Assembly (NCBI GenBank): GCA_951230915.1 | Contig: OX579639.1 | Coordinates: forward strand, 8,866,001-8,930,000 | Reading direction: 5' to 3' | Source of the DNA: Antitrichia curtipendula | Taxonomy: Eukaryota; Streptophyta; Bryopsida; Hypnales; Leucodontaceae | DNA length: 64,000 nucleotides | Part shown: positions 1 through 64,000 of the stretch, in pieces | Numbering within the stretch: the first letter of the stretch is position 1 | Layout of the letters: every line of letters begins with the position of its first letter | Translations under genes and position numbers: made by a program | The notes under the pieces: model-generated | What the model was told of the DNA's origin: nothing | The model's input: the letters and a program-made list of their open reading frames with translations, nothing else | Databases searched by the model: none

Positions 1-454
1 GAGACATGAGTAGTAGAGTGTTTTTGTTATGTAGATTGGCGACAGATAGGATTTGGAAGGCAACAAAGTTTTATCCAAGTTTATTTGAAATAAACGAACT
101 TCATTGATATTATGAGACATAGACAATATGTTATTTTACTATGATTTGACACAAAATTTGGTACAGTTGTATGTGTGTATGAACTATTGTATTATTCTAA
201 TTTAACAAATGGAGGAGTGTAGAAGTTATCGGTAAGTATCCTAAAAAAATTTTGGTAGAATATTATAGATTTAATTTATTAGTGTTATTTTTCAATAGAT
301 GTTGTAAATATATAGTGTTGTAGCAATGAATTACCAAGCATAATCATAAATATAATAAAGGATTCTACAAGCAATAATGCAATCGACATTTAAGCATGCC
401 TATGTTTCCTTCTTACTTTTATACTAAATTATAGAGAATAGAAGATAATATAGG

Positions 455-457
<3 letters not shown>

Positions 458-520
<63 letters not shown>
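458..520. repeat. (TA)n microsatellite
   Basis: About thirty uninterrupted TA dinucleotides. A simple sequence repeat, probably length-polymorphic. Confidence 0.97.
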
Positions 521-522
<2 letters not shown>

Positions 523-1381
523 TATTATAATTTTTTGAAAAGGTATTGTATTATGCAGAAAAAATAGTGATCTTGCAAGGAATAAAATGAATCAGCAAGA
601 GTATGTCAAATCTTGCGTGAAGGCAAAAAGGAGCAAATAAATAGAAGATGCCAAATCAAAAGTAAAAGGTATTTTGTACATATAAAATCTTCTTTATAAT
701 GTTATGTAAAAAAATATAAAATATTTCTTATGATCTTAAGTCCACGGTCATGGGTCCCATGGTAATAGGTCATATTTTTCTAAATATAATAAATTTTGTT
801 GAAAAAAATATCAATCCTTTAATTATTTAACCAAAAGAATTAGAAATTACATCATGTTCAAAATTTCTAGGCTCTAGGCTCACACAATCCTTGCTCACCG
901 CTCATAGGCTTAGGCTCACATGCTCACATGCTAGTGTCGTTGCTCCTTTGTGCATTAGTCACACAAGTCACAATTCAATAAATTTGCCAAATTTTTTGCG
1001 TAGATGGGTGCTAGTTTCTAAAATTTTCTATATATGTTATTTATTATATTAGGAACCTATTTTTAAATTTGTGAAAGCATTGGACATTTTTTGAATTTAG
1101 TTGACAAGTCAATATTTTTTTGAAATTTTATTTGGATTTGGAGTTAAAACAATAAAAAATAGTAAAAAAATCAAAAGTGCTAGTACTTCCATAAATTTGC
1201 ACGTAGGTGCCTTATATAGTAAACAATATTTATGCAACTTTTTAGAGAATTTCACTCATCCACACAAATATTTTGGTAAATTTACACAATTGTGACTAAT
1301 GTGACTTATGTTCCAAGGGATATTAGTCACATTTGAGCCAATCTCAGACAATTTTTTACATTTAAATCTAAGTAAAAAGCG

Positions 1382-1531
1382 CAAAGTGTGTTGAGGTGTG
1401 CTTCAAGTAGAGCTCAAGCACACCTCAATACACTTTGATTTTTCTTTAGAATTTAAATTTAAGTAAAAAAAAAAAAAGCGAGTTGAAGTGTACTTATGTA
1501 GAGCTAAAGCATACTCTAATATCTTTTTTAT
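1382..1531. repeat. Hairpin with a decayed second copy
   Basis: Positions 1382-1437 form a stem of about 22 bp: CAAAGTGTGTTGAGGTGTGC pairs with its complement across a loop of about 12 nt containing AGAGCTC. A degenerate copy at about 1476-1531 keeps the central TAGAGCT. Both are flanked by similar AATTTAAATCTAAGTAAA-like sequence, so the unit seems duplicated in tandem. Confidence 0.7.
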
Positions 1532-2015
1532 TTATTGAATTTAAATCTAAGTGAAAAATTAAAAATGTGTTATGGGCTTAAGGGTCAAATAGAAAAATGT
1601 ATTTAAATTATAGAAATATCTATTTTACAAAATTTGATCATGACACCTGACATTGAACTTTTTTAGAAGGATTTTTTTGTTATAGAATGGCATATTTCTT
1701 GATATGAAAAATGTGCATATAGATGTTTTCTACATATCTATGAAGTTGAATTATAAAAATTAATCAATAATATTTTGCAATTAATTCTCATAGAAAATCA
1801 TAAATTTCAAATGAGATAATTCAAAAAAAATGAAATTCCTGCTTTTTTTAACTCGAATTTGATACGCTTCATTGAAATTGAGCAACAATTAAAAGTTAAC
1901 ATATGCAATACAAAAAATGACAAATATATTTAATATTATGCAAAATATGATATGAATGGCAAAATAAAATTTCCATATCATTGCTTCTAGTATAGTAAAA
2001 GCTACAAACCTACAT

Positions 2016-3292
2016 CTATGATAAGTTAGACCCTTTTAAACTCCACAAGTGTTCTATCAGATCTCCCCTCAAGTCAAAATGTGTGTCCACATTTTCTATT
2101 TCAAGTGTGCCAGATACTAGCTCTCCAAATGCCAAATCTCTATGCATAGGCACTACATCACTTTCTAAATCCCTAATAATATCCTCCAAGCCTTCAACAC
2201 CTTCTTCATCTTCAAGGATCATGTTGTGTAAAATGCAGCATGTGAACATGATGTCTGAAATGATCTCCATACTCCAATGCCGGCTGAGATTCTAGATAAT
2301 TGCAAAACGAGCTTGGAGAACACCAAAGCATTGTTCTACATCTTTTCGAATTGCCTCCTGTCTCATGGCAATGTGAGCTTTCTTCTCATCCAGGGGCAAA
2401 TGAAAGCAAGACCAACGAGGGTAGATACCATCAATCAATAAATAGTAACGGTTGTATTGACAACCGTTAACCACAAAGGTCATGTCCCAAGCCGCATTTG
2501 TCAATAAATTTTGGATAAGTGGAGAACGATCTAAACAATGAGATTGTTGTTTGAACTCAAGAGTCCAAAATGCCAAATATGCAAGCCTCCATCTGCAATG
2601 GCCTCCAAGATAATGGAACAGTTCCCGTCCCTATCCCCAAAATCCCCCTGCCACGCAATTAGACAGTTTTTCCAATCGTAATGCATACAGTCTAAAGATG
2701 CAAATATACTTGGAAAACCACGGGCACTGTTGATAGCCAATTGTTTCTCCAAATCAGCACATGTTGGTTGCCGGAGATGGTAACCTTCGAATTCACCACG
2801 AAGAGTAATACAAAACCACTTCAGTAACTCCATAGCAGTGCTTTCACTAGTCCTGCAGTACTTGTCTATGGCATCCGCACAAAGCCTATAACACAACATA
2901 CGCAACGCAAAGGTGATCTTCTGGTGTGGAGAAAAGCCCAATGTACCAGTGCAATCCTTCTTCTGTACGAAGTAGTCATCACGTGTGCACACCTTCTCTA
3001 TAATATGCACTAATAAAGAATGTTGCATGCGGAAGCATCGCCGGAAGAGGGACGGTCTGTAAACAAGTGCATCAACAAAGTAATCTTGCATCGTACGTTC
3101 ATGCATGACATGCCTAAATCTCTCAATGTTTGGGCCTCTACCTAGACGGGAACCACCCCACACACGAGGCACAATGGGTTCATTGTCCTCAAACCCGAAG
3201 CCTTGCACAAAGTTTAACATTGCTTCATCTTCCAAATTATCTTCTCTCATTTGATCTCTAGCAGCAAGAAGTCGGGCCCTCCATTTGTCCAT
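2016..3292 (-). pseudogene. PIF/Harbinger transposase, broken
   Basis: This is the remains of a DDE_Tnp_4 (PIF/Harbinger) nuclease. The best start is the ATG at 3292 (MDKWRARLL); the frame is open further upstream but without a convincing ATG. The catalytic blocks appear in order: FASLDCMHYDWKNC (first Asp), YYLLIDGIYPRW (second Asp) and KDVEQCFGVLQARF (Glu). The C-terminal CCILHNMILEDE block follows. Two lesions inactivate it. A frameshift lies at about 2531-2576, between the IWH motif and LDRSPL. A TAG at 2292-2294 falls just after the FGVLQARF block in the same frame. About 425 codons in total is normal for the family. No MYB/SANT-like partner gene is visible. A possible terminal motif (GAGCATCTCCAAT on the - strand) lies near 3665-3680, but I found no partner. 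Confidence 0.9.
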
Positions 3293-3679
3293 GGTCAATA
3301 GAGGCAAAAAAATCCAAACAAAACCTCTAAAGATAACTCCCAAACAAGAAAAAGAAGCAAGATCTACAATCAAGCTTCCAAAACTAACCTTCAAAAGAGC
3401 TCGCAGTTTCGGCAAACCTCTCCCTTCAATCCAAAACTGCTCAGGTTTTTTGGAGGTGCCCGATGCGCTGGCTCAACAATGCTGCCCAATAGTGCCCGAC
3501 TTTCTCCAAATTAATTCTCAATCTCAATTTCCGAAAAACGCTGACAATCTGGCCGATGACATGCCTTGCAGGCGGGTGCTGCTACGGTTCCGACAACGCG
3601 CCGACCCCTTTGGCCCGTCTGAGCACGGTCTCCAGCAGTCTGGCACGTCCATCTAACATGGATTATTGGAGATGCTCTT

Positions 3680-4762
3680 AGGAAATTTGGATACTTTGAC
3701 TTCCTAATTACAATTGGAGGCCCATTTCAATGTGGAGTGATGATAAATATTTAGCTTGCTATCTTCAGTTGATCAAGGGTGTTACTGCATGCTTTAGTTA
3801 TGATTCAACATATGTGACTTCAATGGCTGAGGACAATGCATGTCATATGTGGGACATTATAATAGGAGAAGCGATAAACCCAATTGCAGCAAGAGAGAGT
3901 ATGCCTAGTTTCATGATGTGTTAAAAATGTAAAATCACTAGGCTTTTGCATCACATTAGACTAATATGGGCCTCTAATTGCATATTGGCATTCAAAATTC
4001 TCAAGTTTTATAATGTATTGAAAATATAGAATCACTAGGCTTTTGAATCAAAATAGGCTAATATGGAACCTTTAATTAAAAATATGAATTTAGACTAATA
4101 TTAGGTCTAATTGCAAATTTAAATTTAAATTTTTTAGATTTTGTATTTTAATGAAAATGAATAACAATTTAGTCTTTTGCCTCATATTAGACTAATATAG
4201 TGCCTCTACTTTTCAGATTTAAAATTAAAAAAATTTGTATTTATATTTGCCATTAGCGACCCTATATTATCCTAGTATAATGCAAAAGCTTTGAATTTTT
4301 CATAATTTCTTTGCATTATCAGATTTAAGAATTTTGAATTCATATTTGCATTTAGAGGCCCTGCATTGAGTAAGTGGATGCAAAAGGCTAGAGCTTTTTC
4401 TATTTTCATCATGTTATACAATTTGGATATTATATATTTATATTTGGGATTAGCGGCCCTATATTAGTCTAGTGACAAAATATAATTTCAATTACTCTCG
4501 CCATTTCTTACACTTGTTTTTATGTAAAAAAACATTGAAAAGTTTTAGCAACAGCATGAAGGCAAACTCTCTCTCAATTTGATGTCAAAACTAGCATCCT
4601 AATGTTATGTTTGATGTCTAAAAAATTTGACATCCACATTTTAGACGTCAAAAAAACAACAAGTTTCTTCTAGTGAATGTAGTAGGTAACAAACAATATC
4701 TAAATCCATGTGGTTTAATAGTAAGATGTTCAAACCCTAGTAGCGTGGTAGATATCATTCAC
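3680..4762. other. AT-rich intergenic sequence with internal repetition
   Basis: No gene. Phrases such as 'actaatatagggcctctaat' and 'aatcactaggcttttg' recur every 60-120 bases between about 3930 and 4460, suggesting old degenerate tandem duplication. Confidence 0.5.
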
Positions 4763-4764
4763 TA

Positions 4765-5213
4765 CACTAAAGATGATATTTAGTGTTGAGAGACATTTAG
4801 TGTTTTTACCCCCCTACTAGCTACAACACTAAATCTGAACTTGTCCACAATTAGTGTTAGACTTGAATGTGCCGGCTGCAAACTTCAGAGCCTTGTAACT
4901 TTTGCAAAAATTCTTCAAATAAAGAAAATGAGATGTTTTTCGGCATCTACAAAAACTGTAGATGCCGAAAAACATCTCATTTTCCTGATTTGAAGAATTT
5001 TTGCAAAAGTTACGAGGCTCTGAAGTTTGCAGCCGCCTAGCCCTAATCGGTCCGATTCTGTCCGTGAACAGTGATATTCCGTCTGATATGACAACTCTGG
5101 TTCACATTTAGTGTTTGAATTGACATTTAATGTTACTTACTTTCATAGGGTAATTGACTTTTAGTGTATGCCTTCGTATTTAGTGTACAAGACACTAAAT
5201 ATCATCTTTAGTG
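4765..5213. mobile_element. TIR element with central hairpin, copy 1
   Basis: A 449-bp non-autonomous element. Its ends are perfect inverted repeats starting CACTAAAGATGATATTTAGT, with TA on both sides (4763-4764 and 5214-5215). Inside, 4874-4950 and 4958-5034 are near-perfect complementary arms of 77 nt around a 7-nt loop. The motif AGTGTT/AACACT recurs many times below the termini. The CACTA start and subterminal repeats recall CACTA elements, but the TA flank fits Tc1/mariner-type insertion better, so the superfamily is unsettled. It encodes no protein. Confidence 0.9.
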
Positions 5214-5215
5214 TA

Positions 5216-8200
5216 CTTGTATCTAGTTTCCTGTGGCTCACTAAATAGCTATCTAAATTCCAGTATTGTATTAGATATTATTCACTACCTAGATTCATGT
5301 AATTTAATAGGAAGTACTGTAGTTCATGTACATAGTTGATAACATTTACAAATGATATCTATGTCACTTTGCAGGTAACATTTATTATAGTCTTAAGCCA
5401 TGTAGCTTACTTAAGAATATTTGCTACCAAAAAAGTAAATGTGGATTAAATAGTAGACCTTGAGTCAATAAAATCTTAATCCATGTTAATATTAGGGTCA
5501 AAGTTATTTTTATTTTATTTTGATGAGCCAAAATAAGCTAATTTACTCTTCTCTAACAATGCAAAGACAACAACATACTAAGTATAAAGAAAGAGGGAAT
5601 TGAATGCATTTAGCTTTTATTCACATCTCTAAACACATTATTTTGTATTCTTACCAAACTCTAAACAATAAACTTATTGAGTTCAAAATTCATTATGTGT
5701 TCTTACTATCACAACAAGATGCATATTATTTTGTATGTATATATAAACTTACATATACATATATATGTGTATTTATTTTTTTATTTAAGAAAAAAATTCT
5801 AACATAATTTCAACATGTGTGAATAATTTTAGATCACTTTCTAAATCCAAAACTTTAAGTATTTCTTTAGCCCCCTAGATGTTCTACCATTGTCTAGGTG
5901 GACAATGAAGCCTTTGAAATACTATGCATTCAATTGAAATTTTTTATGAAAATTTCAAGAATAATTGTTTCATATATCAATTAAAAAAAGTAAAAATTAT
6001 AATGCTTTGCATGATTTGATGACATGAAAAATTTAGAAGAATTCCTAAAGATTATGATATTTTGTAAAAACAACATTAGTATTTTTAGTTTAAACACTCA
6101 AAATATAATTACATATACAAAAAGCTCTTTTATTTTTAGAACTAGAAGCTAAATATATATTTTTTTATTTGATGAACTCATAGAATTAAGCTAAGAGGTG
6201 ACCTACTATAGGTGACTTGCATAGGCATTTTTAGTTTAAATTGAGTATATGACTGTAATCATTGTGCAATCCAAGAGATTCAACAAATTTGACAAATGGA
6301 AAGCATTATACTTCTATACTTGAATTCCAAGCAACCCTTCCCGGGCCCCATTGCATTTGCTTTAATAATGTTATGTTTTAACTCTTGAATATTGAGCCAT
6401 CTACTAGGTAGATAATGAATGTTTTGAAAATCTCCCTCCCTTTGTTTAACTCCTAAAGGACCAAGTGGTTGTTGAACGACCAATTGAAAATTTGGATAGA
6501 TTCCTACAATAACAATTTTCAATGGTCAGATTCTTTTGAAATTTAATACAAGGTATGTTGATGTAACTATCCCCTAGTTAGGTATATAATTTTGTTTCAG
6601 TGCGGTGTTTAGATAAAAAAGAATTATGATACCTAACAAAGTTCAAGTAGTTTAGCAATCATGAAATCTTTTGCTAAATTCCACATCTACCTATAAAATT
6701 TGGCAGGTATGTTACTCATATAATACATTATGCAACTGTCAAAAAATACCCACATGCAATGCAAAAATCTCACTCTAAAAGGAGTTAAATTCTTTAAAAT
6801 CAAATGCTATAAATCTTTCAATATGTGTAGTCAAAGTTTTTGAAAAAAATTCCAAACAAATCCATGGGTATCTAATACAAGTTTGTACAGTTGAAATTTT
6901 TTTTAAATTATTTTTTTCATTTTTTTTACTAATCTAAATAGTGATAGTTTTTGACAATTTATGCTAGAAATGTGCTCTGGTCTTGAAGGAATTAACATTC
7001 ATTGAGGATGCTTTAAGAAAAATCATAAAATATATTGTATATGAGGGTCAAGTTTCAACAAAGAAGTGCCAAAGTTAGATTTCCACATGATATATTGAGA
7101 AGTCAATGTCACCCTAAACTAATCGCAAGATGACACGTAACACTTTTTGACCAAAAAAAAAGAAAAAGCTTAATCTATATCAAATTTGACCCTTATATAG
7201 GATATATAACAAAAAAAAACACTCTAAGTGAGTCAATGATATATTGTAGATATTGTGGAGAAAGTTACAATTTTATTTTTTATTTTTTAAAGTGCGCTAA
7301 CCATCTTTAGTTCTAGCACTAGGTTAGAGACTTTTTAAAGTCCCTTTAAAAAATTTGATATACAATAGAACTTCTCTAATGGAACAGGTCCCAGACTGTT
7401 CAATAACATCACTTTAGAGAGGGTCCGCACCATGTAAGAAGTTGCCCTTGTGGTACACATGCCACATCTTTAAGCCAAGAAGCTTGTTAACAAGAATATT
7501 TTCCCCTTTTTTTTGACAAGGTGAGGTCTACCACTTATTACTTGGCCCGCTCTCATTAAGTGCCACCACTTATTTTATTCAAAAAACTGGAACCGCTCGG
7601 ACCTATTACATTATGGAGGTTTATTCACTCATGGAGGGTGCACTTATAGGAGTTCTATTGAATCATCACGTACGTTCTGGACACATACAATGTGACATTA
7701 AAGAGGGGGGTGTCCTTGAATGAGAAAGTATCCAAGTGGGCATAGGCCAGGTGGCAGGTGACATTCTTGGAGGAAACGTGGCACAGTAGGAGAGCCCACA
7801 TACACCAAATATTCCCCTTCTGTAGGGAATCAGAGTGATTGTCTGATTTTCATTACTAGCAGCCACTAAGTGAACTGACGTACTTTTCTTCATCCGACAA
7901 TCTCTGTCCATTCATTGTTAGGAATTGGGAAAAAAAATAAAGTTGCAATTTGAAAACATAAAAAAAAATTCAATAAAATTTCTATTCAAAGTTAAAAATA
8001 GAGAAAAAAAACATATTTGGTACTTGAAAAAACAGTTTAGTATGGGAACCAAGGAAAAGTAGAGGGCAATCATCAAGGAGTAGGAAATTTTGAACATAAA
8101 TAGGCTGACGAGGAGGGCAAAGTGGCCAACAAAGAATGCCTATTTATTTTCAGAATTTTTAACAACAAGGAGATTGCCCAATGTAAATGCACGTCTAGAA

Positions 8201-10340
8201 ATGGATTAAATATGTGATTGATTAATGAAAAAATTTGTAATCATTGGTTGTGCAAATTTCATGCGCCCAAAGTAGATTATGGGAAATAATCCTCCTGCAA
8301 AATGAACGGGACATTTCTTGGTGGGGATTTACGAGCTGGTAAAACTCAAGAATATTAACAAATGGTGTGCTCTAGTTCTAACTTGCACATCCTAACAAAT
8401 ATTGGCAGGTAGTTTTTTGTTTCATATGCTTTGGATAATGCAGAAAGAGATTTCACGTGAGTGATGAAGCATTTTACATCTATAGAGAGATAAATTTTGG
8501 ATGATAATTTATTTATTCATGCTAGGTGTGTACATTCATCCAATAAGAAAATTTATGTACCAAGATTTGGTCACAAGATAATGATTTCATTTGTTTAGAA
8601 AGGAAGAATATATTGTCAAATATTTTCTCATTTTTTGTTGTGTGTTTTTCATTCCTATATTCTATTTAAATTTTTAATTATCATTTTTCAGTCTATCCTT
8701 CATTTTCTATATACAAAGATCTTAGATTATTGTAAATTCATTGTATTTTATATAATTTTTAAAAATTCAGCTGATCATTGTATCTGCATAATGGCTTTGA
8801 AATGTCAAGAACTTGCAAAAAAAAATTGCAAAAAGATCCTCCAAGGTTGAACCTTTTTCTACTAAAATGCTTCTCAAACACTCATAACTTCTTGGATTGA
8901 TATCGAATTTTAACCACACAAACTAAACTACTATGTACAACTTTCCCCTTAATTCTTTATTATTGGAAACAACATTTGGCTATATGAAGAAAAAAAAAGA
9001 CTTCCAAAGTTCATTGTAATCCAAAAATGTTTAGATTTTCAATTTCAAATGGCTCTCAAACATTCAAAACAACTTGGATTGATATGAAATCTTAACATAA
9101 TAATTAGACTTCCAAGGAAAATTTATTCCAACAAATTTTATTGAAAAAAAACATTGGATGAAGGAGATACAAGCCTCCAAAATTGCAACCATCAAAATGC
9201 AATTTGGTGAACTCAAATTGAATCTGTGAACTTAAAATGGCTTCAAAAAAACAGAACAACTTAGATTGATTTGAAAATTTTATCAGATAAACTAAAAAAG
9301 AGAAAGAAAATTTTCCAATAGGTTTTATAAAATCTAGACATTGGATGCAAAAGTTACAACACTTCAAATTAGACTTCCAAACTACGTGGGGACACTTTTG
9401 GTTAATGCCAAAAAGATCAATTCTATTATTTTATGGTAAAACATTATTTTAAAGTTCAACTTAACCTTCTTTATTATTTTAAATATTCTATTTAATATTT
9501 TTATGACATGAGACTCTATGTTGTCTATCACTATAAAAAAATTCCTTTGGTTTTGTAAATAATTGTCATTGCTATAATTTTATGATCAAATTTTAGTTTT
9601 AATTTTTTTTATAAATTTTAAATAAATAAATTTAATTTTTTTTATACAGTTCAAATAGAAAAATATATATTGTGAAATCTCTTCAAGTAATTATTTTATT
9701 TGTTACGCCTAATACAACCTTGGCAAAGACCATTGAGTCAAATTACCACCATCAATGAACTATTTAATTTTGCCTTTAAATAGTTCATTAATAAAATATT
9801 CATATATTTACAATTGACATGAAAATTTCTATAGGTTTTGATTTTTTGAAAAATATTGGTGGAAAAATAATACGTTTGTGATTTTTAAAGTGTAATGATT
9901 AAATGAAATTATATAAATTAGAAAAGTCATAAAATAATCTAATTTTGTTACCTAAAAATTTTGTCTGAGAAGAGAAGAAAATTTATTATAATTTTAAAGT
10001 ATAGTAAAATTTTAGAATAGAAAATATAAACAAATAAATTATTCAATCTTGACTTATTTAGATTTTAAAACATAGAGCTTGCAATTGCAATAATTCATTG
10101 AACTTTTGAATCTTTTTGAGATTTCAAATTGGAGTTGAAGCAAATTTTGTCGAGATTTATATTTTTAGCTTAAATAAAATACAAAAATAATATTCTAAAT
10201 ATTACAAGCAAGTTTTACTAGGGCACACCCAATTATTGGATGTCAAGCCTTTACAAGGGATAATAGAAAACGTGTTCAAATGTTCATTCAAACAAATTTA
10301 GGTGCAATATCTCCAAATTTTGGTAACAATCATGACTTTT
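5216..10340. other. AT-rich intergenic region without a gene
   Basis: No coding region is supported over about 5 kb. At 6447 the sequence TTAACTCCTAAAGGACC resembles a TTAA-element terminus, but no matching right end is convincing. From 8880 to 9370 three phrases of the type 'aaaacactcataacttcttggattgatatcgaat' recur about every 180 bases, a degenerate tandem repeat. Confidence 0.5.
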
Positions 10341-10348
10341 TAAAACTT

Positions 10349-10939
10349 TTAAAACCCCTAAAACCTCGAGGGTGTTTTCTACCAAAAACCACTCAAAACT
10401 ACCACTTCTGTTGTATTCACTTAAGGAAACCAATTTTTTTGATTTTTTGGGAATTCAACCATAGGATCTTGTACTTGATTTGTCTGAGATCATGTAGTAA
10501 AAATTTCATTAAATTTCACCATACGGATTGGAAGATATTAGCATTCAAAGTTGAACAAAAAGGTTTTTTTTCAAGAAGATGCTTAAATTGCCCGAAAAAA
10601 TAAGATTGTCCATAACTTTCTCCTCCCTAGTCCAAATAGAATGAATCAAAGCTCCACATATATTTAAAAGCATAATCTTTTAGGAAAAAAATTCAAAATA
10701 AATTATTTTGAATTTTTGTAATTTTTTTTGAGTTGCTCGTCAATCTCCATTTTTTGCTCATTGTGCCATAACTTTTTCATCCGGCATCCGATTGAAACAA
10801 AAACTATATATCCACAAAGCTCTTGCAAAGCTACACAACCTCAAAAAATCTCAAAAAAATTCACTTCAAATTGAGACAATAGGAACCTACCCGGACCCAA
10901 ATTGTCCCCTGAGGGGACAAGCGGGGTTTTAGGGGTTAA
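10349..10939 (+). mobile_element. TTAA-flanked MITE, subfamily A, copy 1
   Basis: A non-autonomous element of about 590 bp between TTAA at 10349-10352 and TTAA at 10936-10939. The right end read inwards is CCCCTAAAACCCCGCTTG; the left end is CCCCTAAAACC preceded by an extra AA. Internal landmarks shared with the other copies are AGGATCTTGTA, GAATGAATCAAAGC and CAATAGGAACCTACC. It encodes no protein. Termini and target site fit a piggyBac-type MITE. Confidence 0.8.
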
Positions 10940-11074
10940 GAAAGTGTTGGAATGGTGACCACTTAAAATTTAGTGAAGCATATATTTCTAAATTCATCCA
11001 TCTTTTGGACCAAAAAACACTTTTCATTATATTCATGTACTGTTTCATCCAAATTTGGCAACTTTATCCATGTT

Positions 11075-11661
11075 TTAACCTCTAAAGCCCCGCTTGTCCC
11101 CTCGGGGGGACAAGTTGGGTCCGGGTAGGTTCCTATTGTCTCAATTTGAAGTGAGTTTTTTTGAATTTTTTCAGGTTGTGTAACTTTGCAAGAGCTTTGT
11201 GGATATATAATTTTTGTTTCAATCGGATGCCGGATGAAAAAGTTATGGCATAGTGAGCAAGAAACAGAGATTGGCGGGCAGCCCAAAAAAAAATTACAGA
11301 AATTCAAAATAATTTTTTTTGAATTTTTTCCCTAAAATATTATGTTTTTATCTCTACGTGAAGCTTTGATTCACTCTATTGGGACTAGGGATGAGAAAGT
11401 TATGGACAATCTTAGTTTTTCATGCAATTTAAGCATCTTCTTGAAAAAAAACTTTTTGTTCAACTTTGAATGCTAATATCTTCTAATCCGTATGGTGAAG
11501 TTTGATGAAATTTTTACTATGTGACCTCAGACAAGTTAAGTACAAGATCCTATGGTTAAATTTAAAATAAATAAATAAATTGGTTTTCTTAAGTGAATAC
11601 AACAAAAGTGGTAGTTTTGAGTGGTTTTTAGGAGAAAACACCCTCGGGGCTTAGGGGTTAA
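11075..11661 (-). mobile_element. TTAA-flanked MITE, subfamily A, copy 2 (inverted)
   Basis: The reverse-orientation sister of the 10.35-10.94 kb element, 135 bp away, bounded by TTAA at 11075-11078 and 11658-11661. Ends read inwards: CCTCTAAAGCCCCGCTTG and CCCCTAAGCCCCGAGGGTG. With copy 1 it forms an inverted repeat with arms of almost 590 bp. A read-through transcript could fold into a very long hairpin. Confidence 0.85.
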
Positions 11662-11929
11662 ATAGAAATAAAAAATTGCTTGCAAAAAAGGGATTCACTG
11701 TTTTTATTTGGTAAGAAGTAGAGATTTATTTTGAAATGGTACAATCTATTCCTAGGATGCCAAACAAAAAAGATTGGTATAAATGTTTGATTTAATCATC
11801 TAATGTGGATGATATGATTTGTACTAATCATTTAAGTATGGTTCTCACTATTAAATTGCCTAAACTTCTGTGGAATTTATTTGAGAGTTAAAAGAAGACT
11901 TTAGATTCTCTTTGTACAATGACAAACAA

Positions 11930-12405
11930 AACTGAGCACAAATTTGGAACGTTTTCATTCAAGCAACCATATCATAAGCATCAAAATCAAAATCTATAAG
12001 TAGATACACAAAAGTTGTAATGTACTACATACTATACATCACCATTGAAATTTGAAGAAAATATTAGTTGTGATTTGAAAGAAAACCAATTTCAAAGTTA
12101 GCCATGTCTAAAAATCAATTTAGTTCAACATGATTTGGAACCACTTTATCTTTTGCCAATTTGTTCTTAGAACTCAAAAAAAAAAATATTTTGCACCTTG
12201 GCATGTTGGTATATATCATTTCAAATTGTTGTACACATAAATTGAAGAAATTGACATTTTTAGAATTTAAATTATCAATAGTTTGACAAACATGCAAACG
12301 ATGTTGATTCTCACAATATTTGAATTTTTTTTTTAATTGAGAGCATAGAATAGCATTAGCCATTGTAAAGAGAGTATAGGTTGCAATATAGACCATCATT
12401 ACATA
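11930..12405. repeat. Dispersed repeat D, left part, split by the nested insertions
   Basis: This segment and 18524-18690 together match, in reverse orientation, one continuous stretch at about 25000-25560. It is therefore an older dispersed repeat that served as target for the TTAA-C1 insertion. No coding capacity is recognised. Confidence 0.75.
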
Positions 12406-13082
12406 TGAACCCCTAAAGATCCAAGGCCTCTTTTCCACAGCAAAACATGTTCAAAACTGCCATTTTTATAGCAAAGAGCAAATTTTGTTTTATTTTATCT
12501 CATTTTTTATTTTTTGGATATCTAACTGTAGGATCTTGTATTAACCCCTAATGGTCACAGACTATGTTTTCACCAAAACTGCTCCAAAATTGCTATTTTT
12601 AATATAAGTACCAAATTCTAGAAAAAAATAAATTTGGACACATGTAAGGTAAGTGGTCCATTTACCGCACACAGCGTTGAATCGGACACCTACCGCACAA
12701 AAACCGGACAATTCTTGAAAATTGGGAACAACGTTAGTAATGACAGGAACGCATATGGATGAACCTTTCAATTATATGGATGAATACTTGCGAGAATCGA
12801 TGATCTTTTTAGATGGAAGCTGCTTCCATACTGCAGATTCTTTATTGCAATTGATGAAGCGGACACAGACACAAGCGCCGTGGGGAGAGGAACGGACAGA
12901 GGCGCTATGGAGAGAGGCACTATGGAGATTATGCAATAGAGCTGTAAAGTGGCACACTGATTTACAAAAACAAGGTAATTACATTTCAATTTTTGATTTG
13001 CTTAACTTCAACATTCTTTAGCTCCAAACCCTAAACCTTTCAATGAAATGCTTTTCATTTATTATGGCTCTATTTCTTGTAG

Positions 13083-15307
13083 ATGAGGCCCCCTACTAGG
13101 AGAGTATGGCAACATTTGCATACCAATGTGAATGTACCCAAGAGGCTAAGGAGTGGGCCAGTTGCAAAGGAACCAAGGAATGCTCCTACAGTGGAACAAC
13201 TTGAAAGTGATCCAAGACTTGAACCTAGAATAATCAAAAAGAGAACACAAAAAAAGAGGGGTCAGTGGTCAGAAGGTGACATGCAATTAGCACTTGAAGC
13301 AATTGCAACTAAAGAGATGTCAATAAGGCAAGCTGGAGAATATTATGGGATACCACCCTCTAGCATTCAAGATTGGAAGAAAGGAAAGACAATTTCTAAA
13401 ATAGTAGGCCATCAAACCTATCTATCAAAAGAAGAAGAATTGGCACTAGTCCAATGGTGATTTTCTATGCAACAAGTAGCTTTGTGTGTTACTTTGAATA
13501 TGCTAAAGTTCACTATCAAAAGTATCTTGGAAAATTCACCAAGAAAGCATCCCTTCAAAGAAGGAGTTCCTGGAGCTAAATGGTGGGCTCTATTCAAGCA
13601 AAGGCGTCCAGAAATCTGCCTAAGGTGTGCAGATGGATTGGAGGTTAGAAGAGCTCTTGGGTTCACAAAGAAAACAACATCAGCCTTCTACAACCTTCTA
13701 CAGCAAGTATATAGAGCCCAAGATTACCACCCTAGTCACATGGAATTCAGATGAAACATGGGTGAGTGCAGGGGACGGAAATTCAACTATCAAAGTGGTT
13801 GCCAAAAAAGGCAGCAAAGCAGTTAGGTTTACCTGTGCAGACAATAGGGAATGGATGTCTATCATGACATGTGTGAATGCTGCTGGTTGTCATATCCCAA
13901 ACCTGTACATCTTCAAGAGAAAAACCAGACCACAAATTGATTATATTAGAAATTGTGAAGCAGGTGCAGCAATGACATTCCAAGAAAATGGATACATGAC
14001 TTCTGAAATCTTCCTGGAATGGTTATGTCATTTCAAAAACAGTGTTCCAGGTGGAATGTCTAAAGAGAACAAGCATTTGTTGATATTGGATGGGCATGCA
14101 AGCCATGTTACTAATGAGGCTATCAAGTTTGGAAGAGAGAATGGATTGGACATTCTTACCCTTCCTTCTCATTGCTCCCATGAGCTTCAACCACTAGATG
14201 TGGCAGTCTTCCATCCATTCAAGCTGAACTTGGCTGTGGAGAAAATGACAAAGATGAGAAATAATCCACAGTGGGCACAAGGAGCTACAATGAAGTCTAT
14301 GCTTGCTGAGATGTCTTCAAGAGCTTTAATAAAAGCTCTTAAACCAGACAATATTAAATCTGGATTTGCAACTACAGGAATATTTCCTATTGACATTACA
14401 GCTATGGATTCAAAATTAGGTCCTGATATTGTACATGAAGGAGAGAGGACACTAGAAGGGGAACAAAATGCCCAAGCTAACCATGCTATGCTATGCCTAT
14501 CACCCATACCTAACCTATTCCCAGAGCTAGATGTGCCGATACCTGACCTCTTCCCTCAAGGCGTAGTTGATGAAACTCCCGATGAAATCATCGAATCCCT
14601 TTCTCAACTGTCCTTGGCAGCTGAATTAGACCCTATTCACGTAGCAATCAATTATCCAAGGTCAGGCTGCCTAAACTTTTATGACATGAACATAATTTCA
14701 ATAATGCAATGTACATTTCTTTATAACAATTGTTTCAATTACTTCAATTATGTAACAACTCACACATGTTTATATGTTCAGCTCCAACCAAGATGAAGTT
14801 GAGGAAGATGCAATTGACCTAAATGATGACATTCCAGTTGAATACCAAGGATGGAATTTTGGCAACATAGAAGAGGAAGAATATGGATCAATCATACCTT
14901 CAACAAGAGTTCTTTGTAATGAGCTGGTACAATCCACACCAAATATTGCTTCCATACCACATGTTGCTGATCCTATAGTTGCTGCACCAATTCAGAGACC
15001 ATGTGAGATTCTTGAGCAAAGCAGAGCAACACTTTCACAAATCCTTGCAATTCCAAAATTTATTTCTACCAAAGCAAGGAGGAAAACTACTGCTTTGTAC
15101 AGTCACAATAGGCTTATTACAAGTGAATCATTTGCAGCTGAAATCAAAGAAAAGGAATACAGAGAAGCTACATTGAAACTAGCCCTTGAGGAGAAAAGAA
15201 GGGCAAAGCAAGAAGAATCATATAGAAAGAAGCAAGAAAAAGAAGGGAAACAGATTGACAACATGGTCAAAAAATGGATAAAACAGATGCAGAAGAAGGC
15301 TGATTGA
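13083..15307 (+). pseudogene. pogo/Tigger-like DDE_1 transposase, broken
   Basis: The N-terminal part (13083-13460) carries a pipsqueak-type helix-turn-helix, RGQWSEGDMQLALEAI through IPPSSIQDWKKG. Two lesions follow. An in-frame TGA at 13458-13460 interrupts ALVQW/FSMQQV. A one-base insertion near 13740 separates FYNLLQQVY...HPSH from WNSDETW. The catalytic triad survives: SDETW (Asp codon 13750), LILDGHASH (Asp codon 14089) and LQPLDVAVF (Asp codon 14197), so the last spacing is about DD36D. A predicted intron at 14661-14781 (AG|GTCAGG to TTCAG|C) joins this frame to a charged, probably coiled-coil C-terminus ending at 15307. An upstream exon near 12722-12975 is possible. Confidence 0.9.
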
Positions 15308-15309
15308 AG

Positions 15310-16850
15310 AACATATCAATGGGTTTAAGGTTCTGAATCAGGGTTCTCAATTAGGCTTTGAAATAGTAATTAGGGTTTGAGATAATTCCTGTAATTCCTT
15401 GTAATCTCTTCAAGTAATGTAAGAACATTCCCAATCCCCTAGCTACATGAAGTACGAAAGAAACCAATGAAGGTACAGCAAACGCTGTCCGCACGCCACA
15501 GAATCTTCCAAAATATAAACTAAGAATTGTGAGGAAACATTGAAAAGGGAGGGAGAACTGCCAAATTTTGAGAATCATGGGTAGTGCATGATGTATGCAT
15601 GCATGTGTCCTACTCCGGTCTCCCTCACTGGGGTTGCTCAGTCTTCGGGAGACCATAACGTTGAACTTCATTCCATTGGTGGTAAGTACGCTTACTTAGT
15701 GCCTGCCTGTTTTGTGTCCCTTCTGAAATTTTGCACCTTACTTCTTAATGAAACTCCCTGACTGAGAGAGAAACCACCCCACCTGGCCCCCTTGTACGAC
15801 AATACAAGTCCAGTACAGGATGCTGCCTGCGTTTAAATGGCCCAGCCTTCAGTTTGTATCTCTACAGTACATGTATTCGTCAAGAATCATGGGTAGTGCA
15901 TGCCACCAGAGAGGTTACCATATGGTACTAGAGGTGTTTTTGTGAGAGAGTTCTGGTGTTTCCCTCCTGGGCGTTCATAGCCATAATTGGTCAAGAACTT
16001 GAAGAAAAACTCTCAGAGACGGACTGCAGTATTTATCTCTACATTTGCTGTGACCACCACGGAATCGAGCTGCAGATTTAACCAAACTCCATACAACCAC
16101 TAAGAAGCTCTAACAAAACCAGATGATCAATGCAAAACCGCAAGAGGAGAATCAGAAAAATGAAGTTCAGATTTTGAACCTAAAAGTGGACGGAGATATC
16201 AAACGACGCCAACAGCATCGGGAAGTTTGATGTTGCGCCAAGAATGCGCCAATGGAGGAAGTGAAAATCAAACTGCCGCCTTGGAAACATAGGATGTGAA
16301 AACCAAAATGTTGCCTTAGAAACCTAGGACGATCAACACCGAGACACCATGAACATCGAGAAGAACTTGAAGAATGATGCAAGCTTGCAGACACATCAAA
16401 CACTCAGCCAAACGTACAACAAACAAGGAACAATAAACCTAACACTGGAAGCTTGAAAAAGAGATACGATACTAAGCAAAACCAGCCGCCTTCAAAGAAA
16501 CCCTAATCGTGTAGACCAATCGTCCTTCATCCAACAACGGAATGTTCATCCACATAAACTTTGGGAACACGATTGGGCATAAGATTGGGAACGCTATGGG
16601 AACGTGATTTCGTTCACCGCACAAGCACTGCACACTGTCCGATGAAGGGCTGCAAGCTTTTTTTCTCTATATTCTAAACTTGTTATGTTTAAATTGGAAT
16701 AAAATTTGCAAAAAACAACTTTTTTGAATTTTTTTTCTTGGAAGTGAATCTTAATAGGGAATTCAATAATCATGTTAAATTTAAAAGCTTGCAAGTTCCT
16801 ATAATATCGTAGAGAAGAATTTGAATTTTGCCTGTGCGGTGATTGGCACG
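15310..16850. other. Non-coding right part of the pogo-like element
   Basis: The sequence between the transposase stop and the right TIR has no gene I can support. The phrase GAATCATGGGTAGTGCATG occurs twice (about 15570 and 15886). The last 300 bases carry ACCGCACA motifs near the terminus. Confidence 0.55.
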
Positions 16851-18523
16851 TCTACCTTAACCATAGGATCTTGTGTTAAACTAGTTTGAGAAGTTGCAGA
16901 AAAAAATTTCAGAAATTTTCACCTTGTGGATTGCATGATAATAGCATTTGAATTGACAAAAATCCTTTTTTTGTTCCTGCGAAAATCCGGGCAGCTGCAC
17001 TTCACAAAGTCACATTTGTATGAAAAAATGTACAAAATAGCGGTTACTCTTTGGGTTCATTCTTCAAGGCAAGTTTGATACACGCTTAAAAAATTTCAGA
17101 TCATTTGGAATTGTAAAACATGTAGGAAAAAAATAGTAAGTGTAAAGAGGTAGAGAATGTTCAAAACACTAAATTGTTAAGAATTTCAATATGAAAATGA
17201 AAATGCCAATCCCAACGGTTGTAATGTTATAATAAACAATCTACACCCAATATTTTTATTTTTATTTTCAAAATTACTGAAAATTAAGTTAAACAAAAGA
17301 CTTCAAAGTTTATTTTAGAGTAGAGATTCCATAACTACCCTCAAACTAAAACTCCTCATAACTTTCAACTCATTAATCCAAATGGAATGATTCAAAGCTT
17401 TCCACATATATATAAATCTAAAGAACCAATTTCAAGTTTTTATTTTAAAAAAAAGTGATTTTTAAAGAATTTTTTTCAGCTGCCCGGGCAGCCCGCCGAC
17501 CAATGAAAATGACATATCATGCAATAACTTTTTAACCACAAAGTTTAAAGTTATGAAAATTGTTGGGCCGTAAATTTTACTCCTCGGGCACATCTTGTGT
17601 GAAAATTTCAAAGAAAAAAATTAAAAATTCCAGACGTAGTGAGCTGCCCAAAATTGCTATGTTGTCAAAAAATAGTGTTTGATCCTTTAGGGGTTAAACT
17701 AGTATAGGAATGTGCAAAAGAAATTTCACAAACTTTGACCATGTAGATTGCGACCTCCCCGAGGTAGATTGCAATATATTTGCGTTTAAAGTGAAGGAAA
17801 GAAGTTTTTTTGCGCTTGGGTCAACTACATTTTTGGGCTTTGAGTTTTAATAATTTATTATTTTTACTCTACCAATTTTGAATTTTGAATTTTGAATTAT
17901 AAGAAATTGAGTTGAAAATCTTAGGAAAAAAATTCAAGAGAAAAACACTTAGTTTTCACTCATTAAAAAATTGTTAAGTAGAAATAGGTTTAAGATTGAA
18001 GGAAAATCTAAATTGTTAATAGCTACAAGATGGAATTGAAATACACTTATCTCAACAGTGAGATTGTACTAGCAAGAGATTTTAACCTTGTGAAACTTTT
18101 TTTTTTTTGAAATTGTAAAAATTGAAGTCAGAAATGAATTCCATAAGTTATTTTTTCAAGAAGATGCTCTAATTGCCCGAAAAACAAGATTGTCCATAAC
18201 TTTCACATAGCAAATCCAAATGGAGTGAATCAAAGCTTCCCACATACATAAAAATATAATATATAGAAAAATTAATTAATTATTTTTTGTACATTAAGTA
18301 TTTTTGAAGTTTTTTTCTACCCGCCAAACTTAAAAGAGGATTTTTTGTGCCATAACTTTTGCTCCTGGGCTCCAATTGAAATAAAAATTATACTTTCTGA
18401 AAGCTAATGTGTTTTTCTATCTTCCCCAAATAATTCAAAAAATGACAACAAATATTGAGACGATAGGAGCTTGTCCAAAATCCATGTTGTCCCTCCAAGG
18501 GACACTAGGATTCTAGGGGTTAA

Positions 18524-18690
18524 TGCCCTTGCATTTGAAATATTTTTTGAATTGGGCAATGCATTCAATTTATCTTTCATAGCCATATAATGCATTTTCA
18601 GGTTCAATTTTTTTGGTCCAAAGACTAGAGCTCATGCTGCACATAATTGATCCACCAAATCCCCCCCCCCCAAAAAAAAAAATCATCATT
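18524..18690. repeat. Dispersed repeat D, right part
   Basis: Continues the repeat interrupted after 12405. It begins TGCCCTTGCATTTGAAATA, which matches the reverse complement of about 25100-25130. Confidence 0.7.
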
Positions 18691-19189
18691 GTCAATATCG
18701 TCATTGAAAGAATGTTGTTACTCAAGGTCTTAGGACTGAATTTGGACCTACTTCTTGACTAGATTCACATTCCAAACATCACTCCTAGCACCAAATGTGA
18801 ACATTTGTTTAGTCCATAATTGCAGTAAATACTCTTGGCTTGGGCTTTTAATTTTTTTTTTTTCAAATGGAATAATTTTTTTCCTACTTGCTCCCTTTTC
18901 CCCCCAAAATACTGTTAATTCCATGTATCGTGGGATAAAGCTCAAAGCGTGCTTGTTGCGTCCTTAGAAACCTAAAATAAAATGATTCCGGTCTGCTTTC
19001 GAAGGGGTGTTGTTGAGTTTTTGCATCTCACCCAGCTTACCTTAACCCTCCAGGGATTGAGGAGGCAATGAAAAAGTGCGGCTTCTATCAGTTGGGATAT
19101 TTCAATTGGGTGCATCAAACTGGACCCATCAAAATACAAGCAATTAAATTTTACTGCAACTTTAATGATCCGAAAAATAATATGATTCC
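18690..19189. other. Intergenic sequence left of the piggyBac element
   Basis: A G/C-poor stretch with homopolymer runs of A, T and C. Short opposing open frames at 18748-18967 match no family. I see no gene. Confidence 0.5.
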
Positions 19190-19744
19190 TTAACCCCTAA
19201 ACGACGCCAGAGCCATTTTGTGGCGTTTGGATGAAGAATCGGGGCTCTGGACGAGAAATGGTGAGGAATTTTCATTATTTTTTTGTATGAGCATGTAGTA
19301 TGTTGGGTTGGGAACACGTTGGACTTGTCAGGACAGCCGTGGAACAATTTTTGGCGAGCTGGTATTCATTAGGGTAATAAAACCGGTATGGGACCCTTGT
19401 ACGCAGAGGGCAGACACCCTGACCGAATAAGCATCTGAGGAGGATCAAAATTTTTGGGCAGCACTAATAGAAGCTGCCCGTCACTGCCAAGTTCGTTGAA
19501 ATGTTTAAAATTTTTGTTATGGGCATACTGCCATGTCATCATTCGGGCAGTCCTGGTGGTGGGAAAGGGCTGTTGTCCGTTTCAGCAAAGTTTTCAACAG
19601 AACAACGAGCCAAATGGAGGAAAAAAAAAATTTACCCTCATAACTGCTGCAGCCGGCACTATCAATAATCAAAGAACTAGAATAGGCATTTGAAGAGGAA
19701 AAACTGGCGGCTTAGGGATTCACACATTCAAGGACGTCAAGAAC

Positions 19745-20644
19745 ATGGGTAGAAGTGAGGAAGCACAAACATCAATAGAATTTGCCAAAGTGTGGAGAGA
19801 TTGCATTCCAGTATACAAGTTTACAATTGTACTAGCAACAATGCCGAAACGCAGCACAAAGAGACAGTTCAATCACCTTCCCTATCCTCGTCCATCTCCA
19901 AGCTGGTGTGATAGGGAGGCTGGAGTGATCACAACACATCTACTTACAGCTCAGAGGGCAAGAAAGTGGCAAGTTCAGTACATGCTATCAATGTTAGATG
20001 AAGATTACTTGATGAGCCTCCCTAAACTAGAGAAAGACAAGAGTGCAGCATTCAATTTTGATAGATCACTTGAGAACTTGCGTTGGCTGTGGTGTTCTTG
20101 GGGATCCGAAGTGCTAGGTTGGGCAACTGAGAGGGGTGAGGGTCATCAGCGTGGCTTCTCCAAGGAAGTTTACAGCGCATTGAAAGAGACAGTATTTCCT
20201 TTTCCTAAAATAGAGCATGACGTCCATCACGGAATTGAAAATGCAAGCGCGGTCAGGTGGTCTGTACAGCAGCAAGCACAGAACGCTGGAAGATCAGGGA
20301 ACATCAGGAAAAGAGATTACCAGAAAATTGAGGGCGCCTCCGATGCCAAGCCGTCCTCCGTCCTTGTGCAGAAGTCGCGATCCAGTGGTGGCAACAAACC
20401 AGGAGCAGGCGCTTCTTCAAGCAAACGCCGATCCGTCCCTGTGGAGGAGTGCGGATCCACTGTCGGCGGCACAGCAAGAGCATCTGCTGGTTCCGACAGC
20501 GCCTCTGCCGATGCTGCAGGAGCGGTCCGTGACTGGAGTGAAGGGCGCAGCAAGGATGATGAGCGCAGCGCTGCAACAACTGGGGTCATCGTCAGCACGC
20601 GTCGCCAGCGCGGAAAATCACCTTGCGCCAAAGCAAACACATGA
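19745..20644 (+). CDS. Uncharacterised ORF upstream of the piggyBac transposase
   Basis: A 299-codon open frame; a second plausible start is the ATG at 19841 (MPKRSTKRQFNHL). I do not recognise the product. The first half (to about residue 170) is mixed and protein-like, with aromatic-rich stretches such as LRWLWCSWGSEVLGWA. The second half is Ser/Ala/Gly/Arg-rich, low-complexity and made of decayed repeats. From 20217 it overlaps another open frame. It could be a separate accessory protein, or an exon spliced to the transposase. Confidence 0.45.
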   Translation: MGRSEEAQTSIEFAKVWRDCIPVYKFTIVLATMPKRSTKRQFNHLPYPRPSPSWCDREAGVITTHLLTAQRARKWQVQYMLSMLDEDYLMSLPKLEKDKSAAFNFDRSLENLRWLWCSWGSEVLGWATERGEGHQRGFSKEVYSALKETVFPFPKIEHDVHHGIENASAVRWSVQQQAQNAGRSGNIRKRDYQKIEGASDAKPSSVLVQKSRSSGGNKPGAGASSSKRRSVPVEECGSTVGGTARASAGSDSASADAAGAVRDWSEGRSKDDERSAATTGVIVSTRRQRGKSPCAKANT

Positions 20645-21335
20645 GGTGAGACTCAGAACTACTGAAAACCCTGCACACAGTAGCTTAGTGAGTCCCGAGG
20701 TCGTCTCTGTGCAAAGAGAACTGCTTAGTGACGACTTAGAAGACGGACATGAAGACATTGAACACTCCAGCCAAGCACATCTACTTGGAGAAAGAGTGGA
20801 CCGTAGAACCAAACACAAGTATCTGAAACTCCGATTTGCTAATGGGGACGTCCAAGAAGTGTGTGCTGGGGCTGTACATAGACCCCTGCAATGTCGCTCG
20901 CACCTGCTCCAGACTTCTTCTTCTCAAGATGCATGCAACGAAAGACAGAGAAGCAGTACCCTAGGGAAATTTGTAAGAGAAGAGGGTGCACCTGAACCAG
21001 CTTACGATGGTCACCCTTCTTCCGCGGACGACTTCTTCAGCAACGAAGAGGAGCACTGCAGCAATGATTCTTCGACCTCCAAAGACTCAGACCTTGAGAT
21101 CCGGCAGGGCTTACGGGCAATGCCGTCTCCCTGCGAGACTAGTAGCAGCGTTGAAGTTGAGTCTGACGAAACGCTCTCGCAGGGAGACTATGAGGCGGCA
21201 GGTAGGCCGCGCGCTTCTGTGCAAACTGAGGAAGACTGTGTATTTGCGTGGGGGGCGCGGAAGAAGGCAGCTGAGACGCGGCGTCCTCAAACTCGGCGAA
21301 CCAGCTGGTCGGAAAGGGAGAAGGAGCGACTCTGA
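20217..21335 (+). CDS. Acidic N-terminal-type ORF preceding the transposase
   Basis: A 372-codon frame overlapping the ORF before it (+1 relation) and the transposase frame after it. The first third is low-complexity. The middle contains RRTKHKYLKLRFANGDVQEV, which looks like a folded segment. The last third is acidic and Ser-rich (DDFFSNEEEHCSND; SVEVESDETLSQGDYE), as is typical of piggyBac transposase N-termini. The simplest reading is that this is the true N-terminal region, joined to the catalytic frame by an intron or split by a frameshift near 21300. Confidence 0.5.
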   Translation: MTSITELKMQARSGGLYSSKHRTLEDQGTSGKEITRKLRAPPMPSRPPSLCRSRDPVVATNQEQALLQANADPSLWRSADPLSAAQQEHLLVPTAPLPMLQERSVTGVKGAARMMSAALQQLGSSSARVASAENHLAPKQTHEVRLRTTENPAHSSLVSPEVVSVQRELLSDDLEDGHEDIEHSSQAHLLGERVDRRTKHKYLKLRFANGDVQEVCAGAVHRPLQCRSHLLQTSSSQDACNERQRSSTLGKFVREEGAPEPAYDGHPSSADDFFSNEEEHCSNDSSTSKDSDLEIRQGLRAMPSPCETSSSVEVESDETLSQGDYEAAGRPRASVQTEEDCVFAWGARKKAAETRRPQTRRTSWSEREKERL

Positions 21336-23322
21336 AATCGACTCAGAAGCACGGACTCAAGGAAGGGGCCGGGGAAAGAGGAAGTGCCCGTCCTCACCCC
21401 AGCATATTATGCGCGCTGAGGCGGGACCAGACAGCCAGTTTGCTAGGGCTTTTGATGAGGCGGGACCGAGCAGCCAGTTCGCCAGGGCTTCTGATGAGGC
21501 GGGACCAAGCATGCCGTTCGCCATGAATTCCGATGGGCTCAACGGCTACAGCACACAGCCTCCCGAGAATGACAGTAGCAGTGGCTCTTCATCTGACTCG
21601 TGGTATAAAGGCGCACAACAGACGGGATCACGGAGAAGATTGCCGAAATCACAGGCCGGTTCTGCGAGCAGATCCAATGCAGGGACTCGTCAGAAGAGGA
21701 AACCAAAAGTACCAGATCCCCTTCTCATTCGCTTTGGCCTTGAAACATGGAAACCAGATTTGCCACATTACAAAAACAGTACTTTACCTTTCACAGGGGC
21801 CATTCCTGGTTGTACTCATCCTTATGGTCGTCTTCCATCAGTGATGGGGTTATTCCAAAAGTTCTGGTCAGAGAAATTGCAACGCAGGATTGTGAGAGAA
21901 ACAAACCTATATGCATCTGAAGTAATTCATAAGGACGGACGGACACGGGGTGGTTTGGATTGGATTCCTTTGGATCTTCAAGAGTTTCGAGCATACCTTA
22001 GCATATCTCTATACATGGGAATAAAAAAAGTACCAAACCGGAGATTGTATTGGTCCAAGGGGGAGGACTTGTTCCATTGCCATGTCATTTCTCAAATCTT
22101 GAAAAGGGATAGGTTTGAAAACATTACACGTTGTCTACATGTGGCAATAGCACCGGAGGATGTGCAGGATCGAAAGAGTCCAACATATGACAAATTACAC
22201 AAAGTCCGTTGGTTGGTGGACGATGTCTGTGATCGATTCAAAAGCATGTGGTCACCTAATCAACAACTCACTGTCGATGAGAGTATGGTAATGTACAAAG
22301 GGAAGTACTCCCCCATACGACAATACATGCCGAACAAACCCGTTCGCTTTGGCCTGAAGGTGTGGGCAGCTGCTGATGCATTGTCAAAGTATGTGTGGAA
22401 TTTCGATATCTACTGCGGGAAGCTAGGCAATCCACATGATGAAGGCTCTGAAGGCGATGATAGCGATGATGAAGCAAACTTTATAGAACAATTTCCATCA
22501 CGAAGTGGAAAAGGCGAGGGACTTCAAGGTCGACATGTTGTTAAACATTTATTGAAGGATTTGGGTGGTAAAGGGCACATTGTCACTACGGATAACTTTT
22601 TTACCTCTGTTCCATTGTTTCTCGATTTACTTGAGGAAGGCATAATGGCAACGGGGACTTTGAGAGCGAATAGGAAATATGTCCCCCGGTCTTTGTATGC
22701 CAAGGAAGTAACAAAAAAAAAAGATTATGGTTGGATAGACTACCGCATGCACGAAGAGGGGAACATATGTTGTGCGGTGTGGAAGGATAAGAACGCCGTG
22801 GTGCTTCTGTCAACGCATGCAGAAGCTATGTCACCACCAGGAAGTAGACAATTTGTATATCGAAAAATACATGGCAAGAAAAAGAAAGTTCGAACAGGCC
22901 CGATGCACTTGCAATACACGGAGAACATGAGGGGGGTAGATACATCAGATCAACTACGAGGCGTTTATTCATGTTTGACAAAAAGCCACAAGTGGTGGCA
23001 TAGACTTTTTTTCTACTTACTGGATACCACCGTCTGCAATGCATGGATAATTCATAGTGATATTAGTTTCAGATTCATGGAGGAGCCCATGACTCACTTG
23101 TCGTTTCAGATGCAGTTGGCGAAGGATCTCACAGCGAAATGGGGTGGCCGGACTCAAGGATTCTCCAAACTATCACCCCATGTTGCATCAGCACACGGCA
23201 TCAAGAGTATGGGCAACAAAAGAGCGAATTGTGTTGTATGTGGGAGGCGTACGAATCAAGCGTGCCCCGGTTGCCAACAACATGTGTGCAAGGGTGCATG
23301 CTACTGGGGATGTCATTGGTGA
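20986..23322 (+). CDS. piggyBac transposase (DDE_Tnp_1_7), intact catalytic domain
   Basis: The enzyme would excise and insert the element at TTAA sites. The frame is open for 778 codons but begins with GTG; the first in-frame ATG is 21007, and another, MRAEAGPDS, is at 21409. The first 250 residues are basic or low-complexity and may be partly non-coding. A 13-residue unit, EAGPxxxFAxxxD, is repeated three times at about residues 144-182. The catalytic region starts near FGLETWKPDLP. The aspartates are present at about D431 (TVDESMVMYKGKYS), D536 (VTTDNFFTS) and D652/D655 (MRGVDTSDQLRGVYS). The C-terminus is a Cys-rich zinc-binding domain, CVVCGRRTNQACPGC...CKGACYWGCH. No stop or frameshift interrupts the core, so it looks functional. 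Confidence 0.93.
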   Translation: MHLNQLTMVTLLPRTTSSATKRSTAAMILRPPKTQTLRSGRAYGQCRLPARLVAALKLSLTKRSRRETMRRQVGRALLCKLRKTVYLRGGRGRRQLRRGVLKLGEPAGRKGRRSDSEIDSEARTQGRGRGKRKCPSSPQHIMRAEAGPDSQFARAFDEAGPSSQFARASDEAGPSMPFAMNSDGLNGYSTQPPENDSSSGSSSDSWYKGAQQTGSRRRLPKSQAGSASRSNAGTRQKRKPKVPDPLLIRFGLETWKPDLPHYKNSTLPFTGAIPGCTHPYGRLPSVMGLFQKFWSEKLQRRIVRETNLYASEVIHKDGRTRGGLDWIPLDLQEFRAYLSISLYMGIKKVPNRRLYWSKGEDLFHCHVISQILKRDRFENITRCLHVAIAPEDVQDRKSPTYDKLHKVRWLVDDVCDRFKSMWSPNQQLTVDESMVMYKGKYSPIRQYMPNKPVRFGLKVWAAADALSKYVWNFDIYCGKLGNPHDEGSEGDDSDDEANFIEQFPSRSGKGEGLQGRHVVKHLLKDLGGKGHIVTTDNFFTSVPLFLDLLEEGIMATGTLRANRKYVPRSLYAKEVTKKKDYGWIDYRMHEEGNICCAVWKDKNAVVLLSTHAEAMSPPGSRQFVYRKIHGKKKKVRTGPMHLQYTENMRGVDTSDQLRGVYSCLTKSHKWWHRLFFYLLDTTVCNAWIIHSDISFRFMEEPMTHLSFQMQLAKDLTAKWGGRTQGFSKLSPHVASAHGIKSMGNKRANCVVCGRRTNQACPGCQQHVCKGACYWGCHW
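21418..21534 (+). repeat. 39-bp coding tandem repeat, three units
   Basis: Three consecutive 39-bp units starting around GAGGCGGGACCA encode EAGPDSQFARAFD, EAGPSSQFARASD and EAGPSMPFAMNSD in the transposase frame. The third is diverged. Confidence 0.85.
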
Positions 23323-24346
23323 AATGAAATGTCAATGTTTTGTATATATGTTTTATATGTTGTTGAAAAAGCAGAATATATATAAGAAAAATTAGTACTT
23401 CTAGTGTTTTTAGGATTTTGTAGTTCTCTTAGTCCCCGGGAAAGCATTGCCTATGAGGTGCAAAGCCTGTATAGAGTTTGGGGACAACCTCTCTAAGAAG
23501 AAGCAAAAGTGCTTGCCATTTTGAAGTCAGCCGAACCTCCACAGGGAGTGTCTTGGGCTGGTCGAAGAGAGACAGCAGTCCCAACCTTAGGAAACATAGG
23601 GCGGCAGTTGGAAGCGCCTAGGGGGGGCGCGTGTCAATCCTCAGCGAGTCCAACGTGGAGGTACGTTCGGGCAGGGCAGAAGCTAGCGGGTGCGCAGGAC
23701 GAGGCGGGCCACCTTCCATCAGCTGACCGGCCCCGAATTTCTGGCGGAGCCGCGGCTTGACCTCACTGCCCGCGACAGGGACGCGTCCAGCTGCTGCAGC
23801 GATCCAACAAGCGTGGAAGTCTAATTCCATTTTGTCTCATTCGTGTGCATGACGTCTGGACTCCATCACTGATGCACTGGGATGATCGGGGAACAGCAAG
23901 AGAAGTCAGAATCCCACGTCTTTGAACTTTTTTTTTCTTTTTTCTTTTACCTTAGCGAATCAATATCAAGCTCTGCGCTGCTCAATTTCTGGTACACCTG
24001 GTCGATCTTGTCTCATGTGCGGATTGCTTTGCTTGTCATCTTATGAATTGCTGGTTCTCTGGTTCCGTGCCAATCAACCACAAAAAAAAATTTGGATTCT
24101 TTCAGACCTGCCCCCATGAGAACGAGCTCATACCTCCTCACAAATCACGCCACGAAATCAGTATGCGACGTCTTTTCGCAGATGTTTTCTACTTTTCGGG
24201 ATCTCCAGAGACATGATCTTCAAACCCCACTCCGTTTTCTGCTCACGGTGGACATCTGCAGCCCAAGCATTAGATTCTCTGAAAACACGCGGTTGTAGGT
24301 CGACTTCCCAGTTCCTGTCCACGGGGACCCGCTCGTCGTTTAAGGG
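23323..24346 (+). other. 3' non-coding part of the piggyBac element
   Basis: About 1 kb between the transposase stop and the right TIR. The first 100 bases are AT-rich (probable 3' UTR). Next comes a GC-rich block at 23560-23780 with short open frames of no recognisable product, then ordinary sequence up to the TIR at 24334-24346. Confidence 0.6.
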
Positions 24347-24424
24347 TTAAGAAACTCACACAGATGAGGTGAAAACAACCAAAAACGTCAAAAATAAACA
24401 ATCCAGCATAAGGTAGTAGGTTCA

Positions 24425-24703
24425 TAAATCAACCACCTAAGGGTTGGAATTGAATTTTGGGGAGGTGAAACTTCTTGAAATATTTTTCAGTCAATTTTTT
24501 TTGGAAGAGAAATGGAATTGGCATCTAACCCAAGTCGTTTCATATTTTTTGGAGCTTTATGGAATTAGTTATGAAATTTTGGAGTTGGATTAGCATAGGG
24601 CTCCAAAACCGCCCATCCCCTACATGTACACAGTTTGTACATCCGTGAAGGCTATGGAAAAACAGCATGTACAAATCGTGTACATTTTAAAGGTGGGCAG
24701 TTT
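24425..24703 (+). mobile_element. Small TIR repeat M, copy 1
   Basis: About 280 bp with ends AATCAACCACCT and (inverted) AAACTGCCCACCT. The interior has a hairpin-like block around CATGTACACAGTTTGTACAT and TGTACAAATCGTGTACAT. Close copies lie at 31110-31386 (same strand) and 51627-51918 (opposite strand). Non-coding MITE; superfamily unknown. Confidence 0.75.
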
Positions 24704-24999
24704 AAAATGTCCAGTCAGAGTTCGAGCCTCCTACCTTAGTTGGAGGCACATTTTTTTTTTAGACAACAAACACATTCCTGGAGTATTTAGCAATTGAAAA
24801 TCATTAAATTTTAATTTTTTAATTTTTTTGAATAAAATATGAGATTACTATGAATTTTCAAAGCGGAACTTCATAGGCCAATGAAACTGTCAAATAGCTT
24901 GGTCATAATACCCAAAACTGAAAATTTATGAAGGCCAATGTAATTTTTGACAATTTTCAATTTTTTTGACAATATTGACAATGATGGTTTACATTTTTA

Positions 25000-25560
25000 G
25001 GATTTGTTGGATCGATTATGTGCATCATGAACTCCAGTCTTTGGACAAAAAGACTGAAATAACGCATTATATGGCTATGAAATATAAATTGAATGCATTA
25101 CCCAATTCAACAAATATTTCAAATGCAAGGACATTAAGATGTAACAATGATCCATATTGCAACCTATTTTTCTCTCTACAATGGCTAATGCTATTCCATG
25201 CTCTCAATTCCAAAAAAAGATTCAAATATCGTGAAAATCATCACCATTTGCATGTTTGTCAAATTCTATACATGTCAATTTCCTTCAACTTTTATGTACA
25301 ACAATTTGAAATGATGTATACCAACATGCTAAGGTACAAAAACTAAGAAAAATTGGCAAAAGATAAAATAATTCCAAATCATGTTGAACAAAACTAAGTT
25401 TTTGACATGGCTAACTTTGAAATCGATTTTCTTTCAAATCACAACTAATTTTTTCTTCAAACTTCCATAGTGGTGTGTAGTATATTGCACACTATAACTT
25501 TCATATATCTACTTTTAAACTTTGTCCATTGATACTTATAGTATGGTTGTTTGAATGAAA
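25000..25560 (-). repeat. Dispersed repeat D, uninterrupted copy (empty site)
   Basis: Reverse-orientation relative of 11930-12405 plus 18524-18690. At about 25120-25150 it reads through CATTAAGATG where the other copy carries the TTAA-C1 insertion, so it records the pre-insertion state. An open frame inside it has no recognisable product. Confidence 0.75.
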
Positions 25561-25776
25561 ATGTTTCAACTTTGTACTCAATTTCATCAGTGATTCTAGC
25601 TATGTTGGGATAGTTTCAAAAAAAAAAAAAATTCTTCTAACTTCAAGTCCTATTATCTTGCAATCAATGAAGTCAAAATTATTGAAATTTTTTCTACATA
25701 TTCCAAATGTTTGTCTCTAATTTTTCACTATTCAATTTTTTTTTTAAAATTTCGTCATTGCATAGAAAAATGACTA

Positions 25777-26348
25777 CACTGAAATTGGTAAATAGTGTTG
25801 GGTGATAATTAGTGTTGTTTCCTGTTTTTTACCCCCAACACTATTTTCCAACTTGTGTGAAAATAGTGTAAGGGCACTACTCCCGCAGTCAAATTTTGAC
25901 CCTTTCCTAGGAAACTCTAACATTAAATGTTTTTTTAGAGGTGTGGAGGGCCGTTTTGGGCCTATTCCTGGCGTTGTTCCTCCAACAATAAAAGAACGGC
26001 TGCTGTCAAAAGTTTTTAAGAAAAAAAAATTAAATTAAATTAAATTAAAAAACAAGATGAACAAAAAAAAATTATTTTTATATGACGTGGCAATCCCTCT
26101 GTTACGTCATGCAGCTGTTGCGGCGCAGTTCCAGACAGTTCCAAAGTCTGGAAACCCTGGGGAACTTGCAACCTTCTACATGGGTTGAAAAACATGTAAT
26201 CTTTCTGCTTTCCGTCATAAAATTTTGTACTATAGAGCTAAAATAGTGTTAGAATGGGTAAATAATGTTCAAACATTGACCTTGCAAATCACAATTAGTA
26301 TTATTAATGACAATTAGTGTTATCAACACTATTTACCAATTTCAGTGG
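25777..26348. mobile_element. TIR element related to the 4.8-kb hairpin element
   Basis: About 572 bp with inverted ends CACTGAAATTGGTAAATAGT, flanked by TA on the left (25775-25776) and, after one extra G, on the right (26349-26350). It shares the terminal TAGTGTTG, the subterminal AGTGTT/AACACT repeats and an internal TTTTTACCCCC with the elements at 4765 and 35792, but has a different core and no large central hairpin. Confidence 0.8.
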
Positions 26349-26499
26349 TAGCATATTTATAATTCACTTAACTCCATTGCATTGTAAGGTGATTTAGAAT
26401 AATTTAGACTTTATATTTTCTTCTAAGATTTTTTTAAGTGAACCTAATAACATATACTTATAAATGGACAAAAAATCTCATGTTCATGTAGAGCAAAAG

Positions 26500-26791
26500 T
26501 TTTACTCCAAATGATCCAAATGAGCACAAAGTTTGCTAACCCTATTTCACAGGATTGGAAAAAAGTTTTTTTTTCTCACTTCAAATGCTATAATCTTTCA
26601 ATCCACACGGTGAAAAGGGCTGAAATTTTTTTTCCACACTTCGGTAAAACACTTTACTTTAGTTTTGTACGGTTGAAGTTCCAGAAGAAAAAAAATTGAT
26701 TTTCTTTTTTGAATAACATACCCCAAAGTCGCAGTTTTTGACAATGTCTCCCTGGACCCCCACCCCCACCCACCGGTCCTTTAGGGGTTAA
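26500..26791 (-). mobile_element. Truncated TTAA element (subfamily B-like)
   Basis: The right side ends GGTCCTTTAGGGG then TTAA at 26788-26791, the standard terminus. The adjoining 230 bp matches the terminal region of the B copies (CAATCCACACGGTGAAAA; TTCAAATGCTATAATCTTTC). No opposite end is seen, so it is a fragment. Confidence 0.65.
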
Positions 26792-27182
26792 TGAAGAACG
26801 AGAGTCCACACCAATATACAGATCCTCAGAAGACCAACTCTCAAGCATACGTTTCTTTGAGTTTACCTTTATCAAGCATTCACATGTTCAAATGAGTACA
26901 GCGAAAGACAAATGCCACACGAAACAGCAACAAAGAACGTGCTTGCAAGAAACGTGCAGATACAAAAGCAAAAATAAGTAAAATTAAATTGAAAGTTACG
27001 TGATTTCTTTCACGGCAAAGAGCTAGAGCTAGAGCTAAAACACGTGAATGCATAACAGAACGACCACGTTATATAAAATCATACTAAGTTAATACAAATG
27101 CTAACTCGGTTGTGCTGTACAGAAAATTGGATGTACAAAGCCACACTTTTAAGATCTTCTTACTCGAACGAAAACCGCCAAG

Positions 27183-30100
27183 TCAAGCACGCCGGGGATC
27201 TTTGCCAAAGCCCATGAGGACGTGGGTGACCATCATGTTGCCACGGCGCCATGTTTCTGCCAATCGCCCCACCAGTGGTAACCTCACTGACTGCTTGTCC
27301 CACAATGGGCTCTCGTCCCACCTGCAAACAATAATTTAATTTTCCTTCTTGTGCGATTGGCTGTAAAATGAATGCTCACATAGAATTATTCTAATCTATA
27401 ACCAGGATATTCTTCACATGCAATAGAGCGAAACAGCTGGTTGGATCATCATCTTACGTGTCATGAAAAATCGACTTTTTTGAACGCATGACAAACTAAG
27501 ATAATTGTAGTGAGAGAAGTGTGTAACGCACTGGAAACCACCCTCGCAGTTGTTGGAAATCAACTTATAAGTTTTCGAGATATTCAAGTTAAAGTAATAA
27601 TTTAGTTCTTTCTCATTGAGATTGACTGCAAATCAGGGTCTAAGTTCTTTGCATATTTAATAGTTACAAAAGTTGGTTGGGTCATTATCTTACGTGTCGT
27701 GAAAATTCAAAAGGAAACTAACATAAGAAATCCATTCAGAATTGTAGAGAAAATGCGAAACCACCCTCCCACTTATTGGAAATCCAACTTACAAGTCTAC
27801 GTGTCGGACAACTTTTCCTTCTTCGACCTGCAGAACATGACCATCCGTGATCAGAAAGAGTATGGAAATAGACAATTGAAGTCAATTTGAATACAAAGAC
27901 TGAGGTAATGAATGTAAGGAAGATGCACTAAAGCCGTTATGGACCTTATCCCTTCTCCTAGACTGACCAACAATAACTCAATTGCGGACTTTCACCAATT
28001 CATTCACTTGCTTGGACGCATTCGTAATTGGTGAAAGCAGAACTACATTTCTATGACCACTGATGTCCAAAATGGACATGGAATTGTCTACTATCCCTTC
28101 AGTACTAATCTACTATCGAAGGGATTTTGAATGAATAATTATTTGAATGATTTCAACAGACTTAACTCTTGTACCCAAAGATCTCTTCATTTTCCTATAC
28201 ATCTCCCAAAAATCACAGTCCTATATTGAAATGCTTATTAATGAGAAGCAAATAATGTCCCCAACTTTGCATCCTCGTGAGTAAGTCGACAGTTGAGATG
28301 ATCAGCCTTCGAACAATAAAATCAGAAGAGAATTAGTTACAATGCCCTCAAACTAACCTGAAGTTTGATGAGAGAGCGCATGTCGATGGTCTTCGATAAA
28401 ATCTTGTACTGCTGCAGGTTATGAAGTCGGATCTGCCATATGTCCATTTACGTTTAGCGTCCAGTACGATAAGCAAATGGAGGTGAGATCGTCAAAATAA
28501 TTCAGATGAGACCGAATTCTATTATAGCTAGAATCAGTGAAGAGCATTGTACGTCTTGGTCAAAAAAGACATAGGGTTGGACAAAAGAAAGTATCCATAT
28601 GACCTATTCAAAACTGCTGGAAAAAACAGTTTGGAAGATTAGAGCAGTAAGCACGTTACCTCTCCAGAATTGGGAGTCCTCTCTTCCTCTTCTACAGTAT
28701 ACTCCAACATCTTACCCTCCTTGAAAACCTGTCAGCTTCCAGCAGTCAGTACAGCCTGAAGAAAAACGTCAAACCTCAAAAGCTTTATCAACACAAATTT
28801 TTCGAAAACACTCTTTGCGCAACTCAAGCTCTGACTAGATAAAGATAAAGATAAAGATAAAGTCCGTAGAGTCCGATAAGGATATTAAAGCAAGCATATG
28901 GTTCATTCTACACAATTTCACTACTCTGAAAACAGATACCTACGAAAACATTATATACCGGATCTATCACATGCTTTTAAAAATTGCCAGTGAAGATGAA
29001 TTATCCTTAGTAACGTTGAGCCGGCACAAATGTGAAGGCTGAGAATAGTACCTTGGGAATGGAATAGAATGCAGACTTTATCTGAGCCACACTGCATACA
29101 AACCGTGAACACCCAAAACATTAGCTAAAGATTGTGATTAAAATGTTCTCCAAGGATGACGTTTCAATTCAGCATATTTGTAACGAGATCGACTGAAAAA
29201 ACAGAAGTACAAAACTGGTCATTAACCCTACAATCCTGGGTGATCAGACTCAGGTTGTTCCAAGTCAAACCTCCTTCAAAACTTCAAAATACAAATTCTA
29301 GTCTCAAGTTTCTATGGTAGGTACTGTATGGATATATGTTCATGTGGAAAAAAAATTAGGGTAATAATTTGGTTCATTTGAAAGATTGATTGAAATTGCA
29401 AGAGGCTTGAATATTGCCAAGGTTCAAATCTGGTTGTAGGTTACCCTATTGAATTTCCAAACATGGAATTATTTCCTTGCCACAGTTGACACCTTGATGT
29501 ATTTCAAGGCAAAACACACCTTTGGAAAACTGAAAACTGTGTACACTCTGTAAATGATAAGAATTCTTCACCCAGAAACTGTAAAAAATCATAAAATAAT
29601 ATAAATTCTTCAAAAATACTTCAAAATTATATCTTGGAGAACACATATGCTTTCTTCCACTTGAATTTTTTTAGAAAACGCAATTTGGATAAATTTTCGT
29701 GAATAAACCAAACATATATGTGCATGTTCGAATACACTGACATATGCTTCGTCCTCTAGGGATTTAGGGTACAAATCCATTTGAGAAATACAAACAGTAC
29801 GCACTATTGAAGTTCACTTTCTGCAAGAAAAAACAAAAAAGCTAAAAACGACACATGCACCCATTAGGGTTTTCAAGAATTCTGCTTACCCATGAGCTCT
29901 CATGAGGGGATCCTCGAAAGTGGCATTAGGGGCGTATATCTCGTAATCAGCAGCTGTTGCTTTGCAGTTATACCTGTAAGTTGAACAAAAACAGAATTAA
30001 AATCTTACCCAAATGATTGTCATTTCTTTCCATGAGTACCGTTTCTCAGTGGGTGCAAGAATTCCAGAAGCCATCAAAATATCAAACTCCTCGTACTCTC

Positions 30101-30294
30101 CGAAGTCTACCAAACTAACCCCTTAAAAATTCAAAAATTCACGGCATTGATATAACCAGTTGCTTGATCATAAAACAAGTGACAGATAAAATCCAGAAGG
30201 GGCCGACTCACAAGTTGAGTATGTGTGGAATGATATTCGTGGCAAGCCGCCCGAGCTCCTTGCTCTTATCAACACTTGCCATCCCAGTCGCCAT
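27183..30294 (-). CDS. NTF2-like family protein, seven exons
   Basis: Exons in transcription order: 30294-30212, 29973-29890, 29091-29052, 28728-28660, 28432-28358, 27827-27793 and 27321-27183. All six introns are GT-AG (238, 798, 323, 227, 530 and 471 nt), and every phase matches, giving 174 residues plus stop. The protein resembles plant NTF2-like (SnoaL-fold) proteins. Residues about 35-70 read YEIYAPNATFEDPLMRAHG then VAQIKSAFYSIPK; 93-117 hold LHNLQQYKIL and IDMRSLIKLQ; the C-terminus has PLVGRLAETWRRGN and THVLMGFGKDP. In this family the fold is a small cone-shaped barrel; biochemical function is unknown and I assign none. The start is the first ATG of exon 1. A transit-peptide exon further upstream is possible. 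No disabling change is seen. Confidence 0.87.
28837..28862. repeat. (GATAAA)n microsatellite
   Basis: Four units of GATAAA within intron 3 of the NTF2-like gene. Confidence 0.85.
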
Positions 30295-30791
30295 TCCTGC
30301 ACACACAATTCCACCCATTCCCGCATATTCATTCACCAAAAAAGCAACGGCACCCTAATTACCAGTCTAAACAAACCCTAAAGAACCAAAAATTCATACT
30401 CTCAAAATTCCCAATTCAATTGAAAGAAAATCTCAGATAAACCCCCAAATTCTACACCCCCAGAATCAGTGAAAAGCACTCAATGCTCACAAAAATCACT
30501 CCAGTTACACAAAACGAAAATCCCCAAACCATGAGCAACAACCCAAAGTTCAGCAAGAATGCTGGCCATAGCTCGACTAGCAATTGCAACCCACCAGCAA
30601 ATGTATCACTCTCTACGCCAGAAGTGCAGACTCTTCGTGAAGTGCAGATTCTTCGTGAGCTGAATTGAAATTGGTCTCTCCGATAGCTTGGAATTGCTGA
30701 AGTTTGAGAAGGGAATTGGTGTGCAGAAGATGAAGATGGGTGGAGTTGAGATTTTGTATAGATCCGACTTCACTCTGGTGATGACTCTAGG

Positions 30792-30810
30792 GTACTGTAC
30801 AGTACTGTAC
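30792..30810. promoter_or_regulatory. Cluster of four GTAC motifs
   Basis: GTACTGTACAGTACTGTAC holds four GTAC cores in 19 bp and is palindromic, about 500 bp upstream of the NTF2-like start codon. GTAC is the core bound by plant and algal SBP-domain factors (SPL/CRR1), including copper-response regulators. Regulation of this gene by such a factor is only inference. Confidence 0.35.
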
Positions 30811-30812
30811 AT

Positions 30813-30941
30813 TTACTTTTCTGCGACAGCATTGTGAGCGTGCCAGTGAGCTTTTTGTGTGGCATGCGAGATGAGCCAAGGAGTCTTGAGCAAGTGGAAA
30901 GTGGAGAAGGCCGAGGTGGCGGTGTTTGGGGTGGACAGCAT
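30813..30941 (-). other. Possible organelle-targeting exon upstream of the NTF2-like gene
   Basis: From the ATG at 30941 a frame of 42 codons begins MLSTPNTATSAFSTFHLLKT. It is rich in Ser/Thr/Ala and nearly free of acidic residues, like a transit peptide, and ends close to a donor-like AA|GTAAAT. The phase does not join the best acceptor before exon 1 (30296), so I do not include it in the gene model. It may be unrelated. Confidence 0.25.
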
Positions 30942-31109
30942 GGAACTCTGCGTGTTCTGATTCACAGCGCCAGGTGGTGGAAGGAAGGGATCTCTCTCGA
31001 AATTCACGTGGAAAGGGAAGTTTGCCTGCAGATTCTTGCCTAAAATGTACACGATGTGAACATGAGAGTGTATGGGGGAGGATTTTGCACTATAAGGTAA
31101 CAGGTCCAG

Positions 31110-31386
31110 AAATCGCCCACCTAAGAGCTGAAACTGAATTTTGGGAAGGCGAAACTTCTTGAAATATTTTTCAGAAAATTTTCCTTGAAAGAGAAGTGGA
31201 TTTGGCATCCAACCTAAGTCGTTTCATATTTTTTGGAGCTTTTTTAAATTAGTTATGAAAATTTGAAGTTGAACTAGCATAGGGCTCCAAAATCGTCCAC
31301 CACTTAAATGTACACTGTTTGTACATCAATGAAGGCTATGAAAAAACAGCATGTACAAATCGTGAACATTTTATAGGTGGGCGGTT
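31110..31386 (+). mobile_element. Small TIR repeat M, copy 2
   Basis: Same element as at 24425-24703: left end AAATCGCCCACCTAAGAG, right end inverted AACCGCCCACCT. Most positions agree, including the inner GTACA-rich hairpin. Confidence 0.75.
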
Positions 31387-31389
31387 CTT

Positions 31390-34300
31390 AATGCCCAAAC
31401 TATTCTCGAGCCTTCTACTTTAGTAGTGGAAATTTGGATTGTGTAGACTAGGAAAATGACTACAGTAGCCAACTCATTTCTGATTACCTTCCACTTTGGT
31501 GGTATAGACTAATCTATTTCCACGCAAGTCCAAGATGAATAAGTGATCAAGAATGACGCATTATAATTGGGCCACAAGATTCTTGATTTTGCAACCAATC
31601 CTTCATCAGAAACAAGATGACCTATATGACCACTATGGGACGAAAAGAATCTTCACCTAGAAAACTCATGGTAATTTTGTTTCGGAAAATAAAATTCTGA
31701 AAAATTATAAAAACTTCTTTTAAATCTATTTTTGCACATAGGAAATTTTTTTCGCTCAATATACTTATGGTTCAGATATGCTCAATTGCTTAAGTGGTCG
31801 GAATAGTTGGCTCATTTACTACACTTTTCATTTTATTCAATGTATAGTGTTACTTCTACAAATATGGGACCACACTAAACAAAGCTTTCATCATCAATTA
31901 TTGTAGAGTGTACTTCACGACAAGTTTAATCATAAATAACTATTAAATGTTTTTCATCTCCACTGCAAACACCAAATATGGCAAAGACTATGCTATACAA
32001 GTAATTGAAAAAATATTCAAGTACAAAGAAAAACTCGATCCCTAATAGTGTGGATTCTTTAAATCATGGTTGCAACACAAAACAAAATTATCTTAAATGG
32101 TTTCTATTTAGTGCAGACCACACTAAATAAAATGAAGAAAGTAGTAGTCAAATCTATCATGTGGGTCTCCTTGTAGATCATTTCCCTAATCTATACGGCT
32201 CAAATTTGTACTAGAGATTCTTAAAGTAATATATGTACAAAAAATTGAAAATGATTCAAAGAAATTGAAATTCGTAACAAAATTGTATAAAAAAATCCTA
32301 AGCTCATTTCAAATTTTTATTTTAAGAAAAAAATTTAGCTGAAATTATTGATTTGAAAAATATGTCACATTTAATGTAGATGTGGAGGTTCGTAGTGCAA
32401 TATGGAGTATCTATTCTAAGATATTTGGAGACAGTCTTCTAACTTATGAAGAACTACTACATGAAGGAGTTTTAAAAACAATTAATTGTGTAGGGTATAG
32501 ATTTTCTTAAATAGATTGTCTTTTCTCATGCATTTTAAATTATGCAAAAATAAATAAAAAATTTAGTGAATAAAAATATTCATAAAGTTATTACAAATGA
32601 CCAATTTTATTTTATTTTTTTCAAATATTTTTCTATACTTTACAAATTAAAATGTCAGTATTGATTTTTTTAAAGATTTTTTATTTTTTTAGTATTCCTA
32701 CTTAAATAATTATTTTGATTGTTGAATATTCTTAGGATACAATCTTCTTAAAGTCTAAACATGAACCTTATTTTTTAAGTTGTTAAATTGGAGTAGATTC
32801 TATAATTTAAAGTATGATGGAAGAAATCACATATATTATAGCAAAACGCAACAATACGTAATGAAACATTAAGCTCTTTTTTGCAACAACTAATTTCAAG
32901 CATTACATTAGTTTAGACTTTGTATTTCAAATATTATAGCCTTTTTCTCCACATTTTTTCTATTTTCAAAGTACAAGGTGATACAAGGTGATATAGAAAT
33001 GTGCTCTATTTTTCATTGTTAGTGTTTCTAACATTGAGTCATCTTACTTGAAGAGTGCATAGATGATTATATGTGGTCAAGCATGCCTTCATTCCACAAA
33101 CATAATTATACTACTAGTGAATTTTGCATTTTTGCATTTGTTGAATCATAAATTCTATATTGGAGGCAAATTTTGAAGTCTACAAATTTTATTGAGCTCA
33201 TTGAACTAAAAAGTGTAAATCCAGTTAGTAGACTAACCTACAATTGACCCCAAGCCAATGGCAAGCCCTACAATTGTATCTAATTTTTCTTTTGTGTAAA
33301 AATATTTAAAAAATTTATATTTGGTTTCACATACAAACCATTTCAATATCAAGTTAGAGCTACAAGAATTGGAATTGTGTAGAAAAGAGGTGATTTTGTG
33401 AATTATATAGACAAATTTATGAGGTTTATACATATTGCAAAAGATTAACTCATTTTGTAATCTGACAATGTAACAACATGCGTATTTAACTTGACCACAA
33501 TAGTGCCTATTATGGCATTCAATGAGAATCCATTTGTTTGCTTTGAACATTTGTATTGACTCTTATTTTTAAAAATAAGTTAATTGAACTATGTGCATAT
33601 GAAATATTCTTTGATTTGCCATTCATTTGCAAAAATGAATTGTATATCCAATAAGTCAAAATATGTGCAATGACCAAAAGTGCCAACTAGCATGGGCTTG
33701 AAACCTTATTGATACATTACATAGAACTACCTCCGCTTTGTCCTTCATTCCTTACATTCCCCTATGTTTTCCACATTGTTCCTCTAGTCTTAGTTCCTAA
33801 GCAAGAGGCTTTGGAGGCTTGTTGTGTCTTGAATTTTTGAACTTATGAGATACATTTAATATAATTCGAAGTGCATTTTGAAGACCTTTCCAATGGTAAC
33901 CACTGAATGAGTGTAAGTAGGCAGTGACTGCCTCTTTTGGGTGCATTGTGCATTGTGACAAAAGTGTCACAATACACCCAAAATCCAATTTTTAAAATTA
34001 ATTCTCCGGTAACCCCCTAGAATTTTTTGAAATTAGTTTTGAAATATTCATACCCTGTCCCTTCCTCCTACCCTCTTGTAATCTTCAGAAAGGAATGCAA
34101 TTGACAAACAATATGGGATAACATCCCATATCTTGTACCATATCTATATCCGTATTCACATTCAGTATTTATTGTGTATTTGTATACAATATTGTATCCA
34201 TATCCATTATTCATTTTGGTATCCATATCCGTATTGATATTTGGACGGCTCAAGTTAAATCTCACAAAATCAACGGCTTGTGATTTTTTGAGAAATCAAC

Positions 34301-35789
34301 GGCGATTTTGAAGGTAAACATTTTTTAAAAACAAACAATCAACGGCCTTTAAATTTTTTGAGAAAGAAAGGGGGGAGTGGGGCAATTAATACAAACCAAC
34401 GGTGACAACCTCTTTTCACTGGATTGGGATTGTCACATGCTAGATTTGAAGTGAAATTGTTCCCCTAATCTTAGTTCCTAAACAAGCAGCTTTGGAGGCT
34501 TGATAAGGTTTGGGCTTTTTTTTAAATTGCGAGACACATTTCATATTGTTAGAAGTGCATTTTTGAAGACCTTTCCAATGGTGTATCAAATGCTAGATTT
34601 GAAGTGAAAATGCTCTTACAATTTGCATTCAAAGTTTAGGTGCCAATACTGTGTCAATGCTTGTGTCACTGATGCAGTTAGCAGACATGGCAATCCCTTC
34701 TACTATGATCTCCCAATCCTTGCTATTCAAAATCAGAGATCACAGTGAAACTAACTAAGTCAACGCTACATTCTACCAATGAAATTATGGTACATCTGCA
34801 TCTACAAAGAATGACTCACATTGACGAAAGCAAGGGAGAGGTGACCTTCAAAAATTCAAACCTCAAGCCGAGAAACAGTCTCCACGAATCGCTCACCGAT
34901 TACCGATTCATGTCTAGATTCAAGGACGACACTGTTGCACACGTGAGCCCCTACTTGTCAAAGAATTCAAACATGATCAAAACATTTCAAACGATGCAGA
35001 GTCCTCGGCACACACTGTACCGACCGTGGCGGTATTCAATGTCAAACATTAATAATTGATATTAGCTCATTTATTTTCCTTCTTGTGCATTAGGATACAG
35101 CAATTGTTAAAAGTTTGTACTGTAGTTGAGGCACATTTCAAAATGGGGACTTGGGGTTAACTAAGGAGTAGCAACAATTCTTACATATAAGACCATCCTC
35201 AACAATTTACAATATATAAATACTATACATATGTGAATGCAAAAAGCACTTACTCATTTTCTTACATATACCTTACATAGATTGTGTCCGTTTCTAATTC
35301 CATTTACGAGCTCTAAACAAATTGCACATCACTTCAACTTAAGGTAGAAGTACTTATTTTAGATACCCCCCAACAAGCCTCATACTTGTTCACAATACTT
35401 GCATTGAAGAAGATTCTCTATTTCTACCTTCTCATCCACTCATCTCTATTCCTTACTTGCTTAGGGAGAAGTGCCAAAGCTAATCATAATAGGTGAGTCA
35501 ATAAGACTAGAATGGGTCCAACTGAAAAATCTCCAATTTTATGAATAAAATACTCATTTCGGGATGTTTTCTTTCTTCCTCATCCTTGTGTTTGCACACA
35601 TTTGAGCTCAATTTCTAAACAAAATTCCCATATCCTAGAGGCTGAAATGCGTTATCACAAATAGGTACTCCTACCTTACTTGAAAAAAACTTAGATCGCC
35701 TCTTGCTGGAGTATGTGGTGGTTGTGTCACTCGCCTTGCCAGAAGAGCTCCCAAGTACGACCTCGAATGAACAGACTATTCCTCAACAC
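31390..35789. other. AT-rich intergenic region
   Basis: No gene supported. A direct repeat of about 108 bp (TAGTTCCTAA to CTTTCCAATGG) occurs at 33791-33896 and 34472-34581. Isolated frames (for example 34745-35059) match nothing known. Confidence 0.5.
33791..34581. repeat. Direct repeat pair of about 108 bp
   Basis: 33791-33896 and 34472-34581 share TTTGGAGGCTTG, GAAGTGCATTTT and GAAGACCTTTCCAATGG in the same order and strand, about 680 bp apart. Confidence 0.75.
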
Positions 35790-35791
35790 TA

Positions 35792-36223
35792 CACAAAAGA
35801 TGATATTTAGTGTCTTGTGCACTAAATACGAAGGCATACACTAAAAGCCAATTACCCTATGAAAGTAAGTAACATTAAATGTCAATTCAAACACTAAATG
35901 TGAACCAGAGTTGTCATATCAGACGGAATATCACTGTTCACGGACAGAATCGGACCGATTAGGGCTAGGCGGCTGCAAACTTCAGAGCCTTGTAACTTTT
36001 GCAAAAATTCTTCAAATCAGGAAAATGAGATGTTTTTCGGCATCTACAGTTTTTGTAGATGCCGAAAAACATCTCATTTTCCTTATTTGAAGAATTTTTG
36101 CAAAAGTTACAAGGCTCTGAAGTTTGCAGCCGGCACATTCAAGTCTAACACTAATTGTGGACAAGTTCAGATTTAGTGTTGTAGCTAGTAGGGGGGTAAA
36201 AACACTAAATATCATCTTTGGTG
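35792..36223. mobile_element. TIR element with central hairpin, copy 2 (inverted)
   Basis: A 432-bp element, the reverse complement of that at 4765-5213, flanked by TA (35790-35791 and 36224-36225). It is nearly identical, except that copy 1 has 17 extra bases near its left end (a partial duplication ending ATTTAGTGT), which accounts exactly for the length difference. The central hairpin is conserved. Confidence 0.9.
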
Positions 36224-36225
36224 TA

Positions 36226-37019
36226 GTTCCACGAAGAACCATACTTTAACCCTTTAGTGTCTAAGAAGCCCAAATTGGATCTCATGTTTTTTTAAGCAAT
36301 GTTGAAGAGTTTATATGGAGATTTCTTTAAATTTGAATAATTGTGTATTTGAACCAATGCATACAATATTCTTCATTTAAACTAATGATATAATAAAATT
36401 TTCTATTTCTATTATATTTTCTATAATATAATTAATCAAAATCTGCAACTGAAAATCACAAAAATTCTTAGTACATAAAGGGTTAACAGTTGAACTCTCT
36501 CTCTCTCATATGTAATGCACATTCCCCTAATCCTCTTCATTCCCAAAATCAAAACACAGAGATGATCACAACATTTTCCACGTTTCTCTTGAGAATCTAT
36601 CATGTAGAATACACCTCCACTCAGACATTTTCCAGATGCATGGGAGAGCATTGCCATTTAAAAGTTTAAAATAACGTCTACCGCTTGCATCACCTCAAAG
36701 AGGATCGAGCGTATTCAGCACCATGAAAACATGAAAGCACGAAAGCATGAAAAAGTGACGAAACCAGCGCACTCTTCCAAGAAGAACCAACTAGCATATC
36801 AAACCACGATGTGCATCACGCAAATCAACAACTCCAGAATTCCGTACCCAATGAATCACGTGTGCCCTTTCCATGCCAATCATCTGTACAAACGCAGCTG
36901 TCAACAAAATTGCCGCTCTCAACAGTCTCAAATCTCAACCGAAACCACCCCTACAGTACGAAGCAACCTACCTATCCACAAGTAAAAAGAATGTCATGTC
37001 CCACTCTCATCAGAGTCGT
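36226..37019. other. Downstream flank of the DUF547 gene
   Basis: Non-coding as far as I can see. It should include the 3' UTR and polyadenylation site of the - strand gene, but I cannot place the site with confidence. Confidence 0.4.
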
Positions 37020-40000
37020 CTACATGCAGAAATGAAACCTCTTTTTCTCACAATCCTCCCCAGAGCCCACGGCTGCAAGATCGCCGCAGATACTCTTCGG
37101 AAAGAGGTACCGGAAGGCGAAGCTGTACGGCGCCACCGAGAACGGCGACGTGGGGTTCCATATCCGCCGCCGGTGTCGTTGCTGGACGCACTCGTAGATG
37201 ACGGTGACTTGGGAGACCGGGAGGAAGCGGCACACCCACTCCAGCACGGCGTCGTCGTCCACGAACTCGCGGGCGTAGTTGTACACCAGCTTGGGCAGGA
37301 GCACGCGGGACTTGGAGGTGAGGCCCACGGTGGCTCGCAAGTAGTCTTGGAAGGCTCTGTCGAGCTCGTCGTGGATGTGCTCCGGGGTGTAGAGGCGCAC
37401 CATGGGCGACGAGTGGCCGCCGCAGGACAGCGCGAAGTTCACTAAGGGCTCAGGTCTCTCGATGCCGAACTTGATTTGCTCCTCCGTCAGCTTCTTGTTA
37501 TGGAGGGCCATGATCAAGGCCTGGGGACACAATTGGGCAAGCAGAAACGTCAGCTGTGATACACAACGGAGTCTCAATCTGTGAAACACATCTTCATGCC
37601 ACACAGGGGACCCATTCCCCCGAGCCAAATCTGTACACAAAAGTTTAACAGGGGACTCATTTCCAAACCAAGTCTGTCCACGAACTTCAACAGGTGACAA
37701 CTCTTCAGGTTTGTGGAGTGATGTTGAGGTTTAGGGGTTTACAATTTAGGCTCGGTGACAGATGTTAAGGATCGTGGGGGGGATGTGAGAGTTGCAGTGA
37801 ATTGCAAGGAATCCACAGGGAGACCCTGATGGTACTGCAAATGCAATTCTGATGTTCATCCATACTCTTTTGCATTGCACCCCTCTTCTGTATACACAAA
37901 AAGATGGTCTAACTGACTCGATGCCAAGAGCAGAAAGTACAGAAAAAGTTATTACACATAATACCAAGTTCTTTGTTCAATACAGCACATTTATGAATGC
38001 ACTTTCTGGCTCATCAAAGGGCTTACATTGAACATTACATGATGAATTATAGCCTTTTCCTTCTCAATCGAAAGAAACGTGGCACATCTGTATTGACTAC
38101 ATTATGGGGGACTAGGTGGAAAGCTGTAATGCATTTTCCATAGAAACTTGTTCAATCTTTCATTTTCAATCTCCAATAAACTGGGTTGAAGTAATTCATT
38201 GAAAGCGATAACCAAAGGACTGGAACAGGGGTGGGGGAAGGAGGAAAGGGCCCGTCCGCGCACAACTGTGACTCTACAGGACTTCCTACCAGAATATAAA
38301 ATGGGCATGCAGGACTTACAAATTGCGGCCGGTGTAACATGATCTTGGCCTTCAGAAGATTGCACTCGATGGCTGCAGCATTGAACCAGTGTCCTCCAAC
38401 GCAATAAGCTGCCTTTTGCATCAGCGTGAAGAACTTGAGGTCGCTTCTTGGGATTCCGTAGGCAAGGAAAGCCTGACAACGACAGTCCAAGACGACGGAC
38501 ATTGTTAACATTCCAGTGCTGCAAATTTTGCTTCAAAGCAGGAAACCAATAATAACCAGAACCAGAGCCAGAATAATAATAATAATAATAATAATTCTTA
38601 AAAGAATTGCAAATGCGCTTACATGCATAAGAAGGGCATTGTAGAGATTAATCCAAAACGCCATCTTCTCCTCGTGAGTCATTACTGAGGGGTCGACTTT
38701 AGCCAGACGCTCCACCAATAACCTGCACCCAAAGTCCTACAACTATTAGCGATCCAGCTCACGGGTTTCATTCAGCTACAGCATATACAACATTCTTTAG
38801 CCATGTACACTCAGCACTCTGATCACTGTTACTGGAGAATTATTTTTGAAAATGACATTACATGATATCCATCCAATACCAAAACTAATGGAACCTATTA
38901 TCATCTTGGCTAACACCATTAACGAAACGCTGTGGGTTTAAACTCCTCTTACGTCCTCAAAATAAAAGGAACCAGAATCCCGATAAGACTTGTGAAATTC
39001 AGAATGTTGTCACATTCTAACATTCTACAGTCCATTTGACACTCACCCTTACAGTTATACCAACCCCCAATCCTATTTTTTTTTCTCTAATATCTTCTGA
39101 TCACAAACAAAGATGGGAAAGAATCTAATGAATGATACCATTCAAAGTTTGCTAAGTCCCTTCTGGGGTAGTTCAACCAGAAAACTGAAATCGAGTTCAC
39201 TTCAAGGATGAACCACAGAACATGTACTCGAACACATTAGCTCATACTTCTTGTCACAATTACATGACCTCAAACCATACTCCAATCCAGTTCCCATTCA
39301 CCACATGATGGAACGAAACGAGACTATTCTTGTTCAAGATTTAGTCGCAAAACCACAAAAAAACGCCGAAAATCGCCAAGACAATGCGCCACACTCCAGT
39401 TGACTTTTATCACAAGCACATCACTTCAAACCATACTCCAATCCAGTTCCCATCCAACAATGAGACCATTCTTGTTCAAGAATCATAAATTCCAGCTGAC
39501 TCTTATCACAAGCATCCCCCTCCAAAACGCACTCCAATCCAGTTCCCATTGAGAGTTTCACCCCGTTAGCTAAGGAACGAAACGAGACTATTTTAGTTCA
39601 AGACTTGGGACACGAAAACCAAGACAAAAACTCACCGAAACTTGCCGAGACTATGCGCCACATACTCCAGCTGATTCTTCCCGACCGATAACCACGGCAC
39701 CTCCTCCGCATCCGTATACGGTCCAATGTTCGCCCAGGCCAGTCTCCCCATGGCCTTATACGGATCCCTCGTCGTCTCTCCCCCCATGACCTCCCCATAC
39801 ACCCCAGGATTCAGCTGCGGACTCCTCGCACCCACCGGCAACGACGACGACAAGGACGGCGACGAATCCGAATGAGAACTCGACAAGGACGACGACGTCG
39901 ACAGACGCCCCGTGTGCGACGACGGCGACAAAGGACACTCCTGGGAAGCTCGCGACTCGGACGAGCTCGGCTCCGCCAAGTGACAGAAGATGTCCACCAT

Positions 40001-43000
40001 ACAGGAAACCATCTCCTCCGAGACGCGGTTGGGGTTGGAAGGAAGAAGAAGAACGGGTTCCGTGCAGCCCACGGAGACGGAGCTCGGGCGAGGAGAGTCC
40101 TGGTTGAAGGAGGATTTGCGAGGAGAGGTCAGGGTGGAGACGTCGTGGGAAGACGAAGAAAGGGATTGGTCTTGGCGTTTCATGCCGCGGCTGCGTCGGA
40201 GCTTGCGCATGCGTACGTCGTCCGTGAAATCCTGGTGGGAAGGAATGCACGAGAAAGAAAGGTTAGATGCTTGGGCAGAATTGGCAAGAGAAGAGAGGTT
40301 TGATGGGTTCAGAGTGAAACTCCAGTAGCAATCTGAATGCTGGACCCTCCAATGCTAGGGAATGCACCTTGGAAAATGCGAACCCTAAAACCTCAAAGTC
40401 GGGAAGATGGCGAAATTTCAAGAAATTGGCAGGTTGCAGGCAGGCCCCTGCTGTCTGGGACCAGCAAAGATGTGTAGGCCGACAAGTATTTTACTGCCCT
40501 TCAGAAAGTTTATCGCGGAATTTCTTCAATCGCTCGCCCGAGTCGCGAGCTTCCCAGGATTTGAAGATTCTTCAAGGATCGGGCAATTATACTGAACTGT
40601 TGCGCATCCCGAAGAGCACTTTGAAAAATGCGAACCCTAAAACGCCGATTTCGCGAAGATGGCGAAATTACAAGAGATTGGCATTTTCGGAGGCAATGTC
40701 TAGGACAACAAAGCTGTCTATGTCGACATGTATTTTACTGTGATTTATCAAGTTAATCATCGAGCGAAATTGAAGATTCTTCAAAGATTGGGCGCTACTG
40801 AATTATTGCGGATCCCGTAGTGCCCTTTGAAAAATGCAAACCCTTAAACGTCAATTCGTGAAGATGACGAATTTCGAAGATGGCATTTTGCAGGCCCCTG
40901 TCCAGGACCAACTAAGCTGTCTAGGCCAACAAGTTTAACATTGCCATTTAGTATCATAATTGTGCAATACTGGCTTTAAGGAACTAAGAATCGGGGTGGG
41001 CCAACTGAGTGTAGCATTTCTTCCTCTGTTAAAACCTTTCAAACCGACCCGAGGATGGAGGTTGCGGTCAAAAATGGGAAGAACGGTACCTCCTCGAGGA
41101 TGGAGGAACAGTCGAGTTGTTCCGGGGCATGGCTGCTCTGGAGCTCCACTTCCGGAATCGGATTCGCAGACCGGTTGTTGGGTGAGGCCGCGTCGTCCAC
41201 ATTCGAGGAGGAGAAGTTCCAGAACGCGAGGCGCTTGGTGGAAACGAGCAACCGCGCAGGGTTCAACAGTTTCAGACTTGGCGATGATGAATCGCAGGGT
41301 TGTTGGCACGCCGCTGCAGGCGTCACGGGCGTGGTGGTGCACGGGGGCTCGCCGGGAGTAAAAGGAGACGACAACGGCGGGGGCAAATTGGATGGCGTAA
41401 CCACGGGTGCTGACGACGGGAAACACGTCGTCGCATCGGGAGACGAATGCTGGTGAACCCGCGCACGATCCTTCGAGTTCAGCTGCAGGACAAAACCGTG
41501 AGCATGCGAATCACAACAAGCAGCTGTGAAGCGAGAGGCTCTATCCCTTCAGTACTAAAAAAGTGGAACAAGGAAACCGGAACGGTGATTAAGGAATAGT
41601 TCTCTTTTCATTTTATTTTTCTTTAGAGCGTCTCGGTTTTCATGTAAGGTAGCTACTCAAACTTCTTCATGTAGCTTCAGTTGATGCAAAGCCTCCTCAC
41701 CTAAGGTCCAGTGTCAACAAAGGACTGCAAGACACTCGTGGGGTTCATAGAAGTCACTTGCATAATTGGACAAACCTTGTCATGTGGCGCATTCACATTC
41801 TTTCAATGACGGACTCTTCCACAGTTGACAGTTCTCACTCAACTCAAGAAGATAAATAATGGTTTTCAGCTGATCTTCATGCTTTGCGATTGCAGATTCA
41901 TCTTCATGCTACCAATTGCGGGTTCCACATTTCTTAAATCAATAAACTTTGGTCGACTGAAAACTCTTGCCCAGGAAGCTTTGTACTGAGGAGTATGAAA
42001 CCGACTAGTGGCGGAGACTTCTCTACGTCTAATTGAGAGAAGATAGGATTTCGAAGCAGTTACTACTATGGCATCTTCCTAATGATTCTGCCATTCCGAT
42101 GCTGAAAGCATTTCACTCAAGGATGTACATATTTTGCTTCCTGAATTCAACTTCGCAACCCACAGCAGAACGACATTCAAAGTACCAATAAATCTTGAGT
42201 TCCATCCTCTTGATCCTCCCCTTCCAATGTTGGAATCACTCAACGTTTCGGACACGATATCTCTCGGAAATGACCATGAAACCCGAGATTCGGCTCACGC
42301 ATACCTTATTCAAAATGGGCGGCAGGGTCGTTTGCTGCGGCTGCTGTCCATCCAGCGCGGTCCATAACACCCGCAAGCTCTGTCGCGGCGACTTGGGCGA
42401 CCCCCTCGGCGACTTGGGCGGCGTGCAAAACTCAAACTGCTGCTGCGTCCCCTCGGGCTCGGGTGCCGCCGTGTGCAGCAGCTCCTTGAGCGTCGCGAGC
42501 GTCGGCGATTTAGCCTTGTTGTTCCCTGGCGACAGCGACGCCGTGCGCACCTTTGGCAACCTGAGAGGCGATGCAGGCGCCAGTTTCGGAGACGCAGGCA
42601 CAAGCCTGCTTGCCAACTGGGGTGACAGTGTACGCGACGACAACAATATAGGCCTCGCCACGGGCAAAGTGTGCTCGATCGCCTCGCGCTCCGTCCGCTC
42701 GTGTACAATGTCCCATTGAAGCGCAGACGCCTGCGTCTCTAACCGCAGCACTGTGGCCTCCAGCATTGCGATGTCGGTAAGCAGCCGCTGCACATTGCTG
42801 GGCAGGTCGTGCAGCACGGATTCGGGAAGCTGAGCAGTGCTGGGCGCGTGCGCGAGGGCGCTTTGTAATCTGCTGTGGAGCTCGACCTCGTTCTCGAGCT
42901 GCTGGTGCAACTCCACCACCTGGGAAGCACAAACAAGGAGCCCATGGGTGAGCACGACTGCCGATGCAATTCGAACCAAACCCAAAATACCCAAAAAAAT

Positions 43001-43709
43001 TGCAAGTCCTTGGAGAAGCAAAGCAAAGCAAAGCGCGAGCTTACTTCATTTTCGAGTTCCAGGCGCCGGACAAACTTCCTGAACGTGGTGCTCTTCACGA
43101 GTTTCCGCAACGCCACTTCGTCGACTCCCTCCTCCTCCACGATGCGCGCCTCGTGCATATATTTTTGAATGAGACGAAGTTCAGTCGGAGATGGAGTAGC
43201 ACTAGCATTCTGATTTTTCTGCACTTGTTGCTTGACAGGCCTGGCAATTCCACCACACACACACACACACAAATAGATAAATAAACACTGGCATTTGATG
43301 TCAATACGCCTCGCAACACCCAGTCACTCTACCCATTCTATACACTGTGCTTGCAGTAACCTCGGTTTTCACAATGAGCACACAACCCTTCTCGGATTGC
43401 TCGAATTCGGTAGCCAATTTCTACAAACAAGCAAGTACACCAATCTAATTGTGGGAGAGGTGAAAAGCCAGGCTGAAGGATTTCCTAAGCCTTGACAGGG
43501 TGCGAAAGCGTGACATACCCCGCAGGCTTCAACGTCACCAATGGCTTTGGCTTCGTACGCGTCTGATCGGAACGCAGCAGCGACACGCCTCCTACACTAG
43601 CAATCTCTGGGCCTCGCATTGGCATCTCGCGCGCGGCCGCCCCGAGGAGGCCCCAATGCCTTCCTTGCTCCTGCCAGCCGGTCTCTCCGGCGCGACGTCT
43701 CACCACCAT
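37020..43709 (-). CDS. DUF547 / MIP1-type leucine-zipper protein, eight exons
   Basis: Exons: 43709-43519, 43240-43045, 42919-42305, 41482-41090, 40231-39636, 38722-38623, 38472-38320 and 37520-37020. Introns of 278, 125, 822, 858, 913, 150 and 799 nt are all GT-AG, and their phases close perfectly over 2,745 nt (914 residues). Residues about 105-212 form the Lzipper-MIP1 region (ENE|VVELHQQLENEVELH; LPSNVQRLLTDIAMLEATVL). Then comes a Ser/Pro-rich linker with repeated SPRGSPKSP-like phosphorylation-type sites. NRVSEEMVSCMVDIFCHLAE is the usual pre-domain helix. DUF547 spans about 668-840 (HEEKMAFWINLYNALLMH, AFLAYGIPRSDLKF, RPEPLVNFALSCGGHSSP). The homologues' name comes from an Antirrhinum MADS-box-interacting protein; enzymatic function is unknown. 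The N-terminal exon start is the least certain point. Confidence 0.92.
38569..38594. repeat. (AAT)n microsatellite
   Basis: About eight AAT units in intron 6 of the DUF547 gene. Confidence 0.9.
39275..39680. repeat. Degenerate repeats overlapping the exon 5/intron 5 junction
   Basis: ACTCCAATCCAGTTCCCAT occurs at about 39279, 39435 and 39530. The block ACAATGCGCCACACTCCAG at about 39383 echoes the end of exon 5 (CTATGCGCCACATACTCCAG, about 39651), including a decayed donor. The intron has thus grown partly by duplication of its 5' end with a piece of exon. Confidence 0.7.
40365..40945. repeat. Degenerate tandem repeat in intron 4
   Basis: Two and a half units of roughly 220-240 bp. Each starts near AAAATGCGAACCCTAAAAC and continues through GAAGATGGCGAAATT and GGACAACAAAGCTGTCTA-like sequence. 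Units begin near 40372, 40625 and 40832. They lie inside intron 4 of the DUF547 gene. Confidence 0.75.
43252..43271. repeat. (CA)n microsatellite next to a splice acceptor
   Basis: A CA/GT run of about 20 bases in intron 1 of the DUF547 gene, only about 12 nt upstream of the exon 2 acceptor. Confidence 0.9.
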
Positions 43710-44640
43710 TCAAAGCCCCCAATGGCGCACCCAGCCTCCTCACGAATTCCCCGTCTTCGTCTTCATCCCTGCCCGCCCCAAATCCCTTCCCAAATCTCTT
43801 ACAAAGGAGAAAACCTCGAAACAAAACGGCCGATCGGTTACAAAATTGTCCTCATCCCCTCAAACAGACTCCATTCAAGTCGTTTCCACTTCGCATTCTC
43901 CTAATACTCTTCACCCTACAGAGCTCCCTGTCCTCATCTTCTGCTTCCTGAAAGATACACCGCCTCCCCTGTTCCTTGCACGCATTTCACAAAGCTGTAA
44001 GCGCTGTTCACCAAGCTTCACACGTCCAAACCAGGACTGCTGATCATAACTTCTACTTCACCAACTGAAGCTCCCGCTGCCCCTTGCGCAGAAGCTTACA
44101 TCACGCATGCGAATTGACCTGAAAAAATCGAATATGCCCACCCGAAACGCACGATCTCTCGCCAGGAACAAACGAATCTCGGCAAGCTAGACGACTTCTA
44201 TTCACGCCCCAGGACAGGGCAGGGGCAAGCTCCGTCCCGCATTTCGTCAGTCAAAGGGACGGGACGGATGGTGACTCCAGGGTCCGTAGGTTCACGGAAC
44301 TCGCCGGGACTTCCATGGCCTAGGGCCCAAAGGCCAGGGACCGAGGGCTGGGGACCGAGTGTGTTCCACGGGTGGAAGGGGGGACCGTGGAAGCGAAGTC
44401 GCGACCCGTTTGTCGTACGCTTTACAGGTGCGACAACCTGATGCGCAGGACTTGGGCTCTTTCTTTTACGCCGCGTCTTTCTTTATGAATAGTCCTCTTT
44501 TTTATCGTGGCGCCCATTGTTACCGGCTGGGGCCGGTTGCGGCTATACAAGGCTACTGGCGGTGGCCGGCTAAGAGCCTGTGACGGGTGGTAACTTACCC
44601 TACTAAATGTTACTAACTGGGGTTAAAAGTAACTTCAGTT
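43710..44640 (-). promoter_or_regulatory. GC-rich upstream region of the DUF547 gene
   Basis: The 900 bases upstream of the chosen start are clearly richer in G+C and CpG than the surroundings, which turn AT-rich beyond about 44650. This is where promoter and 5' UTR should lie. No TATA box can be assigned with confidence. Open frames here run in several phases on both strands and look incidental. Confidence 0.4.
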
Positions 44641-44699
44641 AAAGACGGCATGGGTTGTCTGCATGGGGCAAGACAACGTCCACGTTGGATGTGCTGTGA

Positions 44700-47040
44700 T
44701 ATAATTAGGGTTTCAGATCTTCACGATTTTCTATGGGGGCCGGGTGCATGAACTCTTCAGTTTGCAGTCATAATTTAACGGCTTTGGACTTCCCAGCTCA
44801 GTTAAAAGGCTACTGATTCAATTTGTACCAGTCTAGTAGTTCATGGAGATTCGTGTCATATTCTCTTTTTTCTTAATTACCGGTATTTCTTGGGACGTCG
44901 GAATTTTGCATGCAAAGGGTACAATACAGGACAACGGTATGTATTCCAAAGAGGAAATACGGTACAAAGCAGGGTTTTACTAGTTGACATACTGGCCGAA
45001 TGGTAACTTTGAAACGTGTTAAAAAGGTAACTACACCTAAAATCACACAAATAAGCAATTCAGCATGGTTGCCATTATTGTCTTGAAAAAATTTAGGTGG
45101 GATCTTGTTAGAAGCTGAAGGGGGATTCTAGATTCCCTAAGAATTAAAAAAATTGGACACCATATGAATAAATTATGAATTTTCAAAGTGTTGAAAATAT
45201 AGGGTTTAGGACAACCAACCATAGATTCTTATGAATAGTGGAAGTATATTTTTAAGCAAGAATCTAGCATGTGCAATTTTAGAAAGTGTGCAATTTAAGG
45301 GAGACAGGGTGAACCTACCCCTAATCATTCTCTTTCAGCGCACTTGGGAATAAACTTATGATGCAATTGTGGCACATTCTGATTGTTCTACAAAACTCTC
45401 AATATTGCAATCAAGCCTTGGTGGATTTTGCAACGAGCCCTTGGTTGGAAATAGGAAGGTCTATAAGCCCAGAGTGGAAAGAACAAGATCTTTTGCTCAA
45501 AAATTAATAGTAATTATGTTTTGAGAAATAAAAATCCAGAAAATTATGGAAACCTTCTAAACCCTATTTTTCCACACTGGAAAATTCCCCCATTGAAGAA
45601 ACACACCTTGCAAATACGTGGAATTGTTTAAGTAATTAGGAATGGAAAATCTTCCCAAGTACTTTCATTAGTAGTATTCTCACAAGTCAAATTTTACATC
45701 AATCCAAAGATAGAAAAATATTTTCTAAGTTGTTTCTTGGACTGGATTGTTGATGCCCCACGAAAGGAACAACTTCTCATGCAAATGACTCGGTCCGCAA
45801 TGTTGTGTGCCATTTGACAATTTTTTTCCTTTCTTTTATTAGAGCATCACTACCTGTACTTCATTTATGGGGTTGAGACAGCCAAAAGTTATACTGGTCT
45901 CAACTAATCCCCCTACCATTGCACTAGCAAAGCCCATTTGAGGGTCAAGCGCAACAAAATTTGCGATTTTTATCGTAGGATTGTGTAGGCAGGGAAGTTT
46001 GAATTGTGCTCAAAATTTGAAGATTCTCCGTATTTTTTCATTGAACAACTGAAGGTTTGATAGCGGTGTGCTTTTGAGGCATTGTTCCAAAGAGAAGTTG
46101 GATTTGTTTTCAACCTTCTAAGACTGCTTTTAGTAGGAAAGTGGAATCAGCCTAGAGTCCTACATTTGCATTGCCCGTATTGTTTGCACGGTAGAGAGGT
46201 AGTTGATAGCAATGGTTGAAATGTAGGCAATGCTTGCTAAAGCTAGCATGTCATAAAAATTTGGCCACCCCATAGTGGCAATGCTCTTCAATTTATCACC
46301 GTTACTTCTCTCATTTTTTTTGTGTATCTTGTTTTCAATTTGGTCTATTTTTGGTCGTCCAAAATCAAAATTTAGTGATATTCTTTTATTCCCAAATTTT
46401 CATTCCACTTAAATCCAAAGTTAAATTAATACCGTATATTTAAGAAGAGTGAACTGTGATGATGCTCGAGAAGGTTCCCAACCATTGAGATAAGAATTCC
46501 CTCATCCACTACCATCTGAAAAGATCATTTCAAGTGTGTCAAATAAAGAAACTGAAGCTTTATCTATCTACCTTTACAAAAAGTAAATTTGTCACACTTT
46601 AGTTTCAATTTAATTGGGGCTTCAAAAAGCCAGCCGCATGGGTGATGGGTGGTATGGTCTCACTGGTGCATTAAATTTGAAACCCAGTTCAAATGAGACA
46701 ATCTTGGATTTGCCGTCTACCCAATCTCAGCTTGTGAAGAATATTCACAAACTTGATGCCAAACTTTTTTGAACAGAAAAAAAAGGGTGAGGAAGAATGA
46801 AAATGCTGAAGGTAATTGATGGCCCCAAAGTGTCTTCCATCTAGACTAGTTTAACCTTTACAAGGTCATTTGGGGTCCATGAGATGCTCCCTAAAATTGC
46901 ATTTCGGAATCCTTAAGACATGGGCATTCTGGAGCTTGCTCAAAATGCCTATTTGTTGATGAGCTTTTGCCCTCCTCAAAGGCAATGGGCAACTTCAAAG
47001 TTATTTTATTTAATATCAATAAACTAGTCCAAGAAAATCA
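44700..47040. other. AT-rich intergenic region with old repeats
   Basis: No gene supported. From 45005 to 45320 lies a dispersed repeat related to 53585-53880. Near 45030 it preserves the sequence GGTAACTACACCTAAAATC, which at 53 kb is split by TTAA element A3. Confidence 0.55.
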
Positions 47041-47409
47041 CAAAAGATGGATTTTTTGAATTTTGAATTTTTTTTCTCAAGTATTACATTTTTGTCTATA
47101 TTTGAAGCTTTGAATCATTCTATTTGGACTAGGGATGAAAAAGTTAGGAACAATCTTGTTACGGGCAATCTAAGCATCTTCTCGAGAAAAAAATTGTTTT
47201 CTTCACTTTTATATGCAAATATCTTGCAATCTACATTATCAAAGTTTTTGAAATTTCTTCCATGCATTCTTACACTAGCCTAGTACATGATTCTATGGTT
47301 AGATATGGAAAAAAAATTAACTAAATTAAATTTTTTTGCTCTTTGCAATAGAAATAGCAGTTTTGAGTGGTCTTTCATAGGAAAAAGGCCTTCGGACTTT
47401 AGGGGTTAA
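47041..47409 (-). mobile_element. Truncated TTAA element (subfamily C-like)
   Basis: One end is clear: read inwards from TTAA at 47406-47409 it is CCCCTAAAGTCCGAAGGCC, as in subfamily C. The next 330 bases match C copies (TCTTTGCAATAGAAATAGCAG; GATTCTATGGTTAGATAT). The other end is missing. Confidence 0.65.
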
Positions 47410-50400
47410 AATTGTTTGGATCATATATATCTATGATATTTTTTAAGGGCACTTGCGGCCTTTGCTCAGTGACTTCAAATTTGCCTTGTTGGTACAAGGG
47501 ACATAGGTTAAAATCCAAGAGTTGACAGGGTGCTTATCACTATAGCCCATCCAATAATGGTGGGGCAAAATGACTTTGTCATCGCATGGAGACATAAGAA
47601 TTTTTTAGGAGAACATGTTTATTCTTCAAAGGGGCTAGTGCCCTCTAAATAGATGTTGATTTAAGGATGGAATTTGCCATTTAGGTCCATGAGGCTTTGA
47701 TAGTTGACCCATCCCTAGTAGAGTAAGTAGACACTTCATTCACACCAATGTTTAAAACCAAAGTTAGTCTCCTTCTCTTTCATTGATATTTCTCAAATGC
47801 TTTCAATACATTAATGTATTTTCTACTCCATCTTTGCATGATTGCAAGTGCTTGATCAAGCATATGGAATTAGTGCCTATAATATTGCAACTCGATCAAT
47901 TTTATTCCATCTACATTGATTTATCTCGTACATGCATGTAACACTAATTACAAAATACACATTATTCTTAAATATATTTAATTATTGATGATATGATAAA
48001 AAATGTTCCTTGGTCACTTTTTGGGGAAGCTAATTAGGTAACAAATACTATATAAAGGTTTAGAATTATGTATGCAAGGTTTAATTACATTGAATGTATA
48101 TCCAAAAGTATCTTATTTCCAATTCTTCCCTTATCTACATTGGTGTAACCTTTTGTAGTCCATTCTGATGCAAGAATCTCACATTTGAATCGTGTTTTTG
48201 AATCCCAAAACTGAGCATAATAGATGCATCTCTTGAAGACAAGGAGAATGATATTGAGAAATTGGTACGTAGTTTTGTATTAGAGATGCTATCATGAAGA
48301 TTTTCTAAAAAATAGGTCCCTTGAATTGGATTTGTGCTACAAGGGTTAGGTTTATTCCAAGAAAAATGTTGGACGACCATAATAAGTTCAAAATTTGCTG
48401 TAAACCCCTCGCAAAGCAACTCGAGAATATTTTTTTTAAGTTATTGAATGAACCCCGGCCAATTTAAAAAAAGTTCCATCCCTATGACGTTTTTCATCCA
48501 TTCTGCCATCAAATCATTACAACACTTTCACCATAGTTTGGCAATAATTTGCCACTAAATTAAGTTAAACCATCCCTGCTCTGGTCTGGTCTGGTCTGGG
48601 GGGGAGTCTGATGAGTTAAAACTTAACTGCAGTTAAGCTTGTTGGTGCAGCTCTGCCTGCCAACATCCGCATCCCTGTGTCAATGATTGAGTGCAAGTGG
48701 TCCAAAGTTCTAGACTCCAATCATCTTGGCATGATCCCCAGAACCAGTTTGCTTTCAATTGCTTCTGGCAAGAAACCTCAAAAAGGGTGAGAAGTGGGTG
48801 AGAACTTGTTATGTTGTGTGTGGAAGAGGCCCGAAAATCATCCCCAATTGTGATTGGGACAAAAGGCTAGAATTTGTGCAATTTGACTCAAGGGAATGGC
48901 TCGCTCGGCCTCTAGTAGGTGGAAAGCGTTTATTATTCCAAATGTCCTAAGATTGATGATGTGGGAACCTCACATAACATTGTTAACGAGCGGAGATCTC
49001 ACCCCCTAGCTCAAGGTATAATTCCTCTCTAGATACTTGAAGGAAATTCAATTATAATTACAGAATTCAAATTGGCTGGGCTAGGGTAATTGCACAATTG
49101 GTTTGTCAACGGGGGGATGGTTTTGGTTGGCTAGTGGATCCCAAAGCACATACCAAAGTCAATAAAGTTAAACAGTAATACATCTAGTAGCAAAGGGGGG
49201 TAGTGATCGTTGGTCTTCTACGTTTCACAACAAATTCTTTACTGCATTTTGAAGAAGTTGCAACGCTAGGGGAGGCTCTTGCTTTAGGGGGAAGCAAAAG
49301 GGTATCTCCTAGACTTGCTTAACAATGTTATGTATTCTAAGCAGTGAATCTTTCATAGCATTCAATAGCGTGCACTGTCACCACTTTGATTCAAGTGCCC
49401 AAAGATTGATGATGCGAGAAGTCCATTTCTAAGTGGTGAGTCTTTCATAACATTAAGTAGTGTGCATTGTCATTGCCTTGGGCTCTACAATAGATGGTGT
49501 AGAATACTCTACACCCAAGAATACTTTATCGATAGCTAATAATTGGATAAGTGGAGGCTCAATGTGACGAGAGCAAGGTCCATGAAGGAAGGACAATGGA
49601 CATGAAGGCTAGCTATTGAATGAGATGTAATTACTTATTAAAGCACCTCAAGGGCAAGAAATTAAACATGCCATCACTCAAATATCATCATTGTGGGGGC
49701 AAAAGTGTTTGTCGGATACAATTGAGGTTGTTGTCACTGTTATTTTGAAAGTGCCCAACAAAAAAAGCCCATATACCACGTAGATAGTATATGCACTCCC
49801 TATTTGTATGGGTTGAAAAAACATCAAAATCTTTGGTACTTTCAATGATGGAATGTGGTAGACTAAGAAAATGACTACAATAGCCTCACAATTTGTTTAA
49901 TTGGTCATGAAATTTTTAACAAAGGTCTTATTGAGAGTCATTTTAATAGTCTACAAAGACCATATTTACGTTATTTAGTTTGTTTTTTGGACAAAGTCAA
50001 ATGTTCTTATTCAAAGGGAAAAAAATTGGCCTTTGTTTATATGTGTGAAGTTTGGTTTTGAGCTTGATCAATTGGAAACTCATGAGACCTCAAATTGGGC
50101 TATTTTATCAAATTTGATTGATTTGTTTCTGTATCAAAGCTTGATTCTTGCAATTTTCGTGTAATGTTGGTTCTTATAGTAGAATAAAATCTCTACTTGT
50201 TGATTTAAAAAAATGGATTCTACTACTTTCATTGCAAATTTGTCTATGATTCTAATATGTGAGCATGAAAATGCAAGCATGTGAGCCTTAGGCATATATA
50301 TAAGTAGATTTCCTACAAACATTGAAGGTGTTTATAATATAATCACTTATAATATAGGTATCTATAACATAGTTATAGTGTACTTATGGAAGGGTTCTAT

Positions 50401-51620
50401 AATATAGCCACCTATAACATAGGTGCATAGTCATGGCCTCCCACTTTGGGGCTTACATAATAGCAACCCTCCCAATTTGTGATCCCTTATGTAAGAATTC
50501 AAATAAATAGCACTTCCTTCTCATCAATTACAAACCTAACATTCTTGAACTTAAGGGGAGGGACCCCATTTACTTTCAATGAATCAAGGCTCCTTTTGAA
50601 TAAATAATCTTGATTGCAAGCTTGCCCATGAATTGTGGGCCATAATAATAAAAATAGATTCTTGCTGCAACAATCATGTCAAAAGACCTTAGCCTTTCTA
50701 TTCAAGAATGCTATAAATTGAGGAACTAGTATCATTATTAACCAATATTGAAGGGGGCCTTTTTGCTTCCCCTAAGTAGAAGCCTCCAATGTTGTCACTT
50801 TCCAACTAGCTAGCTAATGATTCTATGTAGATTCAACTACATAACATTATTAACTGCCTTGATTTCTTCATCTTTGGTGGAGGTATCATTTACTCTTAGA
50901 TACCTTAAAAAGAATTAAAATGTAATGTGAAGGAAACTATTGGATATTTAGTTGGACAAATTCATGTGAGTTGGTGGTCAAGCATTGGATTTGAAAAATG
51001 TGGCCATATAGTGTCTAGTTTTTTTGAGTGGTTACAAATTCTAACTCATTTGTAATTCACAAATAAATTATAAAGTTTCAATGCTAGGGCTCTTGCTTTT
51101 TGAAGGAGCAAAATGTCCCCCTAATGTTGATTAACAATGTTATGGTAGAACCACAAATTCCCGATTAAGGATCCATATCCAATTTGTAGGGTACAACTAT
51201 TTCCAACCAAAGTTTGAAATGTTTTTTTTCTCCTTTTCAAAGTTGGAACTAATAAGGTTATGGCATGCGTCTCGAAGTAGTGAGCAAGAAAGTAGGAAGT
51301 AGTAAGCAGAAAAGTAGTTCATGAATGATTGGAATTGGAAGAATTCATACAGTGGGGATGGGTCCAAGCCAACTTTGGGCTTTCAAAACCCATAGGAATT
51401 TCAATTCAAGACATAAAATTATCGAAAAATTTGCAATCCCCATGATTTCTATCTTCCTACATGGCATAAAATTTACCTTTCTTTTAAAGTGCTCCACAAC
51501 ATGTAAAGAGTCAGTGAAGTTGTCAACAGTGGGTGGTTCTACCATATGTAAATTCACTCCCAAGGATATGGAGAGGAAGGATTATCCCAGTTTGCATCTA
51601 ATGGAATGGTATAAGATAAC
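47410..51620. other. AT-rich intergenic region
   Basis: I see no supportable gene. A GGTCTGGTCT short repeat lies near 48578. The somewhat GC-richer patch at 48640-48960 has a short open frame without known relatives. Confidence 0.5.
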
Positions 51621-51626
51621 AGTCTC

Positions 51627-51918
51627 TAAAATCGCCCATCTCCTCAAATGTCTACTATGTGTTCATGTTGCTTTTTTTTATAGCCTTCAACAATGTACAA
51701 ACAATGTACATTTCATGAAGTGGGTGATTTTAGAGCCCTATGCCATTTCAACTTCAAAATTTGATAACTAATTCCACAAAGCTCCAGAAAATATGAAACA
51801 ACTTGACTTAGATGCCAATTCCACTAGTTTGTTTTTTTCGAGGAAATTTTATTAAAAATCATTTCAAGAAGCCTTGCCTTCCCAAAATTCCGAGTTTCAG
51901 CTCTTACGTGGGTGATTC
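51627..51918 (-). mobile_element. Small TIR repeat M, copy 3 (inverted)
   Basis: Reverse-complement relative of 24425-24703 and 31110-31386, more diverged. Ends: AAAATCGCCCATCT on the left and (inverted) AATCACCCACGTAAGAG on the right. The GTACA-rich core is kept. Confidence 0.7.
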
Positions 51919-51985
51919 ATGGACATGTTACTTTAGTCTAGTTAACAATGTCGTGCTCCGATTCAAATTACATGCTTGCAACTAA

Positions 51986-52271
51986 GGGCCTCCTTACATG
52001 CTTGCCCAATGGGCAAAGAACAACAGGGTGTGCTACATGAAGAAATGAAGAATGCACTTTCATGTGGACCAGATGGGCGCGGGAAGGATACCAGAAAACG
52101 TGACACGTAGTAGTTTCTCTCAAGCTTGACTAGCCTCCACCAATGGGGTTGTTCATTGATATCGGTTGAAAGTGGAGCTCCCCCTTTTCCGTTGCCCACC
52201 CCGGCAAAACAACCTTTTATTGCTTGGATTAGGTGGGGCTTTGCCCACTGGGCCAGCATGTAAGCCCGCCC
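51986..52271. mobile_element. PIF/Harbinger-type (Tourist-like) MITE
   Basis: A 286-bp element flanked by TAA on both sides (51983-51985 and 52272-52274). Inverted ends read GGGCCTCCTTACATGCTTG and GGGCGGGCTTACATGCTGG, continuing CCCA(A/G)TGGGCAAAG. A 3-bp TAA/TTA duplication with G/C-rich ends is characteristic of PIF/Harbinger MITEs. It is much GC-richer than its surroundings. Confidence 0.82.
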
Positions 52272-52274
52272 TAA

Positions 52275-53009
52275 TCCGTCTTTTTCATAATGCCGGAATT
52301 TTTTTCCAAAGTGCTGTAAGCTGTATGCCAAGTTGCCAACCGTGAATCCGTTCCCATTCACTCTCCGAATCCACAGATTTGACGGAAGTGTCGCTTTTTA
52401 CTGTTAGGATTTCCAGGGCAGTTGGAAAGGGTCCGTCGAGCACAGCAACCGAGACCACCCAACTTAAACTGGCGAACTCCAGTCAGTTTCAAAATAGCCC
52501 CCATTCTCAACAACCAACTGGTACTGTATAGAACTCAGAGCTCCGTTGCTGCTGTAGGCGGGACAGTACGCTTCCTAATAGACGCTATGCTGCCGGACGG
52601 ACGTTTTTTAATTGCGGAAACGGTAGGGTGGAGCCGGCACCCCTCCTCCGTTTTAATGGGCCAAATCTCACCTGGCTTCTGACTGGATACCCTGCACCCT
52701 CAGGGGCCCTTTCAATGCCCAACGGCAAACTGAATGGCTCAGGCATTGGCTGAGACTAAGCCTACCCACACTAATTAACCTCGCCTGCAGGAAAGGGACG
52801 GAGAGGGAAGCGTAAATAAATAAACCCAATAAGGTGAGGATTTTCTTCCTATCTACATCTATCCAACATTTCAACACAATCCACGTGTTGGTCATTCCAA
52901 CCATTGACTTGTAGGACTCGTGTAGACAGGGAGTTGGGGACGCAGTGGGGAAGAGAATCAATGATTGGAAAAGCCTGTTTTGACAATGGCGACTTAAGGT
53001 AACTACACC
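52275..53009. other. GC-richer intergenic patch
   Basis: Open frames at 52422-52682 (+) and 52668-52961 (-) have no recognisable product and no splice context that I can support. It may be a remnant of an unknown element. Confidence 0.4.
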
Positions 53010-53584
53010 TTAACTTCTAAAACCCCAAGGGTGTTCTCTGTCAAAAACTACTCAAAACTACCACTTCTCTTGCATTCACTTAAGGAAACCAAAGGATTTT
53101 TTTTTTATAACTTAATCATAAAGTCTTTTACTTAACTTGTATGAGATAATGTCATAAAAATTTCATCAAATTTGACTGTACGGATTGGAAGATATTAGCA
53201 TTCAAAGTTGAACAAAAAAATATCCTTAAGAAGATGCTTCCAAAAGTAAGATTGTCCATAACTTTCTCATTGCTAGTTCAAAAAGAATGAATCAAAGCTT
53301 CAAGTATAGATAAAACTATAATATTTTAGGAAAAAAATTCAAATTTTTTTTTTTGACTTTTTGTTATTTATATTGGGCTGCCCGAGAATCTCCATTTCTT
53401 GCTTATTGTGCCATAACTTTTTCATCCAGCATCTGATTGAAACAAAAATTATATATCCACAAAGCTCTTGCAAAACTACACAACCTCAAAAAATCTCAAA
53501 AAAATTCACTTCAAATTGAGACAATAGGAACCTACCCAGACCCAAATTATACCCCGAGGGGACAAATAGTCCTTTAGGGGTTAA
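53010..53584 (+). mobile_element. TTAA-flanked MITE, subfamily A, copy 3
   Basis: Perfect TTAA at 53010-53013 and 53581-53584. The left end reads CTTCTAAAACCCCAAGGGTG and the right end inwards CCCCTAAAGGACTATTTG. The body is 567 bp with the same internal landmarks as the 10.35-kb copy. Flanks joined together match the uninterrupted sequence near 45025-45060. Confidence 0.88.
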
Positions 53585-54699
53585 ATCGCACAAATAAACA
53601 ATTCAGCATGGTTCCCGTTTTAATATTGAAAATGATTTTTTTGTAGGGTCTTGTTGGTGGTCAAAAGGGGATTTTGGATTCTCTTAGATTGCTTTTTTTG
53701 GACATTATATTTAATGAACTACAAAAAATTTAAAGTGCTAAAAATATGAATTTTTAAGGAAAACCTACCATAGACTCTTATGAATAGTCAAAGTACATTT
53801 TAGTCTAGAATTTAGACTACTTGATTTTAGAAAGTAGTGGTAAAATCAGAGGTGGTTACCTTATAATCATTGGAATTGGGACTTGAGCCAAGTTCCTATA
53901 TTTGAATTCTAGAAGTTCAAATTGGGACTTGTAGGTAATAGAAGAGGATCCTAGACTTTTTTGGTGAATGCATTTTTTTTGTTAATATATAAATAAACAA
54001 TGAATGTTCAAAGTATTAAAAAATGATGAACATAAAATCAACTATAGGTTCCATAAATAGAGGTTGTACATTTTAGTCAAGAATTTGTGGGTGTTAATTT
54101 AGAAACATTTCACAATTAGATGAAGTGACGATCTTATGATTGGAACAACACTCTTTTCTTTTCTTTTCTTTTCAGTACAAATAAAGGGAACATTTATTGC
54201 AAGAAAAGAACGAACAAGTACCCAGCTGCAAGTAGCCTTGGAGGGAAGAAGACGGACAACACACTTTCCAAAACTTCATTGTTCTACAAAAACGATGTAA
54301 ATAGGCAATGAGAGGTTTCTAAAAAGCTTTTTAATATACACAAAGCTAATATACACAAATTATTTCATATTACTTTTTACGCCCTAAAGGTTTTTGACTA
54401 TGTTTTCACAAAAAACGCTCCCAAACTGCCATTTCTAGTACAAGTACGAAATTTGGGAAAAAAAATATTTTTGGACACATGTAACCGTAGGATCTTGTAG
54501 TAAACTAGTTTGAGAAGATGTGGGAAAAATTTCAGAATTTTCCACCGTGTAGATTGCAAGATATTAGCATTTGAAGTGACAAAAACCCATTTTTTGTCCC
54601 TGCAAAAAACCGGGCAGCTGCACTTCACATGGTCACATTTGTATGAAAAAATGTCCAAAATGGTGGTAACTCTTTGGATTCATTCTTCAAAGCAAGTTA

Positions 54700-55902
54700 G
54701 CTCATAACATTCAAGAGCTGTGAGAGCAGCTGCCTTCCCTCTGACGGAATGATGTGGTATATTCCACATCATTTCTTCCAAAGGATGAAATGGTGTGGAA
54801 TATTCCACACCCAACATTAGCTAATAAGCCACGGGTCAATAATGTCAGACTTCTGCTCAGTGCCAAGGTCATGACTGCACAATCGGGTTGCTGGGAAATT
54901 GAACACCCCCAATTCAAGCAATACAGAAAAAAATAGCTTTAAACCAATCAATTCATTGAAATCAATTATTTCAATGTTTGAATTCCCGGACATGGCTTTG
55001 TAACCATTCATGTTTTGTAATTCGGAAGTAGAAGACAATTCTTTATGTACATATGGGGTGGTAGGAGGTAGAACAACCCATGTGGGATAAGTAATTTAGA
55101 GTTTGTAATTTCTCAACCGCTCATAGTTAAGTCTAAAGTAAGAATTGTGTTAAAACTATAATTTCAGACCTCATTTAGGCATAGTAAAATAACTTTTTTC
55201 AAAATACTTTGAACTAAAATAAGTTGGAGAATCAAGTTAAATTTCATCTTCAAAAATCCGTTTGAGATTTTAATCTTCCACTCAAAAGTTATAGACAAAT
55301 TTCATAGAGGGGTTTGAAAGGATTTATTTTTGACATTTTCATACATCTTCTCTGAAATTTGTCCATAACTTTTGAGTGGAAGATCTAAATTTAAAAAGGA
55401 TTTTTGGAGATGAAACTTATCTTTATTCCACAACTTTTTTTAGTTCAAACTTTTTTGAAAAAAGGTATCCCACTATACCTAAATGAGGTCTGAAATTATA
55501 ATTTTAACACAATTCCTACTTCAGACTTAATTATGAGCGGTTGAGAAATTACAAACTCTAAATTACATATCCCACATGGGTTGTTCTATCTCCTACCACC
55601 CCAAGTGTACATAAAGAGATTCTCTTCTACAAAAACAATCAAAATAAATCATTGATGGCAAATGGTTAGATTTCTTTGGTAGAATACTCAAAGAAATCTT
55701 TGGGTTTTGATAGACCATCTGTCTTTATAGTTATTTGTTTGTATATTTTGTCCTAGAATTAGCCAAAAAAATAGATCGCACCATAAATGTATTGCCATTG
55801 TCTCGGTCTTGAATCTTACATTAATAATATGTGGATGCATTTCGTGGATGAAGACTTCAGAGAGGCAAAGGCAGCATCTCTGAAGGCTCTTGAATGTTAT
55901 GC
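54700..55902. mobile_element. TIR element inserted in TTAA-B2
   Basis: About 1.2 kb. Inverted ends GCTCATAACATTCAAGAGC and GCATAACATTCAAGAGCC extend, with mismatches, to about 35 bp (GCTGCC). TA lies on both sides (54698-54699 and 55903-55904), so Tc1/mariner-type insertion is likely. It has no transposase; the interior holds the long foldback at 55028-55630 and a short palindrome of GGTATATTCCACATCA type near 54750. Confidence 0.75.
55028..55630. repeat. Long foldback (inverted repeat of about 290 bp arms)
   Basis: The left arm starts GTAGAAGACAATTCTTTATG and continues GGGGTGGTAGGAGGTAGAAC; the right arm is its reverse complement ending at 55630. Similarity runs through almost the entire 600 bp with a short centre near 55320. 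Non-coding; a transcript would form a long imperfect double strand. Confidence 0.85.
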
Positions 55903-57149
55903 TACATGCTTGAAAATTTTCAGATCATTTGGAATTGTACAACATATAGGAAAAAAATAGTAAGTAGAAAGAAGTAGAAAATGATTCAAAACACTAAATT
56001 GTTAAGGATTTAATTATGGAATTGAAAAATGCCAATCCAAACGATTGTAATGTTGTAATAAACAATCTACACCTTGTGTTTATATTTTTTTCCAAAAATA
56101 TTGAAAATTGAGTTAAATAAAGGACTTCAAAGTTTATTTTAGAGTAGAGATTCCATAACTACCCGCAAACTACCCACAACTAAAATTCCTCATAACTTTC
56201 ATCTCATAAATCAAAGTGGAATGATTCAAAGCTTTCCTTGTGCACATAAATCTAGAGAACCAATTTCAAATTTTTATTTCTCTAGAAAATGATTTTTAAA
56301 GAAGTTTTTTTTGCTGCCCGGGTTGCCCGCCGAACAATGAAAACTACATATCATACCATAACTTTTTAACCATGTGGTCAAAAGTTATGAAAATTGTTGG
56401 GCCCTAAAGCTACTCCTCGGGCACATCTTGTGTGAAAATTTCAAAGAAAAAGAAATAAAAATTCCATTCGTGGTGAGCTGCCCCCAAATGCTATGTTGTC
56501 AAAAAACGGTGTTTGGTCCTTTAGGGGTTAAACAATGTGTTGAGAGTCTAAGAATGCCAACTGATTTCTTGGTTCATTCCAATCTAAAAATGACTAGAGT
56601 TTTTCTTCTTGCCCAAATAAATTATTGTCCTAAGCTAGAGACAAACATAATCATTGAATAATATCCCCCTTAAACATGCTAATTGATGTGTCAGAATCAC
56701 TTTTTCATTTCCTAACAAGAAAATTTGAAATTTCAATTTATCACCAATTTATATCCAACTTTACAAATAACATAAAATGGTTGTAATGTTATATAAGTTT
56801 TAGTAAACAATGTATAATCTTTTTTAAGGTCTTCAAGGATGCACGTATTAGACAGACGCCCCCCTCGCTCGTCCTCTTCAAGTCATTTGAGGGATGCATG
56901 TAAAGGAAAAGACCCCCTTAGTTAATTTATCTTCCATCCTTCACCTAATTTGGAGCCGTTGATCATAAATATATGAACTCAAAATTTCCAAATTTTATCA
57001 TGTGTGGCAAATACAAAATTTAAGCGTTTTCTTCATGAGTAAAATCATGGACAAGTGACAGGGTCGGTTCACCCAAACCTATTAGAAATTACAAACTCCC
57101 CATGTTGAATATTCATAGAAATCACAAAAATCCTCCCAAACACTTAATT

Positions 57150-57480
57150 TCATGAAAGCCATTCATAGGACACTTTTTATTATCCCTTCAACCGGCAACC
57201 TTTTTCCTGGGGTAAAAACGAACCGGCGGTATCCGGTCGTTCTACCTTTTCAGTTGGGAAACGCCTTGCTGATTTCCTTCCCATATGGCCGGTACAGTAT
57301 GGGCCTGACGAATACCGTTACTTTCTCCCGTCTAAACCGGCTCCGGCATCGCCGAGAGAGAATTAAATCGGTCATAAGATTCGGGAAAATCGGGATTCAG
57401 TTGCTCCGGCCACGCCTCCCAATCCATCTCCGAAGGGAGATTCTGTGTTTCGGAGGGGGCCACGTCGTCTAAACTGCCAC
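57150..57480 (+). other. GC-rich island of unknown nature
   Basis: A sharply bounded patch of about 330 bp, rich in CCGG and CG dinucleotides, in AT-rich surroundings. A 106-codon open frame (57152-57472) covers it, but I recognise no domain and the frame is Arg/Leu-rich. It could be a fragment of a transferred or relic element. Confidence 0.35.
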
Positions 57481-58009
57481 CCTAATTATGTACTTAGCTC
57501 CCATGAGCTGTGAAGCTCCTCCAATTAAGTTACCTTAACCCCATATAGCGCTCCTTTTGCAGCGCACTTTATGGATTGATGTGGAACGGGGTAGGGCCGC
57601 CACCCCACGAGTTTCAGCATGCACGCTTAATTTACCCCCCAATAGACACGGCAAATAGACCCCCGGCTCTCATTGGCAGAGCTGGATGGGGGGACTCTGT
57701 TCCTATATTGAGGTCAGTTTTTTAATTCATTTTTTTAAGAAAAAACTATCAAGGTCGGGTTTGCATCACAAAGTCTAGTGCATGTCAATATGGTGCCAAT
57801 ATGGGTGAATTGACCCCCTCATTGCCCCACTTGGACAAACATTTGAATTTTTTATTTGCAATATACGATTTTTTTTTAAAATTATGAATTCATATTTTCA
57901 AGCAAAGGCTCAAAATTATGCAGCAGAGGTGAAGAATTATCAGTAAACATGGCACAAAACAGGGGAATATTTTTTAAATTATCCTTGGTTGGTCAATTCT
58001 CCTTGGCCG

Positions 58010-58136
58010 CCAATATGGTGCATTGAAACACTATCAAGTTAATTTGGTACCAACCTCCATGCTAGGTTTGATATGGAGTTGGCATGGAGGTTGGCACCAA
58101 ATTAGCTTGATAGTTGGTTCAATGGACCATATTGGC
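58010..58136. mobile_element. Foldback element F, copy 1
   Basis: Arms CCAATATGGTGCATTGAAAC and its complement enclose GGTACCAACCTCCATGC... and fold over about 55 bp each. Related to 59118-59293, and part of the motif (CAATATGGTGCCAATATGG) also occurs at 57786-57806. Confidence 0.7.
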
Positions 58137-58985
58137 ATGCCCTAACTTTCTTGATGTGGGGGCCAAGGTAAACCACCCCTTTCTCTCGTCCCCTTAGGAA
58201 ATCCCTGATTTTTATTTATTTTCCACGCATGATAAAATTTTCAAATTTTGAATTCATATTTGCAATCAGATGCCCAAAATTAGCTAGGAGAGGTATTCAA
58301 TATAAAGTAATCAAGCACAAAATAGGGGGTCTTTTATTTTACCTACACCCCTGGAATGACTTTGCAGGGACGAGCAAGGGGGGGCAGTTAGCCCCAGTCA
58401 AGTTTGGGTGGGTGTTTGTGCTTTGTTCAAGTATATAATTCAATTAGTTTTCAATTATTATTAAAAAAAACAAAAAAACAGGGTAATTGTGAGGCTTTGC
58501 CCTAGGTAAATAATAATATCAATTTATTGATCAATTGGACCTTACATCTCTATTCCAATCAATCCTTAATAATCCATTCTGTAGTGTGCATATAGTTGTA
58601 GATGGGGTTTAGGAACTAAGATTAAGAAATTAAGAAATTAAGAGTCGATGCAATAAGATAAACCAACCTATGATGGGCAGAATGATTGGATTGCCTTGTT
58701 GACATTATTGATTTTTTTATTTTTATTTTTTTGCATATGTAGACAAATGTGAGAAATAAAGAGACCAATTGATTATTTTTGACAAAGTGTGAATTTGTTA
58801 TGAATTTTTGAAGTGTTGCCCAATTGGTCTATAATTATTTCTAGACTACTCCAAAATAGCAAAAAGTATATCCATAATGGTCATCTTACCACCTAAAGCA
58901 GTTACAATGTTTCCTAATATGACTACAATATTTTCCAACATGGCTACAATATGAAAGAATACAAAAATCACTTTCTGAGAAAAAT

Positions 58986-60097
58986 TTAATCCTTAAAGTC
59001 CTAAGGCCTTTTTTTCCATCAAAACCCACTCAAAATTGCCATTTCTATTGCAAAGAGCAAAAAAAATTAATATTGTTTTTTTAAACATCTAATCCTAGGA
59101 TCTTATACTAAACTAGCATCAGGAAAGTCAGGGCATGCCAATATGGTGCCAATATGGTGCATTGAAACGCTATCAAGCTAATTTGGTGCCAACCTTCATG
59201 CTAGGTTTGCTACTAAGTTTGCATGGAGGTTGGCACCAAATTAGCTTGATAGCGTTTCAATGCGCCATATTGGCATGCCCTGACTTTCCTGATGAGAATA
59301 AGAATGTATGGAAAAAAATTCAGAAACTTTGACTGCGTAGATTGCAAGATATTTGCATTTAAAGTGAAGAAGACGAGTTTTTTTTTACACTTTGTGTGAC
59401 TAGATATATTTTGGCTTTTAATCTTTGTAACTTAAATTTTTTTCACTATTGATTTTGATTTTATAAATTTTTATGTTGAAAAATTGAGTTGAGAATATAG
59501 GAAAAAAATTCAACAGAAAAAATTTAATTTTCACTCATTAAAAGATTGTCAATTATAAGTAGATTCAAGATTGAAGGGATAGTTAAACCATTAATAGCTC
59601 TCAGATGGAATTGAAACACAATAATCCCAATGGTGAGATTGTTCTAGCAAGCAAACTTAACCAAGTCTAATAATTCTTCTTGCCCAATTATAAAAATTGC
59701 ATTCAAAAATGGATTTTGTAAGTTATTTTTTCAAGAAGATGCTTAGATTGCCTACAAAATAAGATCATCCATAATTTTTTCATCTTTAGTCCAAATAGAA
59801 TGAATCAAAGCTTTAGATGCAAACAAAAATATAATCTTTGAGAAAAACATTTAAAATTTAAAAACTCAATTTTTTGTAATATTTTTGTGATTGTCCCTTG
59901 AGTTGTTTTTTGGACTTAGGGTGGTATAACTTTTGTTTTTGGGCACCAATTGAAATTAAAACTATATTCCCATAAAGCTAATTTGATTTCCTATCTCCAC
60001 AAAAAGGGTTAAAAAATCATGTCAAAAATTGTGATCATACAAACCTACCTGAAATCCCTATAGTCCCTTGTAGGGACTATAGAATTTTAGGGGTCAA
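58986..60097 (+). mobile_element. TTAA-flanked MITE, subfamily C, copy 2
   Basis: Left TTAA at 58986-58989 then TCCTTAAAGTCC; the right end is decayed (TTTTAGGGG then TCAA at 60094-60097). It contains foldback F copy 2 at 59118-59293. Without it the element is about 930 bp. It shows the unbroken ATCTTATACTAAACTAGC where copy C1 is split by TTAA-B1. Confidence 0.8.
59118..59293. mobile_element. Foldback element F, copy 2
   Basis: A 176-bp nearly perfect inverted repeat starting ATCAGGAAAGTCAGGGCATG, with a tandem CCAATATGGTG in the left arm only. It is inserted in TTAA-C2. A short incidental open frame spans it. Confidence 0.8.
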
Positions 60098-60099
60098 AT

Positions 60100-63000
60100 T
60101 GAAATGGTAAAAGTTCATAAAGCAATCACTATTAACTAATAACTCCATCACCATTATCCAAGGCATGAAAATTGTCCACTAACCAACCTAACGGAGTCCT
60201 AATCTCATTTATTAAAAAAAGTCTATCATGGGTTGATGTAAGATTGTAATGGATCATTCTTATATATTTGCATTGTCTAGTTTGCATGTCATAGGCTGGT
60301 TGAAAGAACATGGTTAGTAAAGGCTTAATAGTTAGTAAGCTATGAGCATACTTCTTTTGTTCTAGGAACAATTTTGGCCCAAAGACCAAGGTAAACTACA
60401 TCTAAATGCATTTGAATGATCAATTGGTGATAGTGTTCTTCTTAATAGATTGACTCAAGTTTTTGTTTGTCCTTGTTGGAAGGCAAAAGAGTACTCTACA
60501 CTTATTTTTTAAACATTTGATAGACATCATACGAGTAAAATATAAATGAATTTTTGAAATTGGTAAAAATAGACATACATGAAAATGATCCTAGATTCTC
60601 ATGAATAGAAGAAGTACATTATAGGCAAGAATTTGTAGAGAACAACTTAAGAATAGGGCAACAATTAGATGTAGTTGCTTTAGCAATTACAACATTCTTG
60701 AAAATGTTGAAAATGAAGGAAAGTCTCATTTTTCAATAGTGAAACTAATTTTAACATCGAACTTGAACTTTTGGGTTGCTATTAGTTTGACAACAAGTCA
60801 TAGCTACTCCTAAAATGTAGATTCTCCTAGCCCACATAGAAAAATAAACATTTTAGAAGTTGGCTAAAACAAATCCAATTTAGGAAAACTTAAATTTTAA
60901 TTTTCAATTCCAATTCCACATGAAACTTCACTATGACCACCTTTCTCCATGGATTTATTCCATTAATCCCTAATTGCCCGAGGCACCAAATTTGGGTGTC
61001 GACAATATTTTGAAGTTAAATATGATCCAATTAGTTTATATTTTTAACAAATTCTTTTTGAAGTCTAGTTTTAGCATAAAAAATACGAGTTTGAAAATGA
61101 ATGATTATGATTTTTCTATTCAAGATTTTGTGCAAGGATGTCCATTGCAATCTTGACTTTCTGTAGTATTGGAGGCTCTTGGAAATGAGCCTCAAATACA
61201 CTAGATCTTGGAGAAAAAATCACATTAAAAATTTAATTAAGAAAATTGTAGAGTAGATTTTGAAAAGCCATAAATTGATTGGGGTTATAAATGTTAGGCC
61301 CTTCAACCTCAAGTTCTTTTGGTGACCAATTTTTTAGATTTGACATGCAAAAAGAAAGCAAAAAGATTTTTATAGTATTAACACCCTCATGATCAAACAT
61401 TCTAATCTTTCAATCCTTAAATAATATATTCTTTCTTTTCTTTTTCCATGTGATCTCTAACATGTCTAGTTTGAATTTGTACAATTAAAATTTCAAAAAA
61501 ATTGATAGAACTTATTAAAATGTTGGCGTTTTGTTCAATTCAGAGCAAATTCCAAGAAGCTCAAAATAGGCCTTGGGCATTTAGGGGTTAATGAAAGTAC
61601 AAAATTAGTGTCATCTACAAAATGATGGTATTAGAGCACAAAGTTTTGGGGTGAAGATAAATACACTATAAGTAGTAATATCCTACCTCACTATCTCCAA
61701 TTAGTCTAACCCTTAAACGTTGAGACGGACGTTTTGCAGCCGATGAATGATAAGAGAATCTTTTGTGTAAGACAAAAGTGCAACTATTCATCCTTCAAAT
61801 TTTGTGGGATGAATGAAAGATCATCTATAGTAGTTTGACTTCCAATGAGTGCTTTTGCATTATTTTAATCCAACAATACAAACGGTGTCAAAATATATGA
61901 TTTCTACGGTTATGAGCCTATCGTTTAAGGGTAAAAATAGTGTGACCGACTTTTATCAAATTGACACACAAGTAGGATAAATTAATCATTGTAGTGCTGG
62001 GATTTCAGGAAATGTCAAGAAAATAGATTCTAATAACCTAAATACAAGCAACCGAATAGCCTAGGTCTATATTTAAAAATATATATATTATTATGGTTTT
62101 TAGTTTGGGGCTAGTATTTATGAAGTTTATCCAGGGAATCGTCTGCGGCTCCCTTTATTTACACCGGCTTTAGTGGACAACTCATTCCACCTCAACGACA
62201 ACGATTCGCCCACGTTGCTGACGTTGATCTCAAGCAGTTTTTAATTTTTAAAACTTTAAAATTTATTTCAGCCAGTGTAGAAAGTGATAATCACAGGAAG
62301 GATGAAGCTATTTACATCCACAGAAAATGGATGAAACTTGTAGTCTTTGGATGAAATTTCAGTAGATGTATCCAAAACAATGTACATTCATCCCAAATTG
62401 AGCGATATTGTCCTAAGGTATTAGCTATTTCATCCAATGAAAAGCAAGAAATATTTTGCCCTGTAAAAAATAAAAAAATGAGTTCTCAACAAAATTTTGC
62501 TAAATCCCTCTCCTAACTCAAAGGCCTCTTTTAATTCCACCCCCTTTCTTTAACTCCTAAAAGACCAAGAAGCCCACTTTGGGCTTTTTAAGAATTCGGG
62601 CAAGCTCTAATGACTTCGTGATTTGGAATGAGTGCATGAATTTGTTTTAGATGGATGCTTCTCATTATAATCTACTTGTGAAGCTTTGTTTCATGTCATT
62701 CCAATAAATGTTGCAAAAGTTATAAGTTTTTTTTTAGTGTCAAACCAAGCAATAAAAATTATTTATTCTAAAAGAATATTAATTATTATTTTTTGAAATT
62801 GTTTAGATTGATATCTACTCAAAAAATATGAACCATTGATTTCCAAATAACAAGGTAAAAGTTATGAGGAGTTTTATGTTGCAGGCAATAAAAATAGAAA
62901 AACATATAAAGTTGTCTTTTGTTTTTAATTTTCAAAATTTTCAAATAAAAATATAGGATGTTGATTGTTCACTGAAACATTCTTACCATTGGGATTAACA

Positions 63001-64000
63001 ATTATAAATTCTTTTCGAAGGTTATTAGCATATTTATTATGTCTTTCATTTAGTAACACCTTCCATTTTACAAATTTTTTGGTTAAATTTTTTTATATAT
63101 ATTTTCAACCCATTTAAAATTTATTGACATGCACAAGTTGTAGAATATACATGTTTTTACCTTAAAATGTTGAAAGACAAAACTTCACCTTTTAGAAGGA
63201 TTAGATAAGTCTACATTTTGAAGTTTAGGCACATTGAACCTGCAAGCGGTGGGAGTATTTACTTTAATTTTTTGGGACAATGTACTTGAATAAGTTAACC
63301 AAAAGAGCAAGGGTGCTATTTTGTGAGCCTAAAGCATGAGTTGTAGAGCTAAAGAGCATGTGAGCCTTTGATTTTAGAATTTTTTTTTTGACTTTTTTGA
63401 TTAGGACCTATTACTGTTTTAGGTAAGGATGGTTTAGAAGTTGATCTTGTAAAAAATTTAGGAAATGGAAGATTTTTTATAACAAATTATAACAAAGAAT
63501 ATCGTATATAAAAAGAACAAAACATACCATGCCCACACAAGACATTGGAACTATTAAAGAAGTAGAATAGATAGGATTCCAAGAGTAGATTAGTGTCCAA
63601 TACTACTAGAAGATCTGGAATAAGAGTACTCATCACTACCTAATGTCTCACTGTCCGATTCTCCAACTAAATCATCTATAAACATCAAAATACGGGGATC
63701 TACCTTATAGACTTTGAAAAATATTTTGGGATTATGAATATCAAACTGCTAGGTTGTTGCCTCAGTATACATTGGCATTTGAAATGGCATAGAGGGTCTA
63801 TTGAAGAATGGTCACTGGTTTACGATCTTCATTTTTTTTGCTTGACTACAAAAAGAAAATTTAAACTACATCACAAAGTTCCTCTATCATGAATTGTTAA
63901 TAATAATCGTCTGAGTATCGTCAGGCACTATTTCATGTTACATTCATTCATTTGAAAATATTATTACAACACAATTTTGACATTCATTAATACTATGCAG
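60100..64000. other. AT-rich intergenic region
   Basis: No supportable gene. Remnants of dispersed repeats are present: 60570-60690 resembles 53700-53850. TTAA-element termini remain at about 61580-61591 (GCATTTAGGGGTTAA) and 62553 (TTAACTCCTAAAAGACC), both without partner ends. Confidence 0.5.

Follow-up and report, generated by a model that had tools for sequence, protein, structure and literature searches.

The 64-kb stretch of Antitrichia curtipendula DNA analysed here (the window, G000:C7:8866001-8930000) contains a structurally complete member of the piggyBac superfamily in the nuclear genome of a land plant, a moss. In a reading that we hold with confidence, this is a full-length moss piggyBac, one of two copies, likely non-autonomous, and standing within a large multi-lineage population of which other members have been recently mobile. 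The superfamily is mainly known from animals and has provided a major tool for genome engineering. The assembly amounts to 400 Mb and consists of 303 contigs, and the contig that holds the window (C7) measures 26 Mb.

Ends, limits and target site of the element

The element extends over positions 19190 to 24350 on the plus strand and has 5,161 bp including both TTAA. Its left end (19190..19206, plus strand) reads TTAA followed by CCCCTAAACGACG, and its right end (24334..24350, minus strand) reads, on the other strand, TTAA followed by CCCTTAAACGACG, the two 13-bp terminal inverted repeats (TIRs) being identical at 12 of their 13 bases. Short TIRs starting with CC(C/Y) are characteristic of the piggyBac superfamily. 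A first-pass annotation of the same DNA had proposed a single unit of about 5.15 kb, with TTAA on both sides and 13-bp TIRs carrying one mismatch; this description was confirmed in all its parts, and the limits at 19190 and 24350 proved exact to the base. TTAA flanked both ends not only in the window element but also in its second copy, described below, and in three elements of another family (L079, L080 and L081).

The 17-base end motif, searched with up to one mismatch, occurred at 2,329 places in the genome as compared with 7 for the reversed control, showing that its presence is not due to chance. An empty paralogous site was not found in the genome, where the 400 bp to the left of the element occur a single time. 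Rfam and tRNA scans of the 64-kb window gave no matches. A 77-nt inverted repeat was observed on either side of the element, at positions 18520-18596 and 25061-25137.

The transposase core

The transposase core is encoded by ORF3 (20977..23322, plus strand), open over 781 codons from stop to stop, whose first ATG in the frame used by the second copy lies at 21409 and predicts a protein of 637 aa. ORF3 matched the Pfam domain DDE_Tnp_1_7 (PF13843) with an E value of 3.5e-81 (273.7 bits, cut-off 22.4) over 21844..23046 of the plus strand, and the solved chains of piggyBat and piggyBac with E values of 1.7e-25 and 4.6e-25, respectively. The codons of the catalytic Asp triad start at 22276, 22591 and 22939. 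When 11 sequences were aligned, the second and third Asp were invariant and the first was present in 10 of the 11 rows, the protein P0111 being the only row with a gap there, and the window copy had all three. Alignment with relatives also delimited a Cys/His-rich C-terminal domain (23230..23319, plus strand), in which the 11 rows agreed throughout at four Cys positions and one His position. The uninterrupted transposase core with all its aspartates and a Cys-rich end, as first annotated, was thus found again in the open core frame, the triad and the cysteines, but the N-terminal part of the protein turned out to be out of frame with the core. That the coding region extends beyond the core and is broken, that an ORF1 precedes it and that the host is a moss had escaped the first-pass annotation.

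The piggyBac of T. ni (PDB 6x67) and the bat piggyBat (PDB 9c0f) have in common with the window element the TTAA sites, short TIRs starting with CCC, the DDE_Tnp_1_7 core, the DDD triad and the Cys-rich C-terminus. In contrast, the moss coding region is longer (1022 codons in the frame of the second copy versus 594 and 578 residues in the two PDB chains), and the moss element is set apart by an N-terminal extension, an extra ORF upstream (ORF1) and its moss host.

The second copy and the split transposase frame

Full-length matches to each of the 300-bp ends were found at two places in the genome only, the window and G000:C2:5420399-5425528 (hereafter C2), which has the same ends; the left end gave 11 additional partial matches. 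The identity between the two copies was 97.64% over 5,169 columns according to BLAST, while the MAFFT alignment had 67 differences in 5,120 aligned bases (K2P 1.3%, about 98.7% identity). With only two copies, 1.3% apart, the window family showed no sign of very recent movement. An excerpt of PMC4054914 applies a rate of 1% per million years, for divergence from the consensus, to moss Tc1 elements, and at that rate the divergence between the window copy and C2 would correspond to roughly 0.7 to 1.3 million years.

The N-terminal part of the long transposase is contained in ORF2 (20217..21335, plus strand), in a frame different from those of ORF1 and ORF3, and includes a segment (20688-20891, plus strand) that comparison with relatives showed to be conserved. 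In the C2 copy, this segment and the whole core up to its end are read in one frame of 1,022 codons, whereas in the window copy a one-base length difference relative to C2 (21243..21245, plus strand) shifts ORF2 and ORF3 into different frames. C2 also differs by a 9-bp insertion, by one changed base in the left TIR and by being 39 bp shorter in a tandem repeat of 39 bp (13 codons), present in three copies at 21417..21533 (plus strand) of the window.

Besides C2, six other paralogs (L003 to L008) were read for frame. In L003, with one stop, and in L004, with stops, the N-terminal segment and the core stayed in a single frame; L005 and L007 read across the equivalent of 21243-21245, their frames changing upstream in L005 and just downstream in L007; L006 changed frame near the same place as the window copy, and L008 gave no clear frame. 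As judged from these alignments, frame breaks are common in the window family and C2 is its only clean uninterrupted reference. The N-terminal segment and the core also stand in one stop-free frame in two distant families, represented by L048 and L079, and in an environmental protein (P0005). The dN/dS ratio between the window copy and C2 was 0.38-0.48 in the core, from 14 to 19 changes, and 1.45 in ORF2, where it derives from 6 changes, so that this pair gives no evidence of selection on the N-terminal part.

Since the long gene, as predicted, is split by a frameshift, the window copy is most likely unable to provide the complete transposase by itself, and the comparison of frames suggests that it is structurally complete but probably not autonomous, an argument carried by the intact frames of C2, L048 and L079. 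The view that this copy is possibly active found no support, given the split of its frame relative to C2 and the lack of near-identical sister copies (K2P 1.3%). A search of the host assembly for further copies with the same TIRs, as suggested by the first-pass annotation, gave the full-length C2 copy and the 2,329 end motifs.

ORF1 and the organisation of the coding region

ORF1 (19841..20644, plus strand) has 267 codons from its ATG and a conserved domain of about 125 residues (approximately 19841-20215) that matched no Pfam family. Scoring of all 148 genomic candidates gave 67 matches to the domain. A DDE place lay downstream, on the same strand and within 8 kb, in 23 of the 67, the chance expectation being about 0.0014 per match, and a nearby DDE place in another arrangement was seen in one; the 143 DDE places used here were merged from the transposase and PF13843 searches, each of which scored a fraction of its DDE candidates. 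The window ORF1 was 23-30% identical to those of L048, L045 and L079, and the transposase was 39% identical to that of L048 and 43% to that of L045. According to these comparisons, ORF1 is conserved upstream of the transposase in several moss piggyBac lineages, and it could possibly be a helper or a DNA-binding protein. An accessory ORF beside the transposase ORF is also found in the two-ORF DNA transposons of the PIF/Harbinger superfamily, whose transposase and target site are unrelated to those of the moss element and from whose accessory ORF the moss ORF1 differs in having no Pfam match.

Eleven paralogs near the window copy, chosen from 24 loci, were compared at the junction of ORF1 and the transposase. 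The best-conserved frame switched from that of ORF1 to the +1 frame (that of ORF2) immediately behind the motif FPFPKIE. In the 42 nt that follow, the mean BLOSUM score was 1.06 in the +1 frame versus 0.43 and -0.57 in the other two, and over 60 nt it was 0.53 versus 0.35 and -0.67, a small difference. For the window family, this conservation speaks for ORFs that overlap or for a programmed shift.

Two other readings of the coding region have to be weighed against these results. A single spliced gene with ORF1 and the transposase as its exons, instead of overlapping ORFs or a frameshift fusion, is tentatively to be considered, at somewhat less than even probability. In L048, ORF1 and the 1079-codon ORF share the same frame with one stop between them; L045 has a donor-like ATGG/GTAAGC at the end of ORF1 and an acceptor-like CATGCAG/GA about 90 bases further; the window family has a donor-like GAG/GTGAGA at 20646, its GTGAGA being invariant in 4 aligned sequences; and within 60 nt after the motif the ORF2 frame has stops in 2 of the 11 paralogs and the ORF1 frame in none. 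The conservation of the +1 frame over 42 nt weighs against splicing, as do an ATG just after the motif shared by 10 of the 11 paralogs (the window copy being the exception), the stops in the +1 frame of less closely related loci, for instance L062 and L064, and the lack, beyond the donor, of an acceptor above threshold by weighted scoring in the window, C2 and L079. Splicing also bears on the second reading, in which the window copy has full autonomy and may be active. Removal of the stretch containing the length difference by splicing might leave this copy intact, and the sites of L045 indicate that introns are possible in the group; the length difference could also be a one-base assembly error; or the core alone might be enough, because its frame is open and has the catalytic residues, and a protein of 637 aa limited to the core could be produced and might be functional. 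We consider full autonomy improbable, however, because C2, L003, L004, L005 and L007 run through the broken position without a change of frame (L005 and L007 are broken elsewhere) and the window family consists of two copies without a sign of very recent movement. Moreover, T. ni piggyBac transposes less once its N-terminal region is removed, the effect being mainly on excision, as stated in an excerpt of PMC9499001, and by analogy the moss element may need this region as well.

The piggyBac population of the moss genome

The transposase search of the genome gave at least 60 matches (58 of 1,107 candidates scored) and the PF13843 search at least 116 (116 of 907 candidates scored), all of them above the cut-off and 72 of the 116 without an internal stop, while none of 14 control genomes matched PF13843. 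These DDE relatives were present on every contig from C1 to C10 and also on C218. A second type of TTAA-TIR, TTAACCCCWRAAGGACC, occurred at 14,539 places versus 6 in its control; together with the window type this amounts to about 16,900 ends versus 13 in the controls, the two counts possibly overlapping in places. The first-pass annotation had regarded intact piggyBac copies in a land plant as rare, which is wrong within this genome, as the numbers of DDE matches and TIR ends show.

Many of the ends belonged to short elements. Among 30 loci with the first TIR type (the first 30 listed, all from C1), 27 matched a 229-bp MITE at the TIR, 24 of the 30 over at least 200 bp, and 3 did not match it. 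The best 40 of 3,064 candidates in the MITE search were 92-100% identical. The window itself also contains, at 61707..61935 on the minus strand, a 229-bp TTAA MITE whose TIRs are of the element's type and which shares 87% identity with the MITE of L028. We considered whether the 229-bp MITE is a simple deletion product of the window element and discarded it, as the two have little in common beyond the TIR and the terminal 300 bp are found full-length in two copies only, with 11 partial matches for the left end. Pieces resembling a 954-bp element of the second type (for example L029:1749-2702) were observed around 25597-26756 of the window. In viral contigs, one stretch matching the pattern was checked and it encodes no relative.

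Probable recent transposition of other families

L079 (on C10), L080 (on C2) and L081 (on C6) are copies of a 5,596-bp element that were 99.91-99.96% identical in pairwise comparisons, with perfect 13-bp TIRs, TTAA at their limits and three different flanks. Each one had an open ORF1 of 269 codons and a transposase frame of 1,086 codons. A further pair, L047 and L048, lies on opposite strands of C218 about 47 kb apart; the two shared 99.896% identity across 4,806 bp, each had a frame of 1,079 codons, and they diverged right after the 3' TTAA, the comparison covering the 3' ends and 3' flanks. Judging from these near-identities, at least one other moss piggyBac family, and probably two, transposed very recently. 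Such near-identical copies at different sites, supporting mobility, had not been foreseen by the first-pass annotation. The pair L045/L046 (99.27%) was discarded as evidence of transposition, because the match ends at the limit of the stretch on one side and in a tandem repeat on the other.

Relationships and origin

A tree of 70 rows (9 moss, 14 named animal and 47 environmental), chosen by hand from two transposase searches, grouped all 9 moss rows with 29 of the environmental rows in one set of 38 with a support of 100/100 and without any animal row. Inside this set, four distant moss lineages were interleaved with environmental rows, which points to a long residence. The comparison with other piggyBac proteins that had been proposed thus separated the moss rows from the 14 animal rows; the named rows of the tree included no protein from fungi, oomycetes or algae. 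No named land-plant protein was found among the matches listed (120 of 197).

The host context agreed with a plant nuclear genome. The window contains, on the minus strand, pieces of a plant MIP1-like gene, namely Lzipper-MIP1 (ORF 42239-43045) and DUF547 (ORF 37023-37730), and the assembly includes a moss plastid, recognised by a matK of 515 codons on contig C303. This matK was 95% identical to a cluster of 152 members that bears the name of Campylium stellatum, a pleurocarp, and every named match placed higher than the first non-moss one (P0189, Isoetes) came from a moss, so that the host is a moss and probably a pleurocarpous one. Contamination, the point on which the first-pass annotation had made its reading depend, was checked and none was found, considering the 26-Mb contig, the MIP1-like pieces, the DDE relatives on C1 to C10 and C218, and the plastid.

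These results bear on two other origins. Domesticated piggyBac genes occur in vertebrates, and the sequence could in principle be such a host gene, or else a contaminant; we give hardly any credence to either, since the TIRs and TTAA are intact, a second copy with the same ends lies elsewhere, and the TIR is common to over two thousand places, in addition to the host context just described. A recent arrival from an animal or another foreign host by horizontal transfer is very unlikely, if a little less so. All the organism-named proteins among the matches listed in the two transposase searches were animal, and a fungal origin has been suggested for Mariner elements of P. patens in an excerpt of PMC7466625. 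Nevertheless, the well-supported set of moss and environmental rows holds none of the 14 animal rows, and the interleaving of the moss lineages within it indicates a long residence instead.

Discussion

The history that we propose would begin with the insertion of the element into a TTAA site by cut-and-paste transposition, with a DDD transposase that cleaves at TTAA and joins the element to a new TTAA site, as known for piggyBac and as we infer here. A later frameshift would have split the long transposase gene of the window copy, which joins the N-terminal region to the core. This copy is probably an ageing, non-autonomous member, which could still be moved in trans in view of its intact ends, and it would belong to a very large piggyBac population, made up of several lineages and including thousands of relatives that are not autonomous.

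A description of an intact plant piggyBac transposase or element was not found among the records listed by full-text searches, which covered literature mostly outside subscription journals and outside Repbase, and this is a weak sign of novelty. Excerpts of reviews list PiggyBac among the plant superfamilies or the superfamilies of angiosperm MITEs (PMC10794571, PMC10004981), an abstract counts plants among the sources from which piggyBac was isolated (PMC10813416), and a repeat table for a fern, in an excerpt of PMC6890710, gives 122 kb of PiggyBac. The word piggyBac did not turn up in what the searches listed for a transposon paper on P. patens and for the Pleurozium genome paper. PpTc1 and PpTc2 of Physcomitrium patens are likewise recently amplified moss DNA transposons but, unlike the moss piggyBac element, they belong to the Tc1/mariner superfamily (excerpts of PMC4054914 and PMC7466625).

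More broadly, and with about equal chances of being right or wrong, mosses may have an old, self-contained branch of piggyBac in which ORF1 overlaps a transposase of about 1,000 residues, and which in this species would comprise hundreds of transposase copies and thousands of TTAA MITEs and would still be transposing. The scale, the diversity, the extra ORF and the recent activity of piggyBac in a moss are what make the finding noteworthy. The many lineages, together with the added ORF and the near-identical recent insertions, would provide a natural plant system for the study of piggyBac mobility, which would also serve questions on the role of the N-terminal region and on the spread of MITEs.

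The piggyBac element was bracketed by a 77-nt inverted repeat, the arms of which (window 18520-18596 and 25061-25137) were 94% complementary. Two other transposase fragments were found in the window, one at 2531-3472 (-), Harbinger-like and matching Pfam Plant_tran (E 5.2e-22), and one at 13624-14796 (+), pogo-like and matching DDE_1 (E 1.8e-22); the next ORF after the latter had 183 codons and no Pfam family.

Elsewhere in the host assembly (G000), the piggyBac copy of locus L046 (G000:C1:3469000-3475500) was adjoined by a tandem repeat of about 145 bp, as judged from match offsets. A weak and decayed matK-like match, below the cut-off (E 4.2e-5), was detected in a large contig (G000:C7:2597915-2598178, -), and is perhaps a piece of plastid DNA.

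Weak matches (E ~1e-4) to ORF1, the conserved ORF upstream of the piggyBac transposase, were located at G000:C3:36694156, C9:3493027, C6:25647751 and C2:36040379, lying in long open frames of 315-377 codons, and no scored match to the piggyBac transposase or Pfam DDE_Tnp_1_7 was found within 8 kb of them. These ORF1-like matches possibly represent another family carrying the ORF1 domain.
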